64,000 nt of DNA, taken from NCBI RefSeq assembly GCF_001983935.1, contig NZ_CP017641.1, positions 5,427,001 through 5,491,000 on the forward strand, in the 5' to 3' direction. Positions 1 through 64,000 of the stretch are shown here, in pieces (positions within the stretch are counted from its first letter, which is position 1; every line of letters begins with the position of its first letter). The stretch comes from Fuerstiella marisgermanici. GTDB taxonomy: Bacteria; Planctomycetota; Planctomycetia; Planctomycetales; Planctomycetaceae. The notes under the pieces were generated by a model. The model searched no databases. It had not been told where the DNA came from and saw nothing but the letters and a program-made list of their open reading frames with translations. Made by a program: the position numbers and the translations under genes.

Positions 1-1
1 T

Positions 2-2914
2 CGCCTGCAGGCCATTCCGAAGTCGCAGCACGCCTACGATTTCGACGGCGCGCTGAACCTACCTGGTGCGGGCATGCTGCGGCTGGGCGGCGGCTGGGAT
101 CTGCAATCGCGACAGTGGCACCTTGGCGGAAAAATGTTGAACGTGCAGGCCGATCAGCAGCTGATGCAGCTGGCCAAAGCCACGGCACCACAACTGAATG
201 ATCAGTTAACGGATCTCGACTCCGCCATCGAACGCGCGCTCCCGCCTCGCCAGACGGCGAACGCAGCGTCGCCGGGTGCCGCGTTACTGATCGGCAACAA
301 CGGCCAGACTGCGCCTCAGTTTCTTGGCATGCTGGACGTGTTCTTCAACGTGGCAGGAGCCCCGGAAAACAGCATTCCTCAATTCCAATTGATGGTCAAC
401 GTGAAGAACGGCCGGCTGGAGACTCCCGCAATTCCGATAGCACTCACCAACGTCAAAGCGACGTTTTTCCGTGACAATGAGTCGCTGACATTCAAGCTGG
501 ACGAAGCCACCGGCGACAACGCCACGATCACCGGCGGTTTCGAAATGGAAACGCGAGCCGACGCCCCGCCGGGCCAGGCGTGGTTCGACATCAAACGCTT
601 TCCGGTCGATGCACGCCTTCGCCCGCTGTTGCCACCGCGCGCGCAGCGGCTGTTTGATGGCTTTCAACCGAAGGGCGTCGTGTCCGTCAAAGGGCAGATT
701 CGACGGCATCCATCTGGCCGGTGGATGCCGGTCAACGTTGTGGCCGATTTCGAAGAAGGGACGTCCGAGTATCATCGGTTCCGGTATCCGGTGAAGAACG
801 TGTTTGCCCACGTCGTGCAGCGGCCGTATGCCAACCGTCCCGCAACGCCAACGGAATCCGGAACCACTGTGGACGACATGATTCTGGATGTGGAAGTCTC
901 AGGAATCGCGGGCGACCTTCCGTTTACCTCAACCGGATGGTGGAAGAACCCCGGCCCCAAAACAGAAACTCGGTTTGAACTGGCTGTTCAGAACTTCCCG
1001 CTCGACAGCCGTTTTCGCAATGCATTGAACGACAAAGAGCTAAGTGTCGTTGAGAACCTGAATCTCACCGGCATGGCCAACGTCAGCTTTGTGTTTCACC
1101 GCCCGCCCGGTCTTGATCAACCGACTCACGTCTACGCGGACGCTCAAGTGTTCAACTCACGCATGCGTTTCAGCAAATTCCCCTACGACATTGAAGACCT
1201 AACAGCGCATCTGACATTCAACAGCGCCACCAAGCACTGGAAGTTCCTCGAGTTGAATGGTCGACACGGCGAAGGCCGAATTCGCGCCGCCGGAAGTTTT
1301 CGAGGCCAGCCGGAACCCGGCGTACTCGACCTGCAGATCACTGCCACCAAAGCGGCGTTGGATTCCGATTTGTACAACGTACTGTCCAAGCCGCAGCAGA
1401 CAGTTTGGAATCTAATTAATCCCAGCGGGTTCTGTGACCTGACAGCAAAGATCGACTGGACGGCTGGCCCCGGACATTCGCCGATCGTCACGTTTCCTCG
1501 CGATTCACCCGTTCGAGTTTACAACACGAAAATTCGCCCCACGCCGTTTCCCTTCGACATGACGATTCGGGAGGCCGTGTTAAGCTTCGACCCGAACGAC
1601 GTTCGCGCGGCGGGGAATCAACATTGCGAAATCCGATCGTTTCAGGCGACTCATGAAGGCGCCGAAATCACCGCCAAAAACTGCTGGGCGGACATCAAAC
1701 CCAACGGCGAATGGCAGGTGCATTTCAACAACCTTTCGGCCGACAATCTTCGACCGGACGATCAGTTGCGAGCCGCGTTGCCGGCGTCGTGGCGGGAAAC
1801 GATGGGGCGAGTCCAGCATGTCGGTGTGGTGTCGCTTACCGATTCGCAGATGGATTTTCGAGGCGACACATCCGGCGAAAGAAACACGACCGCCAAGTGG
1901 GCTCTGAATGTAAACCTGCGAGACTGCATGGTGAACGCTGGCCTCGACGTGAAGCACGTCCACGGTGCCGTGACCGCAAACGGAACATGGGACGGGTTTC
2001 ACCTGAAGAACACGGGGGAGATCAACGTCGAAACGGCCGAGGTGCTGGATATGCCGTTCACCAATATTCACGGCCCGTATTCGCTTAACGACGTGGAACT
2101 GGTGCTTGGATCGCGGCAGGTTTTCGAACGCCAGAAGTTACTCGCCGATATCGATCGATCAACGCGCATGAAAGCCCTGGCATACGGTGGAGAACTGCTG
2201 CTGGACGCCCACGTCGATCTGCGTGAAGGCGGGCGTTATCAATTCTTCACTGAACTGGCCAACGCCCGGCTGGAATCCTACGCAGCTCGCCATATACCCG
2301 ATCAAACAAATCTGAAGGGAGTCGTCACCGCATGGATGTCTCTGGAAGGCACCGGCGAAGAAGCTCGCGACGTCACCGGCAAAGGCCAGTTGCTGATTCA
2401 TCCCGCCGCGCTTTATGAGATTCCGGTCGTCGTTAAGCTGCTGGGCTCACTGTCGCAGTTGAGAATGAACGTGCAGGACCGCACGGCGTTTAACTATGCG
2501 ATTCTGGACTTCGAGGTGGCCGACGAAGCGTTCTGGTTTGAACGGGTTGACCTGGTCGGTGAATCGATCAGCTTGCGAGGGAAGGGAACGGTCGGCTTCG
2601 CCGGTGCCGTGAATCTCGACTTCTACTCCCGCCCCGCTCGGTCACGAGCCGCCGCGATTCCGTTTATCAGCGGGCTGTTTACTAACTGGGCCAAGATCGA
2701 AGTCAGAGGCACAACCAGCCGACCTCAAACTCGAGTCGAACCGACGGCTCGCCTGAACGAAGGACTAAAGCTGTTTCTGCAGCCGTTCAACCCGAACCCC
2801 GGCGGACCTGTGCCCGGGCTGAACACGCCGCGCAACTATCAACGCACAATCCCCAACCTTCAACAACGCGCGGCCGGGCAGCCCCGGCAGGCGGTTGGCG
2901 TGGTGACCGAGTGA
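2..2914 (+). CDS. AsmA-like C-terminal domain protein, 5' end outside the window
   Basis: The reading frame is open from base 2, so the real start lies upstream; an internal ATG at 74 is not a convincing start. About 970 residues are visible. They show long stretches of alternating hydrophobic and polar residues typical of the AsmA/YhdP/TamB group of large periplasmic beta-rich proteins, which are anchored in the inner membrane and linked to lipid transport to the outer membrane. The last 200 residues (for example GKGQLLIHPAALYEIPVV, then VKLLGSLSQLRMN) match the usual AsmA-like C-terminal region, followed by a Pro/Arg-rich tail. The last 13 codons and the stop lie inside the first unit of a 164-bp tandem repeat, so the tail AGQPRQAVGVVTE was probably created by or shared with the repeat. 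Family assignment is by sequence feel, not by a search; the substrate is unknown. Confidence 0.75.
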   Translation, partial: RLQAIPKSQHAYDFDGALNLPGAGMLRLGGGWDLQSRQWHLGGKMLNVQADQQLMQLAKATAPQLNDQLTDLDSAIERALPPRQTANAASPGAALLIGNNGQTAPQFLGMLDVFFNVAGAPENSIPQFQLMVNVKNGRLETPAIPIALTNVKATFFRDNESLTFKLDEATGDNATITGGFEMETRADAPPGQAWFDIKRFPVDARLRPLLPPRAQRLFDGFQPKGVVSVKGQIRRHPSGRWMPVNVVADFEEGTSEYHRFRYPVKNVFAHVVQRPYANRPATPTESGTTVDDMILDVEVSGIAGDLPFTSTGWWKNPGPKTETRFELAVQNFPLDSRFRNALNDKELSVVENLNLTGMANVSFVFHRPPGLDQPTHVYADAQVFNSRMRFSKFPYDIEDLTAHLTFNSATKHWKFLELNGRHGEGRIRAAGSFRGQPEPGVLDLQITATKAALDSDLYNVLSKPQQTVWNLINPSGFCDLTAKIDWTAGPGHSPIVTFPRDSPVRVYNTKIRPTPFPFDMTIREAVLSFDPNDVRAAGNQHCEIRSFQATHEGAEITAKNCWADIKPNGEWQVHFNNLSADNLRPDDQLRAALPASWRETMGRVQHVGVVSLTDSQMDFRGDTSGERNTTAKWALNVNLRDCMVNAGLDVKHVHGAVTANGTWDGFHLKNTGEINVETAEVLDMPFTNIHGPYSLNDVELVLGSRQVFERQKLLADIDRSTRMKALAYGGELLLDAHVDLREGGRYQFFTELANARLESYAARHIPDQTNLKGVVTAWMSLEGTGEEARDVTGKGQLLIHPAALYEIPVVVKLLGSLSQLRMNVQDRTAFNYAILDFEVADEAFWFERVDLVGESISLRGKGTVGFAGAVNLDFYSRPARSRAAAIPFISGLFTNWAKIEVRGTTSRPQTRVEPTARLNEGLKLFLQPFNPNPGGPVPGLNTPRNYQRTIPNLQQRAAGQPRQAVGVVTE

Positions 2915-3364
2915 GCCGGATGATGTCGAAGCGCCGGCGGTGCTCCCGCTGGTCGCTGCAGGTGTGACTTTGCTGCAGCAGTGACCAACGGGAATGGCGG
3001 CTTCTATTCAGAGTGTAAGCTCCAACCGGCGGGCGGGCCGGGCAGCCCCGGCAGGCGATTGGCGTGGTGACCGAGTGAGCCGGATGATGTCGAAGCGCCG
3101 GCGGTGCTCCCGATGGTCGCTGCAGGTGCCGAACCGGTGAGACAGTGACCAGCGGGAACGGCGTCTTCTAATCGGAGCGTAAGCTCCAACCGGCTGGCGG
3201 GCCGTCCCGCCACGGCAGGCGATTGGCGTGGTGACCGAGTGAGCCGGATGATGCCGAAGCGCCCGCAGTGCTCCCGCTGGTCGCTGCAGGGCAGGTGTTA
3301 ACTTGCTGCGGCAGTGACCAACGGGAATCGCGGTTTACATGCGGAACGTTCGGTCCAACCGGCT
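2873..3364. repeat. Three-unit 164-bp tandem repeat with conserved hairpin
   Basis: Units begin at 2873, 3037 and 3201. The word GCAGGCG recurs at 2887, 3051 and 3215, exactly 164 bases apart; unit 3 has a 4-base insertion. Each unit contains GTGACCGAGTGAGCCGGATG and an imperfect stem: TCCCG-N-TGGTC-GCTG paired with CAGT-GACCA-N-CGGGA, at 2944-2993, 3108-3157 and 3272-3326. The loop differs between units while the stem is kept. The array fills the gap between two convergent genes, the AsmA-like gene (whose stop is in unit 1) and leuB (whose stop is 12 bases beyond). It may act as a two-way terminator or be a REP-like element. Confidence 0.85.
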
Positions 3365-3375
3365 GATGACCATCG

Positions 3376-4446
3376 TTAGCCCAGTTGGTTGACGACGATA
3401 TCACCCATTTCCGTGGTAGAAACGAACGCTCCTCCACCAGCGATATCCTTCGTGCGGTGGCCGGCCTTCAGAGTCGCCGCGACGACATCTTCGATGGCTT
3501 TCGCTTCGTCTTCAAGCCCCAGTGAATGCCGCAGCAGCATCGCCGTCGCCAGAATCGTGGCCAATGGATTTGCGATGTTCTGTCCGGCAATGTCCGGCGC
3601 TGAGCCGTGAATCGGTTCATACAATCCGGGACCGTCGCTGCCGAGTGATGCGGATGGCAACAGGCCAAGAGAACCAGGCAACATCGACGCAGCATCGGTC
3701 AGGATGTCGCCAAACATGTTGCCCGTGACGACCACGTCGAAGTCTTTCGGGCGTGAAATCAGGTGCATGGCCATTGCATCGACCAGCACGACTTCGTATT
3801 CCAGATCGGGGAACTCTTCTTTCACCACGCGATCGGCCACCTGCCGCCAAAGTCGCGACACTTCCAGAACGTTGGCCTTGTCTACCGACGTTAGCTTGCC
3901 ACGACGCGTTTGAGCCGCCTTGGCTGCCAGCCTGACCACTCGTTCAACTTCGCCGGTCGAATACACCATTTCGTTGTACGCTTCTTCGCCGCTCGCATGC
4001 GGCCGGCGCCCGGAATCTCCAAAGTAGATTCCGCCAGTCAGTTCGCGGAAGAACAGAATGTCTGTCCCAGCCACAATCTCACGGCGAATCGGCGATGCGT
4101 CGACTAACTCGTCCCACGTCTGGATAGGACGAAGGTTCGCAAACAAGCCAAGTTCCTGCCGAATCTTCAGCAATCCGACTTCCGGTCGAGTTTTCGCGGT
4201 GGGATCGTCCCACTTCGGGCCGCCCACGGCACCCAGCAAAATCGCTTGAGAAGCTTTGCAGGCATCAATGGTCGGCTGAGGCAGCGGATCGCCGAAATCA
4301 TCGATCGCATTGCCGCCGATCGGATGTTCGCTGATCGTGAAGCTGTGGCCAAACTTCGCGGCGATCGCTTCCAGAACTCGTTTTCCCTGAACCACAATTT
4401 CAGGGCCAATGCCGTCGCCCGGCAACAGAACAATGTTTGCGTCCAT
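3376..4446 (-). CDS. leuB: 3-isopropylmalate dehydrogenase
   Basis: This 356-residue enzyme oxidises and decarboxylates (2R,3S)-3-isopropylmalate with NAD+ in leucine biosynthesis, in the cytoplasm. The N-terminus [18 protein letters not shown] is the family's glycine-rich start. The substrate and metal region is clear ([14 protein letters not shown], then VDAMAMHLI) and the signature [19 protein letters not shown] is complete. Length is normal for LeuB (about 355-360). An upstream in-frame codon at 4482 would add 12 residues unlike the family, so the ATG at 4446 is preferred, although no strong ribosome binding site precedes it. leuC and leuD are not adjacent. It lies 93 bases downstream of sodA on the same strand but behind that gene's terminator, so it is probably transcribed separately. 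Confidence 0.95.
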
Positions 4447-4488
4447 ATTTGATTTCGCGTTTTGTGATTTGAATATGATCAACGAAAA

Positions 4489-4521
4489 AACGCACTGGCA
4501 GAATCAGACTGCCAGTGCGTT
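4489..4521 (-). terminator. Intrinsic terminator after sodA
   Basis: A perfect 13-base stem (AACGCACTGGCAG / CTGCCAGTGCGTT) surrounds a 7-base loop. Read on the minus strand, the stem runs straight into a run of six T, as in a rho-independent terminator. It sits 19 bases past the sodA stop codon. Confidence 0.9.
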
Positions 4522-4539
4522 GAATGTCAGCCGGATCGG

Positions 4540-5151
4540 CTAGCCTTTGGCTTCAGCAAATCGCTTTGCCACTTCGTCCCAGTTGACGACGTTCCAGAAC
4601 GCTGAAACGTAGTCAGGACGACGGTTTTGGTAGTTCAGGTAGTAGGCGTGTTCCCACACGTCCAGCCCAAGAATTGGCGTGCGGCCTTCAGAAAGTGGCG
4701 TGTCCTGATTTGGCGTGCTTTCGACGGTCAAAGTGCCGTCAGGCTTAACGGACAACCATGCCCAACCGCTGCCGAATTGAGTCGCAGCCGCATTGGAAAA
4801 ATCTTCTTTGAACTTGTCGAAGCTGCCGCAGGCCGCGTTGATGGCGTCCGCCAGTTCGCCGGAAGGAGCTCCACCGCCCTCAGGCGACATGACGGTCCAG
4901 AACAGTGAATGGTTCGCGTGCCCGCCACCATTGTTACGAACCGGGCCCTGCAGATTGGCAGGCAGGCTCTTCAGTTGCTTCATCACTTCGATGATGCACT
5001 TGTCGGCGTATTCAGTGCCTTCCAGAGCAGCGTTGACCTTGTTGATGTAAGCTTGGTGGTGCTTACCGTGGTGGATCTCCATCGTCCGCGCGTCGATGTG
5101 AGGTTCCAGAGCATCCTTGGCGTATGGGAGATCGGGGAGTGTGTAAGCCAT
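4540..5151 (-). CDS. sodA: Superoxide dismutase, Mn type
   Basis: The 203-residue protein converts superoxide to hydrogen peroxide and oxygen. The four metal ligands are in place: His27 (in [12 protein letters not shown]), His81 (in [11 protein letters not shown]), Asp164 and His168 (in [21 protein letters not shown]). Gln149 in PNQDTPL, supplied by the C-terminal domain, is the position that usually marks Mn rather than Fe enzymes, so a Mn form is likely; a cambialistic enzyme cannot be excluded. No signal peptide is seen, so it should be cytoplasmic. AAGGA lies about 10 bases before the ATG at 5151. The gene is followed by its own strong terminator, so it is probably a single-gene transcript. 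Confidence 0.95.
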
Positions 5152-5773
5152 CGTTACAAATCCTTGTTATTTCATGGTTTAAGAAAATTCGCGCCGCTGG
5201 CTGCCGCCTCCGGCACGCGCGCGTTGAGTGGACACTTAAGCAGATACTGTGCCGGGCGGCATGAACATAACGGCTTTCGAGATCGGATTCGATGGACTCG
5301 CAACCGCTTGTGGCGGATTCTGACTTCTTTTCGCCGCGATTCTCACGTGCTATCCAGCAGACCCGCCAACGCCCAGCGATGAGGATGTGCTGAAACCAGT
5401 TGAGCAATCCATCCTTATGGCTGCTCAACCCACCAACAATTTTCACAAAATTCATATCCCGAGGAGGCCAATTAGAACCCCAGCAAGGTGGTGTGTCGCC
5501 CATCCCCGAATCCTTCCCTTCACAGGTGCCCGCTATCGAAACGCCACCCGTACCACCTGCCGCATTCATTGCGGCGTCAGCAGCATGGTCCCTTGCGAGG
5601 TCTAGTGAAAGCCATTCCGGCGGCAGATGAAACAGAGCCAGCCCCCAAGCCTTCGTGTCAAAGCCGAAGTGCCAGGAGATTTCGCTACCATCAATAAAAA
5701 CACTGGCTATTTCGTGCGCGGCGTTAGACAAGAGCATGCCGGCCTGGAGTCCACTGATGGTGACGGAAGGCAA
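5063..5773 (-). pseudogene. Possible gene remnant upstream of sodA, unrecognised
   Basis: An open frame of about 236 codons (TTG start) runs into the first 89 bases of sodA on the same strand. Its first 130 or so residues look protein-like (HEIASVFIDGSEISWHFGFD, then WGLALFHLPPEWLSLD), with ordinary codon use. The last 80 residues are Arg/Cys-rich and look like non-coding translation. A short stretch in another frame at about 5810-5870 (ATEIGIFEDFHGRN) may be related through a frameshift. I do not recognise the family. The overlap with sodA and the lack of a good start argue for a decayed gene or chance; confidence is low. Confidence 0.22.
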
Positions 5774-6294
5774 AGCCCTTGGTGGTTTCAGACAATCCCG
5801 AGCTGTTCAGGCACTTCCATGCAGATTTCTTCCGTGAAAGTCTTCAAAAATTCCGATCTCTGTTGCGTGGGCCATCGCAATCCTCAGACACACACTTATC
5901 CAACAATGCCCACTCTCCGTATCTTGTCGCACCACGCCAAGGTTGACCGAAGGCGTCAGTCTGGCACGGATCTTTCCGCAGTGGGCAGATACTGTTATGT
6001 TGCGGCGTCCAGATGTAGGCGCAATTCCACATTTGGTTGTTTTTTTTCTGGACTTTGCGGTGTTTGATTTAGGGATAATGGCCGTCCTATGACGGGGCAT
6101 GGTGCACGCTCATGGGCTGCCTGTGCGCACTCTCGAAGGTCCTCATCCAAACTGGTCTGAGTGGTCAGGAATTTAGTCATCTGACCGCTCGCATCGTACC
6201 GTCAACACACACTGGTCGGGCCAGACCTGCCGCTCCGATCCAGTCTGTCGCGTTCTTCAATAATCAATGATTTCTCAGGCTTCAGGGAAGCAAC
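5774..6294. other. Non-coding stretch upstream of the giant gene
   Basis: About 520 bases without a convincing gene on either strand, and no RNA gene recognised. It must hold the promoter and leader of the giant exoprotein gene. The only clear signal is the ribosome binding site AGGGAAG at 6283-6289, just before the ATG at 6295. I could not choose a promoter with any confidence. Confidence 0.5.
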
Positions 6295-9200
6295 ATGCTG
6301 ATCTCAACATGGCTCCAGTCGTTCCGTAGTCGACTTCAATCCTCGCCTCGGCGGCCAAACCGTCGCACCCCCGAGCAGGCGGCAACAAGCCTCGAGCACC
6401 TGGAATCTCGCCACCTGCTAGCGGCTCCTCAGCTGATTGACGTTCAGGACGAAGCCAATCGAGTGATTGCCGAGGATTCGGAAATCAACTACTCCCCCAG
6501 CGCGTTTACGCTGGACTTTAGCACTGCACCAGACCTTGATCCGGGAACGATTGGAACGTCGTTTACGCTGGAACGAGCCGGGCAGGATGGCGCGTTCGAC
6601 GGCAACGACGTCATCATTCCGCTCACGTTTGTCGGTGTAGGTTCAGATGTCAACGAAGTGCTGCTGCAGTTAAGTCAGCCGCTTCCGAGCGACCTGTATC
6701 GAATTAACATCTCTGGCGCATTGGCCAACTCAGGTGGCGAAGCTTTCAATGGCGGAGTAGGCGACACCTTCGATTTCTCCATTCAATTGCCGCCGCCAAG
6801 TGTTGTTGCTGTACGTCCCAACGTGGGTGAATTTCTGCAACCTGGCGAGACTCGGCATATTGCACCCAACGAATTGACCCTGCAGTTTAATCCCGGGCAG
6901 GTGATTGATCCGCTGACGATCAACACCGGCACGGTGCGAGTTGAACGCGCCGGTCACGACGGTTCCTTCGGAGACGGCAATGAAGAATTCGTGGACATCG
7001 GCTTCGTAGGGATTGGCGACGTACCCGAAGAAGTCGTCGTTCGATTTGCAGAAAACCTGCCGGACGACGATTACCGCATTTTGCTCGACGGTTCGAGTGC
7101 CACTCCGATCCGCAGCATTGTTGGCGAAACACTGAACAACGGTGCCGACACGACATTTGAGTTTTCACTGGATCTGGGAGCTCGGATTATTGCGGTCGAT
7201 CCGCAACCCGTGACGCGCGATGGAAGCGGCGTGATTAGTCAAGCGCGTGACCAAATCGTGTTGTACTTCAACGACGACGACATGCCCGCCGCAGTGGCTC
7301 AGGACGTGCAGTTCTATCAGTTGATTTTCACCAACGATACGATTTCAAATCTTGACGACAACGACCTGGACAACAATCCAGCCACCGGGCCACAAATCAT
7401 CAACCCGCAGTCTGTGGTTTACGATGCGGCCACCGATACCGCAACGTTGTTGTTCTCTCAGGACATTCATCTGTTGGCGGGGGCGGGCACGTATCGCCTG
7501 CGCGTGGGCACCAACGAAGCCATCCCGCTGACTCCTGTACAGAACACGTTCAATGCGATTCAGGACCCCGGCGACAGCTTCGACTCGTCGTCACTTGTCA
7601 GCTTGGGAGATCTTGCAAACAGCGCAAACAAGAGCCACGTAATCTCTTCCGCCATTGAAGCGCAGCCATACCCATTTGATTATCCCGGTGGCATTGATGA
7701 GCCGGGACATCGTGATATTGAAATCGAAACCCATTTGAATGGCGGCCCCGACAGCCAAGCCGGAACGTCGCAGATTAACTACAATTTTCAGGACGTTTAC
7801 GGCTTTGATCCGGCTGGTCAAATCCTGCTGAACACGATCACAGAAGCGCAGAAACAGCGGGCTCGGGAAGTCTTCGAATACTACAGCACGGTCACTGGAA
7901 TTGACGTTCAGGAAACACTGAATAGTGGCTTGACGATTGCTACAGGCGACTTGCGAGCTCTTGACCCATTGGTGCCGACCGGTCCGGGCGGCGTGACGGG
8001 GATCGCAGGCGGGGGCGTGGCGATCATGGATCAGGCGGAAGTCTGGGATGATTCTCCTGGCGCGAGCTGGTTTCAGACGGCAATGCACGAAATCGGACAT
8101 TTGCTGAGCATCGGCCACGCGTCGGACCTTTCGCCAGTAACCGTCAATGCAGGCGACGGATTTGGTAACACCAACCCTGGCGCATTCAATGGCTTTGCAG
8201 AACCTGTTTTCCCGGGCGATAATGACCTTGTGCACCTGCAGTATCTGCACCGTCCGGACAGTATCGACATCGACCTTTACGAATTCGAGGTCACAGAACC
8301 CGGACAATTCACGGCCGAGGTCATGGCGGAACGACTGGCAGATGCCAGCCAGCTGGATTCGCACATTCGATTGTTCCGTGAGAACGCTGACGGCTCTCGT
8401 GAAGCGATTGCTCAAAACGACGACTACTTCAGTGAAGATTCGTATTTGGAATTAAATCTGGATGTAGGTAAGTATTTCATTGGCGTTTCGTCGACCGGCA
8501 ACGATTCCTACGACCCGGCCGTTCCCGGTACTGGTGCTGAAGGGACTTCGCAAGGCAAATACGATCTGCGACTGAACTTCCGACCAAGCATCACTGGCAC
8601 GGGAAATATTCTTCAGGACACGGATGGCACGGCCTTCGACGGCGACAGTGATGGCGTTGCAGGCGGCGTCTATAACTTCTGGTTCCGAGCAACTGCGCCT
8701 GGCGACACACTGCTGGTCGATAAAGAAGCTGCAGACAAAGACGTTGCTGGTCGAGCGAATAATGGCTCGGAAGCCTCACCGTTTCTGGAAATCGATCAGG
8801 CCCTGGCAGCCGCCACTCCGGGCCAGATCGTCCGCATCGTGGGCAACGGCGGTGCTGACAACGACATCACCACGATTGAAGACAACACGCCGTATCAAAT
8901 CGGCACCAACACCTCCAATCAGCCTCTGATTGACGGTAGTACGTTGTCCGTGCCTCAGGGCGTGACGGTGATGATCGATGCAGGAGCCATGCTTAAGCTG
9001 CGTGCTTCGCGAATTGGTGTGGGAAGTTCGACGGCAGGTTCGGACCGATCCGCAGGTGCACTACAGATTCTTGGCACGCCCGGAAACGATGTCGTCTTTA
9101 CGTCGTGGCTGGACGAAACGGTCGGCACGGATACGACCCCGATACCGACCAGTGCGATCCCTGGAAACTGGGGCGGGATCGTTTTCCGTAATGATGTTGA

Positions 9201-12200
9201 CCGCGCCGAAGGTCGTTTCAACTATCAGGATGAAGGTATTTTTCTGAACTACATTGGTCACGCCGATGTTCGCTACGGTGGCGGCAACGTCATCGTGGAC
9301 TCGGTGTTGCAACCGATCAGCCCGATCAACATCACGGAAGCGCAACCAACAATTGTCCACAACACGATTACACGTTCGCTGGATTCAGGTATCTCGGCAG
9401 ACCCGGACAGCTTCGAAGAAAACACGTTCCACGCGCCCAAATTTCAGGAAGGGACTCAGGCCTTCACCAGCGACTATCAGCGAGTCGGGCCGGATATTTA
9501 CTGGAACACGCTGATTGATAACTCAACCAACGGCATCTTTATTCGGGCACAAACGACGGCGGGGGCTCCGACCAAAAAGCTGACTGTGTCCGGCCGGTTC
9601 GATGATACTGACATCGTTCACGTCGTCGCTCAAAATCTGGAAATACAGGGAACTCCCGGCGGTCCGATACTGGTCGAAAACGGACCGGACTCGGCGCTGA
9701 TGATCGTCAGCCCCCGGAGTGTGGCAGGAGGCAGCTTGACGGCGGGAAGCTACACTTATCGTCTGACTTTTGTCGGTGAGGAAGGCTTTGAAAGCCCAGC
9801 GTCCGCCGTTACGCCCCCAGCCATCGTGACCGGCGGAACAAGCAACAGCGTTGTGATCTCAGGAATGCCATCGGCACCACCAGAATATGCAGGTCGTCGA
9901 CTGTACCGCAGCGATCCGTCCGGCAGTGGCACGTTTACATTGGTCGCCGAACTGGGTCGATCAGAATCGAATTACCTGGACGACGGCACGACTCTTCAGC
10001 GAGTGCTGGACACGACTGTCACGTCGCGCAGCCGAGGCCGATTTGATGCACGTCTGGCGATCGATCCTGGACTGGTCGTCAAATTGCAGGGTGCTCGAAT
10101 TGAATCCGAAATTGGAGCTCAGTTTATCGCTGAAGCACAGCCGGGGCGGGAGATTATTTTCACCTCGCGTCTGGACGACCGGTACGGGGCAGGCGGTACT
10201 TTTGACACCAACGACGATGGCGATTTGGTCAGTGCACTGACAGTCTTTTTCGCTGATAATTTTGAAGGCGGACAATTTGATGCGGCCGACTGGAGTGCTT
10301 CCACAACGGCCACGATCGATGATCAGGGACTTGGCGAAACCAGCGGATCGCTGAGTGCTCATTTGGTGGCGGGAACGGAAATCCAGACCACTTCAGTGAA
10401 TCTGGTCGGTCAGGCTGCATTGGAACTGCAATTTTCGTATCAACGCACGGGTGGCGGCAGCACGCCTGATGCGGACCTGTTTGTGCAGTACAGAAATAGC
10501 ATCGGCAACTGGGTGACTCTCCAGTCACTCCCTGCAGCTGGCACAGATATGACGCAGTATCTAGCATCCACAGTCTCACTTCCCGCCGCTGCGATTCACG
10601 TAAATTCGGCCGTACGATTCGGTTTTGGAAATCCAAATACTTCGAACGCGCGGGGCACGGTCGGTGACTGGTTTGTGGACGATGTGCGGATTGTCGAATC
10701 ACGGACCAATAGCCTTCCCGGTGCGGGTGACTGGGGCGGAATTTACGTAGGGCATCTCGGCTCCGCTAGTATTGATCAGTCGCTAATTACATTCGGCGGC
10801 GGCGTGATTCCTGTTGAAAATGACTTTGCCGGTTTCAACGCCATTGAAATCCATCAGGCCGACGCGCGAATCACAAACTCAGTTCTGGAAGAGAATGCGA
10901 CCGGCCGTGGCGGCAGTGCTCCTGGAAGCCGTTACGGCCTGTTTTCCAATTCGAGCGGCACGATCTTTGTCCGCGGTGCTCAACCTGTCATTGTCGGTAA
11001 CGATTTCCGCAGCAATCTGGGCCCCGTGATTTCTATCAACGCCAATGCGTTGAACAGCAATATCGTGGCTGATCGCGGTCGCTCAACAGGCTTTGCGAAT
11101 GCATTTGCCAGCTTGGTTGGCAATCAGGGACCGCTGATCGATGACAACCGCCTCGGCAACAATTCGATTAACGGAATGCTGGTTCGGCCGGCCACGCTGA
11201 CCACTCAAAGCGTGTGGGACGACACCGACATCGTTCACGTCTTAACTGAGGAAATCTTAGTCCCGGATCACCACACATTTGGCGGGCTGCGATTGGAAAG
11301 CAGTTCAGCGGCAAGCTTGGTCGTAAAACTGCTGGGAGCCAACGCAGGCTTTACAGCCAATGGCTATCCGATTGACATCGACGATCGCATTGGGGGATCT
11401 TTGCAGATCATTGGCCAGCCTGGCCAGCCGGTAGTCCTGACGTCTTTGAACGACGATGGTGTCGGAGCCGGTTTTGACCTTCGCGGGTTCCCATTGCGCG
11501 ACACCAACAACGACGGCCCCAGCGTGGGTTCGCCAAACGACTGGCGGAGTGTGCGAATTGATCAGTACGCCCACGACCGAAATGTGCGAGTCGTTGTGGA
11601 AAGCGAAGTGGCGGACCGGGACTCGGCAGATGTCAACAACACGGTGGGCACGTCCGAGGTACTCGGACTGCTAGCCCCCGACGTGAAGTCTGGCGATGAG
11701 AATCTGCGATTGGGATTCCAGATTCACGGCGCAATCGATTCCATCGGTGATCAGGACATGTACAGCTTCGAGGGCGAAGCGGGCACGCATGTTTGGCTGG
11801 ACATCGATCGCACTAGCGTGGGACTCGATTCTGTCGTGGAATTGCTTGACTCCAATGGAAACATTCTGGCCCAGTCAGACAATACCCTGGATGAGGAAAA
11901 CGGCGTTTACCCGGTATTCACCGACGGGAGCACTCAAGCATTTACACTCGAATATTCCCGTTATTTCACACGAGACCTGTACACGACCAACGCCGCCGAT
12001 GCAGGCATGCGAGTCACTCTGCCCGGCGCCGTCGGTGTCAGGCAGTCTTACTTTATCCGAGTACGCAGCAGCAACCTGAACGCCAGCTTCGCGCCCACAG
12101 TCGTCTTTTCTGACGATTTCGAAACCGGTTCCTTCAGGCCGACTCACTGGGCCACAGTCGTATCTGCAGAGGTGGATGGAACGGCACTTAGTGAACCGAG

Positions 12201-15200
12201 CGGTGTCGTGGCGGCGCGACTCAATACCAACCCCGCCGGTGCGGATCGCATCGAATCCGTCGACATCGACCTTGCGGCTGCGGCGGGGGCCAGCGTGGTT
12301 TATTCATATCAACGAACCGGCGGCGGGGACTCACCGGAGCCGGGTGAAGACCTAGTGTTGAGTTACCGAAACGCGGCAGGTGTTTGGATCGAACTTGAAC
12401 GCCAGTTGGGTGCCGGTGCTGATATGAATCAGTTCCAAAAATCAATCGTCAACCTGCCCGCCGCCGCGCTGCATGCGACCTTCGCGCTGCGATTCAGCAC
12501 TAGTTCGGTTGGCGGCGGCACGACAGACGACTGGTTCGTCGACGATGTTCGCGTCGAAACCCTGCCGGACATCAATGACCGCACATCGCTACAAAGCAAC
12601 AGCAGCATTGGCGACGGCCTAACAGCTGGAACTTACCAGCTGCAGGTTCGTCTGCAGGATGTCGACGAATTTCCCGGCTCGCAGGTGACAAATGCTGACG
12701 TGCGCTACGCGAGCACCGGTATCGAAGTGATTGGGCAGCCGATTCACGGATTGATAACCGGCGAAGCGGAAGAAACAGGTGGCGTAACGGTTCTGCCAAA
12801 CGTCCTGAACACAGACCGCGCTGCAATTTCGATATCGGGGTCCCTGGACATCAGCAACGCTGACATCGACTTCTACCAGTTTGAAGTCGCCTACGACGTC
12901 ACCCAAACGATCGCAGGAGATGGTGACGATGCGGCTCATGTGCCCGTAACTTTCGACCTCGATTACGCCGACGGTTTCTCAAGTGCCAACACCACGATCG
13001 CCGTCTTCAATAGCGCAAACGAACTGATATTAATCGGTCGCGATTCCAATATCGGCGATGACAAGGGAAAACTGGTCAACCGTCAAAATACCAGTGCTGC
13101 GGATATCGACGACATCACGCGAGGCAGCAACGGTTCAGCAGATGGCTTCATTGGTCCTGTTGAACTGATCTCCGGCACCTACACGCTAGCGGTCTTTAAT
13201 AACGATCGCCTTCCGTCCGTACTGAATCAGTTTTACGTCGACAACCCCACAGAGCCACTGATTCGCCTCGAACCGTTGAACTCCACAAGACGAATCGCCG
13301 AAGAGCGATTTTATCCGTCAACCTTTGTCTTCAACCCAGTCACGGGCCAGATTGAAACCGGGGATTTCCCCATTACTTCGGCCTCCCCGCCGGTCACAGA
13401 CTTGTTTGAGGTGAACTTTGGCGGAGACATCGATCCGCAGCATGTCGTGCCGTTCCATCTAGGCGACGTCACGCTGTTTGTTTCACAAAACGGTAGCACA
13501 AAGCCTAACGACCAGACTGCTGTGCGTTCTGTCGACCCGTTTACTGGTGCCGTCGAAACTGTTCTGGGCGGATTCAACATTGGAATCGGCGATATCGCCA
13601 TGCGGGCGGACGGCCAGTTGCATGCACTTTCGACCACCCCGCCGACAGGAACTAATATTCCCACCGATGGCCTCATCGGGAACTACCTACAAATCGACAC
13701 GGGCAATGGATCCATCGCGAATCGGGGCGACGACGGCATCACCACTCAACTGCTGAATCCGCAAGGAAATGGCGTTGCGGCGCACGACGTTGGAATTCAA
13801 TTCAACGCGATGACATATAGCGGATCTTCCAATGGTAACGACACTGCCGACCTGTGGGTGATCGGTGACCGCACTACGCTTGGCCTCAAAAATGGGCAAA
13901 ACGGATCTGTCGCTGCCGCTTACACCAGCAACATTCTGTACAACCTGAACTTGGCCAATTCCAGCGTTGATGGCAACGGCAATGTGCCTCGGACCGGCAA
14001 CGGTGGTTTTAGTGCCCGGGACGGTGCCGGGACCCCAGAACGAGAATGGGGATTTGTTGACACAACCTTCAACAACGGCGGTTTGCAGGGGCAGGTCACT
14101 GGCATGGTGACTCTGGATGGCGGCAGTTCATTCTACGTTGTCGACGACGCGGGCGGACTTTACCGAGTGGAGCGGTCTGCCAGCGGCGGACAGACAGTCG
14201 ACCCGAAATCCGCTTCGAGAAGAACCTTTTTCAACCGAATCCGCACAACTTTCATTCGCAATATCGGAGCCGACCTGGCTGGCATTGGCGGGTTGAACCT
14301 GAACTTCCAGGGGCTGACTCTGGGTCCGGAAAATGTGGAAGGTGGCTTGTTCGCTCAAACACTGTTTGGCATTACTCAAAACGGCGACATGTATGCCTTC
14401 GACACAACGGGCGAATTGCAACCAGTTTTCGTCGACGGGCAGACTTCCATCAGCACTGGGCTGAACGGTGCCAATGGCCTGGCGTTCAGCACGCTGGACT
14501 ACAACCTGTGGCATGTTACCAGCAGACGCGGGAGTCTGGATGCAGCCGACGACGGTCACGGGGTAGACGTGAATACGTTCGACGACAGCGTGTTCTTGCC
14601 GGAACCGGGTGGCAACAGCCTATACTTCGGCTTTGAGGGCGGCGGCAACACGCCGGACCCAAGCTTCGGAGGAAACCGGGAATCTGGCAACAAGAACACG
14701 GCGGGAGACAACAGTATCCTGAACTCCGTCAACAACAACCTGGACTTTCCCGGCGGAGCGTACGGTTCGGTCGTAAGTAATGAATTCAGTCTGGAAGGCT
14801 ACTCTGCCGAAGACAAGCCTTCACTGTATTTCAGCTACTGGCTCCAGACTGAAACTCCCGAACCCGAATTCGATCATGGGCCTAATCCAGACACGCTCAT
14901 GCACGATTCGTTCCGCGTTTTTGTGCAGGACGAAGGCGGACAGTGGCGGCTACTTTCCACAAACAATTCCTACGAAGAATCAGATCGTCCCGACGAATTC
15001 GACATTGGTGCCGACGAAGTCTTGGCTGATGGGTTAAGTAACAATCCGTCGCGACAGAATTTTCCTGATGTTGTGGAAACGTTCGACACCGCTGATTGGC
15101 GACAGGCGAAAGTTGATCTGAGCAACTATGCGGGGCAAAGTAGTCTAAAACTGCGATTTGATTTCAGCACAGCTGGATCGATGGATGTCGGCAATCTCGG

Positions 15201-18200
15201 TACGACCGGTATCGAACTCTACGCGGTGTCCGGTGCGGAGCTGGTAGATGGAGATACATTCACGCTTTCCACCGTCGATCAGTTTGGCAACAATACCGGG
15301 TTCCAGACCTTCGAATTTGACCTGGGCGCCCAATTGACCGTTCCGACAGGAAATGCCGCCATCGGTCAGACGTTCACCGTGACTGGACTGGGCTTTAGTG
15401 ACACATTTACGTTTTCTGCCAATCCCACCACGGGAACAGACATACTGACTTTGCCATCAGATTCTGCAGCCACGCTTGCTGAGCGAGCCAATGCATTTCT
15501 GAATGCGTATTATGGCGGAAACAGTCTTCAGATGGCGGATGGCGGCAGTATCCAGAATGAATCTTTCCGTTACTTTGGAACCAACTTCACGTTTACCGCA
15601 AACCCGCTGCTGCCCTCAGACATTCTGGCTGAAGTCGGCGACACCGCCGCCACTATTGCTGCTCGTACAGCACAAACCGTTAACACCGTGCTAGGTGCTG
15701 GCTCTGCGTTCCCGAATGGTGATATCGTCGACCTGTTTATTGTTGGCGGAGGCGGCGTTGAATTCGGCGGAGCGCTGGACGTGCCCACCCCGTTTGGCCT
15801 GGAAGGAGAATCCTTCACGGTTTTGGGTCAGACGTTCACCTTTACGGCGAATCCAAAGCTGGGTTCCGACATCGATATCGCAGTCAACACAACGTCGGCA
15901 GATATCGCTCAGCAGGCAGCCACTGTCATTAACACAGTGCTGGGAGCCGGCACGGCTCTGTATGACGCCGGTGCGCCTACCCGGATCAGCGTGCCGAATC
16001 TACCAACAGTTGCAGACGCATTCTTTACCGGCGGCACAATGTATCTGTCGGATGTGGCAACACCTTCGGATCATCAGCTGGAGAACTTCACAATCGGCGG
16101 CGTGACGTTTACGTTCACGGACAATCCGACGAGACCCAATGACATCCTGGCCGCCGCCGGGGAAACTGCTGCCACGATCGCGGCGCGAGTCCGCACGGCC
16201 ATCGACGGCGCTCTGGGTGTGGGCACGGTGCTTCCCGTTGCGGCGGCTGCGCCCGAACGAGTCAGCGTGCCGAGCATCCCGTTCACCGCAAACAGCTTTC
16301 AACGTGGCGGCACGATCGTGATCCAAAGCGTCAATCAACTGGAAGGCTACCAGTTCGAGCTCAACGGGGTGGCATTTCGCTTTACGGACAACCCTACCCG
16401 TGCGGCCGATATTCTGACTCGTCAGGGTGATGATCCACTGGCAGTGGCTGCAGAAGCAACGCGGATCATCAATAATAATTTTGGTGCTGGTACGGCGATT
16501 CAGGATTTGGTGCGAGTGACCATTCCGAACTTATCATCACCGTTAAACGGTATCTACGAAGGTGCTCGCCTGAACTTTAGTAACGCGACACCTCAGAATG
16601 TGGAAGGGGATTCATTTACACTGTTCGGCACGACGTTTACCTTCACGACCAGTCCGACGTTTGGTTCTGCCAACGCCGTCGATATTGTCTATAACAGCAC
16701 CACGACGGCCGATGACTTTGCAACGCTGGCAGCAACAGCGATAAACAACGCGCTGGCCGCCGATGGACTCATACCGCGTGCAACGGCATTTTCCAGCACC
16801 GCAGACGAACTGATTGGCATTGACTTTGGCCCGGCCGGGGATCTCACCCCAACCAACTGGAATGCGTCCGGCGCCAACGCTGGGACTCCGTTTTCGCTGA
16901 CAAATTTGCAAGACGAACTGGGCAATGCCACAAAAGTTGACCTGGACGTAGCGTTCTTTCCCGGAACGACAGGCGGTACGGTTAGCAGCACACCAGATAA
17001 CGGAAACCTCCCGACGCATACGAGCCCGCTGGATAACATTGATGGTGCATTGTCGGACGAAGCGGGCCTGGCTTTTTCATTCACCGACCTTGAACCCAAC
17101 GCCACGTATGAAATCTACGTTTTCGCCGGGGACACCAACTCAACCTCCAGCCAGAATGTCAGTATTTTCGACGCCAATGGATTTTCTGGATTCACTCAGG
17201 CATGGACCAATAACCAGCTAGTCAACGGGCAGGCATCTTCGAATGCCAACCTGAACACGTTTGCAGTGACGGCTGTCGCGGACAGTAGCGGAGCGTTTGC
17301 AATTCAGGTGACTGAAACAGCGGCTGCGGATGACGTTATTGTTCCTGCAGTGGCCATTAAGAAAATTGCCAATCCGCCATATGTAGAAATTGCCGGTGGC
17401 GCAGGCGGACTCCTGGGCACGTCGTTTGTAATCAATGGTCCAGATGCTGCTGCGGTAAACGGCGACACGATTGACGTGGATTTCTTCCCATTCACGTATG
17501 TCGGGGGTGCTCCGGGCAACAGCCAGGAAATCCAGACAGACGTCAACGAAATTGTCGTAGCGAATAACACAGTCACTCAGTTGAATGCATTCTTCCAGAA
17601 CTTCGGCTTCACGAACTGGACCGATGCGTTCCGCACCGGTACGAGGGTAAATATTCCGAGTGAAGCGGAAATCAACTACACAACCAGCGGCCCAAACAAC
17701 AGCCTACGCGTCTCAGACTATGCTCGGCTAAGGATCAGCCCGGCCGACGCAGTGGCTGGCGACGTTTTGACCTACCGAAACGTGTCGTTCACATTTACTG
17801 ACACGACCACGCCCACAGCGTTTCAGATTGGCAGTGATGGTGCCGGCAACTGGGACGGCGACGACATTGTGGCGGCGATCGACGGATTCTTCGGTGCTGA
17901 CGAATCGTTCAATGTCGCCGGCGAAGTTTACTTTCTGCAGGACCCGGGTTTCTCAGGTGCACTACTGACCTACAACGACCCGGGAAGTGACGGACTGACC
18001 ATTCTGGATGATGGAAGTGGGGGCAATCCATTCTTCTTCACGGAGATCTCGCGGCCGGCCGGAGCCCTACTTCTGATAGACGAAATCGGTTCACCACTGG
18101 TCGTGGATGCCATAGGGACGTCTCTGTTCCACGACCAGCCAGACACGGCTATCGGCACAGTAGGGGGCGGCCCTTCGGTGGTTAACGACAATCGCGTCAC

Positions 18201-21200
18201 AATCCGCAGCGCAACGTCACTGACGACGCCCGGTACCACTCTGCTGGTCAGTGGACGCGCGGGCTCAAACACCGGCGGTAATCCGACCATTTTGATTGAT
18301 CCGACGATGTCGGAAAGCGAAGTGGCTCTAGCAATTCGCCAGGGAATGGCCGATATATATGCCGCCAGTGACATCAACAACATCAAGGGCCACGAAAACC
18401 TTGTTCGGCTGATCCGTCACGACATCGTGGACCCTGGCCCGCTACAGTTCGTCCAAATCCTGCCGGGTGACGAATTCGGCGCGTTTTCCGGACCGGACGC
18501 AGGTTACGTGAACAGTCAGGCGGCACAGCGTCCTGGATCAGTTCGCGGGATGGCAAACGACGTGGAAGGCCTGTACCTGGACGACATCATAATCGGCTTC
18601 GCTGAACGTGGCGAAATGGTGACAAACGCGCCCGCCGGTAACGGATTCATGCAGAATCCAGACGTCGATGATTCCGGCGCAGAAAACAAAGCCGAATTTA
18701 ATGAATTTGGCGAATTCAATGTCAATCTGGACATCCTCAACGGCGTTTACGACGTTGAGATCAGAACCAGTACGAACTACGGTTTGTCTCAATTGGCTCA
18801 GCCGACAAACGTTCTCTATCGCACACTGGACACCAATGATCGCGAAGTCCAGGGGATCGCTGTCACGCTGCCGAATGCTACGTTAATTCCAGACCGATCA
18901 ACCTTTTCGGTGTCGAATGGAATTAATACGGTCAACTATCAGTTTATCGACACGCGAGGATCGAACACCGCGCCCGATCCGGGGCATATCGCAGTGCCCT
19001 TTGAACCGATTTTCGGAACCGCCGGAACGGCTCAGGACAACCAGGAAGAAATCGCTCGACGAGTCGCGACCGCCATCAATTCTCAGGCGTCCCAGGATGC
19101 ACTGACGCCCGCCCATCTGACCGACCAATTCGGCGTCCAGGCTATTTTCAGTGACACTGACGACGCCGTGGTCACCACGGGCAACAGTCGCACACTGCAC
19201 CTCACAGGAAACGCTTCCATTCAAGCCGATCCGGCACTCAGCCAGTTGCTGCAGATCACCGTGTTTAATGCAACCGGTGACAGCAATCGGCTGCGTGAAC
19301 AGGGGCAGATCATCATTCAGTCGAGTTTTGTGAGGGATTCAGGAAGCTACGGCATCCTTGTCGACAACGGAAACCGTGCCGACGGTCTGGCTCATCCGGG
19401 CTCCGTGCGAACCACTCAGGAAGTCAATACTCAACGTTTGGTTCCAGGAGTTGTTGTTTCGAACAACGTGATCGCCAATAACGGAACCGGCGGTATCTTC
19501 TACAGCGGAGACGCAGGCACGAGTCCCAACGGCGTGGCTTCTGTCGGCCGCATCGTCAACAACACGGTTGTCGGTTCTGGCGGTGGAACGGGAATTACGG
19601 TCAACCAGGGCGCCAGCCCGACGCTGCTGAACAACATCGTGGCCAATTTCAATCTGGGCATCGACGTCAATGCGGCCAGTGCCGTCATCGGCTCTACACT
19701 GTTCCAGAATAACAACACGAACTCCAACGCCGGACTGGGAACATTTTCGCTGGTGCTGGCTCCTAATGAACCTTTGTTCGTCGACGCCGCATCCGGTAAC
19801 TACTACCCGGCTCCTGGCTCCAAAGCGATCGACAGTTCTCTCGAATCACTCGGTGACAATCCGGAAATCGTACGCGTGAAAACGCCACTAGGCGGAGGAC
19901 TGTCGCCGCTGCTGGCACCTCAACAGGACGTATATGGCCAGGTCCGAGGCGATGGTCAGGGGCCACTGTCCGGGCAGGGTGGATTTGTCTTTATTGATCG
20001 CGGAGCCATCGACCGCGTTGACGTCTTCCCACCGATCGCAGTTTTGACCAATCCGGAAGATAATGCGTTGAGTGATATCGATCCGGATATCGCCGAAGTC
20101 TGGGTGAACCTGCCGTCAGATCTGCGCGAATTCCGTGTTCGTCTGGAGGATCAAGGGATTGGCATTGATGACTCAAAGGTCAACACTGATCAATTCACAC
20201 TCTCCCAGGATGGCGTGCCCCTGATCGAAGGCGTGCATTACGTCTGGGCGTATAACTCCGTCAACAATGATGTCATTTTTACAGCCGTGACATCGTTTGA
20301 ATTCGAACGACGCTACACGATAGAAATTGCCAACCAGCCGATCGACCCACTGAATCCGAATTCTATTGGCGGAGTTCAGGACCTGGCGGGCGAATATCTT
20401 GCGGCGAATCAGCTGGATGGTACCACGGTGTTCCAGATCCTGGTGACCGACGGCGTTAATGACCCACCAATCAATCATGTGCCCCCCAATCAAACCATGA
20501 ATGAAGGCAGCACACTTGTCTTTAGTGAAGCGAACGGTACGGCAATTACAGTATCGGACGCCGATGTACATCTGGCGGATGATCCTCGGCTGAATGTTGT
20601 CCTGTCCACCTCGACCGGACTATTGACTCTGGGCTCAACAACGGGCCTGACATTCCCCACCGGAAACACGGGCACGAGCGAGGCGTCGATCACGTTCTTC
20701 GGATCGATCACCGACATCAACAACGCACTGGACGGTCTGTCGTTTGTGCCGCCGGATGAGTACTTCAACCTGCTACCACTACAGGATCCGGCCAGTCGCA
20801 CGATTCCACCAGCGACGATTACGATCGCCACAGACGATACGGGAGCGAATGGTCGCGGGCAGTTTACGGGACCACCTAACGACGCACCGGAGTTTGATAC
20901 GGATGTCATTGAGATTGATGTAATTTCTGTCAATGATCCGCCGACATTTGACCCGCCATCGAACCTATCGGCGATTGATGAAGACACGGTCGGCGTCCAG
21001 ACAGTTGCGAACTACGTAACGGGGATCACACCGGGACCTCCTTCGGAATCAGCTCAGACCACGAGCTTCGTGATGGAGCAGCCAGTGATTCTCGAAGGCA
21101 ATCTTGTCTTCCTGCAGGCTCCAACGCTAACTGTCGACGCTTCTCTTACCACTGCCACGCTGACGTACGAAGTCGCGCCGAATACCAACGGACGAGCACA

Positions 21201-24200
21201 GTTTACGTTTACGTTGGTAGACGCCGACGCAAGCGACCCCAATCACGTTCCCGCCAGCTCAGCTCCGTTTACGGCAGAACTGGTTGTCAATCCCGTCAAC
21301 GATGCACCATTCTTCACCTTGAACAGTACGACGGAAACCAGTAATGAAGACGATGGCGTCGTGGGGCCGATTGATCTGATCGCCTCTGTAGCAGTTGGCC
21401 CTGTTGATGCCACTGACGAAACGACACTGCCGGCGACCATTCAGACACCAACCTTCCAGACCACCTCACCAGTGGTGACTAATGGCAACCTGGTGTTTAC
21501 CCAGTTTGCAGTTTCGGCCGATGGCAAGCTAACCTATGAAGCCGCCGCCAACACAGCAGGCACAGCGACATTTGATATTTGGCTGGTCGACGATGGCCCG
21601 ACAACTCACCCACTGGATGACAACCAGGCAGACGCTCTGACCATCACAGTCACCGTTAATGCTCAGCCAGACCCGCCGGTTCCGTCAACGCCGAACTACG
21701 TGATCGATTTGGGCGACGCGCTCAACCTTGATGCGTCCGCCACGACTGACCCGGACCTCGAATTCCCGGGGCCTCCGACCGAAGAATTGCTTTATAGTTG
21801 GGACCTGAATGGCGACAGCGTCTTTGACCTTGTCGACCTGACCACCAGCCAGACAACCGTCAGCGCAGTGGATCTGGCCAACCTGAACCTGACGGTTCCA
21901 GGTGTAAACAACATCACGCTGCAAGTCACCGACACATACGCTGGTACTTCGGTCACAACAACAGCCACGCTAACGATCCACACGGTCGATTACGGCGACG
22001 CTCCGGATGCCAACTATGGTACGTTGAAGCCGAATGGTGCGGCGCATACGTTCGTCGACGGGTTCCATTTGGGAGCCACCATCGATACCGAACTGGATGG
22101 TCAGGCAGACGACGGTGCGGACGAAGACGGCATTGTGTTTGATCCAGGCATGCAGGCTGATGGCAGCTTCGCTTTGGAATCCTTCTTCACGGCTAACGCT
22201 TCGGCGGCCGGTAAGTTGGACATCTGGATCGACTTCAACAACGATGGCGACTTCGATCCCGCAGAACACCTCAACGGTGGCACAAGCTACGATCTGGTCG
22301 CGGGTGACAACACGTTCAACTTCACCATTGCGGCCGGATCAGCGGTGACCGGTGTGGACACTTACGCTCGTGCCCGCTTCAGCAGTGCTGGCAGCTTAGC
22401 TCCAACGGGTCGAGCCGATGACGGGGAAGTGGAAGACTACCAGTTCCAGATTTCTCCTCTGCTGGATGCAACGGAAGTCACACACGTGCTGCCGATGTGG
22501 TCTCAAACCAGCGACCTCACGCCGCTGTTGCAGTGGCAGGACTCAGCCGGAACTCCGGCTGGTGCCAACGTCACGTACAACATCGAACTTCGCAACGCCA
22601 GCGATCAGGTTGTGGGCTTCGAAGAAGGTCACACGTCTCAGTCGATTTCGCTTAGCGATCCGTTGCCACCTGGCGTCTACACCGCCTACGTGACAGCGTT
22701 CAACCGCGCAGGCGAAGCCGGTCCGATCAGTCAGTTGGACACATTTGAAGTGGTGGCCATTGCCGTCACTTCGCCAACCGGCAACCAGACCAACGGCCTT
22801 CCACCAATCACCTTCACACCGATCGACAAGACCGATCATTACGAATTGCAAATTCAGTCTGCCCTGACGGGTGCAACCGTCTTTGAAGACTTGAATGTGC
22901 CGGGCACGGCGTCGTCTTACACGCTGGCCAGCGAATTGCCAATCGGCGAATACCGCAGTCGCGTGCGAGCAATCGAAGACACGACAGGACAGGTCGGCGA
23001 TTGGAGTGCATTCTCGCAGTTCGCTGTCCGCACGGCGCCGGTTATTACCGCTCCGATCGGAACGATTGCCGACGCCACTCCAACGGTAACCTGGAACTCA
23101 GTTCCAGGTGCTGCGACTTACGATGTCCGCATCACAAATATTACGGACGCGACTTCGCCGCAAATCATTGCCGGCGTCGCGGGTCTGACCGTTGATGTGA
23201 CTCAGGTCCTGCCACTGGGTGAATATACGGTTGAAGTGCGTGGCGTCACGGGTGAAGGCTATCAGGCGGCCTGGACGACTGCCGAAACGTTTGTCGTCGC
23301 TATCCCTCCAGTCATCAGCCAACCTGGCGGTCGCTTACCGGATTCTACGCCGACGATCGCGTGGAGTGCCGTTAACGGAGCCGACCACTACGACATTGAA
23401 ATCGTCAACACGGTGACGTCTCAGGTCGCTTACGAACTGCTGGCCGTTACGGGCACTCAGCACACGGTCCCAGCCGCATCTTCGCTGCCTTTAGGCAACT
23501 ATGAAGTGCGAGTCAAAGCCAGCAACGTACCAGCGGCTGCGTCTACAGGTTCGACGGTTTCTGTGTTGAGCCTTCCAGCTACATTCACTGTCAGCACACC
23601 TCCGGAAATTCTGACACCTGCCGTCGGCATCTACGACAGCACGCCGGAATTCACATGGACGGAAGCCACGGGAGCCGTATCTACGGAAATCGAGATTCGC
23701 GACTTCGTGAACAACAATGTGGTGTTCACTCAAGCGGGGATCACGGGCACTTCGTTCACCATTCCAGCGGGTTCAGCATTGCCACCGGGTGGCTATGAAG
23801 CTCGAATCCGATCGTACGGCGATGCTGCAGGCACTGTGCTTTCTGACTGGAGCACGCTACACGTCTTCCAGATTGGTGCCGCTCCGGTTGCTCATGGACC
23901 GACGGAAGGCATCGGTCAACCGGACTTCCGAAAGACCAATTCGCCACGGCCAACGCTCACAGCTCAGCAGTCGCTGGCGGGCGTGACGTTCGAATTCTGG
24001 CTCACAGATGTCATGGCCGGTAAGACCGTCACCGTGGCCAGAAACCTGACCTCTTCCAGCTGGACAGTGCCAACTGACCTGCCAGTCGGCCGCTATCGTT
24101 ACTGGGTGCGAGCCACCACAGACCTTGGCGAACAAAGCCCGTGGAGTGATCCGTTTGACTTTGAAGTGACGACGCCACCGGTCATGAACCCGATCGGACC

Positions 24201-25455
24201 GACTTTCAATCCGCGGCCAACGTTCTCATGGAATTCCCAGCCTGAAATCGATACGTACCAGGTTTGGATTAACAAAGTGGACGTCGTCCCGGCTCAGATC
24301 ATTCGTATTGAAGACGGCGTCGTCGGAACCAGCTACCAGCTGCCGGAAGACCTTCCAAACGGACGCTACAAAGTGTGGACTCGCGGCAGCGTTACCGGAG
24401 AGAATGCGGCTGGCGGCACAACGGTGACCACATGGAGTAACGGCGAAACCTTCGAAGTCGGTGGTCGACCACAAGTAGTGCCGATTGGCAATACATCCGA
24501 CAACACTCCGCTGATCAGCTGGTCGGAAGTCGCTGGTCGTAGCACGTTCGAACTGTACCTCGCAGAACAAGGTTCAGAAGGTACGCCGGTGATCCGAGTC
24601 AACGACTTGACGACGACGTCGTACCAAGTCACAGGTGCCCTCAACTCCGGCGAATGGATTGTGTGGGTGCGAGCGAAGTCTGCAGACGGACGCGTGTCTC
24701 CGTGGAGCACAACGGCTCAGGGTCGGTTCTCAGTGAACGCTGCCACAACTCCTGTGGTAGACGCGATTCCAACAAGCAATGACCGCACGCCAACGTTCAA
24801 CTGGACGTCGGCTACCGGTGCTGCTCGTTATGAAATCTATGTCTCACCGAAAGGCGACACACAGAACCCTGTGATCCGCGTCGATACCATCACGGCGACG
24901 ACTTACACGCCGACCACACCGCTGGCCCCGGGAACGTACCGAGTTTGGGTGCGAGCCATCAATGCGGCGAACGCGACCGGCAACTGGAGTACCGTGGTTG
25001 AATTCACGATTACCGCGAATGTCAATCAGCGAGTCGCAGGCGATCAGCCCGACGTGATGCTGACATCCGTGGATCCGACCGTGAACGAATTCCAGCAGGA
25101 AGATGTCACCATCAGCCTGATTCCAGCTCGCGTGGTTGAGGATTCCGGCCGATCGGTTCACCCAGCTCAGGCGAATGTCAGCAACGATTCAGCTGAGGTC
25201 TCAATCGAGGTACCGGCAACTGAACCGTCGTTGGTTGCAGAAACGGATGAGGCAGCGATCGCCAATTCTGACTCTGTGATGTCCAACTGGGATGACGCCA
25301 TCTGGGCCGAAGAATCTGCCGCACCAACCGTCGGTTCGCCGCAGGTTGCGGAAGTCACTACGGAAACGCCGTCTGAGGGAGCGAAAGGCTGGATGGCAGG
25401 CTTGGCCCTGCTGACTCCTTCACTGCGAAGACGACGTCGCCAAAAGAAAGACTAA
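6295..25455 (+). CDS. Giant multidomain exoprotein, LEPR-XLL-like N-terminus, metzincin motif, GEVED and Fn3-like repeats
   Basis: At 6386 residues this is by far the largest gene here. Residues 33-44 (LEHLESRHLLAA) follow a basic stretch and match the LEPR-XLL motif at the N-terminus of large planctomycete exoproteins. Then come: Ig/SbsA-like segments; a zinc-peptidase motif HEIGHLLSIGH (598-608); a PPC-like domain (about 658-736); a beta-helix/DUF1565-like segment (about 827 on); two similar MAM/jelly-roll-like domains (about 1318-1471 and 1936-2088); a propeller-like part (about 2375-2700); six 87-residue repeats (about 3020-3500); a second beta-helix (about 4340-4480); cadherin- and PKD-like segments; a GEVED domain (about 5231-5387); nine Fn3-like repeats (about 5396-6242). 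The end, GWMAGLALLTPSLRRRRRQKKD, is a short hydrophobic segment plus Arg cluster, like a C-terminal sorting tail. It is probably exported and surface-bound. The role is unknown; adhesion or polymer processing are guesses. A perfect terminator follows. Confidence 0.9.
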   Translation: MLISTWLQSFRSRLQSSPRRPNRRTPEQAATSLEHLESRHLLAAPQLIDVQDEANRVIAEDSEINYSPSAFTLDFSTAPDLDPGTIGTSFTLERAGQDGAFDGNDVIIPLTFVGVGSDVNEVLLQLSQPLPSDLYRINISGALANSGGEAFNGGVGDTFDFSIQLPPPSVVAVRPNVGEFLQPGETRHIAPNELTLQFNPGQVIDPLTINTGTVRVERAGHDGSFGDGNEEFVDIGFVGIGDVPEEVVVRFAENLPDDDYRILLDGSSATPIRSIVGETLNNGADTTFEFSLDLGARIIAVDPQPVTRDGSGVISQARDQIVLYFNDDDMPAAVAQDVQFYQLIFTNDTISNLDDNDLDNNPATGPQIINPQSVVYDAATDTATLLFSQDIHLLAGAGTYRLRVGTNEAIPLTPVQNTFNAIQDPGDSFDSSSLVSLGDLANSANKSHVISSAIEAQPYPFDYPGGIDEPGHRDIEIETHLNGGPDSQAGTSQINYNFQDVYGFDPAGQILLNTITEAQKQRAREVFEYYSTVTGIDVQETLNSGLTIATGDLRALDPLVPTGPGGVTGIAGGGVAIMDQAEVWDDSPGASWFQTAMHEIGHLLSIGHASDLSPVTVNAGDGFGNTNPGAFNGFAEPVFPGDNDLVHLQYLHRPDSIDIDLYEFEVTEPGQFTAEVMAERLADASQLDSHIRLFRENADGSREAIAQNDDYFSEDSYLELNLDVGKYFIGVSSTGNDSYDPAVPGTGAEGTSQGKYDLRLNFRPSITGTGNILQDTDGTAFDGDSDGVAGGVYNFWFRATAPGDTLLVDKEAADKDVAGRANNGSEASPFLEIDQALAAATPGQIVRIVGNGGADNDITTIEDNTPYQIGTNTSNQPLIDGSTLSVPQGVTVMIDAGAMLKLRASRIGVGSSTAGSDRSAGALQILGTPGNDVVFTSWLDETVGTDTTPIPTSAIPGNWGGIVFRNDVDRAEGRFNYQDEGIFLNYIGHADVRYGGGNVIVDSVLQPISPINITEAQPTIVHNTITRSLDSGISADPDSFEENTFHAPKFQEGTQAFTSDYQRVGPDIYWNTLIDNSTNGIFIRAQTTAGAPTKKLTVSGRFDDTDIVHVVAQNLEIQGTPGGPILVENGPDSALMIVSPRSVAGGSLTAGSYTYRLTFVGEEGFESPASAVTPPAIVTGGTSNSVVISGMPSAPPEYAGRRLYRSDPSGSGTFTLVAELGRSESNYLDDGTTLQRVLDTTVTSRSRGRFDARLAIDPGLVVKLQGARIESEIGAQFIAEAQPGREIIFTSRLDDRYGAGGTFDTNDDGDLVSALTVFFADNFEGGQFDAADWSASTTATIDDQGLGETSGSLSAHLVAGTEIQTTSVNLVGQAALELQFSYQRTGGGSTPDADLFVQYRNSIGNWVTLQSLPAAGTDMTQYLASTVSLPAAAIHVNSAVRFGFGNPNTSNARGTVGDWFVDDVRIVESRTNSLPGAGDWGGIYVGHLGSASIDQSLITFGGGVIPVENDFAGFNAIEIHQADARITNSVLEENATGRGGSAPGSRYGLFSNSSGTIFVRGAQPVIVGNDFRSNLGPVISINANALNSNIVADRGRSTGFANAFASLVGNQGPLIDDNRLGNNSINGMLVRPATLTTQSVWDDTDIVHVLTEEILVPDHHTFGGLRLESSSAASLVVKLLGANAGFTANGYPIDIDDRIGGSLQIIGQPGQPVVLTSLNDDGVGAGFDLRGFPLRDTNNDGPSVGSPNDWRSVRIDQYAHDRNVRVVVESEVADRDSADVNNTVGTSEVLGLLAPDVKSGDENLRLGFQIHGAIDSIGDQDMYSFEGEAGTHVWLDIDRTSVGLDSVVELLDSNGNILAQSDNTLDEENGVYPVFTDGSTQAFTLEYSRYFTRDLYTTNAADAGMRVTLPGAVGVRQSYFIRVRSSNLNASFAPTVVFSDDFETGSFRPTHWATVVSAEVDGTALSEPSGVVAARLNTNPAGADRIESVDIDLAAAAGASVVYSYQRTGGGDSPEPGEDLVLSYRNAAGVWIELERQLGAGADMNQFQKSIVNLPAAALHATFALRFSTSSVGGGTTDDWFVDDVRVETLPDINDRTSLQSNSSIGDGLTAGTYQLQVRLQDVDEFPGSQVTNADVRYASTGIEVIGQPIHGLITGEAEETGGVTVLPNVLNTDRAAISISGSLDISNADIDFYQFEVAYDVTQTIAGDGDDAAHVPVTFDLDYADGFSSANTTIAVFNSANELILIGRDSNIGDDKGKLVNRQNTSAADIDDITRGSNGSADGFIGPVELISGTYTLAVFNNDRLPSVLNQFYVDNPTEPLIRLEPLNSTRRIAEERFYPSTFVFNPVTGQIETGDFPITSASPPVTDLFEVNFGGDIDPQHVVPFHLGDVTLFVSQNGSTKPNDQTAVRSVDPFTGAVETVLGGFNIGIGDIAMRADGQLHALSTTPPTGTNIPTDGLIGNYLQIDTGNGSIANRGDDGITTQLLNPQGNGVAAHDVGIQFNAMTYSGSSNGNDTADLWVIGDRTTLGLKNGQNGSVAAAYTSNILYNLNLANSSVDGNGNVPRTGNGGFSARDGAGTPEREWGFVDTTFNNGGLQGQVTGMVTLDGGSSFYVVDDAGGLYRVERSASGGQTVDPKSASRRTFFNRIRTTFIRNIGADLAGIGGLNLNFQGLTLGPENVEGGLFAQTLFGITQNGDMYAFDTTGELQPVFVDGQTSISTGLNGANGLAFSTLDYNLWHVTSRRGSLDAADDGHGVDVNTFDDSVFLPEPGGNSLYFGFEGGGNTPDPSFGGNRESGNKNTAGDNSILNSVNNNLDFPGGAYGSVVSNEFSLEGYSAEDKPSLYFSYWLQTETPEPEFDHGPNPDTLMHDSFRVFVQDEGGQWRLLSTNNSYEESDRPDEFDIGADEVLADGLSNNPSRQNFPDVVETFDTADWRQAKVDLSNYAGQSSLKLRFDFSTAGSMDVGNLGTTGIELYAVSGAELVDGDTFTLSTVDQFGNNTGFQTFEFDLGAQLTVPTGNAAIGQTFTVTGLGFSDTFTFSANPTTGTDILTLPSDSAATLAERANAFLNAYYGGNSLQMADGGSIQNESFRYFGTNFTFTANPLLPSDILAEVGDTAATIAARTAQTVNTVLGAGSAFPNGDIVDLFIVGGGGVEFGGALDVPTPFGLEGESFTVLGQTFTFTANPKLGSDIDIAVNTTSADIAQQAATVINTVLGAGTALYDAGAPTRISVPNLPTVADAFFTGGTMYLSDVATPSDHQLENFTIGGVTFTFTDNPTRPNDILAAAGETAATIAARVRTAIDGALGVGTVLPVAAAAPERVSVPSIPFTANSFQRGGTIVIQSVNQLEGYQFELNGVAFRFTDNPTRAADILTRQGDDPLAVAAEATRIINNNFGAGTAIQDLVRVTIPNLSSPLNGIYEGARLNFSNATPQNVEGDSFTLFGTTFTFTTSPTFGSANAVDIVYNSTTTADDFATLAATAINNALAADGLIPRATAFSSTADELIGIDFGPAGDLTPTNWNASGANAGTPFSLTNLQDELGNATKVDLDVAFFPGTTGGTVSSTPDNGNLPTHTSPLDNIDGALSDEAGLAFSFTDLEPNATYEIYVFAGDTNSTSSQNVSIFDANGFSGFTQAWTNNQLVNGQASSNANLNTFAVTAVADSSGAFAIQVTETAAADDVIVPAVAIKKIANPPYVEIAGGAGGLLGTSFVINGPDAAAVNGDTIDVDFFPFTYVGGAPGNSQEIQTDVNEIVVANNTVTQLNAFFQNFGFTNWTDAFRTGTRVNIPSEAEINYTTSGPNNSLRVSDYARLRISPADAVAGDVLTYRNVSFTFTDTTTPTAFQIGSDGAGNWDGDDIVAAIDGFFGADESFNVAGEVYFLQDPGFSGALLTYNDPGSDGLTILDDGSGGNPFFFTEISRPAGALLLIDEIGSPLVVDAIGTSLFHDQPDTAIGTVGGGPSVVNDNRVTIRSATSLTTPGTTLLVSGRAGSNTGGNPTILIDPTMSESEVALAIRQGMADIYAASDINNIKGHENLVRLIRHDIVDPGPLQFVQILPGDEFGAFSGPDAGYVNSQAAQRPGSVRGMANDVEGLYLDDIIIGFAERGEMVTNAPAGNGFMQNPDVDDSGAENKAEFNEFGEFNVNLDILNGVYDVEIRTSTNYGLSQLAQPTNVLYRTLDTNDREVQGIAVTLPNATLIPDRSTFSVSNGINTVNYQFIDTRGSNTAPDPGHIAVPFEPIFGTAGTAQDNQEEIARRVATAINSQASQDALTPAHLTDQFGVQAIFSDTDDAVVTTGNSRTLHLTGNASIQADPALSQLLQITVFNATGDSNRLREQGQIIIQSSFVRDSGSYGILVDNGNRADGLAHPGSVRTTQEVNTQRLVPGVVVSNNVIANNGTGGIFYSGDAGTSPNGVASVGRIVNNTVVGSGGGTGITVNQGASPTLLNNIVANFNLGIDVNAASAVIGSTLFQNNNTNSNAGLGTFSLVLAPNEPLFVDAASGNYYPAPGSKAIDSSLESLGDNPEIVRVKTPLGGGLSPLLAPQQDVYGQVRGDGQGPLSGQGGFVFIDRGAIDRVDVFPPIAVLTNPEDNALSDIDPDIAEVWVNLPSDLREFRVRLEDQGIGIDDSKVNTDQFTLSQDGVPLIEGVHYVWAYNSVNNDVIFTAVTSFEFERRYTIEIANQPIDPLNPNSIGGVQDLAGEYLAANQLDGTTVFQILVTDGVNDPPINHVPPNQTMNEGSTLVFSEANGTAITVSDADVHLADDPRLNVVLSTSTGLLTLGSTTGLTFPTGNTGTSEASITFFGSITDINNALDGLSFVPPDEYFNLLPLQDPASRTIPPATITIATDDTGANGRGQFTGPPNDAPEFDTDVIEIDVISVNDPPTFDPPSNLSAIDEDTVGVQTVANYVTGITPGPPSESAQTTSFVMEQPVILEGNLVFLQAPTLTVDASLTTATLTYEVAPNTNGRAQFTFTLVDADASDPNHVPASSAPFTAELVVNPVNDAPFFTLNSTTETSNEDDGVVGPIDLIASVAVGPVDATDETTLPATIQTPTFQTTSPVVTNGNLVFTQFAVSADGKLTYEAAANTAGTATFDIWLVDDGPTTHPLDDNQADALTITVTVNAQPDPPVPSTPNYVIDLGDALNLDASATTDPDLEFPGPPTEELLYSWDLNGDSVFDLVDLTTSQTTVSAVDLANLNLTVPGVNNITLQVTDTYAGTSVTTTATLTIHTVDYGDAPDANYGTLKPNGAAHTFVDGFHLGATIDTELDGQADDGADEDGIVFDPGMQADGSFALESFFTANASAAGKLDIWIDFNNDGDFDPAEHLNGGTSYDLVAGDNTFNFTIAAGSAVTGVDTYARARFSSAGSLAPTGRADDGEVEDYQFQISPLLDATEVTHVLPMWSQTSDLTPLLQWQDSAGTPAGANVTYNIELRNASDQVVGFEEGHTSQSISLSDPLPPGVYTAYVTAFNRAGEAGPISQLDTFEVVAIAVTSPTGNQTNGLPPITFTPIDKTDHYELQIQSALTGATVFEDLNVPGTASSYTLASELPIGEYRSRVRAIEDTTGQVGDWSAFSQFAVRTAPVITAPIGTIADATPTVTWNSVPGAATYDVRITNITDATSPQIIAGVAGLTVDVTQVLPLGEYTVEVRGVTGEGYQAAWTTAETFVVAIPPVISQPGGRLPDSTPTIAWSAVNGADHYDIEIVNTVTSQVAYELLAVTGTQHTVPAASSLPLGNYEVRVKASNVPAAASTGSTVSVLSLPATFTVSTPPEILTPAVGIYDSTPEFTWTEATGAVSTEIEIRDFVNNNVVFTQAGITGTSFTIPAGSALPPGGYEARIRSYGDAAGTVLSDWSTLHVFQIGAAPVAHGPTEGIGQPDFRKTNSPRPTLTAQQSLAGVTFEFWLTDVMAGKTVTVARNLTSSSWTVPTDLPVGRYRYWVRATTDLGEQSPWSDPFDFEVTTPPVMNPIGPTFNPRPTFSWNSQPEIDTYQVWINKVDVVPAQIIRIEDGVVGTSYQLPEDLPNGRYKVWTRGSVTGENAAGGTTVTTWSNGETFEVGGRPQVVPIGNTSDNTPLISWSEVAGRSTFELYLAEQGSEGTPVIRVNDLTTTSYQVTGALNSGEWIVWVRAKSADGRVSPWSTTAQGRFSVNAATTPVVDAIPTSNDRTPTFNWTSATGAARYEIYVSPKGDTQNPVIRVDTITATTYTPTTPLAPGTYRVWVRAINAANATGNWSTVVEFTITANVNQRVAGDQPDVMLTSVDPTVNEFQQEDVTISLIPARVVEDSGRSVHPAQANVSNDSAEVSIEVPATEPSLVAETDEAAIANSDSVMSNWDDAIWAEESAAPTVGSPQVAEVTTETPSEGAKGWMAGLALLTPSLRRRRRQKKD
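15355..16800 (+). repeat. Six internal ~87-residue repeats in the giant protein
   Basis: The coding sequence repeats a module about every 260 bases, with cores near 15358, 15550, 15799, 16078, 16339 and 16600. The pattern is G-[DE]-x-F-T-x-x-G-x-x-F-[TR]-F-x-x-[NS]-P, then about 10 residues, DI, then an Ala-rich helix with TAAxIA and a closing [IV]N. Examples are GESFTVLGQTFTFTANP and LENFTIGGVTFTFTDNP. Degenerate copies may continue near 17716 (VSFTFTD) and 18892. Two short beta strands followed by a helix are suggested. I do not recognise the family. Confidence 0.75.
22480..25020 (+). repeat. Nine Fn3-like repeats in the giant protein
   Basis: About 90-100 residues each, every unit opening with a Pro-rich segment then [TS]-[FIVL]-x-W (TPTVTWNSV, TPTIAWSAV, RPTFSWNSQ, TPTFNWTSA) and ending with G-x-Y-x-[VA]-x-V-[RK]-[AG]. 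This is the fibronectin type III-like beta-sandwich layout seen in stalk regions of exoproteins. The repeats lie between the GEVED domain and the Ser/Glu-rich linker before the C-terminal tail, consistent with a spacer. Confidence 0.75.
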
Positions 25456-25485
25456 CGTCTTTCAAAGTAAACCTCTGAATCTGAC

Positions 25486-25517
25486 AAAGCGGCACCCGCA
25501 ATAACGGGTGCCGCTTT
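25486..25517 (+). terminator. Terminator after the giant gene
   Basis: A perfect 13-base stem, AAAGCGGCACCCG / CGGGTGCCGCTTT, with a 6-base loop, 30 bases after the giant gene's stop. The T run is short (the stem ends CTTTC). Because the stem begins with AAA on the plus strand, it could also serve the convergent glycosyltransferase-like gene. Confidence 0.85.
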
Positions 25518-25622
25518 CAGTACCGCCCCCACAACTTCCGGGGCCCGCTCCGGCTGCCGGCATGGGGCAAGGCCGAACGGCCAAACTTCACACCAGCATA
25601 CACCAGTCGAAAGCCAGAACCA

Positions 25623-26507
25623 TTATGTGCGGTTGACTGGTTCGGGGCGACGAAGCTGGCTTACGAAGTTTGAGCCCGAGTGTTCGATTTCCAGAAAGCT
25701 GGCGGTTGCTATCGATGGCTTGTAGATGTGAAACGTCTTCATCAGTCCCAGAGTCGCCGCACTTTCCAATGGTCCAACAAAAGATGCATCGCGACTTCCG
25801 AAGTCGTCCCGTTTCATCCACGCTTCCATCTGTTCAGCGGACAGAAACCAACAACCAGAATGAGGGTTCAGAGGACGATTAAGGCGAATCAGTTGTCCCA
25901 AAACTCGGGCTTCAATGACGGGGCGGTTTGCGATGTCCTGAAAAGGCCTCGTCGTACGTTGCGGGATATCGCCATCAAGATAAGCCTTTGTCGTCAGATG
26001 ACCAATGCCCCGTTCGAACCGGTTTGGCAACAGCACGGCGCCAGTTCCGGCAAGCTGCTGAAACCACTCCAGCTTGGCAAATAGCCACGGATCATGGTGA
26101 AGCAGGTCGTCCTCCATGTAGCCGTACCAGTCGTAGTTGCCAAAACGTTCGTGTAGCACGCGATAACATTCGAAGCCAAGTTGTCGCGGCTCGCAGTCAC
26201 ACAATTCACGATGATGTTTGGGCGGCACCGCAGGCAGTTGATCCAGCAGGTGCCGACCTGCAAGGCAGCACACCACAACGTCAACAGCCGCCGTTAAACA
26301 GTCATTCGCGGCACGCGTTCTGCGCGAATCGATTTGAATGACGCATTGAGGCTGCCCGAACGACTGGTGAATAGACCACAGACTCGCGTTCAGCGTCTTA
26401 ACGCGGACAGTGCGATTTTCAGTAGAGGAACCGTAACGCTCGGAACCTGGCAGCTCACCAAAGTCACGCTCGCTGAAATAGTGGGGGATGACAATCAGAA
26501 TTCGCAT
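25623..26507 (-). CDS. Glycosyltransferase-like protein
   Basis: The 294-residue protein begins MRILIVIPHYFSERDFG, like many glycosyltransferases that open with a beta strand and a nucleotide-binding loop. Residues 127-134 (WYGYMEDDL) carry an acidic EDD cluster in the place where GT-A enzymes use DxD to bind the metal and sugar nucleotide. A later segment, LNPHSGCWFLSAEQMEAW, resembles an acceptor-side loop. No membrane segment or signal is seen, so it should act in the cytoplasm. The frame is open upstream to 26729, but those extra 74 residues look non-coding; the ATG at 26507 gives the natural N-terminus. It is divergent from the BlaI-type gene across a 293-base gap. Sugar and acceptor are unknown. 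Confidence 0.6.
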   Translation of the reverse strand: MRILIVIPHYFSERDFGELPGSERYGSSTENRTVRVKTLNASLWSIHQSFGQPQCVIQIDSRRTRAANDCLTAAVDVVVCCLAGRHLLDQLPAVPPKHHRELCDCEPRQLGFECYRVLHERFGNYDWYGYMEDDLLHHDPWLFAKLEWFQQLAGTGAVLLPNRFERGIGHLTTKAYLDGDIPQRTTRPFQDIANRPVIEARVLGQLIRLNRPLNPHSGCWFLSAEQMEAWMKRDDFGSRDASFVGPLESAATLGLMKTFHIYKPSIATASFLEIEHSGSNFVSQLRRPEPVNRT

Positions 26508-26718
26508 GATGCTGAAGCTTCGATCGGCGCAATGCGGTCTACGTTCCTGGGTCACCGAGTCGTCCATAGGCCCACCTCCACTTGCGAACCGTTTTCCTGG
26601 TTCGAACGACGGTTCGTGAGGGGGCGGCAGTCCGATCGCGTCGGTCGTGGCAAACAGTATACCGACCTCAATCCGACCAGACAGGCAGCAGCCAGACGAA
26701 AAGTTTTCCAAATACTGC

Positions 26719-26775
26719 TTGCGTGGCAAGCCCGGTTCACTACGATAGATGTAATCTAAATAACCAAATTTGGTT
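26719..26775 (+). promoter_or_regulatory. Likely promoter and double-dyad operator of the BlaI-type operon
   Basis: A possible -35 TTGCGT (26719-26724) and -10 TACGAT (26741-26746), 16 bases apart, precede the repressor gene. Two inverted repeats overlap or follow the -10: TAGAT-GTA-ATCTA (26746-26758) and the perfect 14-base palindrome AACCAAATTTGGTT (26762-26775). BlaI/MecI repressors bind short dyads over their own promoter, so these are good candidates for autoregulatory sites. Placement is seen directly; binding is inference. Confidence 0.6.
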
Positions 26776-26800
26776 TAACCAACATAATCAGGGGAGTTTC

Positions 26801-27184
26801 ATGGCACGACCAAAAGCACCTGAGTTGACCGAGCGAGAGCTCGAAATCATGCGGGTTTTCTGGGACGAAGGTCCAATGACGGCTCAGGAAGTACGTGACC
26901 AGTTGCACCAGCGAGGTCCGGATTTGGCATACACAACTGTCGCCACGCTGATTCGGATTCTCAGCGAAAAAGGATTTGTAGAACAGACAAATTCGGAGCG
27001 ACCGTTTGTCTACAAACCTATCCGGTCGTTCGACGACGTATCCAACAAGCTGGTCAATCATTTACTGAAGCAGGTCTTCGACGGGTCTCGCGAAAAACTG
27101 CTCGTCAGCCTGTTTGGCAAACAGAGACTCACAAAAAAAGAACGAGCCGCTTTGGAAGCCATCCTGAAGGAGAAGAAGCAATGA
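26801..27184 (+). CDS. BlaI/MecI/CopY-family transcriptional repressor
   Basis: The 127-residue protein has the family's winged-helix layout: LTERELEIMRVFWDEGPMTA, then the recognition region VRDQLHQRGPDLAYTTVATL, then the wing EKGFVEQTNSERPFVYKP. The C-terminal half (SFDDVSNKLVNHLLKQVFDG) would form the dimerisation and cleavage region. In known systems this dimer sits on the operator until a partner M56 peptidase triggers its removal. GGGGAG precedes the ATG at 26801; the open frame upstream is not used. The stop overlaps the start of the M56 gene by four bases (ATGA), so translation is coupled. No beta-lactamase gene is near, so the signal need not be an antibiotic. Confidence 0.92.
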   Translation: MARPKAPELTERELEIMRVFWDEGPMTAQEVRDQLHQRGPDLAYTTVATLIRILSEKGFVEQTNSERPFVYKPIRSFDDVSNKLVNHLLKQVFDGSREKLLVSLFGKQRLTKKERAALEAILKEKKQ

Positions 27185-29871
27185 ACAACCTTGGGATCGC
27201 GTTTATTTGGTTGGCCATGCAAGTGACGCTCTTTTGCTTCGTCGTGCTGATGGTGCATCTTGTTGCACGACAACGCAATGCCGGTTCTGCAACGCCGACA
27301 TTCACGGGCTTGCTCCTGATCATCGGCCTGACCGCGACACTGCTTATTCCGATGCCGCGATGGTCGTGGAACACGCCGTCCTCCGAAAAGGCGCTGGCAA
27401 CATCAACAACGAACAGCTCGCAGACAGTAGCGACCGATACGGAAGCTGCCCCGACCGGCGCGACGTTGCCGCCTCAGGAAATGGAGTCCACGTTCGCAGC
27501 GGCCTTCGCTGGCTTTGCCAATACCCTTGGCCGTGAACTCGCCCCAACATCTGATGTGCAGTCTAAGAACGGCCTCTCCTGGACAGGTTGGTTTGCTGTC
27601 GTAGTCCTTGCCATGGTGGCCTTTGGTCTGTTGCGTCTGCTGGTCGGCTGGGTTTCCGTGCGCCGATGTCTGACACGCAGCGCGGTGATCAACTGTCAGT
27701 CCCTGGATGAAACGCTGGACGTATTGCGAGCGGAAATCAACTGTCGCAAGCCTGTGACGATTCTGGAATCGGACGAACTGGCATCGGCCGCAACTGTGGG
27801 ATGGCGTAAGCCTGTCATCCTACTGCCTTCATCGTGGTCAGACTGGACGCCGGAAGAACAGCGCATGGTGCTGGCTCATGAACTGGCACACATCGTTGCT
27901 GACGATGCAGCCGCGTGGATGGCCGCTCAGATCGGACTGCTGCTGCACTTCTATCACCCACTGGTTCACTGGCTGGCGGCTCGACTGCGACTCGAACAGG
28001 AACTCGCCGCTGATGCGAAAGCAGCGGAACTCACGGGAGGATCGCAGTCCTACCTTGTCACTCTGGCCGAACTGGCCGTGCGTGAACCTCATCGTGCGGT
28101 CACGTGGCCGGCACGAGCATTCCTTCCGACCCGAGGCACTCTTTTGAGGAGAATTGAAATGTTGCGAGACAAACCGACCGGCACCGATCGCTCGCCACGT
28201 TGGCGACGGCACTTTGTTATCGCTGTCACCGTGATTGCTGCCATCTTTGTGGCCGGACTTCAGCGTCCGGATTCCGGCGTGGCAGTCGCTCAAACGCCAG
28301 CAGCACAAGCGGCAGCCCCGGCAACTGAGGCCGCCGCGTTCAATCTGGACAGCGTACCGAAGTCTGTCGTTTTGCTGGCGGGGATCCGACCGTTCAGGGT
28401 CGCAGCGCGCGAGGAGATGCAGCCGCTGGTGAAGTTGATGGAAGAGTCGACCGTCGCGGAGAAAACCGGCATTCGCATTGCAGACATCGATCAGTTTCTG
28501 ATCATGGCAGTTCCAAGGGCGAACGTCGACAGGCCGCAGTTGGCCGAACCCGTGTTGGAATTGCGAATGTTGAAGCCGACAGATTTCAGCGGGTTCATGA
28601 AGCAACACATCGGCGTAGGATCCACCAACCAATCCGTCGACGGATTCAGCGTTGTCGCCAATAACAACCCAGTCACAGAACACTCGCGGTGCGCATTCAT
28701 GGTTGACGAACGCACAGTGCTGTTCGGTCCCTGGCACGCCTTGAAGGGTATTCTTGAATCACGTCGCGATGCCGAAGGAGGGCCTGACTGGATGGAACGC
28801 TTGCAGACGGTCGACAAAGGAGATGCTCTGTTTGCCTTTGACGTCATTTTTCTCCGAGGCGAAATGGAACAACAATTCCGGCAACGTCCAAATCCGATGC
28901 TCGGCATGGTGGCACCACTCTGGCAGAACACCAATCAGGTGATCGCCGGTGCCGGGATTGGTGACGAGATGTCATTGAGCGTTCATGGCTGGGGTGACGA
29001 CGAAGCGGCTGCGGAAAAGATTCAGACAACGCTGCAGGCACTGATTCCCGTTGCCAACGGGATGCTGATGGGGGCGAAAGCCTCGGCCCAAAATGCGGAA
29101 GGCCCTGAGAAGAAAGCGATGACGGAATCAATTGCCATCGCCGAAAATGTCATGCCGTCGGTGAAGGTGACTCGCGACGGCAACAAGGTCACGGTCGATG
29201 CAACCGGAGAAGGCATCAAACTGGCCACGATGACCGGCCTGTTGTTGCCAGCCATTCAGGCGTCGCGCGAAGCGGCGCTGCGCACTCAAGGGCAGAACAA
29301 CATTAAGCAGATCTTTCTGGGCCTACACAGCTATTACGACGTAAATGGTAGCTTTCCGCCCGCTGTGTTGCTCGGCCCCGATGGTAAGACGAAATACAGT
29401 TGGCGAGTCGCCATTCTGCCGTACATAGATCAAGCCAACCTGTACAATGCCTATGACCGCAACGAACCGTGGGACGGACCGAACAATCGTAAGCTGCTGG
29501 ATCAGATTCCAGAAACATTGCGAAGTCCCAAAGCGCCAAAAGGCTCGCTCAACACCAGCTATTTTGCACTGGTGGGCGAGCACACGGCCTTTGGCAACGC
29601 ACCTGGAAAGGGGCGATCAATGCTGGACATCACTGACGGTACGTCCATCACCATCATGGTCGTGGAAACGAAACGCGAGACGCCGTGGACGAAGCCGGAG
29701 GACATTCCGTATTCGGCCGACGATCCGCTGCCAAAATTTGGCGGATATCACGAAGGCGGGTTTCAGGTGGGCATTGCAGATGGACGGGTTCGGTTCGTCT
29801 CTGAGAACATCGACATGACGCTGCTCAGATCCCTGATCACCTGCGATGGCGGTGAGGTAGTCAACTTCTGA
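27181..29871 (+). CDS. M56 (BlaR1-type) membrane metallopeptidase fused to a DUF1559 domain
   Basis: The 896-residue protein starts with several membrane segments (residues 5-30, 38-58, about 138-160). The M56 zinc site HELAH is at 233-237 (MVLAHELAHIVADD), with EQELAADAKA downstream as the likely third-ligand region. A membrane segment at about 343-361 (FVIAVTVIAAIFVAGL) leads to an extracytoplasmic part. Residues about 375-690 form an unrecognised domain (DSVPKSVVLLAGIRPFRVA). The last 200 residues are DUF1559-like (NNIKQIFLGLHSYYDVNG, SWRVAILPYIDQ, GIADGRVRFVSENID), but lack the usual pilin-type N-terminus. BlaR1 proteins carry a penicillin-binding sensor there; DUF1559 takes its place. 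It is coupled to the BlaI-type gene, so a sensor-protease role is likely. The signal is unknown. Confidence 0.88.
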   Translation: MNNLGIAFIWLAMQVTLFCFVVLMVHLVARQRNAGSATPTFTGLLLIIGLTATLLIPMPRWSWNTPSSEKALATSTTNSSQTVATDTEAAPTGATLPPQEMESTFAAAFAGFANTLGRELAPTSDVQSKNGLSWTGWFAVVVLAMVAFGLLRLLVGWVSVRRCLTRSAVINCQSLDETLDVLRAEINCRKPVTILESDELASAATVGWRKPVILLPSSWSDWTPEEQRMVLAHELAHIVADDAAAWMAAQIGLLLHFYHPLVHWLAARLRLEQELAADAKAAELTGGSQSYLVTLAELAVREPHRAVTWPARAFLPTRGTLLRRIEMLRDKPTGTDRSPRWRRHFVIAVTVIAAIFVAGLQRPDSGVAVAQTPAAQAAAPATEAAAFNLDSVPKSVVLLAGIRPFRVAAREEMQPLVKLMEESTVAEKTGIRIADIDQFLIMAVPRANVDRPQLAEPVLELRMLKPTDFSGFMKQHIGVGSTNQSVDGFSVVANNNPVTEHSRCAFMVDERTVLFGPWHALKGILESRRDAEGGPDWMERLQTVDKGDALFAFDVIFLRGEMEQQFRQRPNPMLGMVAPLWQNTNQVIAGAGIGDEMSLSVHGWGDDEAAAEKIQTTLQALIPVANGMLMGAKASAQNAEGPEKKAMTESIAIAENVMPSVKVTRDGNKVTVDATGEGIKLATMTGLLLPAIQASREAALRTQGQNNIKQIFLGLHSYYDVNGSFPPAVLLGPDGKTKYSWRVAILPYIDQANLYNAYDRNEPWDGPNNRKLLDQIPETLRSPKAPKGSLNTSYFALVGEHTAFGNAPGKGRSMLDITDGTSITIMVVETKRETPWTKPEDIPYSADDPLPKFGGYHEGGFQVGIADGRVRFVSENIDMTLLRSLITCDGGEVVNF

Positions 29872-29897
29872 ACCAGCCGGTCAGCCACCATTGAACG

Positions 29898-29928
29898 GAA
29901 GCCCGGCATCTCAAAAGTGCCGGGCTTC
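29898..29928 (+). terminator. Terminator after the BlaI-M56 operon
   Basis: An 11-base perfect stem, GAAGCCCGGCA / TGCCGGGCTTC, with a 9-base loop, 27 bases after the M56 stop codon. The following sequence (TATGTTAAG) is only mildly T-rich. Confidence 0.75.
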
Positions 29929-30175
29929 TATGTTAAGTACGCAAAAGGACATCAGCGGCATGCCGTTGGCGGTACACGCTCGCCGTGCATGACGTGCAAA
30001 GTCAACAATTTCTTCGTGAGAATTGCATTCCAACTTCTGGGGAAGTTACAATCGGAAATTGTTAGCTTTATTACCGCATACGAAGAGCGGCACATTCTCC
30101 GGGAAAGACAAACTGTCCGCCGTAGAATGTCGCTTCGTGTTTTTTCATTCTTCCTTCAATCTCAAAGGACACGTC

Positions 30176-31195
30176 ATGCGTAGTTTTCATCTCACGAGAA
30201 GCGGCCGCCAACGGGCGTTTACGCTAATCGAATTGCTGGTTGTGATTGCGATTATTGCAATCTTGATTGCTTTGCTACTTCCTGCGGTGCAGCAGGCACG
30301 CGAGGCGGCACGGCGAACGCAATGCAAAAATAACCTGAAGCAGGTTATGCTCGCGTTGCATAATTACCATGACGTCCATACGACGTTTTCGCAGGGACAA
30401 TCACCAAGGCAGCCGATTGAGCACTGTTGTGGTGGTAACTGGCGCGTACAGGCTCTGCCGTATATCGACCAGGCGAATGTGTACAACAGCATCGACTTCA
30501 GCGGCAACTACAACTTCGGCGGCAGCCCCGCCGGCCATTATGCAGCGTACCGTGGAGGTGCTGAAATTCTGGCGGGTCTCACCGTGCCGGGCTTCGTCTG
30601 CCCCTCAAGCCCGCTCCCGACTAACGACTCTTCTGTCGTCAATAACCCACAGCTGGGGCAGACCCATCATTACGTCGGAATTTCCGGGGCGCTGGGCGTC
30701 GGTAGAGGCAGCGATATTACGACCGACTATGGCGGCATTGTGCGAGGCAACGGAATGCTGGGGGTAAATCGGCATGCGAAGATACGCGATGCAATTGATG
30801 GCACCTCGAACACGATCATGGTCTCAGAACAGTCTGCGGACGTAAATGTCGACGGCAACATCAAGAACCTGACCAGCAACTACTATGGGGGCTGGTCTGG
30901 TCAGGCCGGCGGCATCGCCACCGACAGGGCAGGCCGTCCTCACTGGGGAGCTGGCACAACCTGTCTGCGGTATCCAATCAACCATGGCATCGGCAAACAA
31001 CTCGTTGCTGCGGCGTCCATCCCTGGTGCAGACAATACCTGGGACTTCAACACAATTGTGAACTCATTCCATACAGGCGGGATTCAAGTCGGCATGGGAG
31101 ATGGCAGCGTGCGTTTTATCTCTGAGAACCTCGATTTCGGAACCTTGCAAAGGCTTTGTTCCATGAACGATGGTGAGGTCGTTGGTGAATTCTGA
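30176..31195 (+). CDS. DUF1559 protein with type IV pilin-like N-terminus
   Basis: The 339-residue protein starts with a basic leader, then AFTLIELLVVIAIIAIL, the classical prepilin cleavage and methylation signal (cleavage before Phe16, Glu at mature position 5). The following LLPAVQQAREAARR, then CKNNLKQVMLALHNYHD, is the standard DUF1559 start. DUF1559 proteins are very numerous in planctomycetes; they are assembled or anchored through the pilin helix, and their function is unsettled. The C-terminal FHTGGIQVGMGDGSVRFISE is the typical end. AAAGGA precedes the ATG at 30176; the frame is open further upstream but has no family similarity there. It shares the DUF1559 domain with the M56 protein directly upstream. 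Confidence 0.92.
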   Translation: MRSFHLTRSGRQRAFTLIELLVVIAIIAILIALLLPAVQQAREAARRTQCKNNLKQVMLALHNYHDVHTTFSQGQSPRQPIEHCCGGNWRVQALPYIDQANVYNSIDFSGNYNFGGSPAGHYAAYRGGAEILAGLTVPGFVCPSSPLPTNDSSVVNNPQLGQTHHYVGISGALGVGRGSDITTDYGGIVRGNGMLGVNRHAKIRDAIDGTSNTIMVSEQSADVNVDGNIKNLTSNYYGGWSGQAGGIATDRAGRPHWGAGTTCLRYPINHGIGKQLVAAASIPGADNTWDFNTIVNSFHTGGIQVGMGDGSVRFISENLDFGTLQRLCSMNDGEVVGEF

Positions 31196-31240
31196 ACGAA
31201 AACCGTTCACCGTCACCGTGGTTCATTCTTGATATCTCAG

Positions 31241-31278
31241 GCCGGTTGGTTTGAAACAACGGTTTCAGGCTAACCGGC
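31241..31278 (+). terminator. Nested hairpin after the DUF1559 gene
   Basis: An outer perfect stem GCCGGTT / AACCGGC (31241-31247, 31272-31278) encloses an inner stem TGAAAC / GTTTCA (31252-31257, 31262-31267). TTCTTGTG follows. It is 45 bases past the DUF1559 stop and 58 before the lipoprotein gene, so it may be a weak terminator or a processing site. Confidence 0.55.
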
Positions 31279-31336
31279 TTCTTGTGTCCGTCGTTGCAGC
31301 TAATTTGCCAAGGAAAGCTTAGAAGGTCAAACGATC

Positions 31337-31768
31337 ATGCGAAATGCGAAATTCACAGCAATCGCGACAGTATTTTGCCTGTTGCCGCTCACCCATCTCG
31401 GTTGCGGCGGTGGCGGCAAGGACATTGGTCCTACTGGAACCGTTGAGGGAACGGTAACTTTGGGCGGTAAGCCACTCACCAAAGGTTCTATCGTGTTTTA
31501 CGATAAAGGCACTGGCAATAGTGGCGGTGCCGATTTGGATGCCGACGGGAAGTTCAAGTTTACGACTCCAATCCCGGTAGGCACATACGCCGTATCGTTT
31601 CCTGCAGCGGCAATGTCGGCTCCTCCACCCGATGATCCAGAGGCGGACAAGCTTGCCAATCAGGGCAGCGGTGTACCCGTGAAGTATCAGGATGGAAACA
31701 CGTCCGGCATCACGGCTGAGGTCAAAGAACAGGATGAACCAAACACATACACGTTCGAACTAAAATAG
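31337..31768 (+). CDS. Small lipoprotein with carboxypeptidase-regulatory-like fold
   Basis: The 143-residue protein has a signal sequence ending in a lipobox-like LTHLGC (Cys23), followed by a Gly run, so it should be lipid-anchored. The mature part (TVEGTVTLGGKPLTKGSIVF, then GKFKFTTPIPVGTYAVSF) is the seven-stranded carboxypeptidase regulatory or transthyretin-like beta-sandwich that is common in planctomycete lipoproteins. Such genes usually sit directly after DUF1559 genes, as here, suggesting they work together at the cell surface; the role is unknown. AAGGAAAG and GAAGG motifs precede the ATG at 31337. It may be co-transcribed with the two CRTAC1-type genes, which start 30 bases later. 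Confidence 0.85.
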   Translation: MRNAKFTAIATVFCLLPLTHLGCGGGGKDIGPTGTVEGTVTLGGKPLTKGSIVFYDKGTGNSGGADLDADGKFKFTTPIPVGTYAVSFPAAAMSAPPPDDPEADKLANQGSGVPVKYQDGNTSGITAEVKEQDEPNTYTFELK

Positions 31769-31798
31769 ACCTGTTCCATTGGGTACTGCGCCACCGAC

Positions 31799-34788
31799 AT
31801 GCCTTCACACGTCGAGAACGATTCACATGATGAGTCTGAATCTCAAAGCGGGTCCTGGCGGCGGCAGCTCTCCATCCTGGGTGGCGCATCGCTGCTGTTG
31901 ATTAGCTGCCTTGTATGGTCCTCCCGCGGATCAGCACCGTCCAACGAAACACTGGTCGGCGCTGAAGCTGCCGTGGCGACAGGTGACATCCGAACTGCAG
32001 AACAACTGTCGCAGGAAATCCTGCGACAGTATCCGCTCAATAGTCGTGCCCGGCTGGTATATGCCAAGTGCCTGCAGGCACGGAATCGTCCTGAAGAAGC
32101 AATCGAATTGTTACGGGATATTGCGATCGCAGAGTCGCCTCAATCGGCCGAAGCCGCCCGGCTGGCAGGCGACATCCTCTTTCTGACACTCTACCGTCCG
32201 TCCGAAGCGAACGATCAATACAGGCAGGCACTCAAGTGCGATCCGGCATCAGTGGAAGCGAACGATCGCCTTTCCGTACTGCTGGCTGTCACCGGACAAT
32301 GGTGGGAACACATTCCCGTGCGGCTCGCGACGCTGCGAGAAGGGCGATTTAACGCGATGGATCTGCTGGTCCTCGCGCTGGCGGACAAAGCGCTCTTAAA
32401 TCCGGAACTTGCAGAGCAGATGGCAAGAGTCTCGCCGGACGATCCGTTCGTTCTGTTGGCAAATGCGCGGTTGGCCATCGAAGACGAACAACACGACGCG
32501 GCTATCAGGCTGCTCACGCGAGCCGTCGCTCAGAACAACGATCTTGTTCAGGCTCAAGTGATGCTGGGTACGGCGTACTTTGAACAGAGAGACGAGATTC
32601 GATTTGCAGACTGGCTGCGCGAACTTCCGCTATCTGCCGACGAACATCCGAGTATCTGGACTCTTCGCGGAAAATGGGCTCTGCACCGAGAGGAGCCGGA
32701 GACTGCACTACGCTGTTTCTGCGAGGCGGTTCAACGAGATCCCAATCATTCGGACGCAATGTATCAGGCTGGCCGAATTCTGGAATCAATGGACCGCAGC
32801 GCAGACGCTGCTCCATTTTTTCAAAGAGCGTCGCGGTTGCAGGAATTTAGCAATGCCGTAAAAACCGCCGACAGTGAGGACGCTCTTGCGGAAATCCGCC
32901 GCACAGCGGAGCTGGCAGAATCGCTGGGAAACTTCTGGGAAGCATGGGCCTGGGCCACAATCGCCGCATCGCACCAAAGCCGCCCCGCGTGGGCTTATGA
33001 AATCGCATCACGTCTGACGCCTCTGCGGTCTACGCTGCGACTCCAAAGAACTCTTGCGAAACACAACCCTGTAAATTCGTTCGATTACAAAAACCTGCCT
33101 TTGATTGAAACAATCGATCAGACGACAGAAACGAACGCTACAGAATCGCCCCGGATTTCAAACGAGCAATTTGTTTTTCGCGATCGAGCCGCTTCGGCGG
33201 GCATCGACTTTCAGTATTTCAATGGTTCGCACGATGTTGCCGAAGGCGTGCGGCACATGTACGAAGTCATGGGAGGCGGCGTTTCTGTACTGGACTTCAA
33301 TGGCGACAACCGGCCCGATATTTTTCTGACGCAAGGTAGTCGCTGGCCCATTAAAGAATCGAATCATGAATTTCTCGACCGTTTGTATCTGCACGCCGGT
33401 GACGGCCACTTCGTTGATGTCACCCAGAATTGCGGCATTGTTGAAAGCGGGTTCAGCCAGGGAACAACGGTGGGAGATTTCGATTCCGACGGATTCCCCG
33501 ACCTTCTGGTCGCTAACATTGGCCGCAACCGTTTGTTCCGCAACAACGGCGACGGCACGTTTCGTGACATGAGTCAAGAAGTCCGCTTCAATGATGATGC
33601 CTGGTCCACAAGCTGCGCTATCGCTGACATGACGGGGGACGGACACCCGGAAATTTTCGTCGTGAATTATCTTGCTGGTAAAGACGTCTTTACACGAACC
33701 TGTGGGCCACAACTCGACCGGGTTTGCCTGCCCCAGCATTTCCCAGCCGCCACCGATCAACTGCTATGGAACCTCGGCAACGAGCAGTTTCAGGACGTTA
33801 CCCATTCGTCCGGCATCACTGTGGACAACGGCAAAGGATTGGGCATTGTGGTTGGCTCATTCGGCGACGGCCCCGGTTTGGACGTCTTTGTCGGCAATGA
33901 CACGGTGTCCAATTTCTACTTCAAAAACCAGGGTAATGATTCCAACAACGCACCCCGTTTCCAGGAAACGGCAATGGTCTCAGGGCTGGCCGTCAATGGC
34001 CGCGGGACCGCTCAGGCATGCATGGGTATCGCGGCCGGCGATGCCGATGGAGATGGCGCGACTGATCTGTTTGTCACCAACTTTCACGGCGAATCCAATA
34101 CGCTGTATCGTCAACTGGGCGGTGGCGTTTTTGAGGACAGCACGCTGCGTAACCGACTGCGTCAGCCAAGCCTTTCGAAACTGGGTTTTGGTACTCAGTT
34201 TCTGGACGCGGATCTCGACGGGCGGCTCGACTTGGTCGTCGCCAATGGGCACATCGACAATAACAGCGACGATGGTCGGACCGATTATCAAATGCGGCCT
34301 CAGTTTTTCGTCAACCAGGGATCCGCGGGGTTCCTCGAAGTCAGCCCACAGACACTGGGGCCGTATTTTGAAAATAAGGTTCTGGGGAGAGCATTAGCGC
34401 GAGCCGATTGGAATTGCGACGGTCAACCGGACTTCGTCGTGACTCACCTTGATGCACCCGTTTCTCTCATGGAGAACATGACGCGGCCGAGCGGTAACTT
34501 TGTCGTGATTGACCTGCACGGAGTGCGCTCCAGCCGCGATGCGATAGGTACTATGGTGCAGGTCGAAACAGCAAATCGAACTCTGACTCAACAACTTACG
34601 GCGGGGGACGGATTCCAGGCCAGTAATCAACGAGTGCTGATGTTCGGTTTGGGTGAAGACAAAGCAATTCGAAAGTTGACCGTCCGCTGGCCATCCGCCC
34701 AACGAAATGAATATCGAGAACTGCCTGTTAACACCCGCCTGTCAATCGTCGAAGGTCGGCAGACGGTGTTCGACGTGCCGCACGAAAG

Positions 34789-34792
<4 letters not shown>
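31799..34792 (+). CDS. CRTAC1-type protein: TPR, FG-GAP/VCBS repeats and ASPIC/UnbV domain
   Basis: This 997-residue protein has one N-terminal membrane segment (LSILGGASLLLISCLVW) and then a TPR region (about residues 55-400), with motifs such as SRARLVYAKCLQARNRPEEA. From about residue 500 come calcium-site repeats: DFNGDNRPDIFLTQG, DFDSDGFPDLLVANIG, DADGDGATDLFVTNF, DADLDGRLDLVVANGH. These build an integrin-like beta-propeller. The C-terminus (about 914-985, SSRDAIGTMVQVE, then LTAGDGFQASNQRVLMFGLG) is the ASPIC/UnbV domain. It should sit outside the cytoplasm, anchored by the N-terminal helix. Binding partner and role are unknown. It overlaps the next gene, a paralogue of nearly equal length, by four bases. 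Confidence 0.9.
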
Positions 34793-37773
<2,981 letters not shown>

Positions 37774-37966
37774 GGTCTCCCCGCCAGCAAAATGTGACAT
37801 TACAAGGGTCACTACTGCCGCTTTCAGAGCGATCCGCAAAACCGGCGCCCCTGATTCTCTGAGACAGGGTGGTAGAATCCCCCGGAAGTTTTCCCCGCCG
37901 GAAGAATCCCGCATCATCCAGTTCTCCGACTGTCTTTGCCGTGACGAAGTAAGGTTCGTCAGATGA

Positions 37967-38440
37967 ATGCGGGCTCAACAGAATTCGACATCCGCGCCTG
38001 CTGCTGCGCCAAAGATGTCATTACGGAGTCCTCGCCGAACGATGCAGATTCAATCGCCCACTCCCGTCTCCCGCATATACTCCATAGACAAAATGCACCC
38101 GGCTGCAGGCAGCCGCGCGGCCCCATTGAAGTGTTGCAACGGACAATTCAAAAATGGCGTCGCAAAACGGGACCAGTTTCGATCTGACTACGACCAGCTC
38201 GTCACTCAACTTAGTCCGCGAGAACGTGAGGTATATCAGTTGTTGCTGCAGGGGCATGAAAGTAAGCAGATTGCGTTGCTGTTGAGCATCAGTCCCAGCA
38301 CTGCAGAAAAACATCGCCTGGCGGTTGTGCGGAAAATGCAGACCGAGAACGTGGTGCAGCTTCTGATTCAGAAGTTCGAAGCCACCGGCACCTTGTGCGA
38401 CTATGCCAACGTCAGCACGCCGCAGACGAAAGCCGCTTGA
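37967..38440 (+). CDS. LuxR/FixJ-type helix-turn-helix protein without a receiver domain
   Basis: The 157-residue protein carries a clear LuxR-type DNA-binding domain (about residues 80-140): LSPREREVYQLLLQGHESKQ, then IALLLSISPSTAEKHRLAVV. The first 75 residues are basic and low in structure (PAAAPKMSLRSPRRTMQ) and do not resemble a response-regulator receiver, so either this is a HTH-only regulator or the true start is later, for example the Met near residue 43. AAGG precedes the ATG at 37967 at a long distance. A Thr-Ala-Glu-Lys-His recognition helix is usual for FixJ relatives. It stands alone between the CRTAC1 pair and the export-like operon, and could control either; nothing shows which. 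Confidence 0.7.
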   Translation: MRAQQNSTSAPAAAPKMSLRSPRRTMQIQSPTPVSRIYSIDKMHPAAGSRAAPLKCCNGQFKNGVAKRDQFRSDYDQLVTQLSPREREVYQLLLQGHESKQIALLLSISPSTAEKHRLAVVRKMQTENVVQLLIQKFEATGTLCDYANVSTPQTKAA

Positions 38441-38898
38441 AGAGTCCACGCTCCGGACTCTGAAGACATCGAAGACACCTCCCTCCTTCGCAGCAACGCT
38501 AAACACCGGCAACTGGTTACCGTTGTTCCATTTCGTCCACTTTGGTCGATCGCGAAGGAGGGATTTTTATGCGCGGCGCTCGCGGGGAATAACCGGCGCA
38601 CAACGGCCAGCAGCTATGACTACACGCACCCAATACTTCCGCATAATTGGTACAGCCTGCCGAGGGGCTGGTTCGTTTTGACGGCGCGTGTTCATCACTC
38701 AAAACGTTGGTGAATCGGCAGCAATCGCGGAACGCGACGTTCGAAGTGGAGAATTTCGCTATTACTCGCGAGGGTTTCATCCGCCGATGCTCAAAATTAC
38801 TGGCACCTCTCTGCGGGTTTCTACGGCCTGGTACACCCGCACAATTTTGGACAACGCCGGAAGCGAGGTTGCTTCCCATGGCGACGACGGAGTGATTC
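38441..38898. other. Non-coding gap before the TolC-like gene
   Basis: About 460 bases without a believable gene; small open frames on both strands lack a start signal or family resemblance. At the downstream end there is a hairpin, listed separately, and a good ribosome binding site GGAG (38889-38892), seven bases before the ATG at 38899. Promoter elements were not identified with confidence. Confidence 0.5.
38855..38883 (+). promoter_or_regulatory. Leader hairpin before the TolC-like gene
   Basis: GGAAGC-GAGGTT-GCTTCC forms a perfect 6-base stem, extended by CGCC / GGCG outside with a 3-base bulge (38855-38883). It ends 15 bases before the start codon and next to the ribosome binding site, where it could affect translation or mRNA stability. 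No T run follows, so it is not a terminator. Confidence 0.4.
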
Positions 38899-40893
38899 AT
38901 GATACGCCTGAGAACGTTTCGCAAGTTTCTTTCGACCACGTTCGCGACAGCCGCTCTGGCTGTACCGACGTTCGCGCAGGAAACTGTGCCGGAATTGCCC
39001 GAGCTTGGTGACGGTCCTGCCATCGCTGCCCCCGTCCACGCAGAAGGGCTCGGCCGGCCCCTTCAGTCGGTCGACCACGGAACGGCAACAGCACCGCTGC
39101 AGCAGGTTCCTCCAGAAGCGTGGTGGACCGAATCCGTCGCTCAACCGATGCGACCGGAACACCAGCAGGTGCAGATCGGTATCGAAGACCTTCTGGTACG
39201 ATCGTTGACCCATTCGTCGCAGGTGCGAGTCTTCAGTGAGCTGCCGTTGATTCGCGAAACGTCGATCATCGAAGCCGATGCAGCATTCGACTGGCACGCC
39301 TTCCTGGATACTCGCTGGGACGACATCAGCGACCCTGTCGGCAACACGCTGACGGTCGGCGGCGGCGGAACTCGTTTCCACGACCACAACCTGTCCGCAT
39401 CGGCAGGAGCTCGCAAGCGAACGCGCACCGGCGGACAACTGGAGCTGGCTCAGCGGTTCGGTTTTCAGGACACCAACTCCACCTTCTTTCAGCCCGACCC
39501 GCAAGGCACCTCGCGTCTGGTGCTCAGTTACACTCAGCCGTTAATGCGAGGCCGCGGCCAGGTCTATAACAACAGCCTGAAGGTGTTGGCTTCTCTGGAC
39601 ACCAATATTGCGAAGGAAGAGTTCAGCCGTCAGTTGCAGTCGCATTTGTTGGAAGTCGTGCGAGCGTACTGGGGCTTGTATCTGGAACGCGGCGTCTGTT
39701 TGCAGAAGGCACGAGCGTTCAACCGAGCCAAAGAAATTTACGATCGTCTACAGCGCCGCAGAGCAATCGACACCTTTGAAAGTCAGTTGATCAGCGCCGA
39801 AGCGGAATTGAAATCGCGTGGATCAGCACTGCGTCGTTCGGCCGCTGCTGTGCGAAACGCCGAAGACCGTATTCGAGCCCTCGTGAACGACCCCGGGCTG
39901 GGGCAAGGCGAATACGAATTGCTGCCAATTGACAGGCCCTCGGCCGCCGGGTTCCCGGTTTCTATGGACGAAGCTCTGTCGGCGGCGGTGCAGTGTCGGC
40001 CGGAAGTGAATCAGGCATTAAAGCAGATTCAGGCGGCGTGTGTGCGAGTCAACATGTCCAAGAATGAGATGATGCCCGTGCTGAATCTGGTGACGGAAAC
40101 CTACGTCAGCGGCCTTCGAGGGAACGGCAACGTCGGCGGCGCAATCAACGACCAGTTTGGAGTCGGCGAACCCAGCTACTCAATCGGTCTGCAGTTCGAA
40201 GTGCCAATCAATAACCGAGCTGCTCGAGCCCGCCACACACGACGCCATCTGGAAATGCGTCAACTTCAAAACCAGTACGAAACAACAATTCAGACGCTGA
40301 AGCTGGAAACACGTGTTGCGGTGCGAGAAGTCGAAACATCGTTCGATGAACTCGACACAAAGTTCAGCGCGATGCAGGCGATGGAAGCAAAATCAGATTA
40401 CATCCTGCGTCGTTGGGAACTGCTGCCTGGTGAAGCTCGGACCGGCAGTCAGGTGCTGGAAGATTTGCTGGCCGCACAATCCCAACTGATGCGAGCCGAG
40501 AACGAATATCTTACGTCGATGGTGACGTACAACTTGTCTCTGGTGAATCTTAAAAGAGCCACCGGAATGCTGCTGCAACACGAACAGGTGGCGATTGGGC
40601 GGACGTGCATCAACGGTCTGCCGACTCAGATAGTGGACAAGCCGTTCATGGAATTTACGCAGGCCGCGCCGCCAGCGACTGAGTTCCATCAACATCTGGA
40701 AGAACGAACCTTCCATCCCATGGAAAGTACTCAGCCAAGTCAGCCATCGGAACCTGCGACGGCGGAAGAGGTGACTCCGGAACCACCACCGGTCCCCACG
40801 CAACAGACGTCATTCGAACGATCGCAGTCATCCTCACAGAAGAAAGGTTCCGTGTTCGGAAGGATACTTCGGCGTTACAGCGAACCTCGCTGA
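38899..40893 (+). CDS. TolC-like outer membrane efflux protein
   Basis: The 664-residue protein has a signal peptide (cleavage likely after AVPTFA, residue 26). It shows the paired coiled-coil plan of outer-membrane efflux (OEP) channels, with SRQLQSHLLEVVRAYWGLYL, then AEAELKSRGSALRRSAAAVR in the first half, and ETRVAVREVETSFDELDTKF with AENEYLTSMVTYNLSLVNLK in the second. TolC homologues form a trimeric channel across the outer membrane and periplasm for type I secretion or efflux. The C-terminal 70 residues are Pro/Glu/Gln/Ser-rich, longer than usual. The last residues (RRYSEPR) and stop are encoded by a 105-bp interspersed repeat in reverse orientation. It is the first gene of the export-like group; 159 bases separate it from the SecA-like gene. 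Confidence 0.9.
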   Translation: MIRLRTFRKFLSTTFATAALAVPTFAQETVPELPELGDGPAIAAPVHAEGLGRPLQSVDHGTATAPLQQVPPEAWWTESVAQPMRPEHQQVQIGIEDLLVRSLTHSSQVRVFSELPLIRETSIIEADAAFDWHAFLDTRWDDISDPVGNTLTVGGGGTRFHDHNLSASAGARKRTRTGGQLELAQRFGFQDTNSTFFQPDPQGTSRLVLSYTQPLMRGRGQVYNNSLKVLASLDTNIAKEEFSRQLQSHLLEVVRAYWGLYLERGVCLQKARAFNRAKEIYDRLQRRRAIDTFESQLISAEAELKSRGSALRRSAAAVRNAEDRIRALVNDPGLGQGEYELLPIDRPSAAGFPVSMDEALSAAVQCRPEVNQALKQIQAACVRVNMSKNEMMPVLNLVTETYVSGLRGNGNVGGAINDQFGVGEPSYSIGLQFEVPINNRAARARHTRRHLEMRQLQNQYETTIQTLKLETRVAVREVETSFDELDTKFSAMQAMEAKSDYILRRWELLPGEARTGSQVLEDLLAAQSQLMRAENEYLTSMVTYNLSLVNLKRATGMLLQHEQVAIGRTCINGLPTQIVDKPFMEFTQAAPPATEFHQHLEERTFHPMESTQPSQPSEPATAEEVTPEPPPVPTQQTSFERSQSSSQKKGSVFGRILRRYSEPR

Positions 40894-40979
40894 CTTGTGG
40901 CCGAGGAGCAAACTTTTCGGACGATGAGGGCTGTTTCCCACGAGCCCGCCCCCTTCACAACATAAGGGAAACTGCTCCA
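40875..40979 (-). repeat. 105-bp interspersed repeat, copy R1 (reverse)
   Basis: On the minus strand this reads TGGAGCAGTTTCCC, then GGGCTCGTGGGAAACAGCC, then CTCGGCCACAAGTCAGCG, and ends in the hairpin CAGCGA-GGT-TCGCTG. It aligns without gaps over 105 columns with copies at 48650, 50921 and 61767. It covers the stop and last codons of the TolC-like gene and part of the gap before the SecA-like gene. In this copy GTTTCCC and GGGAAAC can also pair. Confidence 0.85.
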
Positions 40980-41052
40980 GCAAATCCGGCTCACCCAACC
41001 CTGCGGTTTTCTGCGACTTCGTGACCTCTGATTTCATTTCGCGAATCTGTTT

Positions 41053-42978
41053 ATGCTCTCCAGACTCTTCGCCAACTCCCAACGCCTGTCCAGCCGCTGT
41101 GCCCCACAGCGGACTCGGTCGTTGATTGACGTCGGCGACATCCGCGCCCGAGCAACGCAACTTCAGGCGTTGACCGACCGGCAACTCACGGCGCGTTCTC
41201 TTGAACTCCGCGACGCACCCGCAGATAAGACTGAAACTTTTGCGCTGGCTACCGAAGCGGTCCGCCGCGCAACTGGTCGCACATACTACGACGTGCAACT
41301 GCAGGCAGGCCGAGTTCTCGCGGATGGCGATCTGGCCGAAATGCAGACGGGCGAAGGCAAGACTCTGGTCACTCTACTGCCCGTCTACGACGCCGTTGTG
41401 CAAGGTCACAACGTGCATGTCGCCACGACCAACAGCTATCTGGCGGAACGTGATTGTGCCGAACTGAAACCGGCATTCGAACTGCTCGGTGTTAGCATCA
41501 GTCTGCTGCCCGAAGAAAATTGTGATACGGCCAAACAAGCGGCTTATCAATGCGACGTCACTTACGGAACCGGCTATGAATTTGGTTTCGATTACCTGCG
41601 CGATCAACTCACTTTAAGGCAGCAACCACAGGATGCTCTGGGCGATGCATGGATAAGATCGTTATCCAACACTCCACGATCCTCGCCGCAGCTTGTGCAG
41701 TCAGCACGGCGTGTCACTATTATTGATGAAATCGACAGTGTCCTGATCGATGAAGCCAACACACCGCTGGTGATCAGCTTCTTCGCTTTCGACAGGCCTG
41801 ACATCGAACCATATCGGCTGGCCGCCGCAGCGGCGGACACGTTGACTGACGGTGTGGACTACGCCATCGACGTCACCGCCAAACAGGTTACGATCTCGCA
41901 AAATGGCAGCCAGCACATCGCCGCATTGAAACCGGCCAACGTGACGTTGCAGCGGCCGTGGCGTATCTACGTCGAACATGCACTGCGAGCTCGCTACCTG
42001 CTTCAGCGCGACGTGGACTATGTGGTGCAGGGCGGAAAGGTGGCTCTGGTTGACCAGCACACCGGTCGCATCTTCCCGGATCGCAAGCTGCGAGACGGCC
42101 TGCACCAGGCGATCGAATTCATTGAAGCTGCAGAGTTAACAGCAGAAACAAATTCCTTCGCCCGCATTTCCCGCCAACGCTTCTTTCAGCAATATGTCAG
42201 CGGCACAGGCATAACGGGGACAGCGACTGACGCGATCGACGAATTCCAACGCTTCTTCAGATTGAAAGTCGTACCGATTCCACTGAATCGGCCGTCACAA
42301 CGCGTGATGCTGCCGACCCGCTTTTTCGGCGATGCAAACGCGAAGTATGAAGCCATCGTCGCCGACGTGGTCACACGGCATCGCGTTGGGCAACCGATTT
42401 TGATCGGAACTCGCACGATCGAACAAAGCCGCCAGATTGCAGACATGCTGGCAGTGAAAGGCTTAACTCATCAACTGCTAAACGGCATGCAGGATGCCGA
42501 AGAGGCGGCCATTGTGGCTTTGGCCGGGCAACCCGCCGCGATCACCGTCGCTACGAACATGGCCGGCCGCGGCACCGACATCAAACTCACGCCGGCATCC
42601 CGAGACGCGGGCGGCCTGCATGTGATCGCGGCCGAACCGAACCGCAGTCATCGAGTCGACCGGCAACTGATTGGCCGAGCGGCGCGGCAGGGCGATCCCG
42701 GTTCGTGTCAGGTGTTTGTGTCGGCCGACGACGATCTGCTGAAGACGATGGGGCGATCTTTAATTCGCAAAATCAGTGGCACAGCCGGTCGTGGCGGTGA
42801 AGCAGAACTAAACGCGGAACAGGAGCTACGCAACATTCAACGCCAGGCGGAGTATGTCGACTTCATGCAACGTCAGCAGCTGATGCAGCAGGATCTGTGG
42901 GCGGAAGACGTATTGCAAACACTGGTGGGGCAGGGCGTTGAAAAACAGGCGAGCAACAGAATGGAGACAGTACTATGA
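41053..42978 (+). CDS. Short SecA-like preprotein translocase ATPase
   Basis: The 641-residue protein is clearly SecA-related. It has Walker A MQTGEGKT (97-104), VATTNSYLAERD, YGTGYEFGFDYLRDQL, the Walker B/DEAD region DEIDSVLIDEANTPLVIS, a short preprotein cross-linking domain (ALRARYLLQRDVDYVV, then DQHTGRIFPDRK, GITGTATD) and the second motor domain ATNMAGRGTDIKL plus GRAARQGDPGS. After that only about 60 residues remain, so the helical scaffold, wing and C-terminal zinc tail of a normal 800-900 residue SecA are missing. Some motif residues differ (EAN for EAR, GRAAR for GRSGR). It overlaps the HlyD-like gene by four bases (ATGA). It is probably a dedicated motor for an exporter, not the housekeeping SecA. 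Confidence 0.9.
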   Translation: MLSRLFANSQRLSSRCAPQRTRSLIDVGDIRARATQLQALTDRQLTARSLELRDAPADKTETFALATEAVRRATGRTYYDVQLQAGRVLADGDLAEMQTGEGKTLVTLLPVYDAVVQGHNVHVATTNSYLAERDCAELKPAFELLGVSISLLPEENCDTAKQAAYQCDVTYGTGYEFGFDYLRDQLTLRQQPQDALGDAWIRSLSNTPRSSPQLVQSARRVTIIDEIDSVLIDEANTPLVISFFAFDRPDIEPYRLAAAAADTLTDGVDYAIDVTAKQVTISQNGSQHIAALKPANVTLQRPWRIYVEHALRARYLLQRDVDYVVQGGKVALVDQHTGRIFPDRKLRDGLHQAIEFIEAAELTAETNSFARISRQRFFQQYVSGTGITGTATDAIDEFQRFFRLKVVPIPLNRPSQRVMLPTRFFGDANAKYEAIVADVVTRHRVGQPILIGTRTIEQSRQIADMLAVKGLTHQLLNGMQDAEEAAIVALAGQPAAITVATNMAGRGTDIKLTPASRDAGGLHVIAAEPNRSHRVDRQLIGRAARQGDPGSCQVFVSADDDLLKTMGRSLIRKISGTAGRGGEAELNAEQELRNIQRQAEYVDFMQRQQLMQQDLWAEDVLQTLVGQGVEKQASNRMETVL

Positions 42979-43865
42979 AATCGAAATATTTTCGACGCTG
43001 CCTGAAGAGCCTGCCCACGATCATTATTGCGATCACGTCAACCACCGCACACGCAACCGACATCATTGGCTTTACCGAACCGGTCAAGACCATTGAACTG
43101 GCCGCGTCCGAGACTGGCATTCTGGCGACGTTGCACGTCAAACGAAACGACACGGTGAAGGCTGGGCAGACCGTCGCGGCACTGGATACCCAAGTCCTGC
43201 AGACTCGCCGAGCGTTGGCGGAAGCTCGCGCCAAATCGACGGCCCGCCTGAAGGCTGCAACAATCAAAGTCGCGCGAGCCGAGCACAACCTTCAGCAACT
43301 GCAGCAGCTTCGCGAAGAAGGGCACGGCGGCAAACGAGAATTAGAACTGGCCGCGTCGGACCTTGAGCTCGCTCGCGCCGACTTAGAAGCCGTCGAAGAT
43401 GAAGAACTGCTAAGCCGGCTGGACATCCAACGCATCGACGCGGAAATTCGCCGCCGCACCGTCGTCAGTCCGATGGACGGCATCGTCACTGAGGTGCATC
43501 GGGAAGTGGGCGAATTCGTAGCGACGACACAGCCGACCGTGCTCACTATTGCCAATCTCACCCAGCTACGCATCCGCTTTTATCCTTCGACTGACGTCGC
43601 CGAACCATTGCGAACAGGCGACCCGATTGCCGTAACACTGTTGCATACCGGGGCAGACCTAAAAGCGACGATCGACTTCATCTCGCCTGTGATCGACGCG
43701 GACAGCAACACCGTTCAGGTCGACGTACTGCTGGACAACCGCCACGGAAAACTGCGGAGTGGCCGACGATGTGCATTGCTCGCCGCCCCTTGGCGAAGTC
43801 ATCCAGTCCCAGCAAGGCAGGCCGCTATGCCTGAACATCTCAGCAACGCAACAGGAGCGCGTTAA
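42975..43865 (+). CDS. HlyD/RND-type periplasmic adaptor protein
   Basis: The 296-residue protein has a cleavable signal (TSTTAHA, residue 27). It shows the adaptor plan: a first half-lipoyl segment (SETGILATLHVKRNDTVKAG), an alpha-helical hairpin of about 80 residues rich in Ala/Glu/Leu (ARAEHNLQQLQQLREEGHGG), a second half-lipoyl segment (VVSPMDGIVTEVHREVGEF) and a beta-barrel (LRIRFYPSTDVAEPLRTGDP). Such proteins connect an inner-membrane pump to a TolC channel. The ATG at 42975 overlaps the stop of the SecA-like gene, and its own stop overlaps the next start by one base, so the genes are read as one unit. With no transmembrane anchor it should be free or lightly attached in the periplasm. 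Confidence 0.9.
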   Translation: MKSKYFRRCLKSLPTIIIAITSTTAHATDIIGFTEPVKTIELAASETGILATLHVKRNDTVKAGQTVAALDTQVLQTRRALAEARAKSTARLKAATIKVARAEHNLQQLQQLREEGHGGKRELELAASDLELARADLEAVEDEELLSRLDIQRIDAEIRRRTVVSPMDGIVTEVHREVGEFVATTQPTVLTIANLTQLRIRFYPSTDVAEPLRTGDPIAVTLLHTGADLKATIDFISPVIDADSNTVQVDVLLDNRHGKLRSGRRCALLAAPWRSHPVPARQAAMPEHLSNATGAR

Positions 43866-45736
43866 TGAGTCGCCTTCGCACCGCCGCGCCCCGGCAACGC
43901 ATCCACGCCGCCGACGGTCCAGCCGCTGCTTCGGATTCGGCCGTCCAGCAATTGGCCGCCATCATGCGAGCCGCGAAATCTCGCGACGCACTTTACGCTG
44001 CGGTGGCGAAGTGGCTCAGTCAACGTCCGAGGTTCGCAGCCGTCGGCTTCTTCACCGCTGGTGAAAACGCAACTCTGGATTTTGGACCGCATACCTTTGA
44101 CGGCCCAGCCTTCGACAGCGACGCGTTTCTAACCAACGCCATCGCGACCGCCGAACAGGCTCAACAATCGCGATTGACCGTCACCACTAACGCAGCAAAC
44201 ATCCGCAACGTTACGCTGATCAGTGTGCCGCTAACTTCGTCCAATGCAAACCCGCCCCTCGATCAACCCATTGCTGCTGATGTGCTCACTGCGGCCATCG
44301 TCACTTCACCGGACGAACGTGCCGACGACAGTCTTCTGCAACTTGCCGCCGCCAACATTGGAATGTGGCATAGCGACCACCGAAACACGGAACTTCAGCG
44401 ACAACTAAGATCAACCGCCGCAACTCTGGACTTGCTGGCGACCATTGAAACGGCCGACAACTTCCGTAGCGGCTGCATGGCACTGGTGAACACTCTGAAC
44501 CAGCATTTGCGGTGTCGCGGATTTGTTCTGGCGATCAGAAAACGCGGCCGCGATCATCGCCTGAAGGTAGAAGCGGTGGCGGGAATGGCGAACGTCGACT
44601 CGAGGTCGTCACTGACCAGCAGCCTGATAGATGCGCTACATGAATGCGTGGACCGAGCGACGCTGTCGACCTTCCCGGCTGACGACCATGAGGACCGCAC
44701 TGCATTGCTGGCTCACCGAAAACTGTGTGGCGAACTGCAGGCGACAAAACTGATCAGTCATCCACTTAAGACGACTGACAATCAGGTCGTCGGTGCGTGG
44801 ATGGCGGTGTACGACAGCACAGACATTCCGGCTGACGCAGACACGCTATTGCGAGTGGCCAGTCCTCGAATCGCGGACGCTCTACGCCTGTCACAACAAG
44901 CCAGCGCAACGTTCTTCCGGCAGCCAGCAAATAAGGCTCGTTGGCGCTGGCTGAAGCGATTCACTGTCGCGTCAACGCTGGCGGCGGCGGTCCTGGCCGT
45001 TCCTGTCCAATATCGCGTTCACTGCGACTGTGCGGCTGAACCGGACGTGCGGCGGTTCATCGTGGCTCCCCATGAAGGCCTTATCGAAAAGACGTTCGTG
45101 CAGTCCGGCGACGTGGTCACAGCAGGGCAGCTGCTGGCCGCAATGGACGGACGCGATGTACGCTGGGAACTCGCGGGGCTGGCTGCAGAACGCGAAAAAG
45201 CGGCCAAAGAACACGACTCCAGCCTGCTGCAAGGTGACGCCGCGGCGGCTCAACGAGCCACCCTGGAACTCCGCCGCATCGCTGCTCGCGAGCACGTCCT
45301 GCAGCGCCGCAAAGTTCAACTGCAAGTGACATCGCCGGTAAACGGCATCGTTCTGGACGGGCACCTGGACCGAGTCGAAAACGCTCCCGTGACGATCGGG
45401 CAGGCGTTGTACGAAGTGGCTGAGTTGTCGCCCGTCACGGTGGAGGTAGCCATTCCAGATGATGAATTCAGCAACGTCGCGGCCGGCTTTGAAGTGAGCG
45501 TGAAGTTCAACGGCATCGACGAGACATTCACCGGGACCATTGAACGCATCCACCCTCGAAGTGAGATCCGCGACGCTGACAATGTGTTCATCGCTGAGGT
45601 CGTGTTAAGCAACGCGTCGGAACAACTTCGACCGGGGATGAAGGGCTACGCACGCGTCGAAGGCGAAACTCATTCGCTGGCGTGGAATCTGTTTCACAAA
45701 CCGTGGGAGCATTTAAGGAAGTCGCTTCCGTTTTGA
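43865..45736 (+). CDS. GAF-like domain fused to a HlyD-type adaptor
   Basis: The 623-residue protein has a cytoplasmic N-terminal half (residues about 20-340) with a GAF-like segment (NFRSGCMALVNTLNQHLRCR, then FVLAIRKRGRDHRLKVEAVA). A single membrane segment follows at about 365-383 (TVASTLAAAVLAVPVQY). Next comes a HlyD-type adaptor: RRFIVAPHEGLIEKTFVQSG, a helical hairpin, VTSPVNGIVLDGHLDRVEN and a beta-barrel (VEVAIPDDEFSNVAAGFEVS). HlyD proteins link inner and outer membrane in export systems; the GAF-like part could sense a small molecule in the cytoplasm. This domain pairing is unusual. It starts at 43865, one base into the previous stop codon, and ends 178 bases before the proposed start of the M50 gene. 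Confidence 0.8.
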   Translation: MSRLRTAAPRQRIHAADGPAAASDSAVQQLAAIMRAAKSRDALYAAVAKWLSQRPRFAAVGFFTAGENATLDFGPHTFDGPAFDSDAFLTNAIATAEQAQQSRLTVTTNAANIRNVTLISVPLTSSNANPPLDQPIAADVLTAAIVTSPDERADDSLLQLAAANIGMWHSDHRNTELQRQLRSTAATLDLLATIETADNFRSGCMALVNTLNQHLRCRGFVLAIRKRGRDHRLKVEAVAGMANVDSRSSLTSSLIDALHECVDRATLSTFPADDHEDRTALLAHRKLCGELQATKLISHPLKTTDNQVVGAWMAVYDSTDIPADADTLLRVASPRIADALRLSQQASATFFRQPANKARWRWLKRFTVASTLAAAVLAVPVQYRVHCDCAAEPDVRRFIVAPHEGLIEKTFVQSGDVVTAGQLLAAMDGRDVRWELAGLAAEREKAAKEHDSSLLQGDAAAAQRATLELRRIAAREHVLQRRKVQLQVTSPVNGIVLDGHLDRVENAPVTIGQALYEVAELSPVTVEVAIPDDEFSNVAAGFEVSVKFNGIDETFTGTIERIHPRSEIRDADNVFIAEVVLSNASEQLRPGMKGYARVEGETHSLAWNLFHKPWEHLRKSLPF

Positions 45737-45914
45737 GAACGTGAATGGCGCCGCTGTCACAGACAGGCAACGATCTGCAACCTCCTGGCATTGTTCCATT
45801 TTGCGTCGATCCGAAGCCAACGGCTTGCGTCCGCCTTCTTTCGTGGTTGCATCACGCCGAAGTCCGGACGACTCAACGACCTCAGTTTTCAACCTGAGAA
45901 CCTTCGATTCCAAC

Positions 45915-48065
45915 ATGCACACGATCAACAATCACAGCTACGAACTCGGAGCCATTCGTCTCACACTGCGGCGTGATTTGACCGTGCGGCCGGAACGCTC
46001 CGGAGATACAGGTTGTTATCAGATCGAAGACGTGGCGAATTCGAAGTTCTTCCGCATTGGAACACCGGAGTACACGTTTCTTTCATTGCTGGACGGACAA
46101 ACATCCATTGCAAATGCGGTCGCTGAAACCGCAACCAAACTCGGGGGTGATGCGTTCACGGAAACTCAGGCCGCCGCGTTCTGTCGCTGGCTGGTAGACA
46201 ACTCCCTGGCCTCTACAAAGCAGTCAGCATCGGTAAATCGGTTGCAGGAACAAGCCGAACGAGACGCAAGCCGAAAGAAGCGTGAATGGCTTAACCCGTT
46301 GATGCTAAAGATTCCGCTGGGGCGACCTCAGTCCCTGCTGCGATCACTGTCCGGCGGAATGAACTGGTGCTTTAGCAGCGTCGGTGCTGGACTGTGGTTG
46401 GTGGTGGTGCTGCTGGGAGCGTACCGACTGTGGATGAACTTCGAACATTTCGGAAGTTCCGTATCATCGCTGGTCGCGGCGGATAACTGGGTATGGCTGG
46501 GACTGACGGCACTGTTGCTAAAGGTAATTCACGAGGCGGCTCATGGTCTGGCCTGCGACAGATTCGGCGGCGACACGCGGGAAGCTGGCATTTTGCTGCT
46601 ATTGTTCGTGCCGCTTCCCTATGTGGACGTAACTTCGGCGTGGCGTTTTGGATCGAAGTGGCAACGAGTCATCGTGTCGGCGGCGGGGATGTACGCCGAA
46701 TTCTTCATCGCGGCCGTCGCCGCAATTATTTGGACATCGACCAATTCTGCGATCATCCAGTTTCACGCCTGCAACGTGATTGTAACGGCCGGGTTTGTGA
46801 CGCTGCTGTTTAACATGAACCCGCTGATGAGGTTCGATGGCTACTACATTCTGACTGACGCGTTTGACCTGCCGAACCTGGCGACTCACGGCCAGCAGGA
46901 TACTATGTCGCTGGCTCGCCGCTGGCTGCTGGGCTTGCAAGAACAGCCACCGGAATGGCCGGAAGGTCGCCGACTGATCGTGCGCATGTACGGACTCGCG
47001 TCGCTTGTATGGAAGATACTGATTCTGGTCTCGCTAACATTGGCCGCCGCCGCGTTGTATCACGGGGCGGGCATCGTGCTGGCCGCCGTGGCATTGTGTT
47101 TGTGGTTACTGCTGCCAGCATTCAAGTTCGTGAAGTACATCATTCTTTCAGACCCGATCAATCCGCCGAACCGGCTTCGGTTTTCATTGATCACAGCATC
47201 TATGGCGGCGCTGACATTTGGTGTCTGGAATTACGTTCCATACGTGGAACGCATTCAGCTGGCGGCTACTGTCGACTACGCCCCGGTCATCACAGTGCGA
47301 GCCGCCACGTCGGGCTTTGTGCGAAAGATTCACGTCCGGCCAGGCGACAGCGTGACAACCGGTCAGTCATTGTTCACACTCGAGAACGTGGAACTAACGG
47401 CTCGAATTCAACAGTTGCAGCTTGCCGCAGAAACATCACGATTGGACACAACGAAGTATCATCGCGAGGGAAAGCTGGCCGCGTTTCAGATCGAGCAGGA
47501 GAATGCAGCAGCCGTGCAAAAACGGTTGAACGAATTGCAGGCTCAGGCGGATTCACTGACCGTTCGCGCCATTGACAATGGCACCGTTTTGAGTCGCCGC
47601 TTGTCCGACTTTGCGGATCGCTGGGTCACAGCGGGGACGGAGCTAATGCTGCTGGGCAACGACCAACAGCGGTCGGTGCGTTTTGTGGTCGCTCAATCCG
47701 ATATCGCGTCCATGCGAACCGCCTTGCACCAGCCAGCTCAGGTTCACATCTGGGGATCCACTTACAACGATCTCACGGGCGTGATTGCCGAAATTGAACC
47801 GCGAGGTTCGACTGCGCTGCGTTACCCGTCGCTGGCTGTGACGGCGGGCGGGCCGCTGGCGGTCAAGCAGGTGCCCAGCGGCGAATCGACGGACCAGCAA
47901 TGGCAACTGCTGGAGCCTCATTTTTCAGGCCGAATCAAGTTGAAGGAAGGCTCACTCAACGCATTCGGCACGGGACAAACCGGTGTTGTGGAACTTACCG
48001 CAAACCGGGGCTCGATGGGGCGAGTTCTGACATCATGGGTAGAAGGTAAGTTGCGCCGTGAGTAG
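45915..48065 (+). CDS. PqqD-like, M50 metalloprotease and HlyD-barrel membrane fusion
   Basis: The 716-residue protein (from the ATG at 45915) begins with a PqqD-like winged domain (LTVRPERSGDTGCYQIEDVA, FFRIGTPEYTFLSLLDG). It then has several membrane segments with the M50 motifs HEAAH at 206-210 (VIHEAAHGLACDRFGG) and FDGYY at 307-311 (NPLMRFDGYYILTDAFD), typical of site-2 protease-like enzymes. The C-terminal part is a HlyD adaptor (ITVRAATSGFVRKIHVRPGD, then VRFVVAQSDIASMRTAL). PqqD-like domains bind peptides in RiPP pathways; M50 enzymes cut in the membrane; together they suggest substrate recognition, processing and hand-over. The frame is open to a GTG at 45741, but residues before Met59 of that frame look non-coding. 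No strong ribosome binding site is seen before 45915, so the start is uncertain. Confidence 0.88.
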   Translation: MHTINNHSYELGAIRLTLRRDLTVRPERSGDTGCYQIEDVANSKFFRIGTPEYTFLSLLDGQTSIANAVAETATKLGGDAFTETQAAAFCRWLVDNSLASTKQSASVNRLQEQAERDASRKKREWLNPLMLKIPLGRPQSLLRSLSGGMNWCFSSVGAGLWLVVVLLGAYRLWMNFEHFGSSVSSLVAADNWVWLGLTALLLKVIHEAAHGLACDRFGGDTREAGILLLLFVPLPYVDVTSAWRFGSKWQRVIVSAAGMYAEFFIAAVAAIIWTSTNSAIIQFHACNVIVTAGFVTLLFNMNPLMRFDGYYILTDAFDLPNLATHGQQDTMSLARRWLLGLQEQPPEWPEGRRLIVRMYGLASLVWKILILVSLTLAAAALYHGAGIVLAAVALCLWLLLPAFKFVKYIILSDPINPPNRLRFSLITASMAALTFGVWNYVPYVERIQLAATVDYAPVITVRAATSGFVRKIHVRPGDSVTTGQSLFTLENVELTARIQQLQLAAETSRLDTTKYHREGKLAAFQIEQENAAAVQKRLNELQAQADSLTVRAIDNGTVLSRRLSDFADRWVTAGTELMLLGNDQQRSVRFVVAQSDIASMRTALHQPAQVHIWGSTYNDLTGVIAEIEPRGSTALRYPSLAVTAGGPLAVKQVPSGESTDQQWQLLEPHFSGRIKLKEGSLNAFGTGQTGVVELTANRGSMGRVLTSWVEGKLRRE

Positions 48066-48367
48066 TTCAACTTACCCAAGGGTGGCTCCGATCGATTCAC
48101 GCAATCACCGTTCGTCGACGCAACATGCGCTCGACTCAGAGCGGTGTCGCCTCTGGTTGGGGCGTGGTGCATTTTAGTGGGACTCGCCAGAGTTCCTGCG
48201 ATTCCACCGCAGATCGGGATTTCAGGCGAAATCCACTACAGCGGCATACGCACCCGATCCAGACTCCAGGAGATCGACCGACATCGCAGGCAATTGTTCG
48301 CTTAAGCTGCTAAACTGCGAGGTCACAGCCGGTCAATTCACACATTTGAAATGGAAACAAGACAACG
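48066..48367. other. Gap between the M50 gene and the ABM gene
   Basis: About 300 bases. No terminator-like stem and no RNA gene was seen. A frame from GTG 48144 to TAA 48303-48305 (53 codons) reads ISGEIHYSGIRTRSRLQEID and looks somewhat protein-like, but it has no clear ribosome binding site and no family. I would not call it a gene. Confidence 0.4.
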
Positions 48368-48652
48368 ATGATCACCGTCGGAATGAACTATCACGTTATC
48401 GAAGGCAAACAGCAGGACTTCGAAGACAAATTTGCCGCCGTCATTGACGCTCTGAACGCCGCCGAAGGACACACGAGTTCCACGCTGTGGAAAGACGTGG
48501 CCGACGGCGCATCGTACCTGATCACCAGCGAATGGACGGACGAAAATGCCTTCACGGAATTCATCCGCAGCGACGCCTTCCGCGCTGTGACCAACTGGGG
48601 CAAAGAACAGATTCTGTCTGGACGCCCTCAACACAAGATCTACAAGAACTAG
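48368..48652 (+). CDS. ABM-fold (antibiotic biosynthesis monooxygenase family) protein
   Basis: The 94-residue protein has the ferredoxin-like ABM dimer pattern: MITVGMNYHVIEGKQQDFED, a helix, GHTSSTLWKDVADGASYLIT, then SEWTDENAFTEFIRSDAFRA. ABM proteins bind haem, quinones or polyketides, or act as small cofactor-free oxygenases; the family does not fix the reaction. The His and Trp residues (HTSSTLW and SEW) are at positions often kept in the family. It is the complete gene length for a single-domain ABM protein. Its TAG stop is the first three bases of the 105-bp repeat copy R2. It is convergent with the permease gene. Confidence 0.8.
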   Translation: MITVGMNYHVIEGKQQDFEDKFAAVIDALNAAEGHTSSTLWKDVADGASYLITSEWTDENAFTEFIRSDAFRAVTNWGKEQILSGRPQHKIYKN

Positions 48653-48754
48653 AACAGTTCCGCTTTTGTTGTGGATGGTTCGGGCTCATGGGAAACAGCC
48701 TTCGTAGTCCGAATTGCATGTTCTGCGGCCACCAGTCAGCGAGATTTGCTGTTG
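48650..48754 (+). repeat. 105-bp interspersed repeat, copy R2
   Basis: It starts TAGAACAGTTCC, with TAG serving as stop codon of the ABM gene, and continues GGTTCGGGCTCATGGGAAAC and TGCGGCCACCAGTCAGCGA. It ends in a hairpin CAGCGA-GAT-TTGCTG, where one pair is G-T. It lies between two convergent genes, ending 18 bases before the permease stop, and could serve as their shared terminator. Confidence 0.85.
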
Positions 48755-48771
48755 TCGGCAGAATTTGAGTT

Positions 48772-49770
48772 TTAACGGCGGCGGCCACGAAGTCGGGCGA
48801 CCGCGTCTCGCAACCGGCTGCGAGACGCGTCCAGCAACACGGCCAGCACGATAACGCTGCCCGTGGTGACGTATTTGGCTCCTTCGCTGACGTTCATCTG
48901 GACCAGGCCGGATTGCAATACGGCGATGATCAACACACCGAAAAATGTGTTGATCATCGACCCTCGTCCGCCCATCAGACTGGTGCCACCGATCACGGCA
49001 GCCGCGATCGCCAGCAGTTCGAAACCAATCGCGGCATTCGGATCCACAACGCTGATGCGCGACGTTTCAATCACCCCGGCCGCCGCCGCTAACGCGCCGC
49101 TGACCACAAACGCGCCAATACGAATCCACTTGGTTTCGACACCGCTGTAGCGCACGACGGTTTCGTTAAACCCGATCGCCATGCTGTAGCGGCCGAATAC
49201 AGTGCGATGCAGCACGAACTGCGACACACCCACAGCAGCCAGCGCGAACAGAAACGCGGGCGAAACTCCCAGCGCGCCAATGCGTTCGCCGATGAACGCC
49301 ATGCCGGTGCCCCGAACGATGAACATTGATCGAGATTCTGTCAGCAGATAAGTCAGTCCTCGCGCCACCTGCAACACGCCGAGACTCACGATAAACGACG
49401 GAATCCCGGCCAGCACGCTAATACCGCCGCTGATCAGCCCGCAGATTCCCCCGACAACAATAGCCAGCGGAACGGCCATCCAAATCGACAGCTCGTGATT
49501 CACCATCAACACACCCAGCACGGCAGCACTGAACGCCAACACAGACCCAACGGCCAGGTCAATTCCACCGGTGATCAACACAAACGTCATGCCGACAGAC
49601 ACCAGCGTGAGTGCCGGAATCTGGTTCACGATCGCTTTAAGAGTCGGGACACTGAAGAAGTGATCCGTCTTCACCCCAAAGAACGCCACCAGCATCCCAA
49701 GAACGATCAGCAACCCAAGGTGCTCACCGATCAGAATGGATTTCAAATGACTTTTGTGAGGACGCAGCAT
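48772..49770 (-). CDS. ABC transporter permease, ribose/sugar (RbsC) type
   Basis: The 332-residue protein has eight or more membrane helices and family markers: VSVGMTFVLITGGIDLAVGS, then GIPSFIVSLGVLQVARGLTY, FGRYSMAIGFNETVVRYSGV and IGGTSLMGGRGSMINTFFGV. These match RbsC-like permeases of carbohydrate importers (CUT2 family). It lies 146 bases downstream of a matching binding-protein gene on the same strand. No ATPase (RbsA) gene is found in this window, although CUT2 operons usually have one, so the ATPase must be elsewhere or lost. The sugar is unknown. Its 3' end faces repeat copy R2. Confidence 0.9.
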   Translation of the reverse strand: MLRPHKSHLKSILIGEHLGLLIVLGMLVAFFGVKTDHFFSVPTLKAIVNQIPALTLVSVGMTFVLITGGIDLAVGSVLAFSAAVLGVLMVNHELSIWMAVPLAIVVGGICGLISGGISVLAGIPSFIVSLGVLQVARGLTYLLTESRSMFIVRGTGMAFIGERIGALGVSPAFLFALAAVGVSQFVLHRTVFGRYSMAIGFNETVVRYSGVETKWIRIGAFVVSGALAAAAGVIETSRISVVDPNAAIGFELLAIAAAVIGGTSLMGGRGSMINTFFGVLIIAVLQSGLVQMNVSEGAKYVTTGSVIVLAVLLDASRSRLRDAVARLRGRRR

Positions 49771-49916
49771 GCGGGTGAGCGTTCAGCAAGGACGCGGGAA
49801 GAAAACCAGTCGCAGGATAGGGGCGAGAAAGTACCGGTTGAATCAGGTAACGCCGCGATCATTATGGAATTCGCGTGAATTGCCAGTTGGCGTTCTCCTG
49901 ATGGAGCAACCCTGCC

Positions 49917-50891
49917 TCAAATCGAATCCGCTGTGATCAGATCGACCGGTGTTTCCTTGTCGCCCGGGGCCTTGCCGGTTTCGATGGCTTCCAGGGCGTA
50001 TTCGATGCCGAAGACGGCGAGCTGGTCGCCGTGCTGGTCGGCCGTGGCGAGGATTTCTCCGAGCTCAATTGCCTGACGCACGGCGGAGATGTTGTCGAAG
50101 CCGACGATCTTCACACCAGCCAGACGATCGGCTTCTTTGACCGCAGCAAGGGCTCCCAACGCCATGTTGTCGTTGCAGGCGAGAATCGCTTTCAGGTCCG
50201 GGTGAGCCGTCAGCATGCCCGCGGCCGTTTGGTTCGCGATGCTCATTTCCCACCTGGCCGATTGCGACGCGACCACTTCCAGCTTGGCGGCCGTCAGAGC
50301 TTCTTCGAAACCCAGCTTGCGTTGCTGGCCATTAAAGGAAGTTTGGATGCCTTCCAGAATCGCCACTTTGTCGCCTTCCTGCATTGCTGCGGCCAGATGT
50401 TCGCCCACTTTCTTTGCGCCCGCTTTGTTGTCCGGGCCGACGAAGGGAATGGTGGCATCGCTGGATTTGAGAACCTCTTCGTCCAGCTTGTTGTCGATGT
50501 TGACCACGACAATGCCAGCTTCCTGAGCTCGCATTAACACCGGAACCAGTGCCTTCGAATCCGCTGGCGCGATTACGATAGCGTCAACCTGCTGAGCGAT
50601 CATTTGTTCAACCAGTGACACCTGCCCACTGAGATCCGTTTCGTCCTTGATGCCGTTGACGATCAGTCCGTATTTGTCCGAATTCTGTTTTTGGTGCTCC
50701 TCAGCACCAGCGGCCATCGTGGCGAAGAACTCGTTGGCGAGCGACTTCATCACGATCGCGATGCGCGGCGCGTCGGACGATGTGGCGGAGGTGTTGGACG
50801 CCGTTGAGGCAGAGTCAGAATCGCCGCACCCGACGAAGATGGCCAGCAGTGCGGAGAAAACCAAAGTGGAACAGCCGCGAAAAACAGTCAT
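49917..50891 (-). CDS. Sugar ABC transporter substrate-binding lipoprotein (RbsB type)
   Basis: The 324-residue protein begins MTVFRGCSTLVFSALLAIFV with Cys21 in a lipobox-like IFVGC, so it is likely a lipoprotein, then a Ser/Thr linker. The mature protein is a periplasmic-binding-protein type I fold: PRIAIVMKSLANEFFATMAA, then GIKDETDLSGQVSLVEQMIA, DAIVIAPADSKALVPVL, VNIDNKLDEEVL and ILACNDNMALGALAAV. These fit ribose, galactose or inositol binders. The open frame continues to 51143, but the extra N-terminus is non-coding and overlaps repeat copy R3, so the ATG at 50891 is chosen. It pairs with the permease downstream. Substrate unknown. Confidence 0.9.
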   Translation of the reverse strand: MTVFRGCSTLVFSALLAIFVGCGDSDSASTASNTSATSSDAPRIAIVMKSLANEFFATMAAGAEEHQKQNSDKYGLIVNGIKDETDLSGQVSLVEQMIAQQVDAIVIAPADSKALVPVLMRAQEAGIVVVNIDNKLDEEVLKSSDATIPFVGPDNKAGAKKVGEHLAAAMQEGDKVAILEGIQTSFNGQQRKLGFEEALTAAKLEVVASQSARWEMSIANQTAAGMLTAHPDLKAILACNDNMALGALAAVKEADRLAGVKIVGFDNISAVRQAIELGEILATADQHGDQLAVFGIEYALEAIETGKAPGDKETPVDLITADSI

Positions 50892-50920
50892 AGGATTATT
50901 CGGTAGCAGGAATATTGTTT

Positions 50921-51025
50921 TAGAGCAGTTTACGTTTTGTTGTACATGGTTCTGGCTCGTGGGAACCGGCCCACGTAGAACAAAAAACGATTTCCGCGGC
51001 CACAAGTCAGCGGGAAACGCTGTAG
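50921..51025 (+). repeat. 105-bp interspersed repeat, copy R3
   Basis: It starts TAGAGCAGTTTACG and ends CAGCG-GGAAA-CGCTG-TAG, aligning without gaps with R1, R2 and R4. Unlike those, no gene ends at it; it lies 30 bases upstream of the binding-protein start codon, on the opposite strand sense. The promoter of that gene must therefore be inside or beyond the repeat. Confidence 0.85.
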
Positions 51026-51268
51026 ACCGGAACTCGTAATGTAACCGGACGGCACTTCTGACAACAGCACCCCGGACGATTTGACGCCCGCCAGGATTCC
51101 GTTCGACCGTGGCGAACGCAAAACAGCGGAAGTGCCACCCCAAGCGAGACTTGCAATCCGGAACTCAGAAAGAGCCGCTGGCGACGAATCGCCCGCCCGC
51201 GTAGGATTCCAGCCCGGCGGACTGACCGCGGGAGAGTCAGCCACAAAATATTCATCTACGAGCGAGCA

Positions 51269-51529
51269 ATGTCAGAAGCGGAAGAACGGCCCAACGAAGG
51301 CGAGACGATCCAGTTAGACAAATTTCTAAAGCTGGCCGACCTTGCCGAATCCGGCGGTGCGGCCAAGCATCTGGTTCGATCGGGCGCGATCCGCGTCAAC
51401 GGTGAAGTGGAAACTCGCCGGGGCCGAAAGCTGAAGCACGGCGATGTCGTCAACGTCAACGGCGAGGACTTCGTGATTGAAACAACGCCCGATACGGGCG
51501 AGGCCGACGAAGAAGCCCCTGAATCCTGA
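51269..51529 (+). CDS. S4-domain RNA-binding protein (YbcJ-like)
   Basis: The 86-residue protein is a lone S4 domain: IQLDKFLKLADLAESGGAAK, then HLVRSGAIRVNGEVETRRGR, KLKHGDVVNVNGEDFVIE. This is the pattern of YbcJ/RlbA-type small RNA-binding proteins, with flanking acidic tails (residues 1-12 and 74-86). It is likely cytoplasmic and binds structured RNA, perhaps in ribosome or tRNA work; the target is unknown. The ATG at 51269 has no strong ribosome binding site. It is convergent with the PQQ-propeller gene, 24 bases from its stop. Confidence 0.85.
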   Translation: MSEAEERPNEGETIQLDKFLKLADLAESGGAAKHLVRSGAIRVNGEVETRRGRKLKHGDVVNVNGEDFVIETTPDTGEADEEAPES

Positions 51530-51553
51530 CGCTGTAAAATTTCGCTCGCGAAG

Positions 51554-54500
51554 CTACGGCACCAGTTGCGGTCCACCTTCGCCCTGCATCCGAATGCGGC
51601 TGCCGTAGACGCCAATGTCCAGCGTGTTAGCGGCATCCGATGAAATCCACGTGTAACGCAACCCGTAGCGTGATGGGACCGGCTGACGAAACAATTCTGT
51701 GCCCGTCATTTTGTTGACGCCTCGAAAAACGGTCTCATTCGAAGTGCGGACCGGCTGGACACCTTTAATTGGCGTCGTTTCAATCAAAACCAGCAGGGGT
51801 AGGTCGGGCTGATCTGTTGTTGCCAGCAGGTTTCCACGCTCGGCGATGCCCCATCGGAATTCCCCGGTTTCGCGATCAACTGCGCGAACGCCGCCAGTGA
51901 ACCGCAACATGTTTCGGCCGGACGGCTGCATCATCACGCCTTGTTCTTTTTCCTCGTAATTCAAGAAATAGAAGTTCACCGCGTCCGTCGCCACCTGGAC
52001 TCGTTCAGCGCTCCACAGTCGATTCGGAGCATCTCCTTCCGGCACTTCGGCGTCGGCTTCCGTTTTGAAGTTCACTCGCCTGGTTTCGCCGGTCTGCAAA
52101 TCGACTGTCAGCATCCTCTGGTTGTCGTTGAAACCAACCAGCGTTTCGTCGTCCAGAAAACCAAACCGAGTCGCGTCGGCAAGGACCACTTCACGATGCT
52201 GCTCACCGGAAAGCGGGGCCACCCATTGCAGCCGATGCTCGCCTGCGTTGTCGGCGTCCTGCCAATAAACGATCCATCGACCAATGCCGCGAATGGCTTT
52301 GCGGATGGAACGATTCTGCTTCACGGGCTCTAAACGGTTCCCTGTCTGGCCATCAAAAATGATCGTCTGGTTGACGGCTGTTCCAGCCACGATGACGACA
52401 TCATCACTGGTGATAACCCGATTGAATTGTGCTGGCAGGTCGGCCGACCACAGTGTGATCCCGGACAGCACGTCGACCACTTCGATCGAACGTTTTTGAC
52501 GCACACACACCCAACCATCGCCAACACCCGCAATCTGGTACATGCTGGATGCCACGTGAGACGGAAGCTTTTCCCTGCCAGCATCGAACTTCTCAAAATT
52601 GCTTCGCGGGCCGGACGAAAACGAACCGCCGACTGAGGCACTGGCACGTGACCAGACAACCTGTTGGTCAAGGACCGAAATCCCGGCAACGCCGCTGAAA
52701 CTGGTCAGCAACAGCATGCTGCCATATCGCTGTAACAAGTCGGATTGTTGAGTGTACGTTCCCTGAACCTTTAGATCGCCGGGCAGCGACCATTGCTCGA
52801 CATCCGCTGAGGCCACACGTTCTGCCTGCAGTCGGCCGTACTCGCCTCGCATGACTGACCACTTGTATTCTCGCAGAAACGGATCGTCTGAAACCAGCGC
52901 CGAAAAAAGATCAACAGTGCGAGGCATGGACATGGCTCGCCCCACCGGTAACGCGTGGTATAGCTGGTCGGTCCACCGTTCAAACTGCGACTGCATGCGG
53001 GATCGGAAGTTTTCGTCGAGCCGTTCACTTGTCGCCAATTTTGAAATGAGTGGACTGTTGGAAGCGACCGCCGCTTCGACAAACTCCGGCGGCAAGTCAA
53101 GCATCGCGGTATTTAGAAGCAACTGAACGGCTCGAACAGATGCCTGGTCACGGTCGGAGGAAGCTGCAAGATCGAGCAGCCTTTCCAACACGGCCACCTC
53201 TGCACTGAAGTCAGGTGCCTCATTACCCGATGCCGCCTGCTGCTTAATGGCAAGGGCAATGCTGTGGCGGAGCAAGTGCGTCGATGCTTCACTAAGCGTT
53301 TGCTGCGCGTCGAGATAGCGATGTAGTTCCGGCCGAATCGCAGGGGCGCGGATATTCAACAACACCGTCGGAGAAACTCCTTCAAGCTGCGGCAATAAGA
53401 CGCCGTGGTCGGCTTCGGACTGCAGCAATCGCGAGTATTCTGACGTGGCCCATGTGAGTAGAGATTGAGTGACGGGGATCACATCCGAATCGGCTTGCGA
53501 TTCCAGATCTGGCGTTGGCAACGTCAGTGGCGCGGGAGTCGACAACCGGGCAGGACGCAGCTTCAGAATTTCGACTAATAGCGGAGCAGCGGCTGCGGGA
53601 TCGTCCTGAGTGACAAGCCACGACGCTTCAAACACCTTGACATTCAGCTGCTGGTCGGGCGTCGTGGCTTCAGCTTTTAACTGCGGCAAATACTGTTGAG
53701 GATCCTGCAAGGCAAGCTGCTGAAAGCATTCAAACCGCAGCGACTTTGCTTCTGCAAACCGCAATGCAAATTCCGGCATGTCCGTTAGCAGGTCGAGTGC
53801 CTCCTGCCATTTCTTTGCCGCCATTAGCCCGGTGGCCTGCTCAATAACGTCTTGAGGTAACTCGGTGGATTCGGTTTGAGAAATCCGAGACAGCCGTTCG
53901 GGCGACGAATGAAGCAGATCGTTTTCCAGCGACTCAGAAGCAACTAAATGGCCCCAACCGTTCACGGGAAGAACGACCTCCTCAGTGACGGAGACAGACT
54001 TTTCCTGAAGACTCACTTTGGCGACCAAACCCGACGACATTGGCACCAGCAGTGCTCCGTCGCGCAACACGCCACGACCGGTTGGCACGCCGGCTGCCGC
54101 GGGAATTTCGATCGACCAGTCGTCGCCGTCTGTCGCCACATGAAGACTTCGCACCACAGCGCTTTCCGATTTCGTAGTCTCAGGCGGACCCGATTGGTGA
54201 CCGCCGTGTGGCTCAACAATGACGACTCGGCCGTCCGCGGCATGCAGAAAAACGGCTGAAGGGCCAACCTTCAGACGCCGAACCTGCTCGCCCGTCAACG
54301 CGTTCAATACGACGATTTCATGGGCTTCGTGAGGAAGTACGATTAGGTGCTCGCCAGACGTGATTAACCGGGATTCCGGCCATCGCCGGTTAATGCTGAC
54401 CGTCGGCGTTGTGGCAACCGGCTGACCACGGCGCAAACGCGTGACCGGATCGTGTTCGTCATCATGCATGGAGCTGGCCCACAAAACGGACCGTGTGAGC

Positions 54501-56011
54501 TGATCGACGCAAACTGTCCAGCCAGTGGTGGTGGGGCACCAGATTAGACCGCCATCAACAACCGGACTCGCTTTCCACAAACGCCGCGCAGGATCTTTCT
54601 CGATGGACTGGTCCGGAAACGCGAGTAGGCGATTCCAAATCAGTTCGCCGGTTGTCGCCGCCAGGCAGCCGAGTTGAATTTCGCCGTTCCATTCAAAAAC
54701 GCCGTACAGCCTTCCTCGCACCGGCGTTGGTGGGCCGGACATCCAGAACGTTTCTGACCGACTGCCAATCGTCTCCCCAAATGTTTCGCCGGAAGTCGTC
54801 CAGACTCGACGGCCCGTTGCTTTCTCCAACGCGATTAGCCGCGAGTCCGTTGCTTGAGGCGTGGTCATGCGACGCCCAAATGCGCGATTGACAGTCGCCG
54901 TGGTTTTTCCTGCCCCTTCCTCGCTGGCAACCACATATAGCTGATCGCTATCCGACGACACTCGCCCCAGCACGTTGTCGCGACAGAACAAAGTGGCGAG
55001 TACAGTATTTTCAAGCCGCGAAAAAGCGACGTCGGCATTCGCCGTATTTAGGGTTCGATCGCCTTCGATCTGGCCGTCCAAAGCTGGCAGCAGCGGATAG
55101 TGCCACTGTGGTTGCCCGGATTTCAGGTCGATCGCCGCGACGCCACGCAGCGTTCGACGATACAACACGTCGCCATCCACCGTGTCCCGCCACGTGGTTT
55201 CGGGGATCACGCTCGCCTGCCGCGCGGCGTCTCGAAATATTCTGATTCGCTGGCCCAGACTTGGCGACGACAACGGATGAAACTGCCACCGCAGATGCGT
55301 GGGCACAACAACGTTATCAAGCGACTTTGTAGGCTCCTCGCGGTCGGTGGCGGTCGGAGGCGTTGATTCTGAAAGCTCAGTCGACGCTCCGTCCGCTTTC
55401 AATTGGTCCATCACATTGCCGGCGCCGTCCCGGAACTCGGCAGGAATCTGATCTTTCAGCAGGGGCACCAACCAGGCTCGAGCCGCCAGATAGTGTCCTT
55501 GAGCCACATGCAGTCGGGCCAGAATTAAGTGAGACTGAATAGAGGCCGCCGTGCCGGGCATTTCCTGAATCAACTGCGGCATCGACTTAAGGTCACCGCT
55601 TTCCAGAATCTCATCGAGTGTTTGATCCGCCAGATTCGCGTCTCGCGTGGCCTGCCTTTGCCGGACATCTTCAGGAAAATCGAAGAACAGGTCGAACAGA
55701 ACGCGAAACAAGGGGACGAACGCCTCCGATCCGCTCGCACTAGGGACCATCGTCGAAGGATCGGCCGTCTGCAGCCGACGGAACTCATAGAACGCTGCGT
55801 CGGTGTTTCCCGCCTGCAGATAGTCCCGCGCGGCCTGCAGCGTCGTTACAGTCTTGCGGTCGATGAGCAAACCGCGGCTGGCATCCTCGACGGCCGCATC
55901 ATCAGTATCTGCGGAACTGTCTGGCTCATCACAGACTGCGGTCTGGACTTGTGCTGCGAAGAACAGCAGGAATACGGTCAGGCCATTTCGAGTGGACAAG
56001 AGGCTGCACAC
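51554..56011 (-). CDS. Large PQQ-like beta-propeller protein with signal peptide
   Basis: The 1485-residue protein starts at a GTG (56011) with a signal peptide (LTVFLLFFAAQVQTAVC). It then has a helical TPR-like section (AARDYLQAGNTDAAFYEFRR) and many PQQ-type propeller blades: IDLKSGQPQWHY, LEKATGRRVWTT, LAATTGELIWNR, LNALTGEQVRRLKVG, VDVLSGITLWSADL and VDRETGEFRWGIAE. A long helical stretch (about 680-1010) separates two propellers. The fold resembles BamB and quinoprotein dehydrogenases, but I see no PQQ-binding residues, so it may be a scaffold rather than an enzyme. The frame is open further upstream, so the start is uncertain. It is divergent from the ctc-dnaB housekeeping block. Confidence 0.85.
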   Translation of the reverse strand: MCSLLSTRNGLTVFLLFFAAQVQTAVCDEPDSSADTDDAAVEDASRGLLIDRKTVTTLQAARDYLQAGNTDAAFYEFRRLQTADPSTMVPSASGSEAFVPLFRVLFDLFFDFPEDVRQRQATRDANLADQTLDEILESGDLKSMPQLIQEMPGTAASIQSHLILARLHVAQGHYLAARAWLVPLLKDQIPAEFRDGAGNVMDQLKADGASTELSESTPPTATDREEPTKSLDNVVVPTHLRWQFHPLSSPSLGQRIRIFRDAARQASVIPETTWRDTVDGDVLYRRTLRGVAAIDLKSGQPQWHYPLLPALDGQIEGDRTLNTANADVAFSRLENTVLATLFCRDNVLGRVSSDSDQLYVVASEEGAGKTTATVNRAFGRRMTTPQATDSRLIALEKATGRRVWTTSGETFGETIGSRSETFWMSGPPTPVRGRLYGVFEWNGEIQLGCLAATTGELIWNRLLAFPDQSIEKDPARRLWKASPVVDGGLIWCPTTTGWTVCVDQLTRSVLWASSMHDDEHDPVTRLRRGQPVATTPTVSINRRWPESRLITSGEHLIVLPHEAHEIVVLNALTGEQVRRLKVGPSAVFLHAADGRVVIVEPHGGHQSGPPETTKSESAVVRSLHVATDGDDWSIEIPAAAGVPTGRGVLRDGALLVPMSSGLVAKVSLQEKSVSVTEEVVLPVNGWGHLVASESLENDLLHSSPERLSRISQTESTELPQDVIEQATGLMAAKKWQEALDLLTDMPEFALRFAEAKSLRFECFQQLALQDPQQYLPQLKAEATTPDQQLNVKVFEASWLVTQDDPAAAAPLLVEILKLRPARLSTPAPLTLPTPDLESQADSDVIPVTQSLLTWATSEYSRLLQSEADHGVLLPQLEGVSPTVLLNIRAPAIRPELHRYLDAQQTLSEASTHLLRHSIALAIKQQAASGNEAPDFSAEVAVLERLLDLAASSDRDQASVRAVQLLLNTAMLDLPPEFVEAAVASNSPLISKLATSERLDENFRSRMQSQFERWTDQLYHALPVGRAMSMPRTVDLFSALVSDDPFLREYKWSVMRGEYGRLQAERVASADVEQWSLPGDLKVQGTYTQQSDLLQRYGSMLLLTSFSGVAGISVLDQQVVWSRASASVGGSFSSGPRSNFEKFDAGREKLPSHVASSMYQIAGVGDGWVCVRQKRSIEVVDVLSGITLWSADLPAQFNRVITSDDVVIVAGTAVNQTIIFDGQTGNRLEPVKQNRSIRKAIRGIGRWIVYWQDADNAGEHRLQWVAPLSGEQHREVVLADATRFGFLDDETLVGFNDNQRMLTVDLQTGETRRVNFKTEADAEVPEGDAPNRLWSAERVQVATDAVNFYFLNYEEKEQGVMMQPSGRNMLRFTGGVRAVDRETGEFRWGIAERGNLLATTDQPDLPLLVLIETTPIKGVQPVRTSNETVFRGVNKMTGTELFRQPVPSRYGLRYTWISSDAANTLDIGVYGSRIRMQGEGGPQLVP

Positions 56012-56434
56012 GGATTTTTGCCCGCCAAAAAGGTATCCGGGGAGGATCGAAGCCGTGGAGTACGGCTTGATCTCGACTACAGGATCTTATGATTCCGGCG
56101 TCAGCGGGTCCAATGGTGAACTCGCAGACTTTGCCGGGCCGATCCGTGGTCAAATGCCACAATGCCGTCTGATCTGCGGGAATCATTGCATTACTGTTGA
56201 ACACCTGACATCAGGCCGGTATCCTTCCGCGTTCTGAATTTTGGCCAGCACGCCAGAGTTCTGCGCTTTTCCGGCTGATGACGCCGCACTAAGCGGCCGA
56301 AAACATAGCTTTATCAGCGGTTCCCGGAAACATGCCTGGCACGGCGACAGCCTGCCGGGTGCCACAGAGCAATCCTGAGACCGCCTTATTTTATTGATTA
56401 TTCTCACTCAACTTACAGAACAGGGATTACGGAC
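56012..56434. other. Divergent intergenic region between the PQQ-propeller gene and ctc
   Basis: About 420 bases, which must hold promoters for both directions. Visible items are a hairpin-prone stretch near 56335-56365 (GGCAC, then GGC-GACA-GCC, then GTGCC) and an AT-rich stretch at 56390-56410 just before ctc. No RNA gene or small gene was convincing. The hairpin could be an mRNA leader for the ribosomal protein genes, but that is a guess. Confidence 0.4.
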
Positions 56435-57019
56435 ATGACGGAAGACTTTCGTCTGTCAGCAGAAAACCGCAAGGTGCTCGGCACACGCAATACACGTCGT
56501 TTGCGTAAGCAGGGTCGCGTGCCCGGAAACCTGTATGGCTTCAAAAAAGACGCTGTCAATATTACGGTTGCTGCTGACGACGTCGAGCGATTAGTCGCTG
56601 GCGGCTCAAAAGTTGTCGACGTTGAACTGGACGGCACCGTCGACAAGGCCGTTGTGCAGGAACTGCAGTGGGACATCTACAGTACTCATGTGCGCCACCT
56701 CGACTTGATGCGAGTCGATCCGGACGCCGTGACTACCGTCGATGTGCCTTTGGTGATTCGAGGAGAGCCCGCTGCACTTAAAGTGGGCGCCCAGCTTCGA
56801 CACAAAGTCAAATATGTTTCTGTAACGTGTCCGGCGTTTCGCGTTCCAACGAACATCCCGATTCGCGTTGCGGCATTGAAGGTTGGCGATACGGTCAAAG
56901 TAAGCCAGTTAAAGGCTCCTGAGACTGTGAAAATCAATACAGATGGCGACACCGTTGTTGCTCAGCTGTACGATCCGAAGAAAGAAGAAGCGGCGGCCGC
57001 AGCGCCTGCAGCTGAGTAG
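56435..57019 (+). CDS. rplY: 50S ribosomal protein L25 / general stress protein Ctc
   Basis: The 194-residue protein is the long (Ctc) form of bL25: an N-terminal 5S rRNA-binding domain (NTRRLRKQGRVPGNLYG, then VQELQWDIYSTHVRHLDLMR) and a C-terminal beta domain (VDVPLVIRGEPAALKVGAQL, then PIRVAALKVGDTVKVSQLKA). It ends in an Ala/Glu-rich tail. It is followed by pth after 32 bases, the usual bacterial order ctc-pth, and leads a block of ribosomal and replication genes. The ATG at 56435 fits the family start. Confidence 0.95.
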   Translation: MTEDFRLSAENRKVLGTRNTRRLRKQGRVPGNLYGFKKDAVNITVAADDVERLVAGGSKVVDVELDGTVDKAVVQELQWDIYSTHVRHLDLMRVDPDAVTTVDVPLVIRGEPAALKVGAQLRHKVKYVSVTCPAFRVPTNIPIRVAALKVGDTVKVSQLKAPETVKINTDGDTVVAQLYDPKKEEAAAAAPAAE

Positions 57020-57051
57020 TTGACGGAAGTTCGAATTCGGGTTTTCGTGCC

Positions 57052-57624
57052 ATGAAGTTAGTGATCGGGCTCGGAAACCCGGGTGCAAAGTACGCGGGAA
57101 CCCGGCATAATGTCGGGTTTGACGCACTAGCCGAACTGGCGAAGCGTTGTTCTGCTGAGAAACCGCAGAACAAGCATCAGGCGGACATCCAGGACGTGAT
57201 GATCGGCGGCGAGAAGGTGCTGTTAGTAGCTCCTTTGACCTATATGAATTTGAGTGGTAATGCTGTCTGGCCGTTAGTGAACTTTTACCAAGTGGCCGCA
57301 GAAGATATTGTCGTCATCTGTGATGACATGAACCTTCCAACTGGTCGGCTTCGCTGGAGACCCTCAGGGTCGGCAGGAGGCCAAAAAGGGTTGGTCAGCA
57401 TTATTCAGCGACTGGGACATCAGGATTTTCCCAGACTGAGAATCGGAATCGGGCGTCCACCCGGAAAAATGGATGTGACTTCCTACGTTCTCGGACGGTT
57501 TCGGGAAGAGGAAAAAGAAGACGTCGAACACGCAGTTTTGCGAGCGGCGGATTCCGTAGAATACTGGGTTGCCGAAGGTATTAAACCCACCATGACGCAG
57601 TTCAATCGACCTGCTGAAGCGTAA
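57052..57624 (+). CDS. pth: Peptidyl-tRNA hydrolase
   Basis: The 190-residue enzyme frees tRNA from peptidyl-tRNA released early from ribosomes. Active-site residues are present: Asn9 (GLGNPG), the catalytic His19 (GTRHNVGFD), Asn66 (TYMNLSG) and Asp91 (CDDMNLPTGRLR). The loop GSAGGQKGLVSIIQRLG, and FPRLRIGIGRPP that follows, are typical of the Pth family. Length is normal. It sits between rplY and rpsF with short gaps (32 and 25 bases), so it is probably in one transcript with them. Confidence 0.97.
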   Translation: MKLVIGLGNPGAKYAGTRHNVGFDALAELAKRCSAEKPQNKHQADIQDVMIGGEKVLLVAPLTYMNLSGNAVWPLVNFYQVAAEDIVVICDDMNLPTGRLRWRPSGSAGGQKGLVSIIQRLGHQDFPRLRIGIGRPPGKMDVTSYVLGRFREEEKEDVEHAVLRAADSVEYWVAEGIKPTMTQFNRPAEA

Positions 57625-57649
57625 AACATTGTTTTTGGAGTAGCTGCCG

Positions 57650-58072
57650 GTGTCAGTCGCAGAAGTCAGTACCACAAAGGAAAACCTTTACGAAGGTATG
57701 TTCCTTGTCAACAGCAGTCATTTCGCCAACGATCCGGAAGCTGCCACAGAATCCATCATGGCGATCCTGGAGCGAGCCGGTGCTACCGTAGTAGCTCACC
57801 GCCCATGGCAGGATGGCAAGCTGGCCTATGAAATCGAAGGTCAACGGAAAGGTCTGCACTATCTGGTGTGCTTCCGCATGCCTGGAGCTGGCATGGAAGT
57901 GATCACGCGACAGTGTCACCTTAGTGACGTCGTGCTGCGACAGATGGTCATCAAGCACCCACCAGAATTGTTCAACGCAATGGTCGACGCCCTCAACGGC
58001 ACGACTGATGGCGAGGCAGAGGTGGAAGCAGAAGCCACGCCTGACGAAGCAAAACCTGCAGAAGCAAATTAG
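57650..58072 (+). CDS. rpsF: 30S ribosomal protein S6
   Basis: The 140-residue protein starts with GTG (57650), preceded by TTGGAG about 10 bases upstream, which decides the start. The S6 core is clear: YEGMFLVNSSHFANDPEAAT, then GKLAYEIEGQRKGLHYLVCF and CHLSDVVLRQMVIKHP. A Glu/Ala-rich tail of about 25 residues follows, as in several bacterial S6 proteins. It binds 16S rRNA in the small subunit platform, normally with S18. The usual partner gene rpsR is not between it and rplI here; ssb follows instead. Confidence 0.95.
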   Translation: MSVAEVSTTKENLYEGMFLVNSSHFANDPEAATESIMAILERAGATVVAHRPWQDGKLAYEIEGQRKGLHYLVCFRMPGAGMEVITRQCHLSDVVLRQMVIKHPPELFNAMVDALNGTTDGEAEVEAEATPDEAKPAEAN

Positions 58073-58117
58073 TCCGTACGGCGAATTGCAACTCGGCGTT
58101 CCTTCACTGGAGACACG

Positions 58118-58615
58118 ATGGCATCCTTCAACAAAGTGATTCTGGTTGGCAACCTGACTCGCGACCCCGAAGTGCGCTACACGACAGGCGGAACGGCGGT
58201 CACAGAAGTTGGCATGGCGGTCAGCCGTAACTGGACCGATCGCAGCACCAATGAACGCAAAGAAGAAACGACATTCGTCGACGTGACACTGTGGGGCCGA
58301 ACGGCAGAGGTCGCCGGCGAATATCTTTCCAAAGGCCGCCCGTGTCTGATTGAAGGGCGTTTGCAACTGGATCAATGGGAAGATAAGGAAACCGGTCAGC
58401 GACGATCGAAGCTAAAGGTCGTTGGTGAGACCCTGCAATTGCTGGGCAGCCGTAACGATGGTGGTGGTGGTGGTGGCGGAGGCCGGCCGGAGTCTGGTGG
58501 ATCACAGCCTTCAAGGCCGCCAGCAGCCAACACCGGGCGTGAAGAGAAAAGCCCGGATCAGGCTTTTTACGATGATGCTCCCAGCCCCCCCAAAGACGAT
58601 GAAATTCCGTTCTAG
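58118..58615 (+). CDS. ssb: Single-stranded DNA-binding protein
   Basis: The 165-residue protein begins MASFNKVILVGNLTRDPEVR and continues VGMAVSRNWTDRSTNERKEE, TTFVDVTLWGRTAEVAGEYL and GRPCLIEGRLQLDQWEDKET, the complete OB-fold of SSB. A Gly/Pro/Ser-rich linker (from about residue 110) leads to the acidic tip DDEIPF, which binds partner proteins of replication and repair. It lies in the rpsF-ssb-rplI order, 45 bases after rpsF. The ATG at 58118 is well supported by the N-terminal motif. Confidence 0.97.
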   Translation: MASFNKVILVGNLTRDPEVRYTTGGTAVTEVGMAVSRNWTDRSTNERKEETTFVDVTLWGRTAEVAGEYLSKGRPCLIEGRLQLDQWEDKETGQRRSKLKVVGETLQLLGSRNDGGGGGGGGRPESGGSQPSRPPAANTGREEKSPDQAFYDDAPSPPKDDEIPF

Positions 58616-58687
58616 ACGGTTTTCTCGCCCTGATTAGAGTTCAAGATTTCAGAGACCCTTCTGATTGTTAGTTTGGAATTCGGAAAC

Positions 58688-59194
58688 ATGGTTCATATTT
58701 CAAAACCTCGCGGCGTTGCCGGTTCAACCAATAGTTCGGCCGAAGTGCTGCTGGTGCACGATGTTGAGCATCTTGGCAAGCGTGGCGAGATCGTAAAAGT
58801 GAAGCCCGGCTATGCTCGCAACTACCTGTTGCCGCACGGTGTCGCGACAGTGGCATCCGACGAAAACAAGCGGATGGTGGAGCTTCACAAAGAGAAGCTG
58901 AAAGCCATCGAATCCAGCCGCATTCGTGAGTTTGTGAAGATCGCTGACGCTGTCAACAAGTACAGTGCGACGATTGAGGCGAACGCCACGACAGACAACG
59001 CCCTGTACGGCTCAGTGGGCCCCAAAGACATCAGCGATGCTCTGAAGGCGGCTGGCCACAAAATCGAACCAGAACATGTTCGTATGGAAGGCCCGATCCG
59101 CGAACTGGGCATGTACACAGTGAAGCTGAAGCTACACGAGAAAGTACAGACCGATGTTAAAGTGTGGGTGGTGCCATCCGCTGCAGGCGTCTAG
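58688..59194 (+). CDS. rplI: 50S ribosomal protein L9
   Basis: The 168-residue protein has the bL9 N-terminal domain EVLLVHDVEHLGKRGEIVKV, then KPGYARNYLLPHGVATVAS, a long connecting helix and the C-terminal domain (NALYGSVGPKDISDALKAAG, then HKIEPEHVRMEGPIRELGMY). The ATG at 58688 is preceded by GGA a few bases upstream; an in-frame TTG at 58673 is less likely. About 18 residues (HISKPRGVAGSTNSSAE) precede the usual family start, a small N-terminal extension. A terminator-like hairpin follows about 180 bases later, before dnaB. Confidence 0.95.
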   Translation: MVHISKPRGVAGSTNSSAEVLLVHDVEHLGKRGEIVKVKPGYARNYLLPHGVATVASDENKRMVELHKEKLKAIESSRIREFVKIADAVNKYSATIEANATTDNALYGSVGPKDISDALKAAGHKIEPEHVRMEGPIRELGMYTVKLKLHEKVQTDVKVWVVPSAAGV

Positions 59195-59209
59195 TGGTTT
59201 TCGATTGAC

Positions 59210-59230
59210 CTCCAGCCGACTACGCTGGAG
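59210..59230 (+). terminator. Small hairpin after rplI
   Basis: A perfect 7-base stem CTCCAGC / GCTGGAG around a 7-base loop, 15 bases past the rplI stop. The following bases (ATCTTGTCC) are only slightly T-rich, so it may be an mRNA 3' stabiliser or weak terminator. Confidence 0.5.
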
Positions 59231-59375
59231 ATCTTGTCCGAATGAAGGCCGCCCTCGCGAGCAGGCTCTGTCATTCTAAACCGAGAACGATTTGCCGACA
59301 CCTGATGGTTGAGGCACCTTGAACGAGCTGTGCCGGGTTGAGTTAACAATTCGGTGCCGTACGGCAAAAATCCAT

Positions 59376-59411
59376 GATCCTCAGGCAGGTTTCCTGCCTG
59401 GGGATTTTTTC
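59376..59411 (+). terminator. Intrinsic terminator or attenuator before dnaB
   Basis: A 13-base stem (ATCCTCAGGCAGG / CCTGCCTGGGGAT, one mismatched or wobble position) with a 3-base loop, followed at once by a T run. This is a textbook rho-independent terminator. It lies only 36 bases before the dnaB start codon, with A-rich sequence on its other side, so it may end the rplI transcript or attenuate transcription into dnaB. Confidence 0.8.
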
Positions 59412-59446
59412 GCGGCGGCCGGGGAATTTTCAAAGGTAACGGAAGC

Positions 59447-60817
59447 ATGTACGGAGATACCAAGACGTCGGCAGGTCCCGACAAGTTTCGGATTCCTCCG
59501 CAGAATCTCGACGCGGAACGAGGTGTGCTGGGCAGCATCATGCTGCTGAACGAAGCGATTGACGACGTCGGAGAAGTGCTGAAGGCCGACCACTTCTATA
59601 GTGACGCCCACCAGAAAATCTATACCGCCATTCGCGACCTCTATGAGAACAACATTCGCGGCATCGACGGCATTACGCTCGCCAACGAACTCAAACGACG
59701 CGGCGAACTGGAAGATGTTGGTGGCGGGCCATACATCGCCGAAATCCTGGATACAGTGCCCCACGCAGCTCACGTGCGGTACTACTCAAACATCGTGCGT
59801 GAAAAATGGCTGCAGCGCAGTTTGATCTACGGGTGCACTGAGATCCTGTCCGAAAGCTATGAACTCACCACCGACATTGAAGACCTGCTTCAAAGTGCGG
59901 AGCGGCGAATTTTTGGCATCGTGGAACAACAGGAAGGCGCAGGAAACATCGCCATCGGCGACATCCTGATGGACGCCTTCGACCGCATTGAAGAACGCAT
60001 CAATACGGAAGGTGATGTTTCCGGCACGACAACCGGCTTCGCCGATCTTGATGCTCAAACCACCGGCCTGCAACCGACGGAGCTGGTCATCCTAGCCGCT
60101 CGGCCGTCGATGGGAAAGACGGCTTTCGTTTGTAACGTGGCCGAAGCAGTGGCGCGAGACCTGAAAGGGGTGCTGCTGTTCAGCCTTGAACAGTCCAACC
60201 TGGAACTCGCCGAGCGTTTTCTGTGCCTCACGGCCAAAGTGAACGGACACGACCTTCGAGCAGGTAACCTCACCGCCGAAGACCGAGACAAGTTGATGAT
60301 GGCCTCTGATGAGCTGTCACGGCTGCCGCTTTACATCGACGACAAGCCCGGTCGCACGATGGGACAAATTGCAGCCTTGGCCAGACGCCTTCATCGTAAA
60401 AGCCCGCTGGGCGTCATCATCATCGACTACCTGCAGCTTGTCGAACCGGATGACAAGAACTCACCGCGTGAACAGCAGATTGCCGGCATTTCACGTCGTC
60501 TGAAATTTCTGGCGAAAGAACTGCGAGTCCCCGTGATCGCCCTGGCCCAGTTGAACCGCGGAGTGGAACTGCGTGAAGACAAGCGACCACGACTCGCCGA
60601 CCTGCGAGAGAGCGGGGCGATTGAGCAGGACGCAGACATGGTCATGTTCCTGCATCGTCCCGACGCCTACGACCCGGAAGACCGCCCCGGCGAAGCTGAG
60701 ATCGTCGTCGCCAAGCACCGCAGCGGCCCGACCGGAATCGTGCGATTAACGTGGCGCAAAGAATTCATGCGATTCGAGAACTACGCTCCCATGCCCGACA
60801 CGGATTTTGACCTGTAG
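59447..60817 (+). CDS. dnaB: Replicative DNA helicase
   Basis: The 456-residue protein unwinds DNA at the replication fork as a hexamer. The N-terminal domain begins RIPPQNLDAERGVLGSIMLL and includes LYENNIRGIDGITLANELKR. The RecA-like C-terminal domain has GTTTGFADLDAQTTGLQPTE, Walker A ARPSMGKT (about 217-224), LFSLEQSN, the Walker B strand GVIIIDYLQLV, then ALAQLNRGVELREDKRPRLA and DLRESGAIEQDADMVMFLHR. Length and motifs are normal, with no intein. A GGAAGC ribosome binding site precedes the ATG at 59447. It closes the rpsF-ssb-rplI-dnaB block. Confidence 0.97.
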   Translation: MYGDTKTSAGPDKFRIPPQNLDAERGVLGSIMLLNEAIDDVGEVLKADHFYSDAHQKIYTAIRDLYENNIRGIDGITLANELKRRGELEDVGGGPYIAEILDTVPHAAHVRYYSNIVREKWLQRSLIYGCTEILSESYELTTDIEDLLQSAERRIFGIVEQQEGAGNIAIGDILMDAFDRIEERINTEGDVSGTTTGFADLDAQTTGLQPTELVILAARPSMGKTAFVCNVAEAVARDLKGVLLFSLEQSNLELAERFLCLTAKVNGHDLRAGNLTAEDRDKLMMASDELSRLPLYIDDKPGRTMGQIAALARRLHRKSPLGVIIIDYLQLVEPDDKNSPREQQIAGISRRLKFLAKELRVPVIALAQLNRGVELREDKRPRLADLRESGAIEQDADMVMFLHRPDAYDPEDRPGEAEIVVAKHRSGPTGIVRLTWRKEFMRFENYAPMPDTDFDL

Positions 60818-61010
60818 GCCAGCGTTGTCAGCAGCTAAGCCTAAGCCCAAAATCCTACGGCGACGGTTCGGCCCACAAGCAGCGGGTGTTGATGGCCTCA
60901 GTGACTCTGGGCGACGCACATCCGGGGTGCCAATGCCACCTGATGCGTAGCCCACACTCTTTGTGTCGAGCGGCAACTGCCGTTTTGGCCTGAATGAAGT
61001 GGTACGCAAT

Positions 61011-61031
61011 TTGCTATCGTAGACATAGCAA
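61011..61031 (+). promoter_or_regulatory. Inverted repeat upstream of the zinc peptidase gene
   Basis: TTGCTAT-CGTAGAC-ATAGCAA is a perfect 7-7-7 dyad, 45 bases before the ATG at 61077. It could be an operator for a dimeric regulator, or a leader hairpin. The rest of the 259-base gap after dnaB showed no gene. Confidence 0.5.
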
Positions 61032-61076
61032 CGAATTTCCTCCCGAAGCGAGGCCTTTTACGAAGAGAAATCCGCT

Positions 61077-61769
61077 ATGTTTTTCGACCCAACCTACATT
61101 TTGATGGTGCTGCTGCCAGGACTGATCATTTCTGGCATTGCCAGCATGTTGGTGCGTTCGGCATTCGCAAAGTATTCAAAGGTTGCTGGGTCGCAGGGCT
61201 ACACCGGAGCTCAAGCCGCGCAAATTCTATTGGAGCACGCGGGCATCGGAGACGTCAGAATCGTACCGACAAACGGGTACCTCAGCGACCACTATAATCC
61301 GGCCACAAAACAGCTGGCGCTTTCTGAAGACGTCTACGCCAGCCGGTCTATTGCCGCTCTGGGAGTGGCATGTCACGAAGCGGGGCACGCGATCCAGCAC
61401 GCTCGGGGATATGCACCGCTGGGGCTACGATCGGCCCTTGTGCCTCTTGCAGGAATTGGCTCCGGGGTGGGCGACCTCGTAATGACAGTCGGTCTGTTTC
61501 TTCTGTCACCCTCTGTTGTCATGATCGGTGCCTTGTTGTTTAGTGCGGTGCTGTTGTTTCAACTGGTGACGCTTCCCGTCGAATTTGACGCAACCGCTCG
61601 AGCCAAGAAACTCATCGTCGATACGGGTATCATTACACCGCAGGAACGAGACGGGGTCGACAGTGTCTTGAATGCGGCCGCCCTGACTTACGTCGCTGCT
61701 GTTGTCAGCACATTGCTGACGCTGCTGTACTTTCTGATGCGATCAGGACTACTGGGCAACCGCGATTAG
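61077..61769 (+). CDS. Membrane zinc metallopeptidase (YugP-like)
   Basis: The 230-residue protein has N- and C-terminal membrane segments (YILMVLLPGLIISGIASMLV and VAAVVSTLLTLLYFLM) and two more in the middle. The zinc site HEAGH is at residues 100-104 (GVACHEAGHAIQHARGY), followed by LPVEFDATARAKKLI, the pattern of the neutral zinc metallopeptidase family that includes Bacillus YugP. The N-terminal part YTGAQAAQILLEHAGIGDV, then SDHYNPATKQLALSEDVYAS, also fits. Substrate unknown; membrane protein quality control is plausible. The last three bases (TAG) are the first bases of repeat copy R4. Confidence 0.92.
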   Translation: MFFDPTYILMVLLPGLIISGIASMLVRSAFAKYSKVAGSQGYTGAQAAQILLEHAGIGDVRIVPTNGYLSDHYNPATKQLALSEDVYASRSIAALGVACHEAGHAIQHARGYAPLGLRSALVPLAGIGSGVGDLVMTVGLFLLSPSVVMIGALLFSAVLLFQLVTLPVEFDATARAKKLIVDTGIITPQERDGVDSVLNAAALTYVAAVVSTLLTLLYFLMRSGLLGNRD

Positions 61770-61871
61770 AGCAGTCTTTCTCTTGTCGTGGGCAGTTCGG
61801 GCTCGCGGGAAACAGCCTTCACAGTCCGTAACGCTTGCTCCGCGGCCACAAGTCAGCGAAATTCGCTGTAG
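61767..61871 (+). repeat. 105-bp interspersed repeat, copy R4
   Basis: It starts TAGAGCAGTC, supplying the stop codon of the zinc peptidase gene, and contains GTTCGGGCTCGCGGGAAACA and CCGCGGCCACAAGTCAGCG. It ends with the clearest form of the hairpin, CAGCGA-AAT-TCGCTG-TAG. It ends 9 bases before the cupin start codon, so that gene's ribosome binding site is just outside the repeat. Confidence 0.85.
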
Positions 61872-61880
61872 GAAACTAAG

Positions 61881-62270
61881 ATGAGTCTGAAGCCACCCAC
61901 CGAAACTTCTGACACCGGGTCCGCAGCCCGCTACCGCCTGGCGGATTTTTCGCAGATCGAAGGCGTGCCGTGCCCCTGCGGATCAGCCCGTCGGGCATTC
62001 GCCGGTGTGCCCGAATTCCCCGGCACTTTGCACGTGACGGAAATCAGTGAAGCCGCGAAGAAGCACTATCACAAGACGCTTACCGAAACGTACTTCTTCC
62101 TCGAATGCGGTCCCGATGCCAAAATGGAACTGGACGACGAGATCATCGATGTCCGTGCCGGCGTCAGTATCGTAGTCCCACCCGGCGTCCGTCATCGAGC
62201 GCTTGGAAAAATGAAGGTGTTGATTGTGGTGCTACCGGAATTCGATCCGGCCGATGAGTGGCTGGACTGA
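61881..62270 (+). CDS. Cupin-fold protein
   Basis: The 129-residue protein has a cupin core: FPGTLHVTEISEAAKKHYHK, then TETYFFLECGPDAKMELDDE and DVRAGVSIVVPPGVRHRALG. The two motifs would provide metal ligands (the His residues in HYHKTLTETYF with Glu, and His in GVRHRAL). The N-terminus has a CPCGSARRAF segment with two Cys that is not part of the usual fold. Many cupins of this size are sugar isomerases, dioxygenases or non-enzymatic binders, so no reaction is claimed. It starts 9 bases after repeat R4 and its stop is 4 bases from the stop of the convergent DUF5060-type gene. Confidence 0.8.
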   Translation: MSLKPPTETSDTGSAARYRLADFSQIEGVPCPCGSARRAFAGVPEFPGTLHVTEISEAAKKHYHKTLTETYFFLECGPDAKMELDDEIIDVRAGVSIVVPPGVRHRALGKMKVLIVVLPEFDPADEWLD

Positions 62271-62274
62271 TCGA

Positions 62275-63999
62275 TCAATCATTTGATCGTCGCACCAATG
62301 CCACTCGGTCTCCATCGCCATCATGTTGGCCGATTGACCGCACCTTGCCGCCTTCGATGGACGCCACCGACCCGTTCAATAGCTCACCACCGTTTCGTGG
62401 ATCAAACCATTTCACGGTGAACGTCCCTGAAGCTGACGTGAGGTCCAGATCTGTGGTGCCACCTTTTGGCAAATAGACGACGTACACCTCGCCAGATTTC
62501 GCGAAGCAGTACTTACTATTATCGTGACCTGCATTGCCGACCAGTTCGTCAGCGGGCTGCATGTCGTGGAACGGAATCTTCTGGTCGTGGAAGAAGTTGA
62601 TCGCGACGCGGCAATAGTCCCAGCTGCGATCGCGTGAACGCCAGTCCTCGCAGACGAGGTCGTTCTCGACAAACTGGTAGCCGAAGTAGTACTCGACTCC
62701 CGCACCACCCCCCATAAGTGTGCCCCACAACGTCTGGTGCCGCACTTCGTGTTCGGTGTAGATCATCTTGCCCGTTCGGTCCTTGCCGTCGAAACCTTTG
62801 TAGCCGAGGTCCGGACATTGCCCATGAGCCGCCGTGCCGGATTCGTCGAAGGCCACGATCCACGGCTTGCCGGCCTTCGCAGATTCCGTCACCCACTTCA
62901 CAGTTTGGCTATGCGTATCCTTGATCCCACTGTTCTGCAGTGACACGCCCGTCAGTTCGGACCGGTCGCCCAGCAGCGGCTTGTAGACCTTGTCCTGCTC
63001 ATTCGGAAACGTGTGAATCACGATGTTGTGTTTATACGGATCTGCCGTCGCCAGAAAGTGAATCATTTGTTTCTGCTGCTCAGTCGTCTGAGTGTTCTCT
63101 TCGCCAAGGTTCCAGTTCAACGCGAGGTTGTGGCCGTACCTGGCGATCAGTTGGCCGCAATAGGCTCGCCGCTGAAGACCGAAGTCTCCGCCGTCGAGTG
63201 ATTCAGGAACGTTTCCTTTGCCGCCGTTGTGTCCTCGTTTGTGATCGTCGTTTTCGGTTTCCTGCATTTTGAAGTGCAGGTACATGCCCTTGGCGGTGGC
63301 GTGATCGAAAACAATCCCCCACTGGTCCAGCTTGCTGCAGTCGAAGTGCAGCTTGTCATCTCGATGAATGTACGGCCACACGTTGTCGCCGTCGCCTCCT
63401 GCGTTATAGGTAAGAAACGAGAACGCATTACACCCCTTGCCAGAAAGGTAGTTGACCGCTCCGATCAAGCCTTTGCCCTTGCCGTCTTTCCATGTGGGAT
63501 CGCCGTCATTCCAATCCTGAACATGTGGCCCCCAGGTTTTCAGCGGCACTTTGTCAGGCTTACCGGCGATGGTGTTGTCGAAGTCGACATAGCCCAATAG
63601 CGTTTCAGGCGCGTCGGCTCCTGCCTTCAGAAAGTACTTCTTGCTGCCGGCGAACTGGAGATAGTGTTTGCCGACGTACTGCAATCGCCCGTGCGCCCGC
63701 AAGTCGCGACCGGATTTATCCGTGGCGGCGATTTCGAACGAACCGCGTTTGTACTCGCGGGGAGCGTCAGCAACGTCATTCGGGATGTGCAGATCCTTGA
63801 TACGGATCGGACCGACTACTCGGTACTTCCAGGCTCCGGCCAGATCCGGCGACAGGTGGGCTCGCCATTTCGTTCCCGCTTCGGCAGACGTATTCGCCGC
63901 GTCACCATCGGCTGCGAAGTAGCCCGGCACAAGATACTTCGGTGTGCCGGACTCATGAGTAAACTCGACAGCAAAGAAGTAGTCCGTGAACGGATTCGG
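62275..63999 (-). CDS. DUF5060-type glycoside hydrolase-like protein, 5' end outside the window
   Basis: The frame is open to the window edge, so the start is missing; about 574 residues are visible. The first visible part ([20 protein letters not shown], then [12 protein letters not shown]) looks like a DUF5060 beta-sandwich. A TIM-barrel-like catalytic region follows ([20 protein letters not shown], then [14 protein letters not shown] and [14 protein letters not shown]), with Glu and Asp residues at strand ends as in apiosidase-like (DUF4038) enzymes. The end ([20 protein letters not shown], then [14 protein letters not shown]) matches the collagen-binding-like C-terminal domain of such proteins. 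It is probably exported and acts on a polysaccharide, but the signal peptide is outside the window. The substrate is unknown. Confidence 0.8.
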
Positions 64000-64000
64000 A

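Follow-up and report, generated by a model that had tools for sequence, protein, structure and literature searches.

Giant LEPR-leader proteins as possible cargo of a SecA-, HlyD- and TolC-containing gene cluster in Fuerstiella marisgermanici

By which route very long bacterial proteins with an LEPR leader leave the cell is the question raised by a five-gene cluster of Fuerstiella marisgermanici; we know of no exit route for this class of giants. The cluster lies at 38899-48065 of the window, i.e. the whole stretch of 64,000 nucleotides analysed here (contig NZ_CP017641.1), to which all positions refer. In a first-pass annotation, five same-strand genes with overlaps or short gaps from the SecA-like to the GAF-HlyD gene had been described, together with the lack of an ABC or RND pump. 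Both descriptions were borne out: five + strand ORFs (TolC, short SecA, HlyD, GAF/HlyD and PqqD/M50/HlyD) were confirmed by position and by Pfam and NCBIfam (Table 1), and neither pump was found among the five proteins with these two databases. The SecA/HlyD and HlyD/GAF pairs overlap, and the GAF-M50 and TolC-SecA gaps are 4 bp and 159 bp, respectively. The next genes past the cluster (48772-51143, - strand) were taken by their look for the parts of an importer, namely a substrate-binding protein and an ABC permease for sugars.

The TolC protein scored above the Pfam OEP cut-off and below that of TIGR01844 (79.8 of 225.15 bits), and a second short SecA of the same genome is adjoined by a TolC 37% identical to that of the window. 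Matches of the short SecA in PDB were to SecA/SecA2, down to E 2.6e-114, and its ATPase motifs are intact; the Pfam SecA_SW domain was found in the canonical SecA of the genome and is absent from the short one. The short SecA has retained the domains for ATPase activity and preprotein cross-linking, and its wing/scaffold domain is gone. Neither GAF nor PqqD was reported by Pfam at E 0.001 in the window proteins, and both labels rest on homologs, namely GAF PF01590 and PqqD PF05402 in locus L185 and, for PqqD, also the NCBI product names 'PqqD family' of plasmid homologs. Homolog alignment suggests that the true start of PqqD/M50/HlyD is near 45915; the structure model from there on had a mean pLDDT of 82.9, and its HlyD part resembled MacA/AcrA upon structure comparison. 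The Pfam M50 score of this protein was 22.6 bits, below the cut-off of 27.2, and the HExxH and NxxPxxxxDG motifs of an M50 site-2 protease were located in membrane helices by sequence and model.

Table 1. Positions of the cluster genes, the giant LEPR-leader gene and their motifs in the window
Feature	Position	Strand	Length	Basis
Giant LEPR-leader protein, likely client	6295..25455	+	6386 aa	client role suggested by co-occurrence and linkage elsewhere
Leader motif LEHLESRHLLAA	6391..6426	+	residues 33-44 of giant	translation
TolC/OEP outer-membrane channel	38899..40893	+	664 aa	Pfam OEP E 4.8e-24
Short (secondary) SecA	41053..42978	+	641 aa	Pfam SecA_DEAD, PP_bind, part of P-loop domain; no SecA_SW
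Walker A TGEGKT of short SecA	41347..41364	+		translation
HlyD-family periplasmic adaptor	42975..43865	+	296 aa	TIGR01730 124.5 bits (cut-off 94.9)
GAF/HlyD adaptor	43865..45736	+	623 aa	HlyD_D23 E 6.3e-18; GAF from homolog L185
PqqD/M50/HlyD membrane protease-adaptor	45741..48065	+		profile searches, homolog alignment, model
M50 catalytic motif HEAAH	46530..46544	+		translation; HExxH invariant in 34/34
Second M50 motif NMNPLMRFDG	46812..46841	+		NxNPL..FDG invariant in 34/34

The giant gene ends 13,443 bp before the tolC start. NCBIfam LEPR-8K (LEPR-XLL, NF012209; cut-off 17 bits) describes LExLExRxLL as a motif close to the N-terminal end of long proteins; the giant of the window does not reach the level of this model, with no match in its first 5000 aa and none listed at E 10, and its leader is a variant of the motif. 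The giant, 13 kb upstream, had been named as a possible client. Its nearness is weak evidence because LEPR genes are scattered in the Fuerstiella genome, and it was dropped as proof of a client role, since an LEPR gene also turned up in an arbitrarily chosen region of this genome (1/9 arbitrary control regions). The client idea itself stands as plausible, since LEPR proteins accompany the module elsewhere.

Related loci were located via M50, and 80 named loci were obtained. Their gene content was GAF in 76, SecA in 72, HlyD in 63 and TolC (in the flanks) in 26, with 0 for the reversed-motif control. The most constant core is the pair of GAF/HlyD and PqqD/M50/HlyD with a separate HlyD, joined to TolC, and the recurrence of the module across phyla is supported. 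An ABC-like frame was detected by motif test in just 2/80 loci. DUF3467 was also considered as a SecB-like chaperone and rejected (model pLDDT 62.6; best Foldseek E 0.32, to PURA, with no SecB among the matches listed); the single match of its sequence in PDB was at E 0.51.

Among 148 planctomycete genomes, an M50 homolog was found in 43 by a search at E 1e-50 that also picks up distant homologs outside the SecA module. An LEPR leader was read as N-terminal in 20/148, and all 20 were within the 43 (Fisher 3.5e-13). For the LEPR counts given here and below, matches in G065, G087 and G095 (internal or antisense), G236, G332, G002 and G110 had been removed beforehand, the match of M50-positive G232 was unconfirmed and that of G076 was left unread. 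Counted per family, LEPR was found in 10/20 vs 0/35 (p 6e-6). With the home-made leader profile A5, which was built partly from genomes later searched with it and of whose matches a part was read, 31/43 M50-positive genomes were matched vs 4/105 others, 2 of those 4 being false. A5 matches fitted the reading pattern near the N-terminus in 16/17 picked loci; the 17th, G094, was read separately and had a real LEPR leader, with no module detected. Conversely, 23/43 M50-positive genomes were without a confirmed LEPR-8K leader. Within one genus, both short SecA and LEPR are present in G099 and G124 and missing from G018, a complete genome in which a distant M50 homolog is kept.

All 32 genomes counted with a short SecA (G026 and G097, canonical-like or truncated, being left out) had an M50 homolog somewhere in the genome. 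As the matches listed end at about E 1e-70, this count can overlook short SecAs that have diverged, and that of G022 was missed. At the level of the locus, M50 was within about 10 kb of short SecA at only 3/19 other fetched loci in the window's own family vs 17/21 in other planctomycete families. Scattering of the genes in relatives, named beforehand as an argument against a dedicated cluster, was accordingly seen in part, the module genes of the window's own family being mostly scattered.

Outside planctomycetes, the LEPR-8K search covered 50 of the 56 loci among the 80. A match was present in 41/50 module genomes, the longest open frame being 17,246 aa, and missing in 9/50; for most of the 41 the place in the protein was unread, and that of G182 was weak (E 0.0115). 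In 24/41 an LEPR gene was part of the locus of the module or was on a contig equal in length to that of the module, the contig test covering 53 LEPR matches in 30 genomes without two G157 matches; L191 (LEPR motif, genome without LEPR-8K match) and L156 (a planctomycete) were left out. In 290 alphaproteobacterial genomes, LEPR-8K matches were found in 6 and an M50 homolog in 23; the homolog was present in 3/3 genomes with an LEPR read as N-terminal (p 4e-4), and 20/23 M50-positive genomes were without a confirmed LEPR-8K leader. On alphaproteobacterial plasmids, a giant LEPR gene was beside or near the module in 10/11 loci, the 11th record being incomplete. LEPR proteins as genetic companions of the module in several phyla are thus supported.

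From the architecture, the conserved catalytic residues, the near-absence of ABC genes and the LEPR linkage, we lean towards reading the five genes as a tripartite, type-I-like exporter dedicated to very long LEPR-leader proteins and, jointly with this, towards clients that have at their N-terminus a stretch, basic as a rule, and an LExLEPRxLLSA-like leader; in the leader statistics, segments were chosen by a pattern demanding E/D and R, one gene was counted twice (L069, L240) and one frame was doubtful (L087). The leader would be bound by the PqqD-like domain and cut by the intact M50 site, perhaps after LLSA; the short SecA would then feed or pull the chain at the inner membrane, via housekeeping SecYEG or the M50 protein, and the HlyD parts and TolC, judged by their fold, would take it outside.

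Export driven by the SecA-like ATPase, as first proposed, is in keeping with SecA in 72/80 loci, but the protein as the motor is weak or unproven, and the same holds for direct passage via HlyD/TolC and for trimming of the leader. Short SecA is missing in LEPR-positive G101, G107 and G136, in a Thalassospira plasmid locus and in nine distant alphaproteobacterial loci, and the copies of L182, L211 and L231 are without any tested ATPase motif; the simple SecA-motor model is weakened because of these systems and copies. Together with the one SecY match in the Fuerstiella genome, which has no second SecY, and the lost wing/scaffold domain, they would fit a division of labour for the same clients in which the chain is moved by the housekeeping SecA-SecYEG, the short SecA helps as a factor for targeting, unfolding or scaffolding, and the essential part is PqqD/M50/GAF/HlyD. 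We consider this unlikely, though worth keeping in view, as Walker A is kept in 113/118 SecA-like ORFs, SecA is called in most loci, and an intact-looking short SecA of intact size is present elsewhere in the L182 and L211 genomes, i.e. two of the three with a dead copy. Still less probable is a role of the module in maturation, checking or anchoring of LEPR proteins whose exit is by another route, e.g. a separate type I system: intact M50 motifs, the GAF domain, the few loci with TolC in their flanks (26/80) and the C-terminal RTX domains described in PMC10868602 for a Vibrio LEPR giant would suit it, whereas the grouping of several HlyD adaptors with SecA, and at times with TolC, in a single unit suggests transport, and ABC-like frames in no more than 2/80 loci also speak against it. 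An ordinary efflux or small-peptide exporter, linked to LEPR by shared ancestry or genome size, is very improbable in view of the family-level contrast in planctomycetes and of the two being neighbours again and again, on plasmids as well as across several phyla, even though the HlyD domains match RND/MacA adaptors and the M50 part resembles the daptide protease model below its cut-off.

The dedicated exporter may further represent a separate secretion system, used in many phyla for proteins that are among the longest in bacteria, in which PqqD/M50/HlyD recognises and cuts the LEPR leader, a stripped-down SecA replaces the ABC pump, and SecA-less and ATPase-dead variants are further forms; we advance this tentatively. 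As the machine travels with very large tagged proteins in several phyla, the cargo question is now testable. With the locus linked to LEPR giants, experiments can start from a definite substrate, its short leader and a set of named components, and they could reveal a role of SecA beyond the ordinary Sec pathway.

The locus type and the SecA-exporter idea were published by Kamneva, Poudel and Ward 2015 (PMC4452313), and the likely cargo is what the present analysis adds. Loci of secondary SecA, HlyD, GAF/HlyD and M50/HlyD, sometimes with OEP, were described there, with SecA proposed as the ATPase of a type-I-like exporter, M50 as the pore and the role left open. The window has the same make-up, namely a SecA_DEAD protein without SecA_SW and neighbouring HlyD, GAF/HlyD and M50/HlyD. 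The words LEPR, DUF3467, PqqD and giant are absent from the main text of that paper, which, as far as its text was available, names neither a substrate nor any version that is SecA-less or ATPase-dead, unlike this analysis. No paper on the LEPR-module link was found in open-licence PMC full texts; PMC10868602 and PMC9611531 mention LEPR-XLL, with no exporter connection in the passages concerned.

Against the daptide protease model NF041824, PqqD/M50/HlyD scored 178.9 bits, below the cut-off of 300, and no paper on a daptide link was found in the literature. In peptidase-containing ABC exporters, a protease is tied to an N-terminal leader, and in this the window cluster is like them. Accessory SecA2 systems share a second SecA ATPase; the short SecA scored below the cut-offs of all four NCBIfam SecA2 models (500.6 of 1085, 428.6 of 930, 398.4 of 725 and 383.7 of 1100 bits, respectively), and the window genome differs from accessory Sec (SecA2/SecY2) in having no second SecY, a SecA without wing/scaffold and HlyD/TolC partners. 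With type I secretion (ABC-HlyD-TolC), the cluster has the HlyD adaptor and the TolC-type channel in common; the ABC transporter required there is replaced here by a SecA-type ATPase and an M50 membrane protease.

The LEPR leader, an N-terminal LExLEPRxLLSA-like motif of very long proteins, was found to accompany the PqqD/M50/HlyD gene (M50) in planctomycetes. The same 148 genomes, each at least 90% complete, were used throughout. LEPR-8K (NCBIfam NF012209) at E 0.05 matched 23 genomes, in each of which one locus was read, and three were dropped because the match was internal or antisense. All of the 20 remaining genomes were M50-positive (Fisher 3.5e-13), M50 homologs being found in 43/148 genomes at E 1e-50, a threshold that captures distant homologs besides the SecA-module type. 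By family, the leader occurred in 10/20 M50-positive families versus 0/35 of the others (p 6e-6). Short SecA (secondary SecA without SecA_SW), called from frame length and neighbours, was present in 32/148 genomes, in 17 of the 20 leader genomes and in 12/12 genomes with at least three LEPR-8K matches. M50 was present in all 32 short SecA genomes; the LEPR-positive G101, G107 and G136 contain canonical SecA only. The home-made leader profile A5, built partly from genomes later searched with it, matched 35 genomes, namely 31/43 M50-positive and 4/105 M50-negative ones; two of these four matches were false, one was a real leader (G094) and the fourth (G076) was unread. The G094 leader (L328, contig C203) is N-terminal, in a genome with 91% completeness and 6% contamination where no module was detected. 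The complete genome G018, without short SecA and with a distant M50 homolog, gave no A5 match; its congeners G099 and G124 gave four each.

The leader was characterized with 51 segments whose selection pattern requires E/D and R, so that these residues are conserved by construction. Conservation extended to the free or looser positions, with L (47, position 4), P (30, position 6), S (35, position 11), A (34, position 12) and D (24, position 13). The preceding segment was mostly basic, with a median net charge of +3 (range -4 to +14). Maximum hydrophobicity over 12 residues had a median of 1.22 (range 0.36-2.29), below the N-termini of TolC (1.63) and HlyD (1.91), so most segments, though not every one, seem weaker in this respect than a Sec core.

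The genome is a single contig of 8.92 Mb, of which the window covers positions 5,427,001-5,491,000. The window ORFs and domain searches confirmed the five module genes where they had been annotated (see table). The genes from SecA to M50 overlap or nearly so, with TolC 159 bp upstream. The short SecA retains SecA_DEAD, the preprotein cross-linking domain and part of the P-loop domain; SecA_SW, present in this genome's canonical SecA, was absent by domain search. The M50 protein carries HEAAH and NMNPLMRFDG; HExxH and NxNPL..FDG were invariant in an alignment of 34 M50 proteins, and HExxH and NxNPL...D in a second one of 17, where L100 has A replacing G. In the predicted structure (mean pLDDT 82.9) both motifs would sit in helices of the hydrophobic part, and the C-terminal end is modelled as an adaptor domain resembling MacA/AcrA.

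Coordinates of features in the window and in fetched loci
Feature	Location	Strand	Remark
Giant	window 6295-25455		6386 aa
TPR + FG-GAP + ASPIC/UnbV proteins	window 31799-37773		two in tandem, ~1000 aa, 4 bp overlap
LuxR-type HTH protein	window 37967-38440		between the tandem pair and tolC
tolC	window 38899-40893	+	
Short SecA	window 41053-42978	+	
HlyD	window 42975-43865	+	
GAF/HlyD	window 43865-45736	+	
PqqD/M50/HlyD	window 45741-48065	+	
Second TolC + short SecA pair	L007:11570-16934		46% and 37% identical to window pair
SecA-like protein	L182:12170-14095		fails four ATPase motif patterns
SecA-like protein	L211:12212-14119		fails four ATPase motif patterns
SecA-like protein	L231:11156-13108		fails four ATPase motif patterns

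Elsewhere in this genome, one SecY, six PqqD/M50/HlyD homologs (E 1e-50) and four SecA_DEAD genes were found, the latter being the canonical gene, the window copy, a TolC-adjacent copy and a copy near a transposase-like gene. HlyD, GAF and M50 were not found beside the L007 pair or with the copy near the transposase-like gene. LEPR-8K at E 10 gave 15 places, of which 13 were N-terminal leaders by reading and two (L021 and L022) were unconvincing; the home-made profile at E 0.01 gave nine matches, the window giant included by construction. Scattering of the genes in relatives, named beforehand as an argument against a dedicated exporter, was seen for the most part in the window's family (M50 within ~10 kb of short SecA in 3/19 other fetched loci), whereas they were mostly clustered in other families (17/21).

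The giant, 13 kb upstream, had been proposed as a possible client of the module. A similar spacing was found in G144, whose module is the one most closely related to that of the window, with two LEPR genes ~12 and ~17 kb from tolC, but G144 is likewise LEPR-rich. The giant itself contains fibronectin/Ig-like repeats, GEVED, HEIGHLLSIGH with a weak Matrixin match (19.5 bits, below the cut-off of 24), and an Arg-rich C-terminal tail following a hydrophobic stretch.

Linkage was found on alphaproteobacterial plasmids (11 records), where a leader-bearing giant (3,472 to 12,918 aa, annotated or open length; leaders for example FEALEPRLLLSAD and MEALEPRFLLSADP) adjoins or is near the module in 10/11. 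It lies directly upstream in nine, with at most 1-2 small genes between; in M382 it shares the module's strand and is found on the other side of the record start, ~14 kb away from GAF/HlyD. In the Rhizobium johnstonii record the upstream side lies beyond the record start, and SecA is two split frames. GAF/HlyD is constantly followed by PqqD/M50/HlyD, with SecA downstream in 10/11; none was found in the Thalassospira locus. DUF3467 was present in 6/11 and TolC in 2/11. The 8148 aa gene of L133 (NZ_CP123586.1) was probably annotated with its start too far downstream, as the in-frame upstream codons contain a LEPR leader.

Named genomes were scanned with the M50 alignment, and 80 loci out of 548 relatives were kept, spanning Planctomycetota, Verrucomicrobiota, several proteobacterial classes, Nitrospira and others. 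Their flanks, often interrupted by contig ends, contained GAF (76), SecA (72), HlyD (63), TolC (26), DUF3467 (17) and the LEPR leader (13; reversed-motif control, 0). Five of the eight loci without a called SecA (L143, L149, L195, L201 and L217) stop inside M50 or <800 bases past it. SecA is a usual and TolC a frequent part of the module, neither being universal. DUF3467 recurs as an extra member (L123, L125, L127, L130, L132, L139; two in L231), and its structure prediction gave a poor model. LEPR-8K at E 0.05 matched 41/50 non-planctomycete module genomes versus 1/14 control genomes, most matches being counted without individual reading, with open frames up to 17,246 aa. The LEPR gene was linked to the module in 24/41, 11 within the locus and 13 on a contig of equal length, taken as the same contig (one ~50-70 kb away). 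Among 290 evenly sampled Alphaproteobacteria centred on Methylobacterium genome G166, LEPR-8K at E 0.005 matched six, N-terminally on reading in three (G166, G454 and G479), all of them among the 23 M50-positive genomes (p 4e-4); the close type of M50 was held by G166 and G454 only.

The SecA-like ATPase had been proposed as a possible driver of export. Walker A was kept in 113/118 SecA-like ORFs of 560-900 aa, a set including a few canonical-like ones, which favours this role; against it stand the LEPR genomes without short SecA and the proteins of L182, L211 and L231, which fail four ATPase patterns (Walker A, DExD box and two other helicase motifs) within otherwise normal modules. The losses are displayed by the alignment in L211 and L231; the L182 and L211 genomes hold a short SecA elsewhere (663 or 642 aa), and the L231 genome does not. 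In nine distant alphaproteobacterial loci (L274-L282), a cluster of M50 and GAF/HlyD, mostly with HlyD, showed no SecA in the stretch read; in three of them (L274, L277 and L280) nearby genes encode a leader of related type, LEPRF[MV][LF]DGAA or PLEKRLMLDA.

Because HlyD, TolC, SecA and a leader-type protease share one unit with a giant gene, the simplest account would be that the module exports the giants; transport, leader binding and leader cutting by the module are all predicted. The window belongs to a locus type described by Kamneva and colleagues (2015; PMC4452313), whose main text contains none of the words LEPR, DUF3467, PqqD and giant. The absence of an ABC gene was remarked there, SecA was proposed as the ATPase and M50 as the pore, and the wider role was left unknown. 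Relative to that description, the association of the LEPR leader with PqqD/M50/HlyD is the firmest new result.
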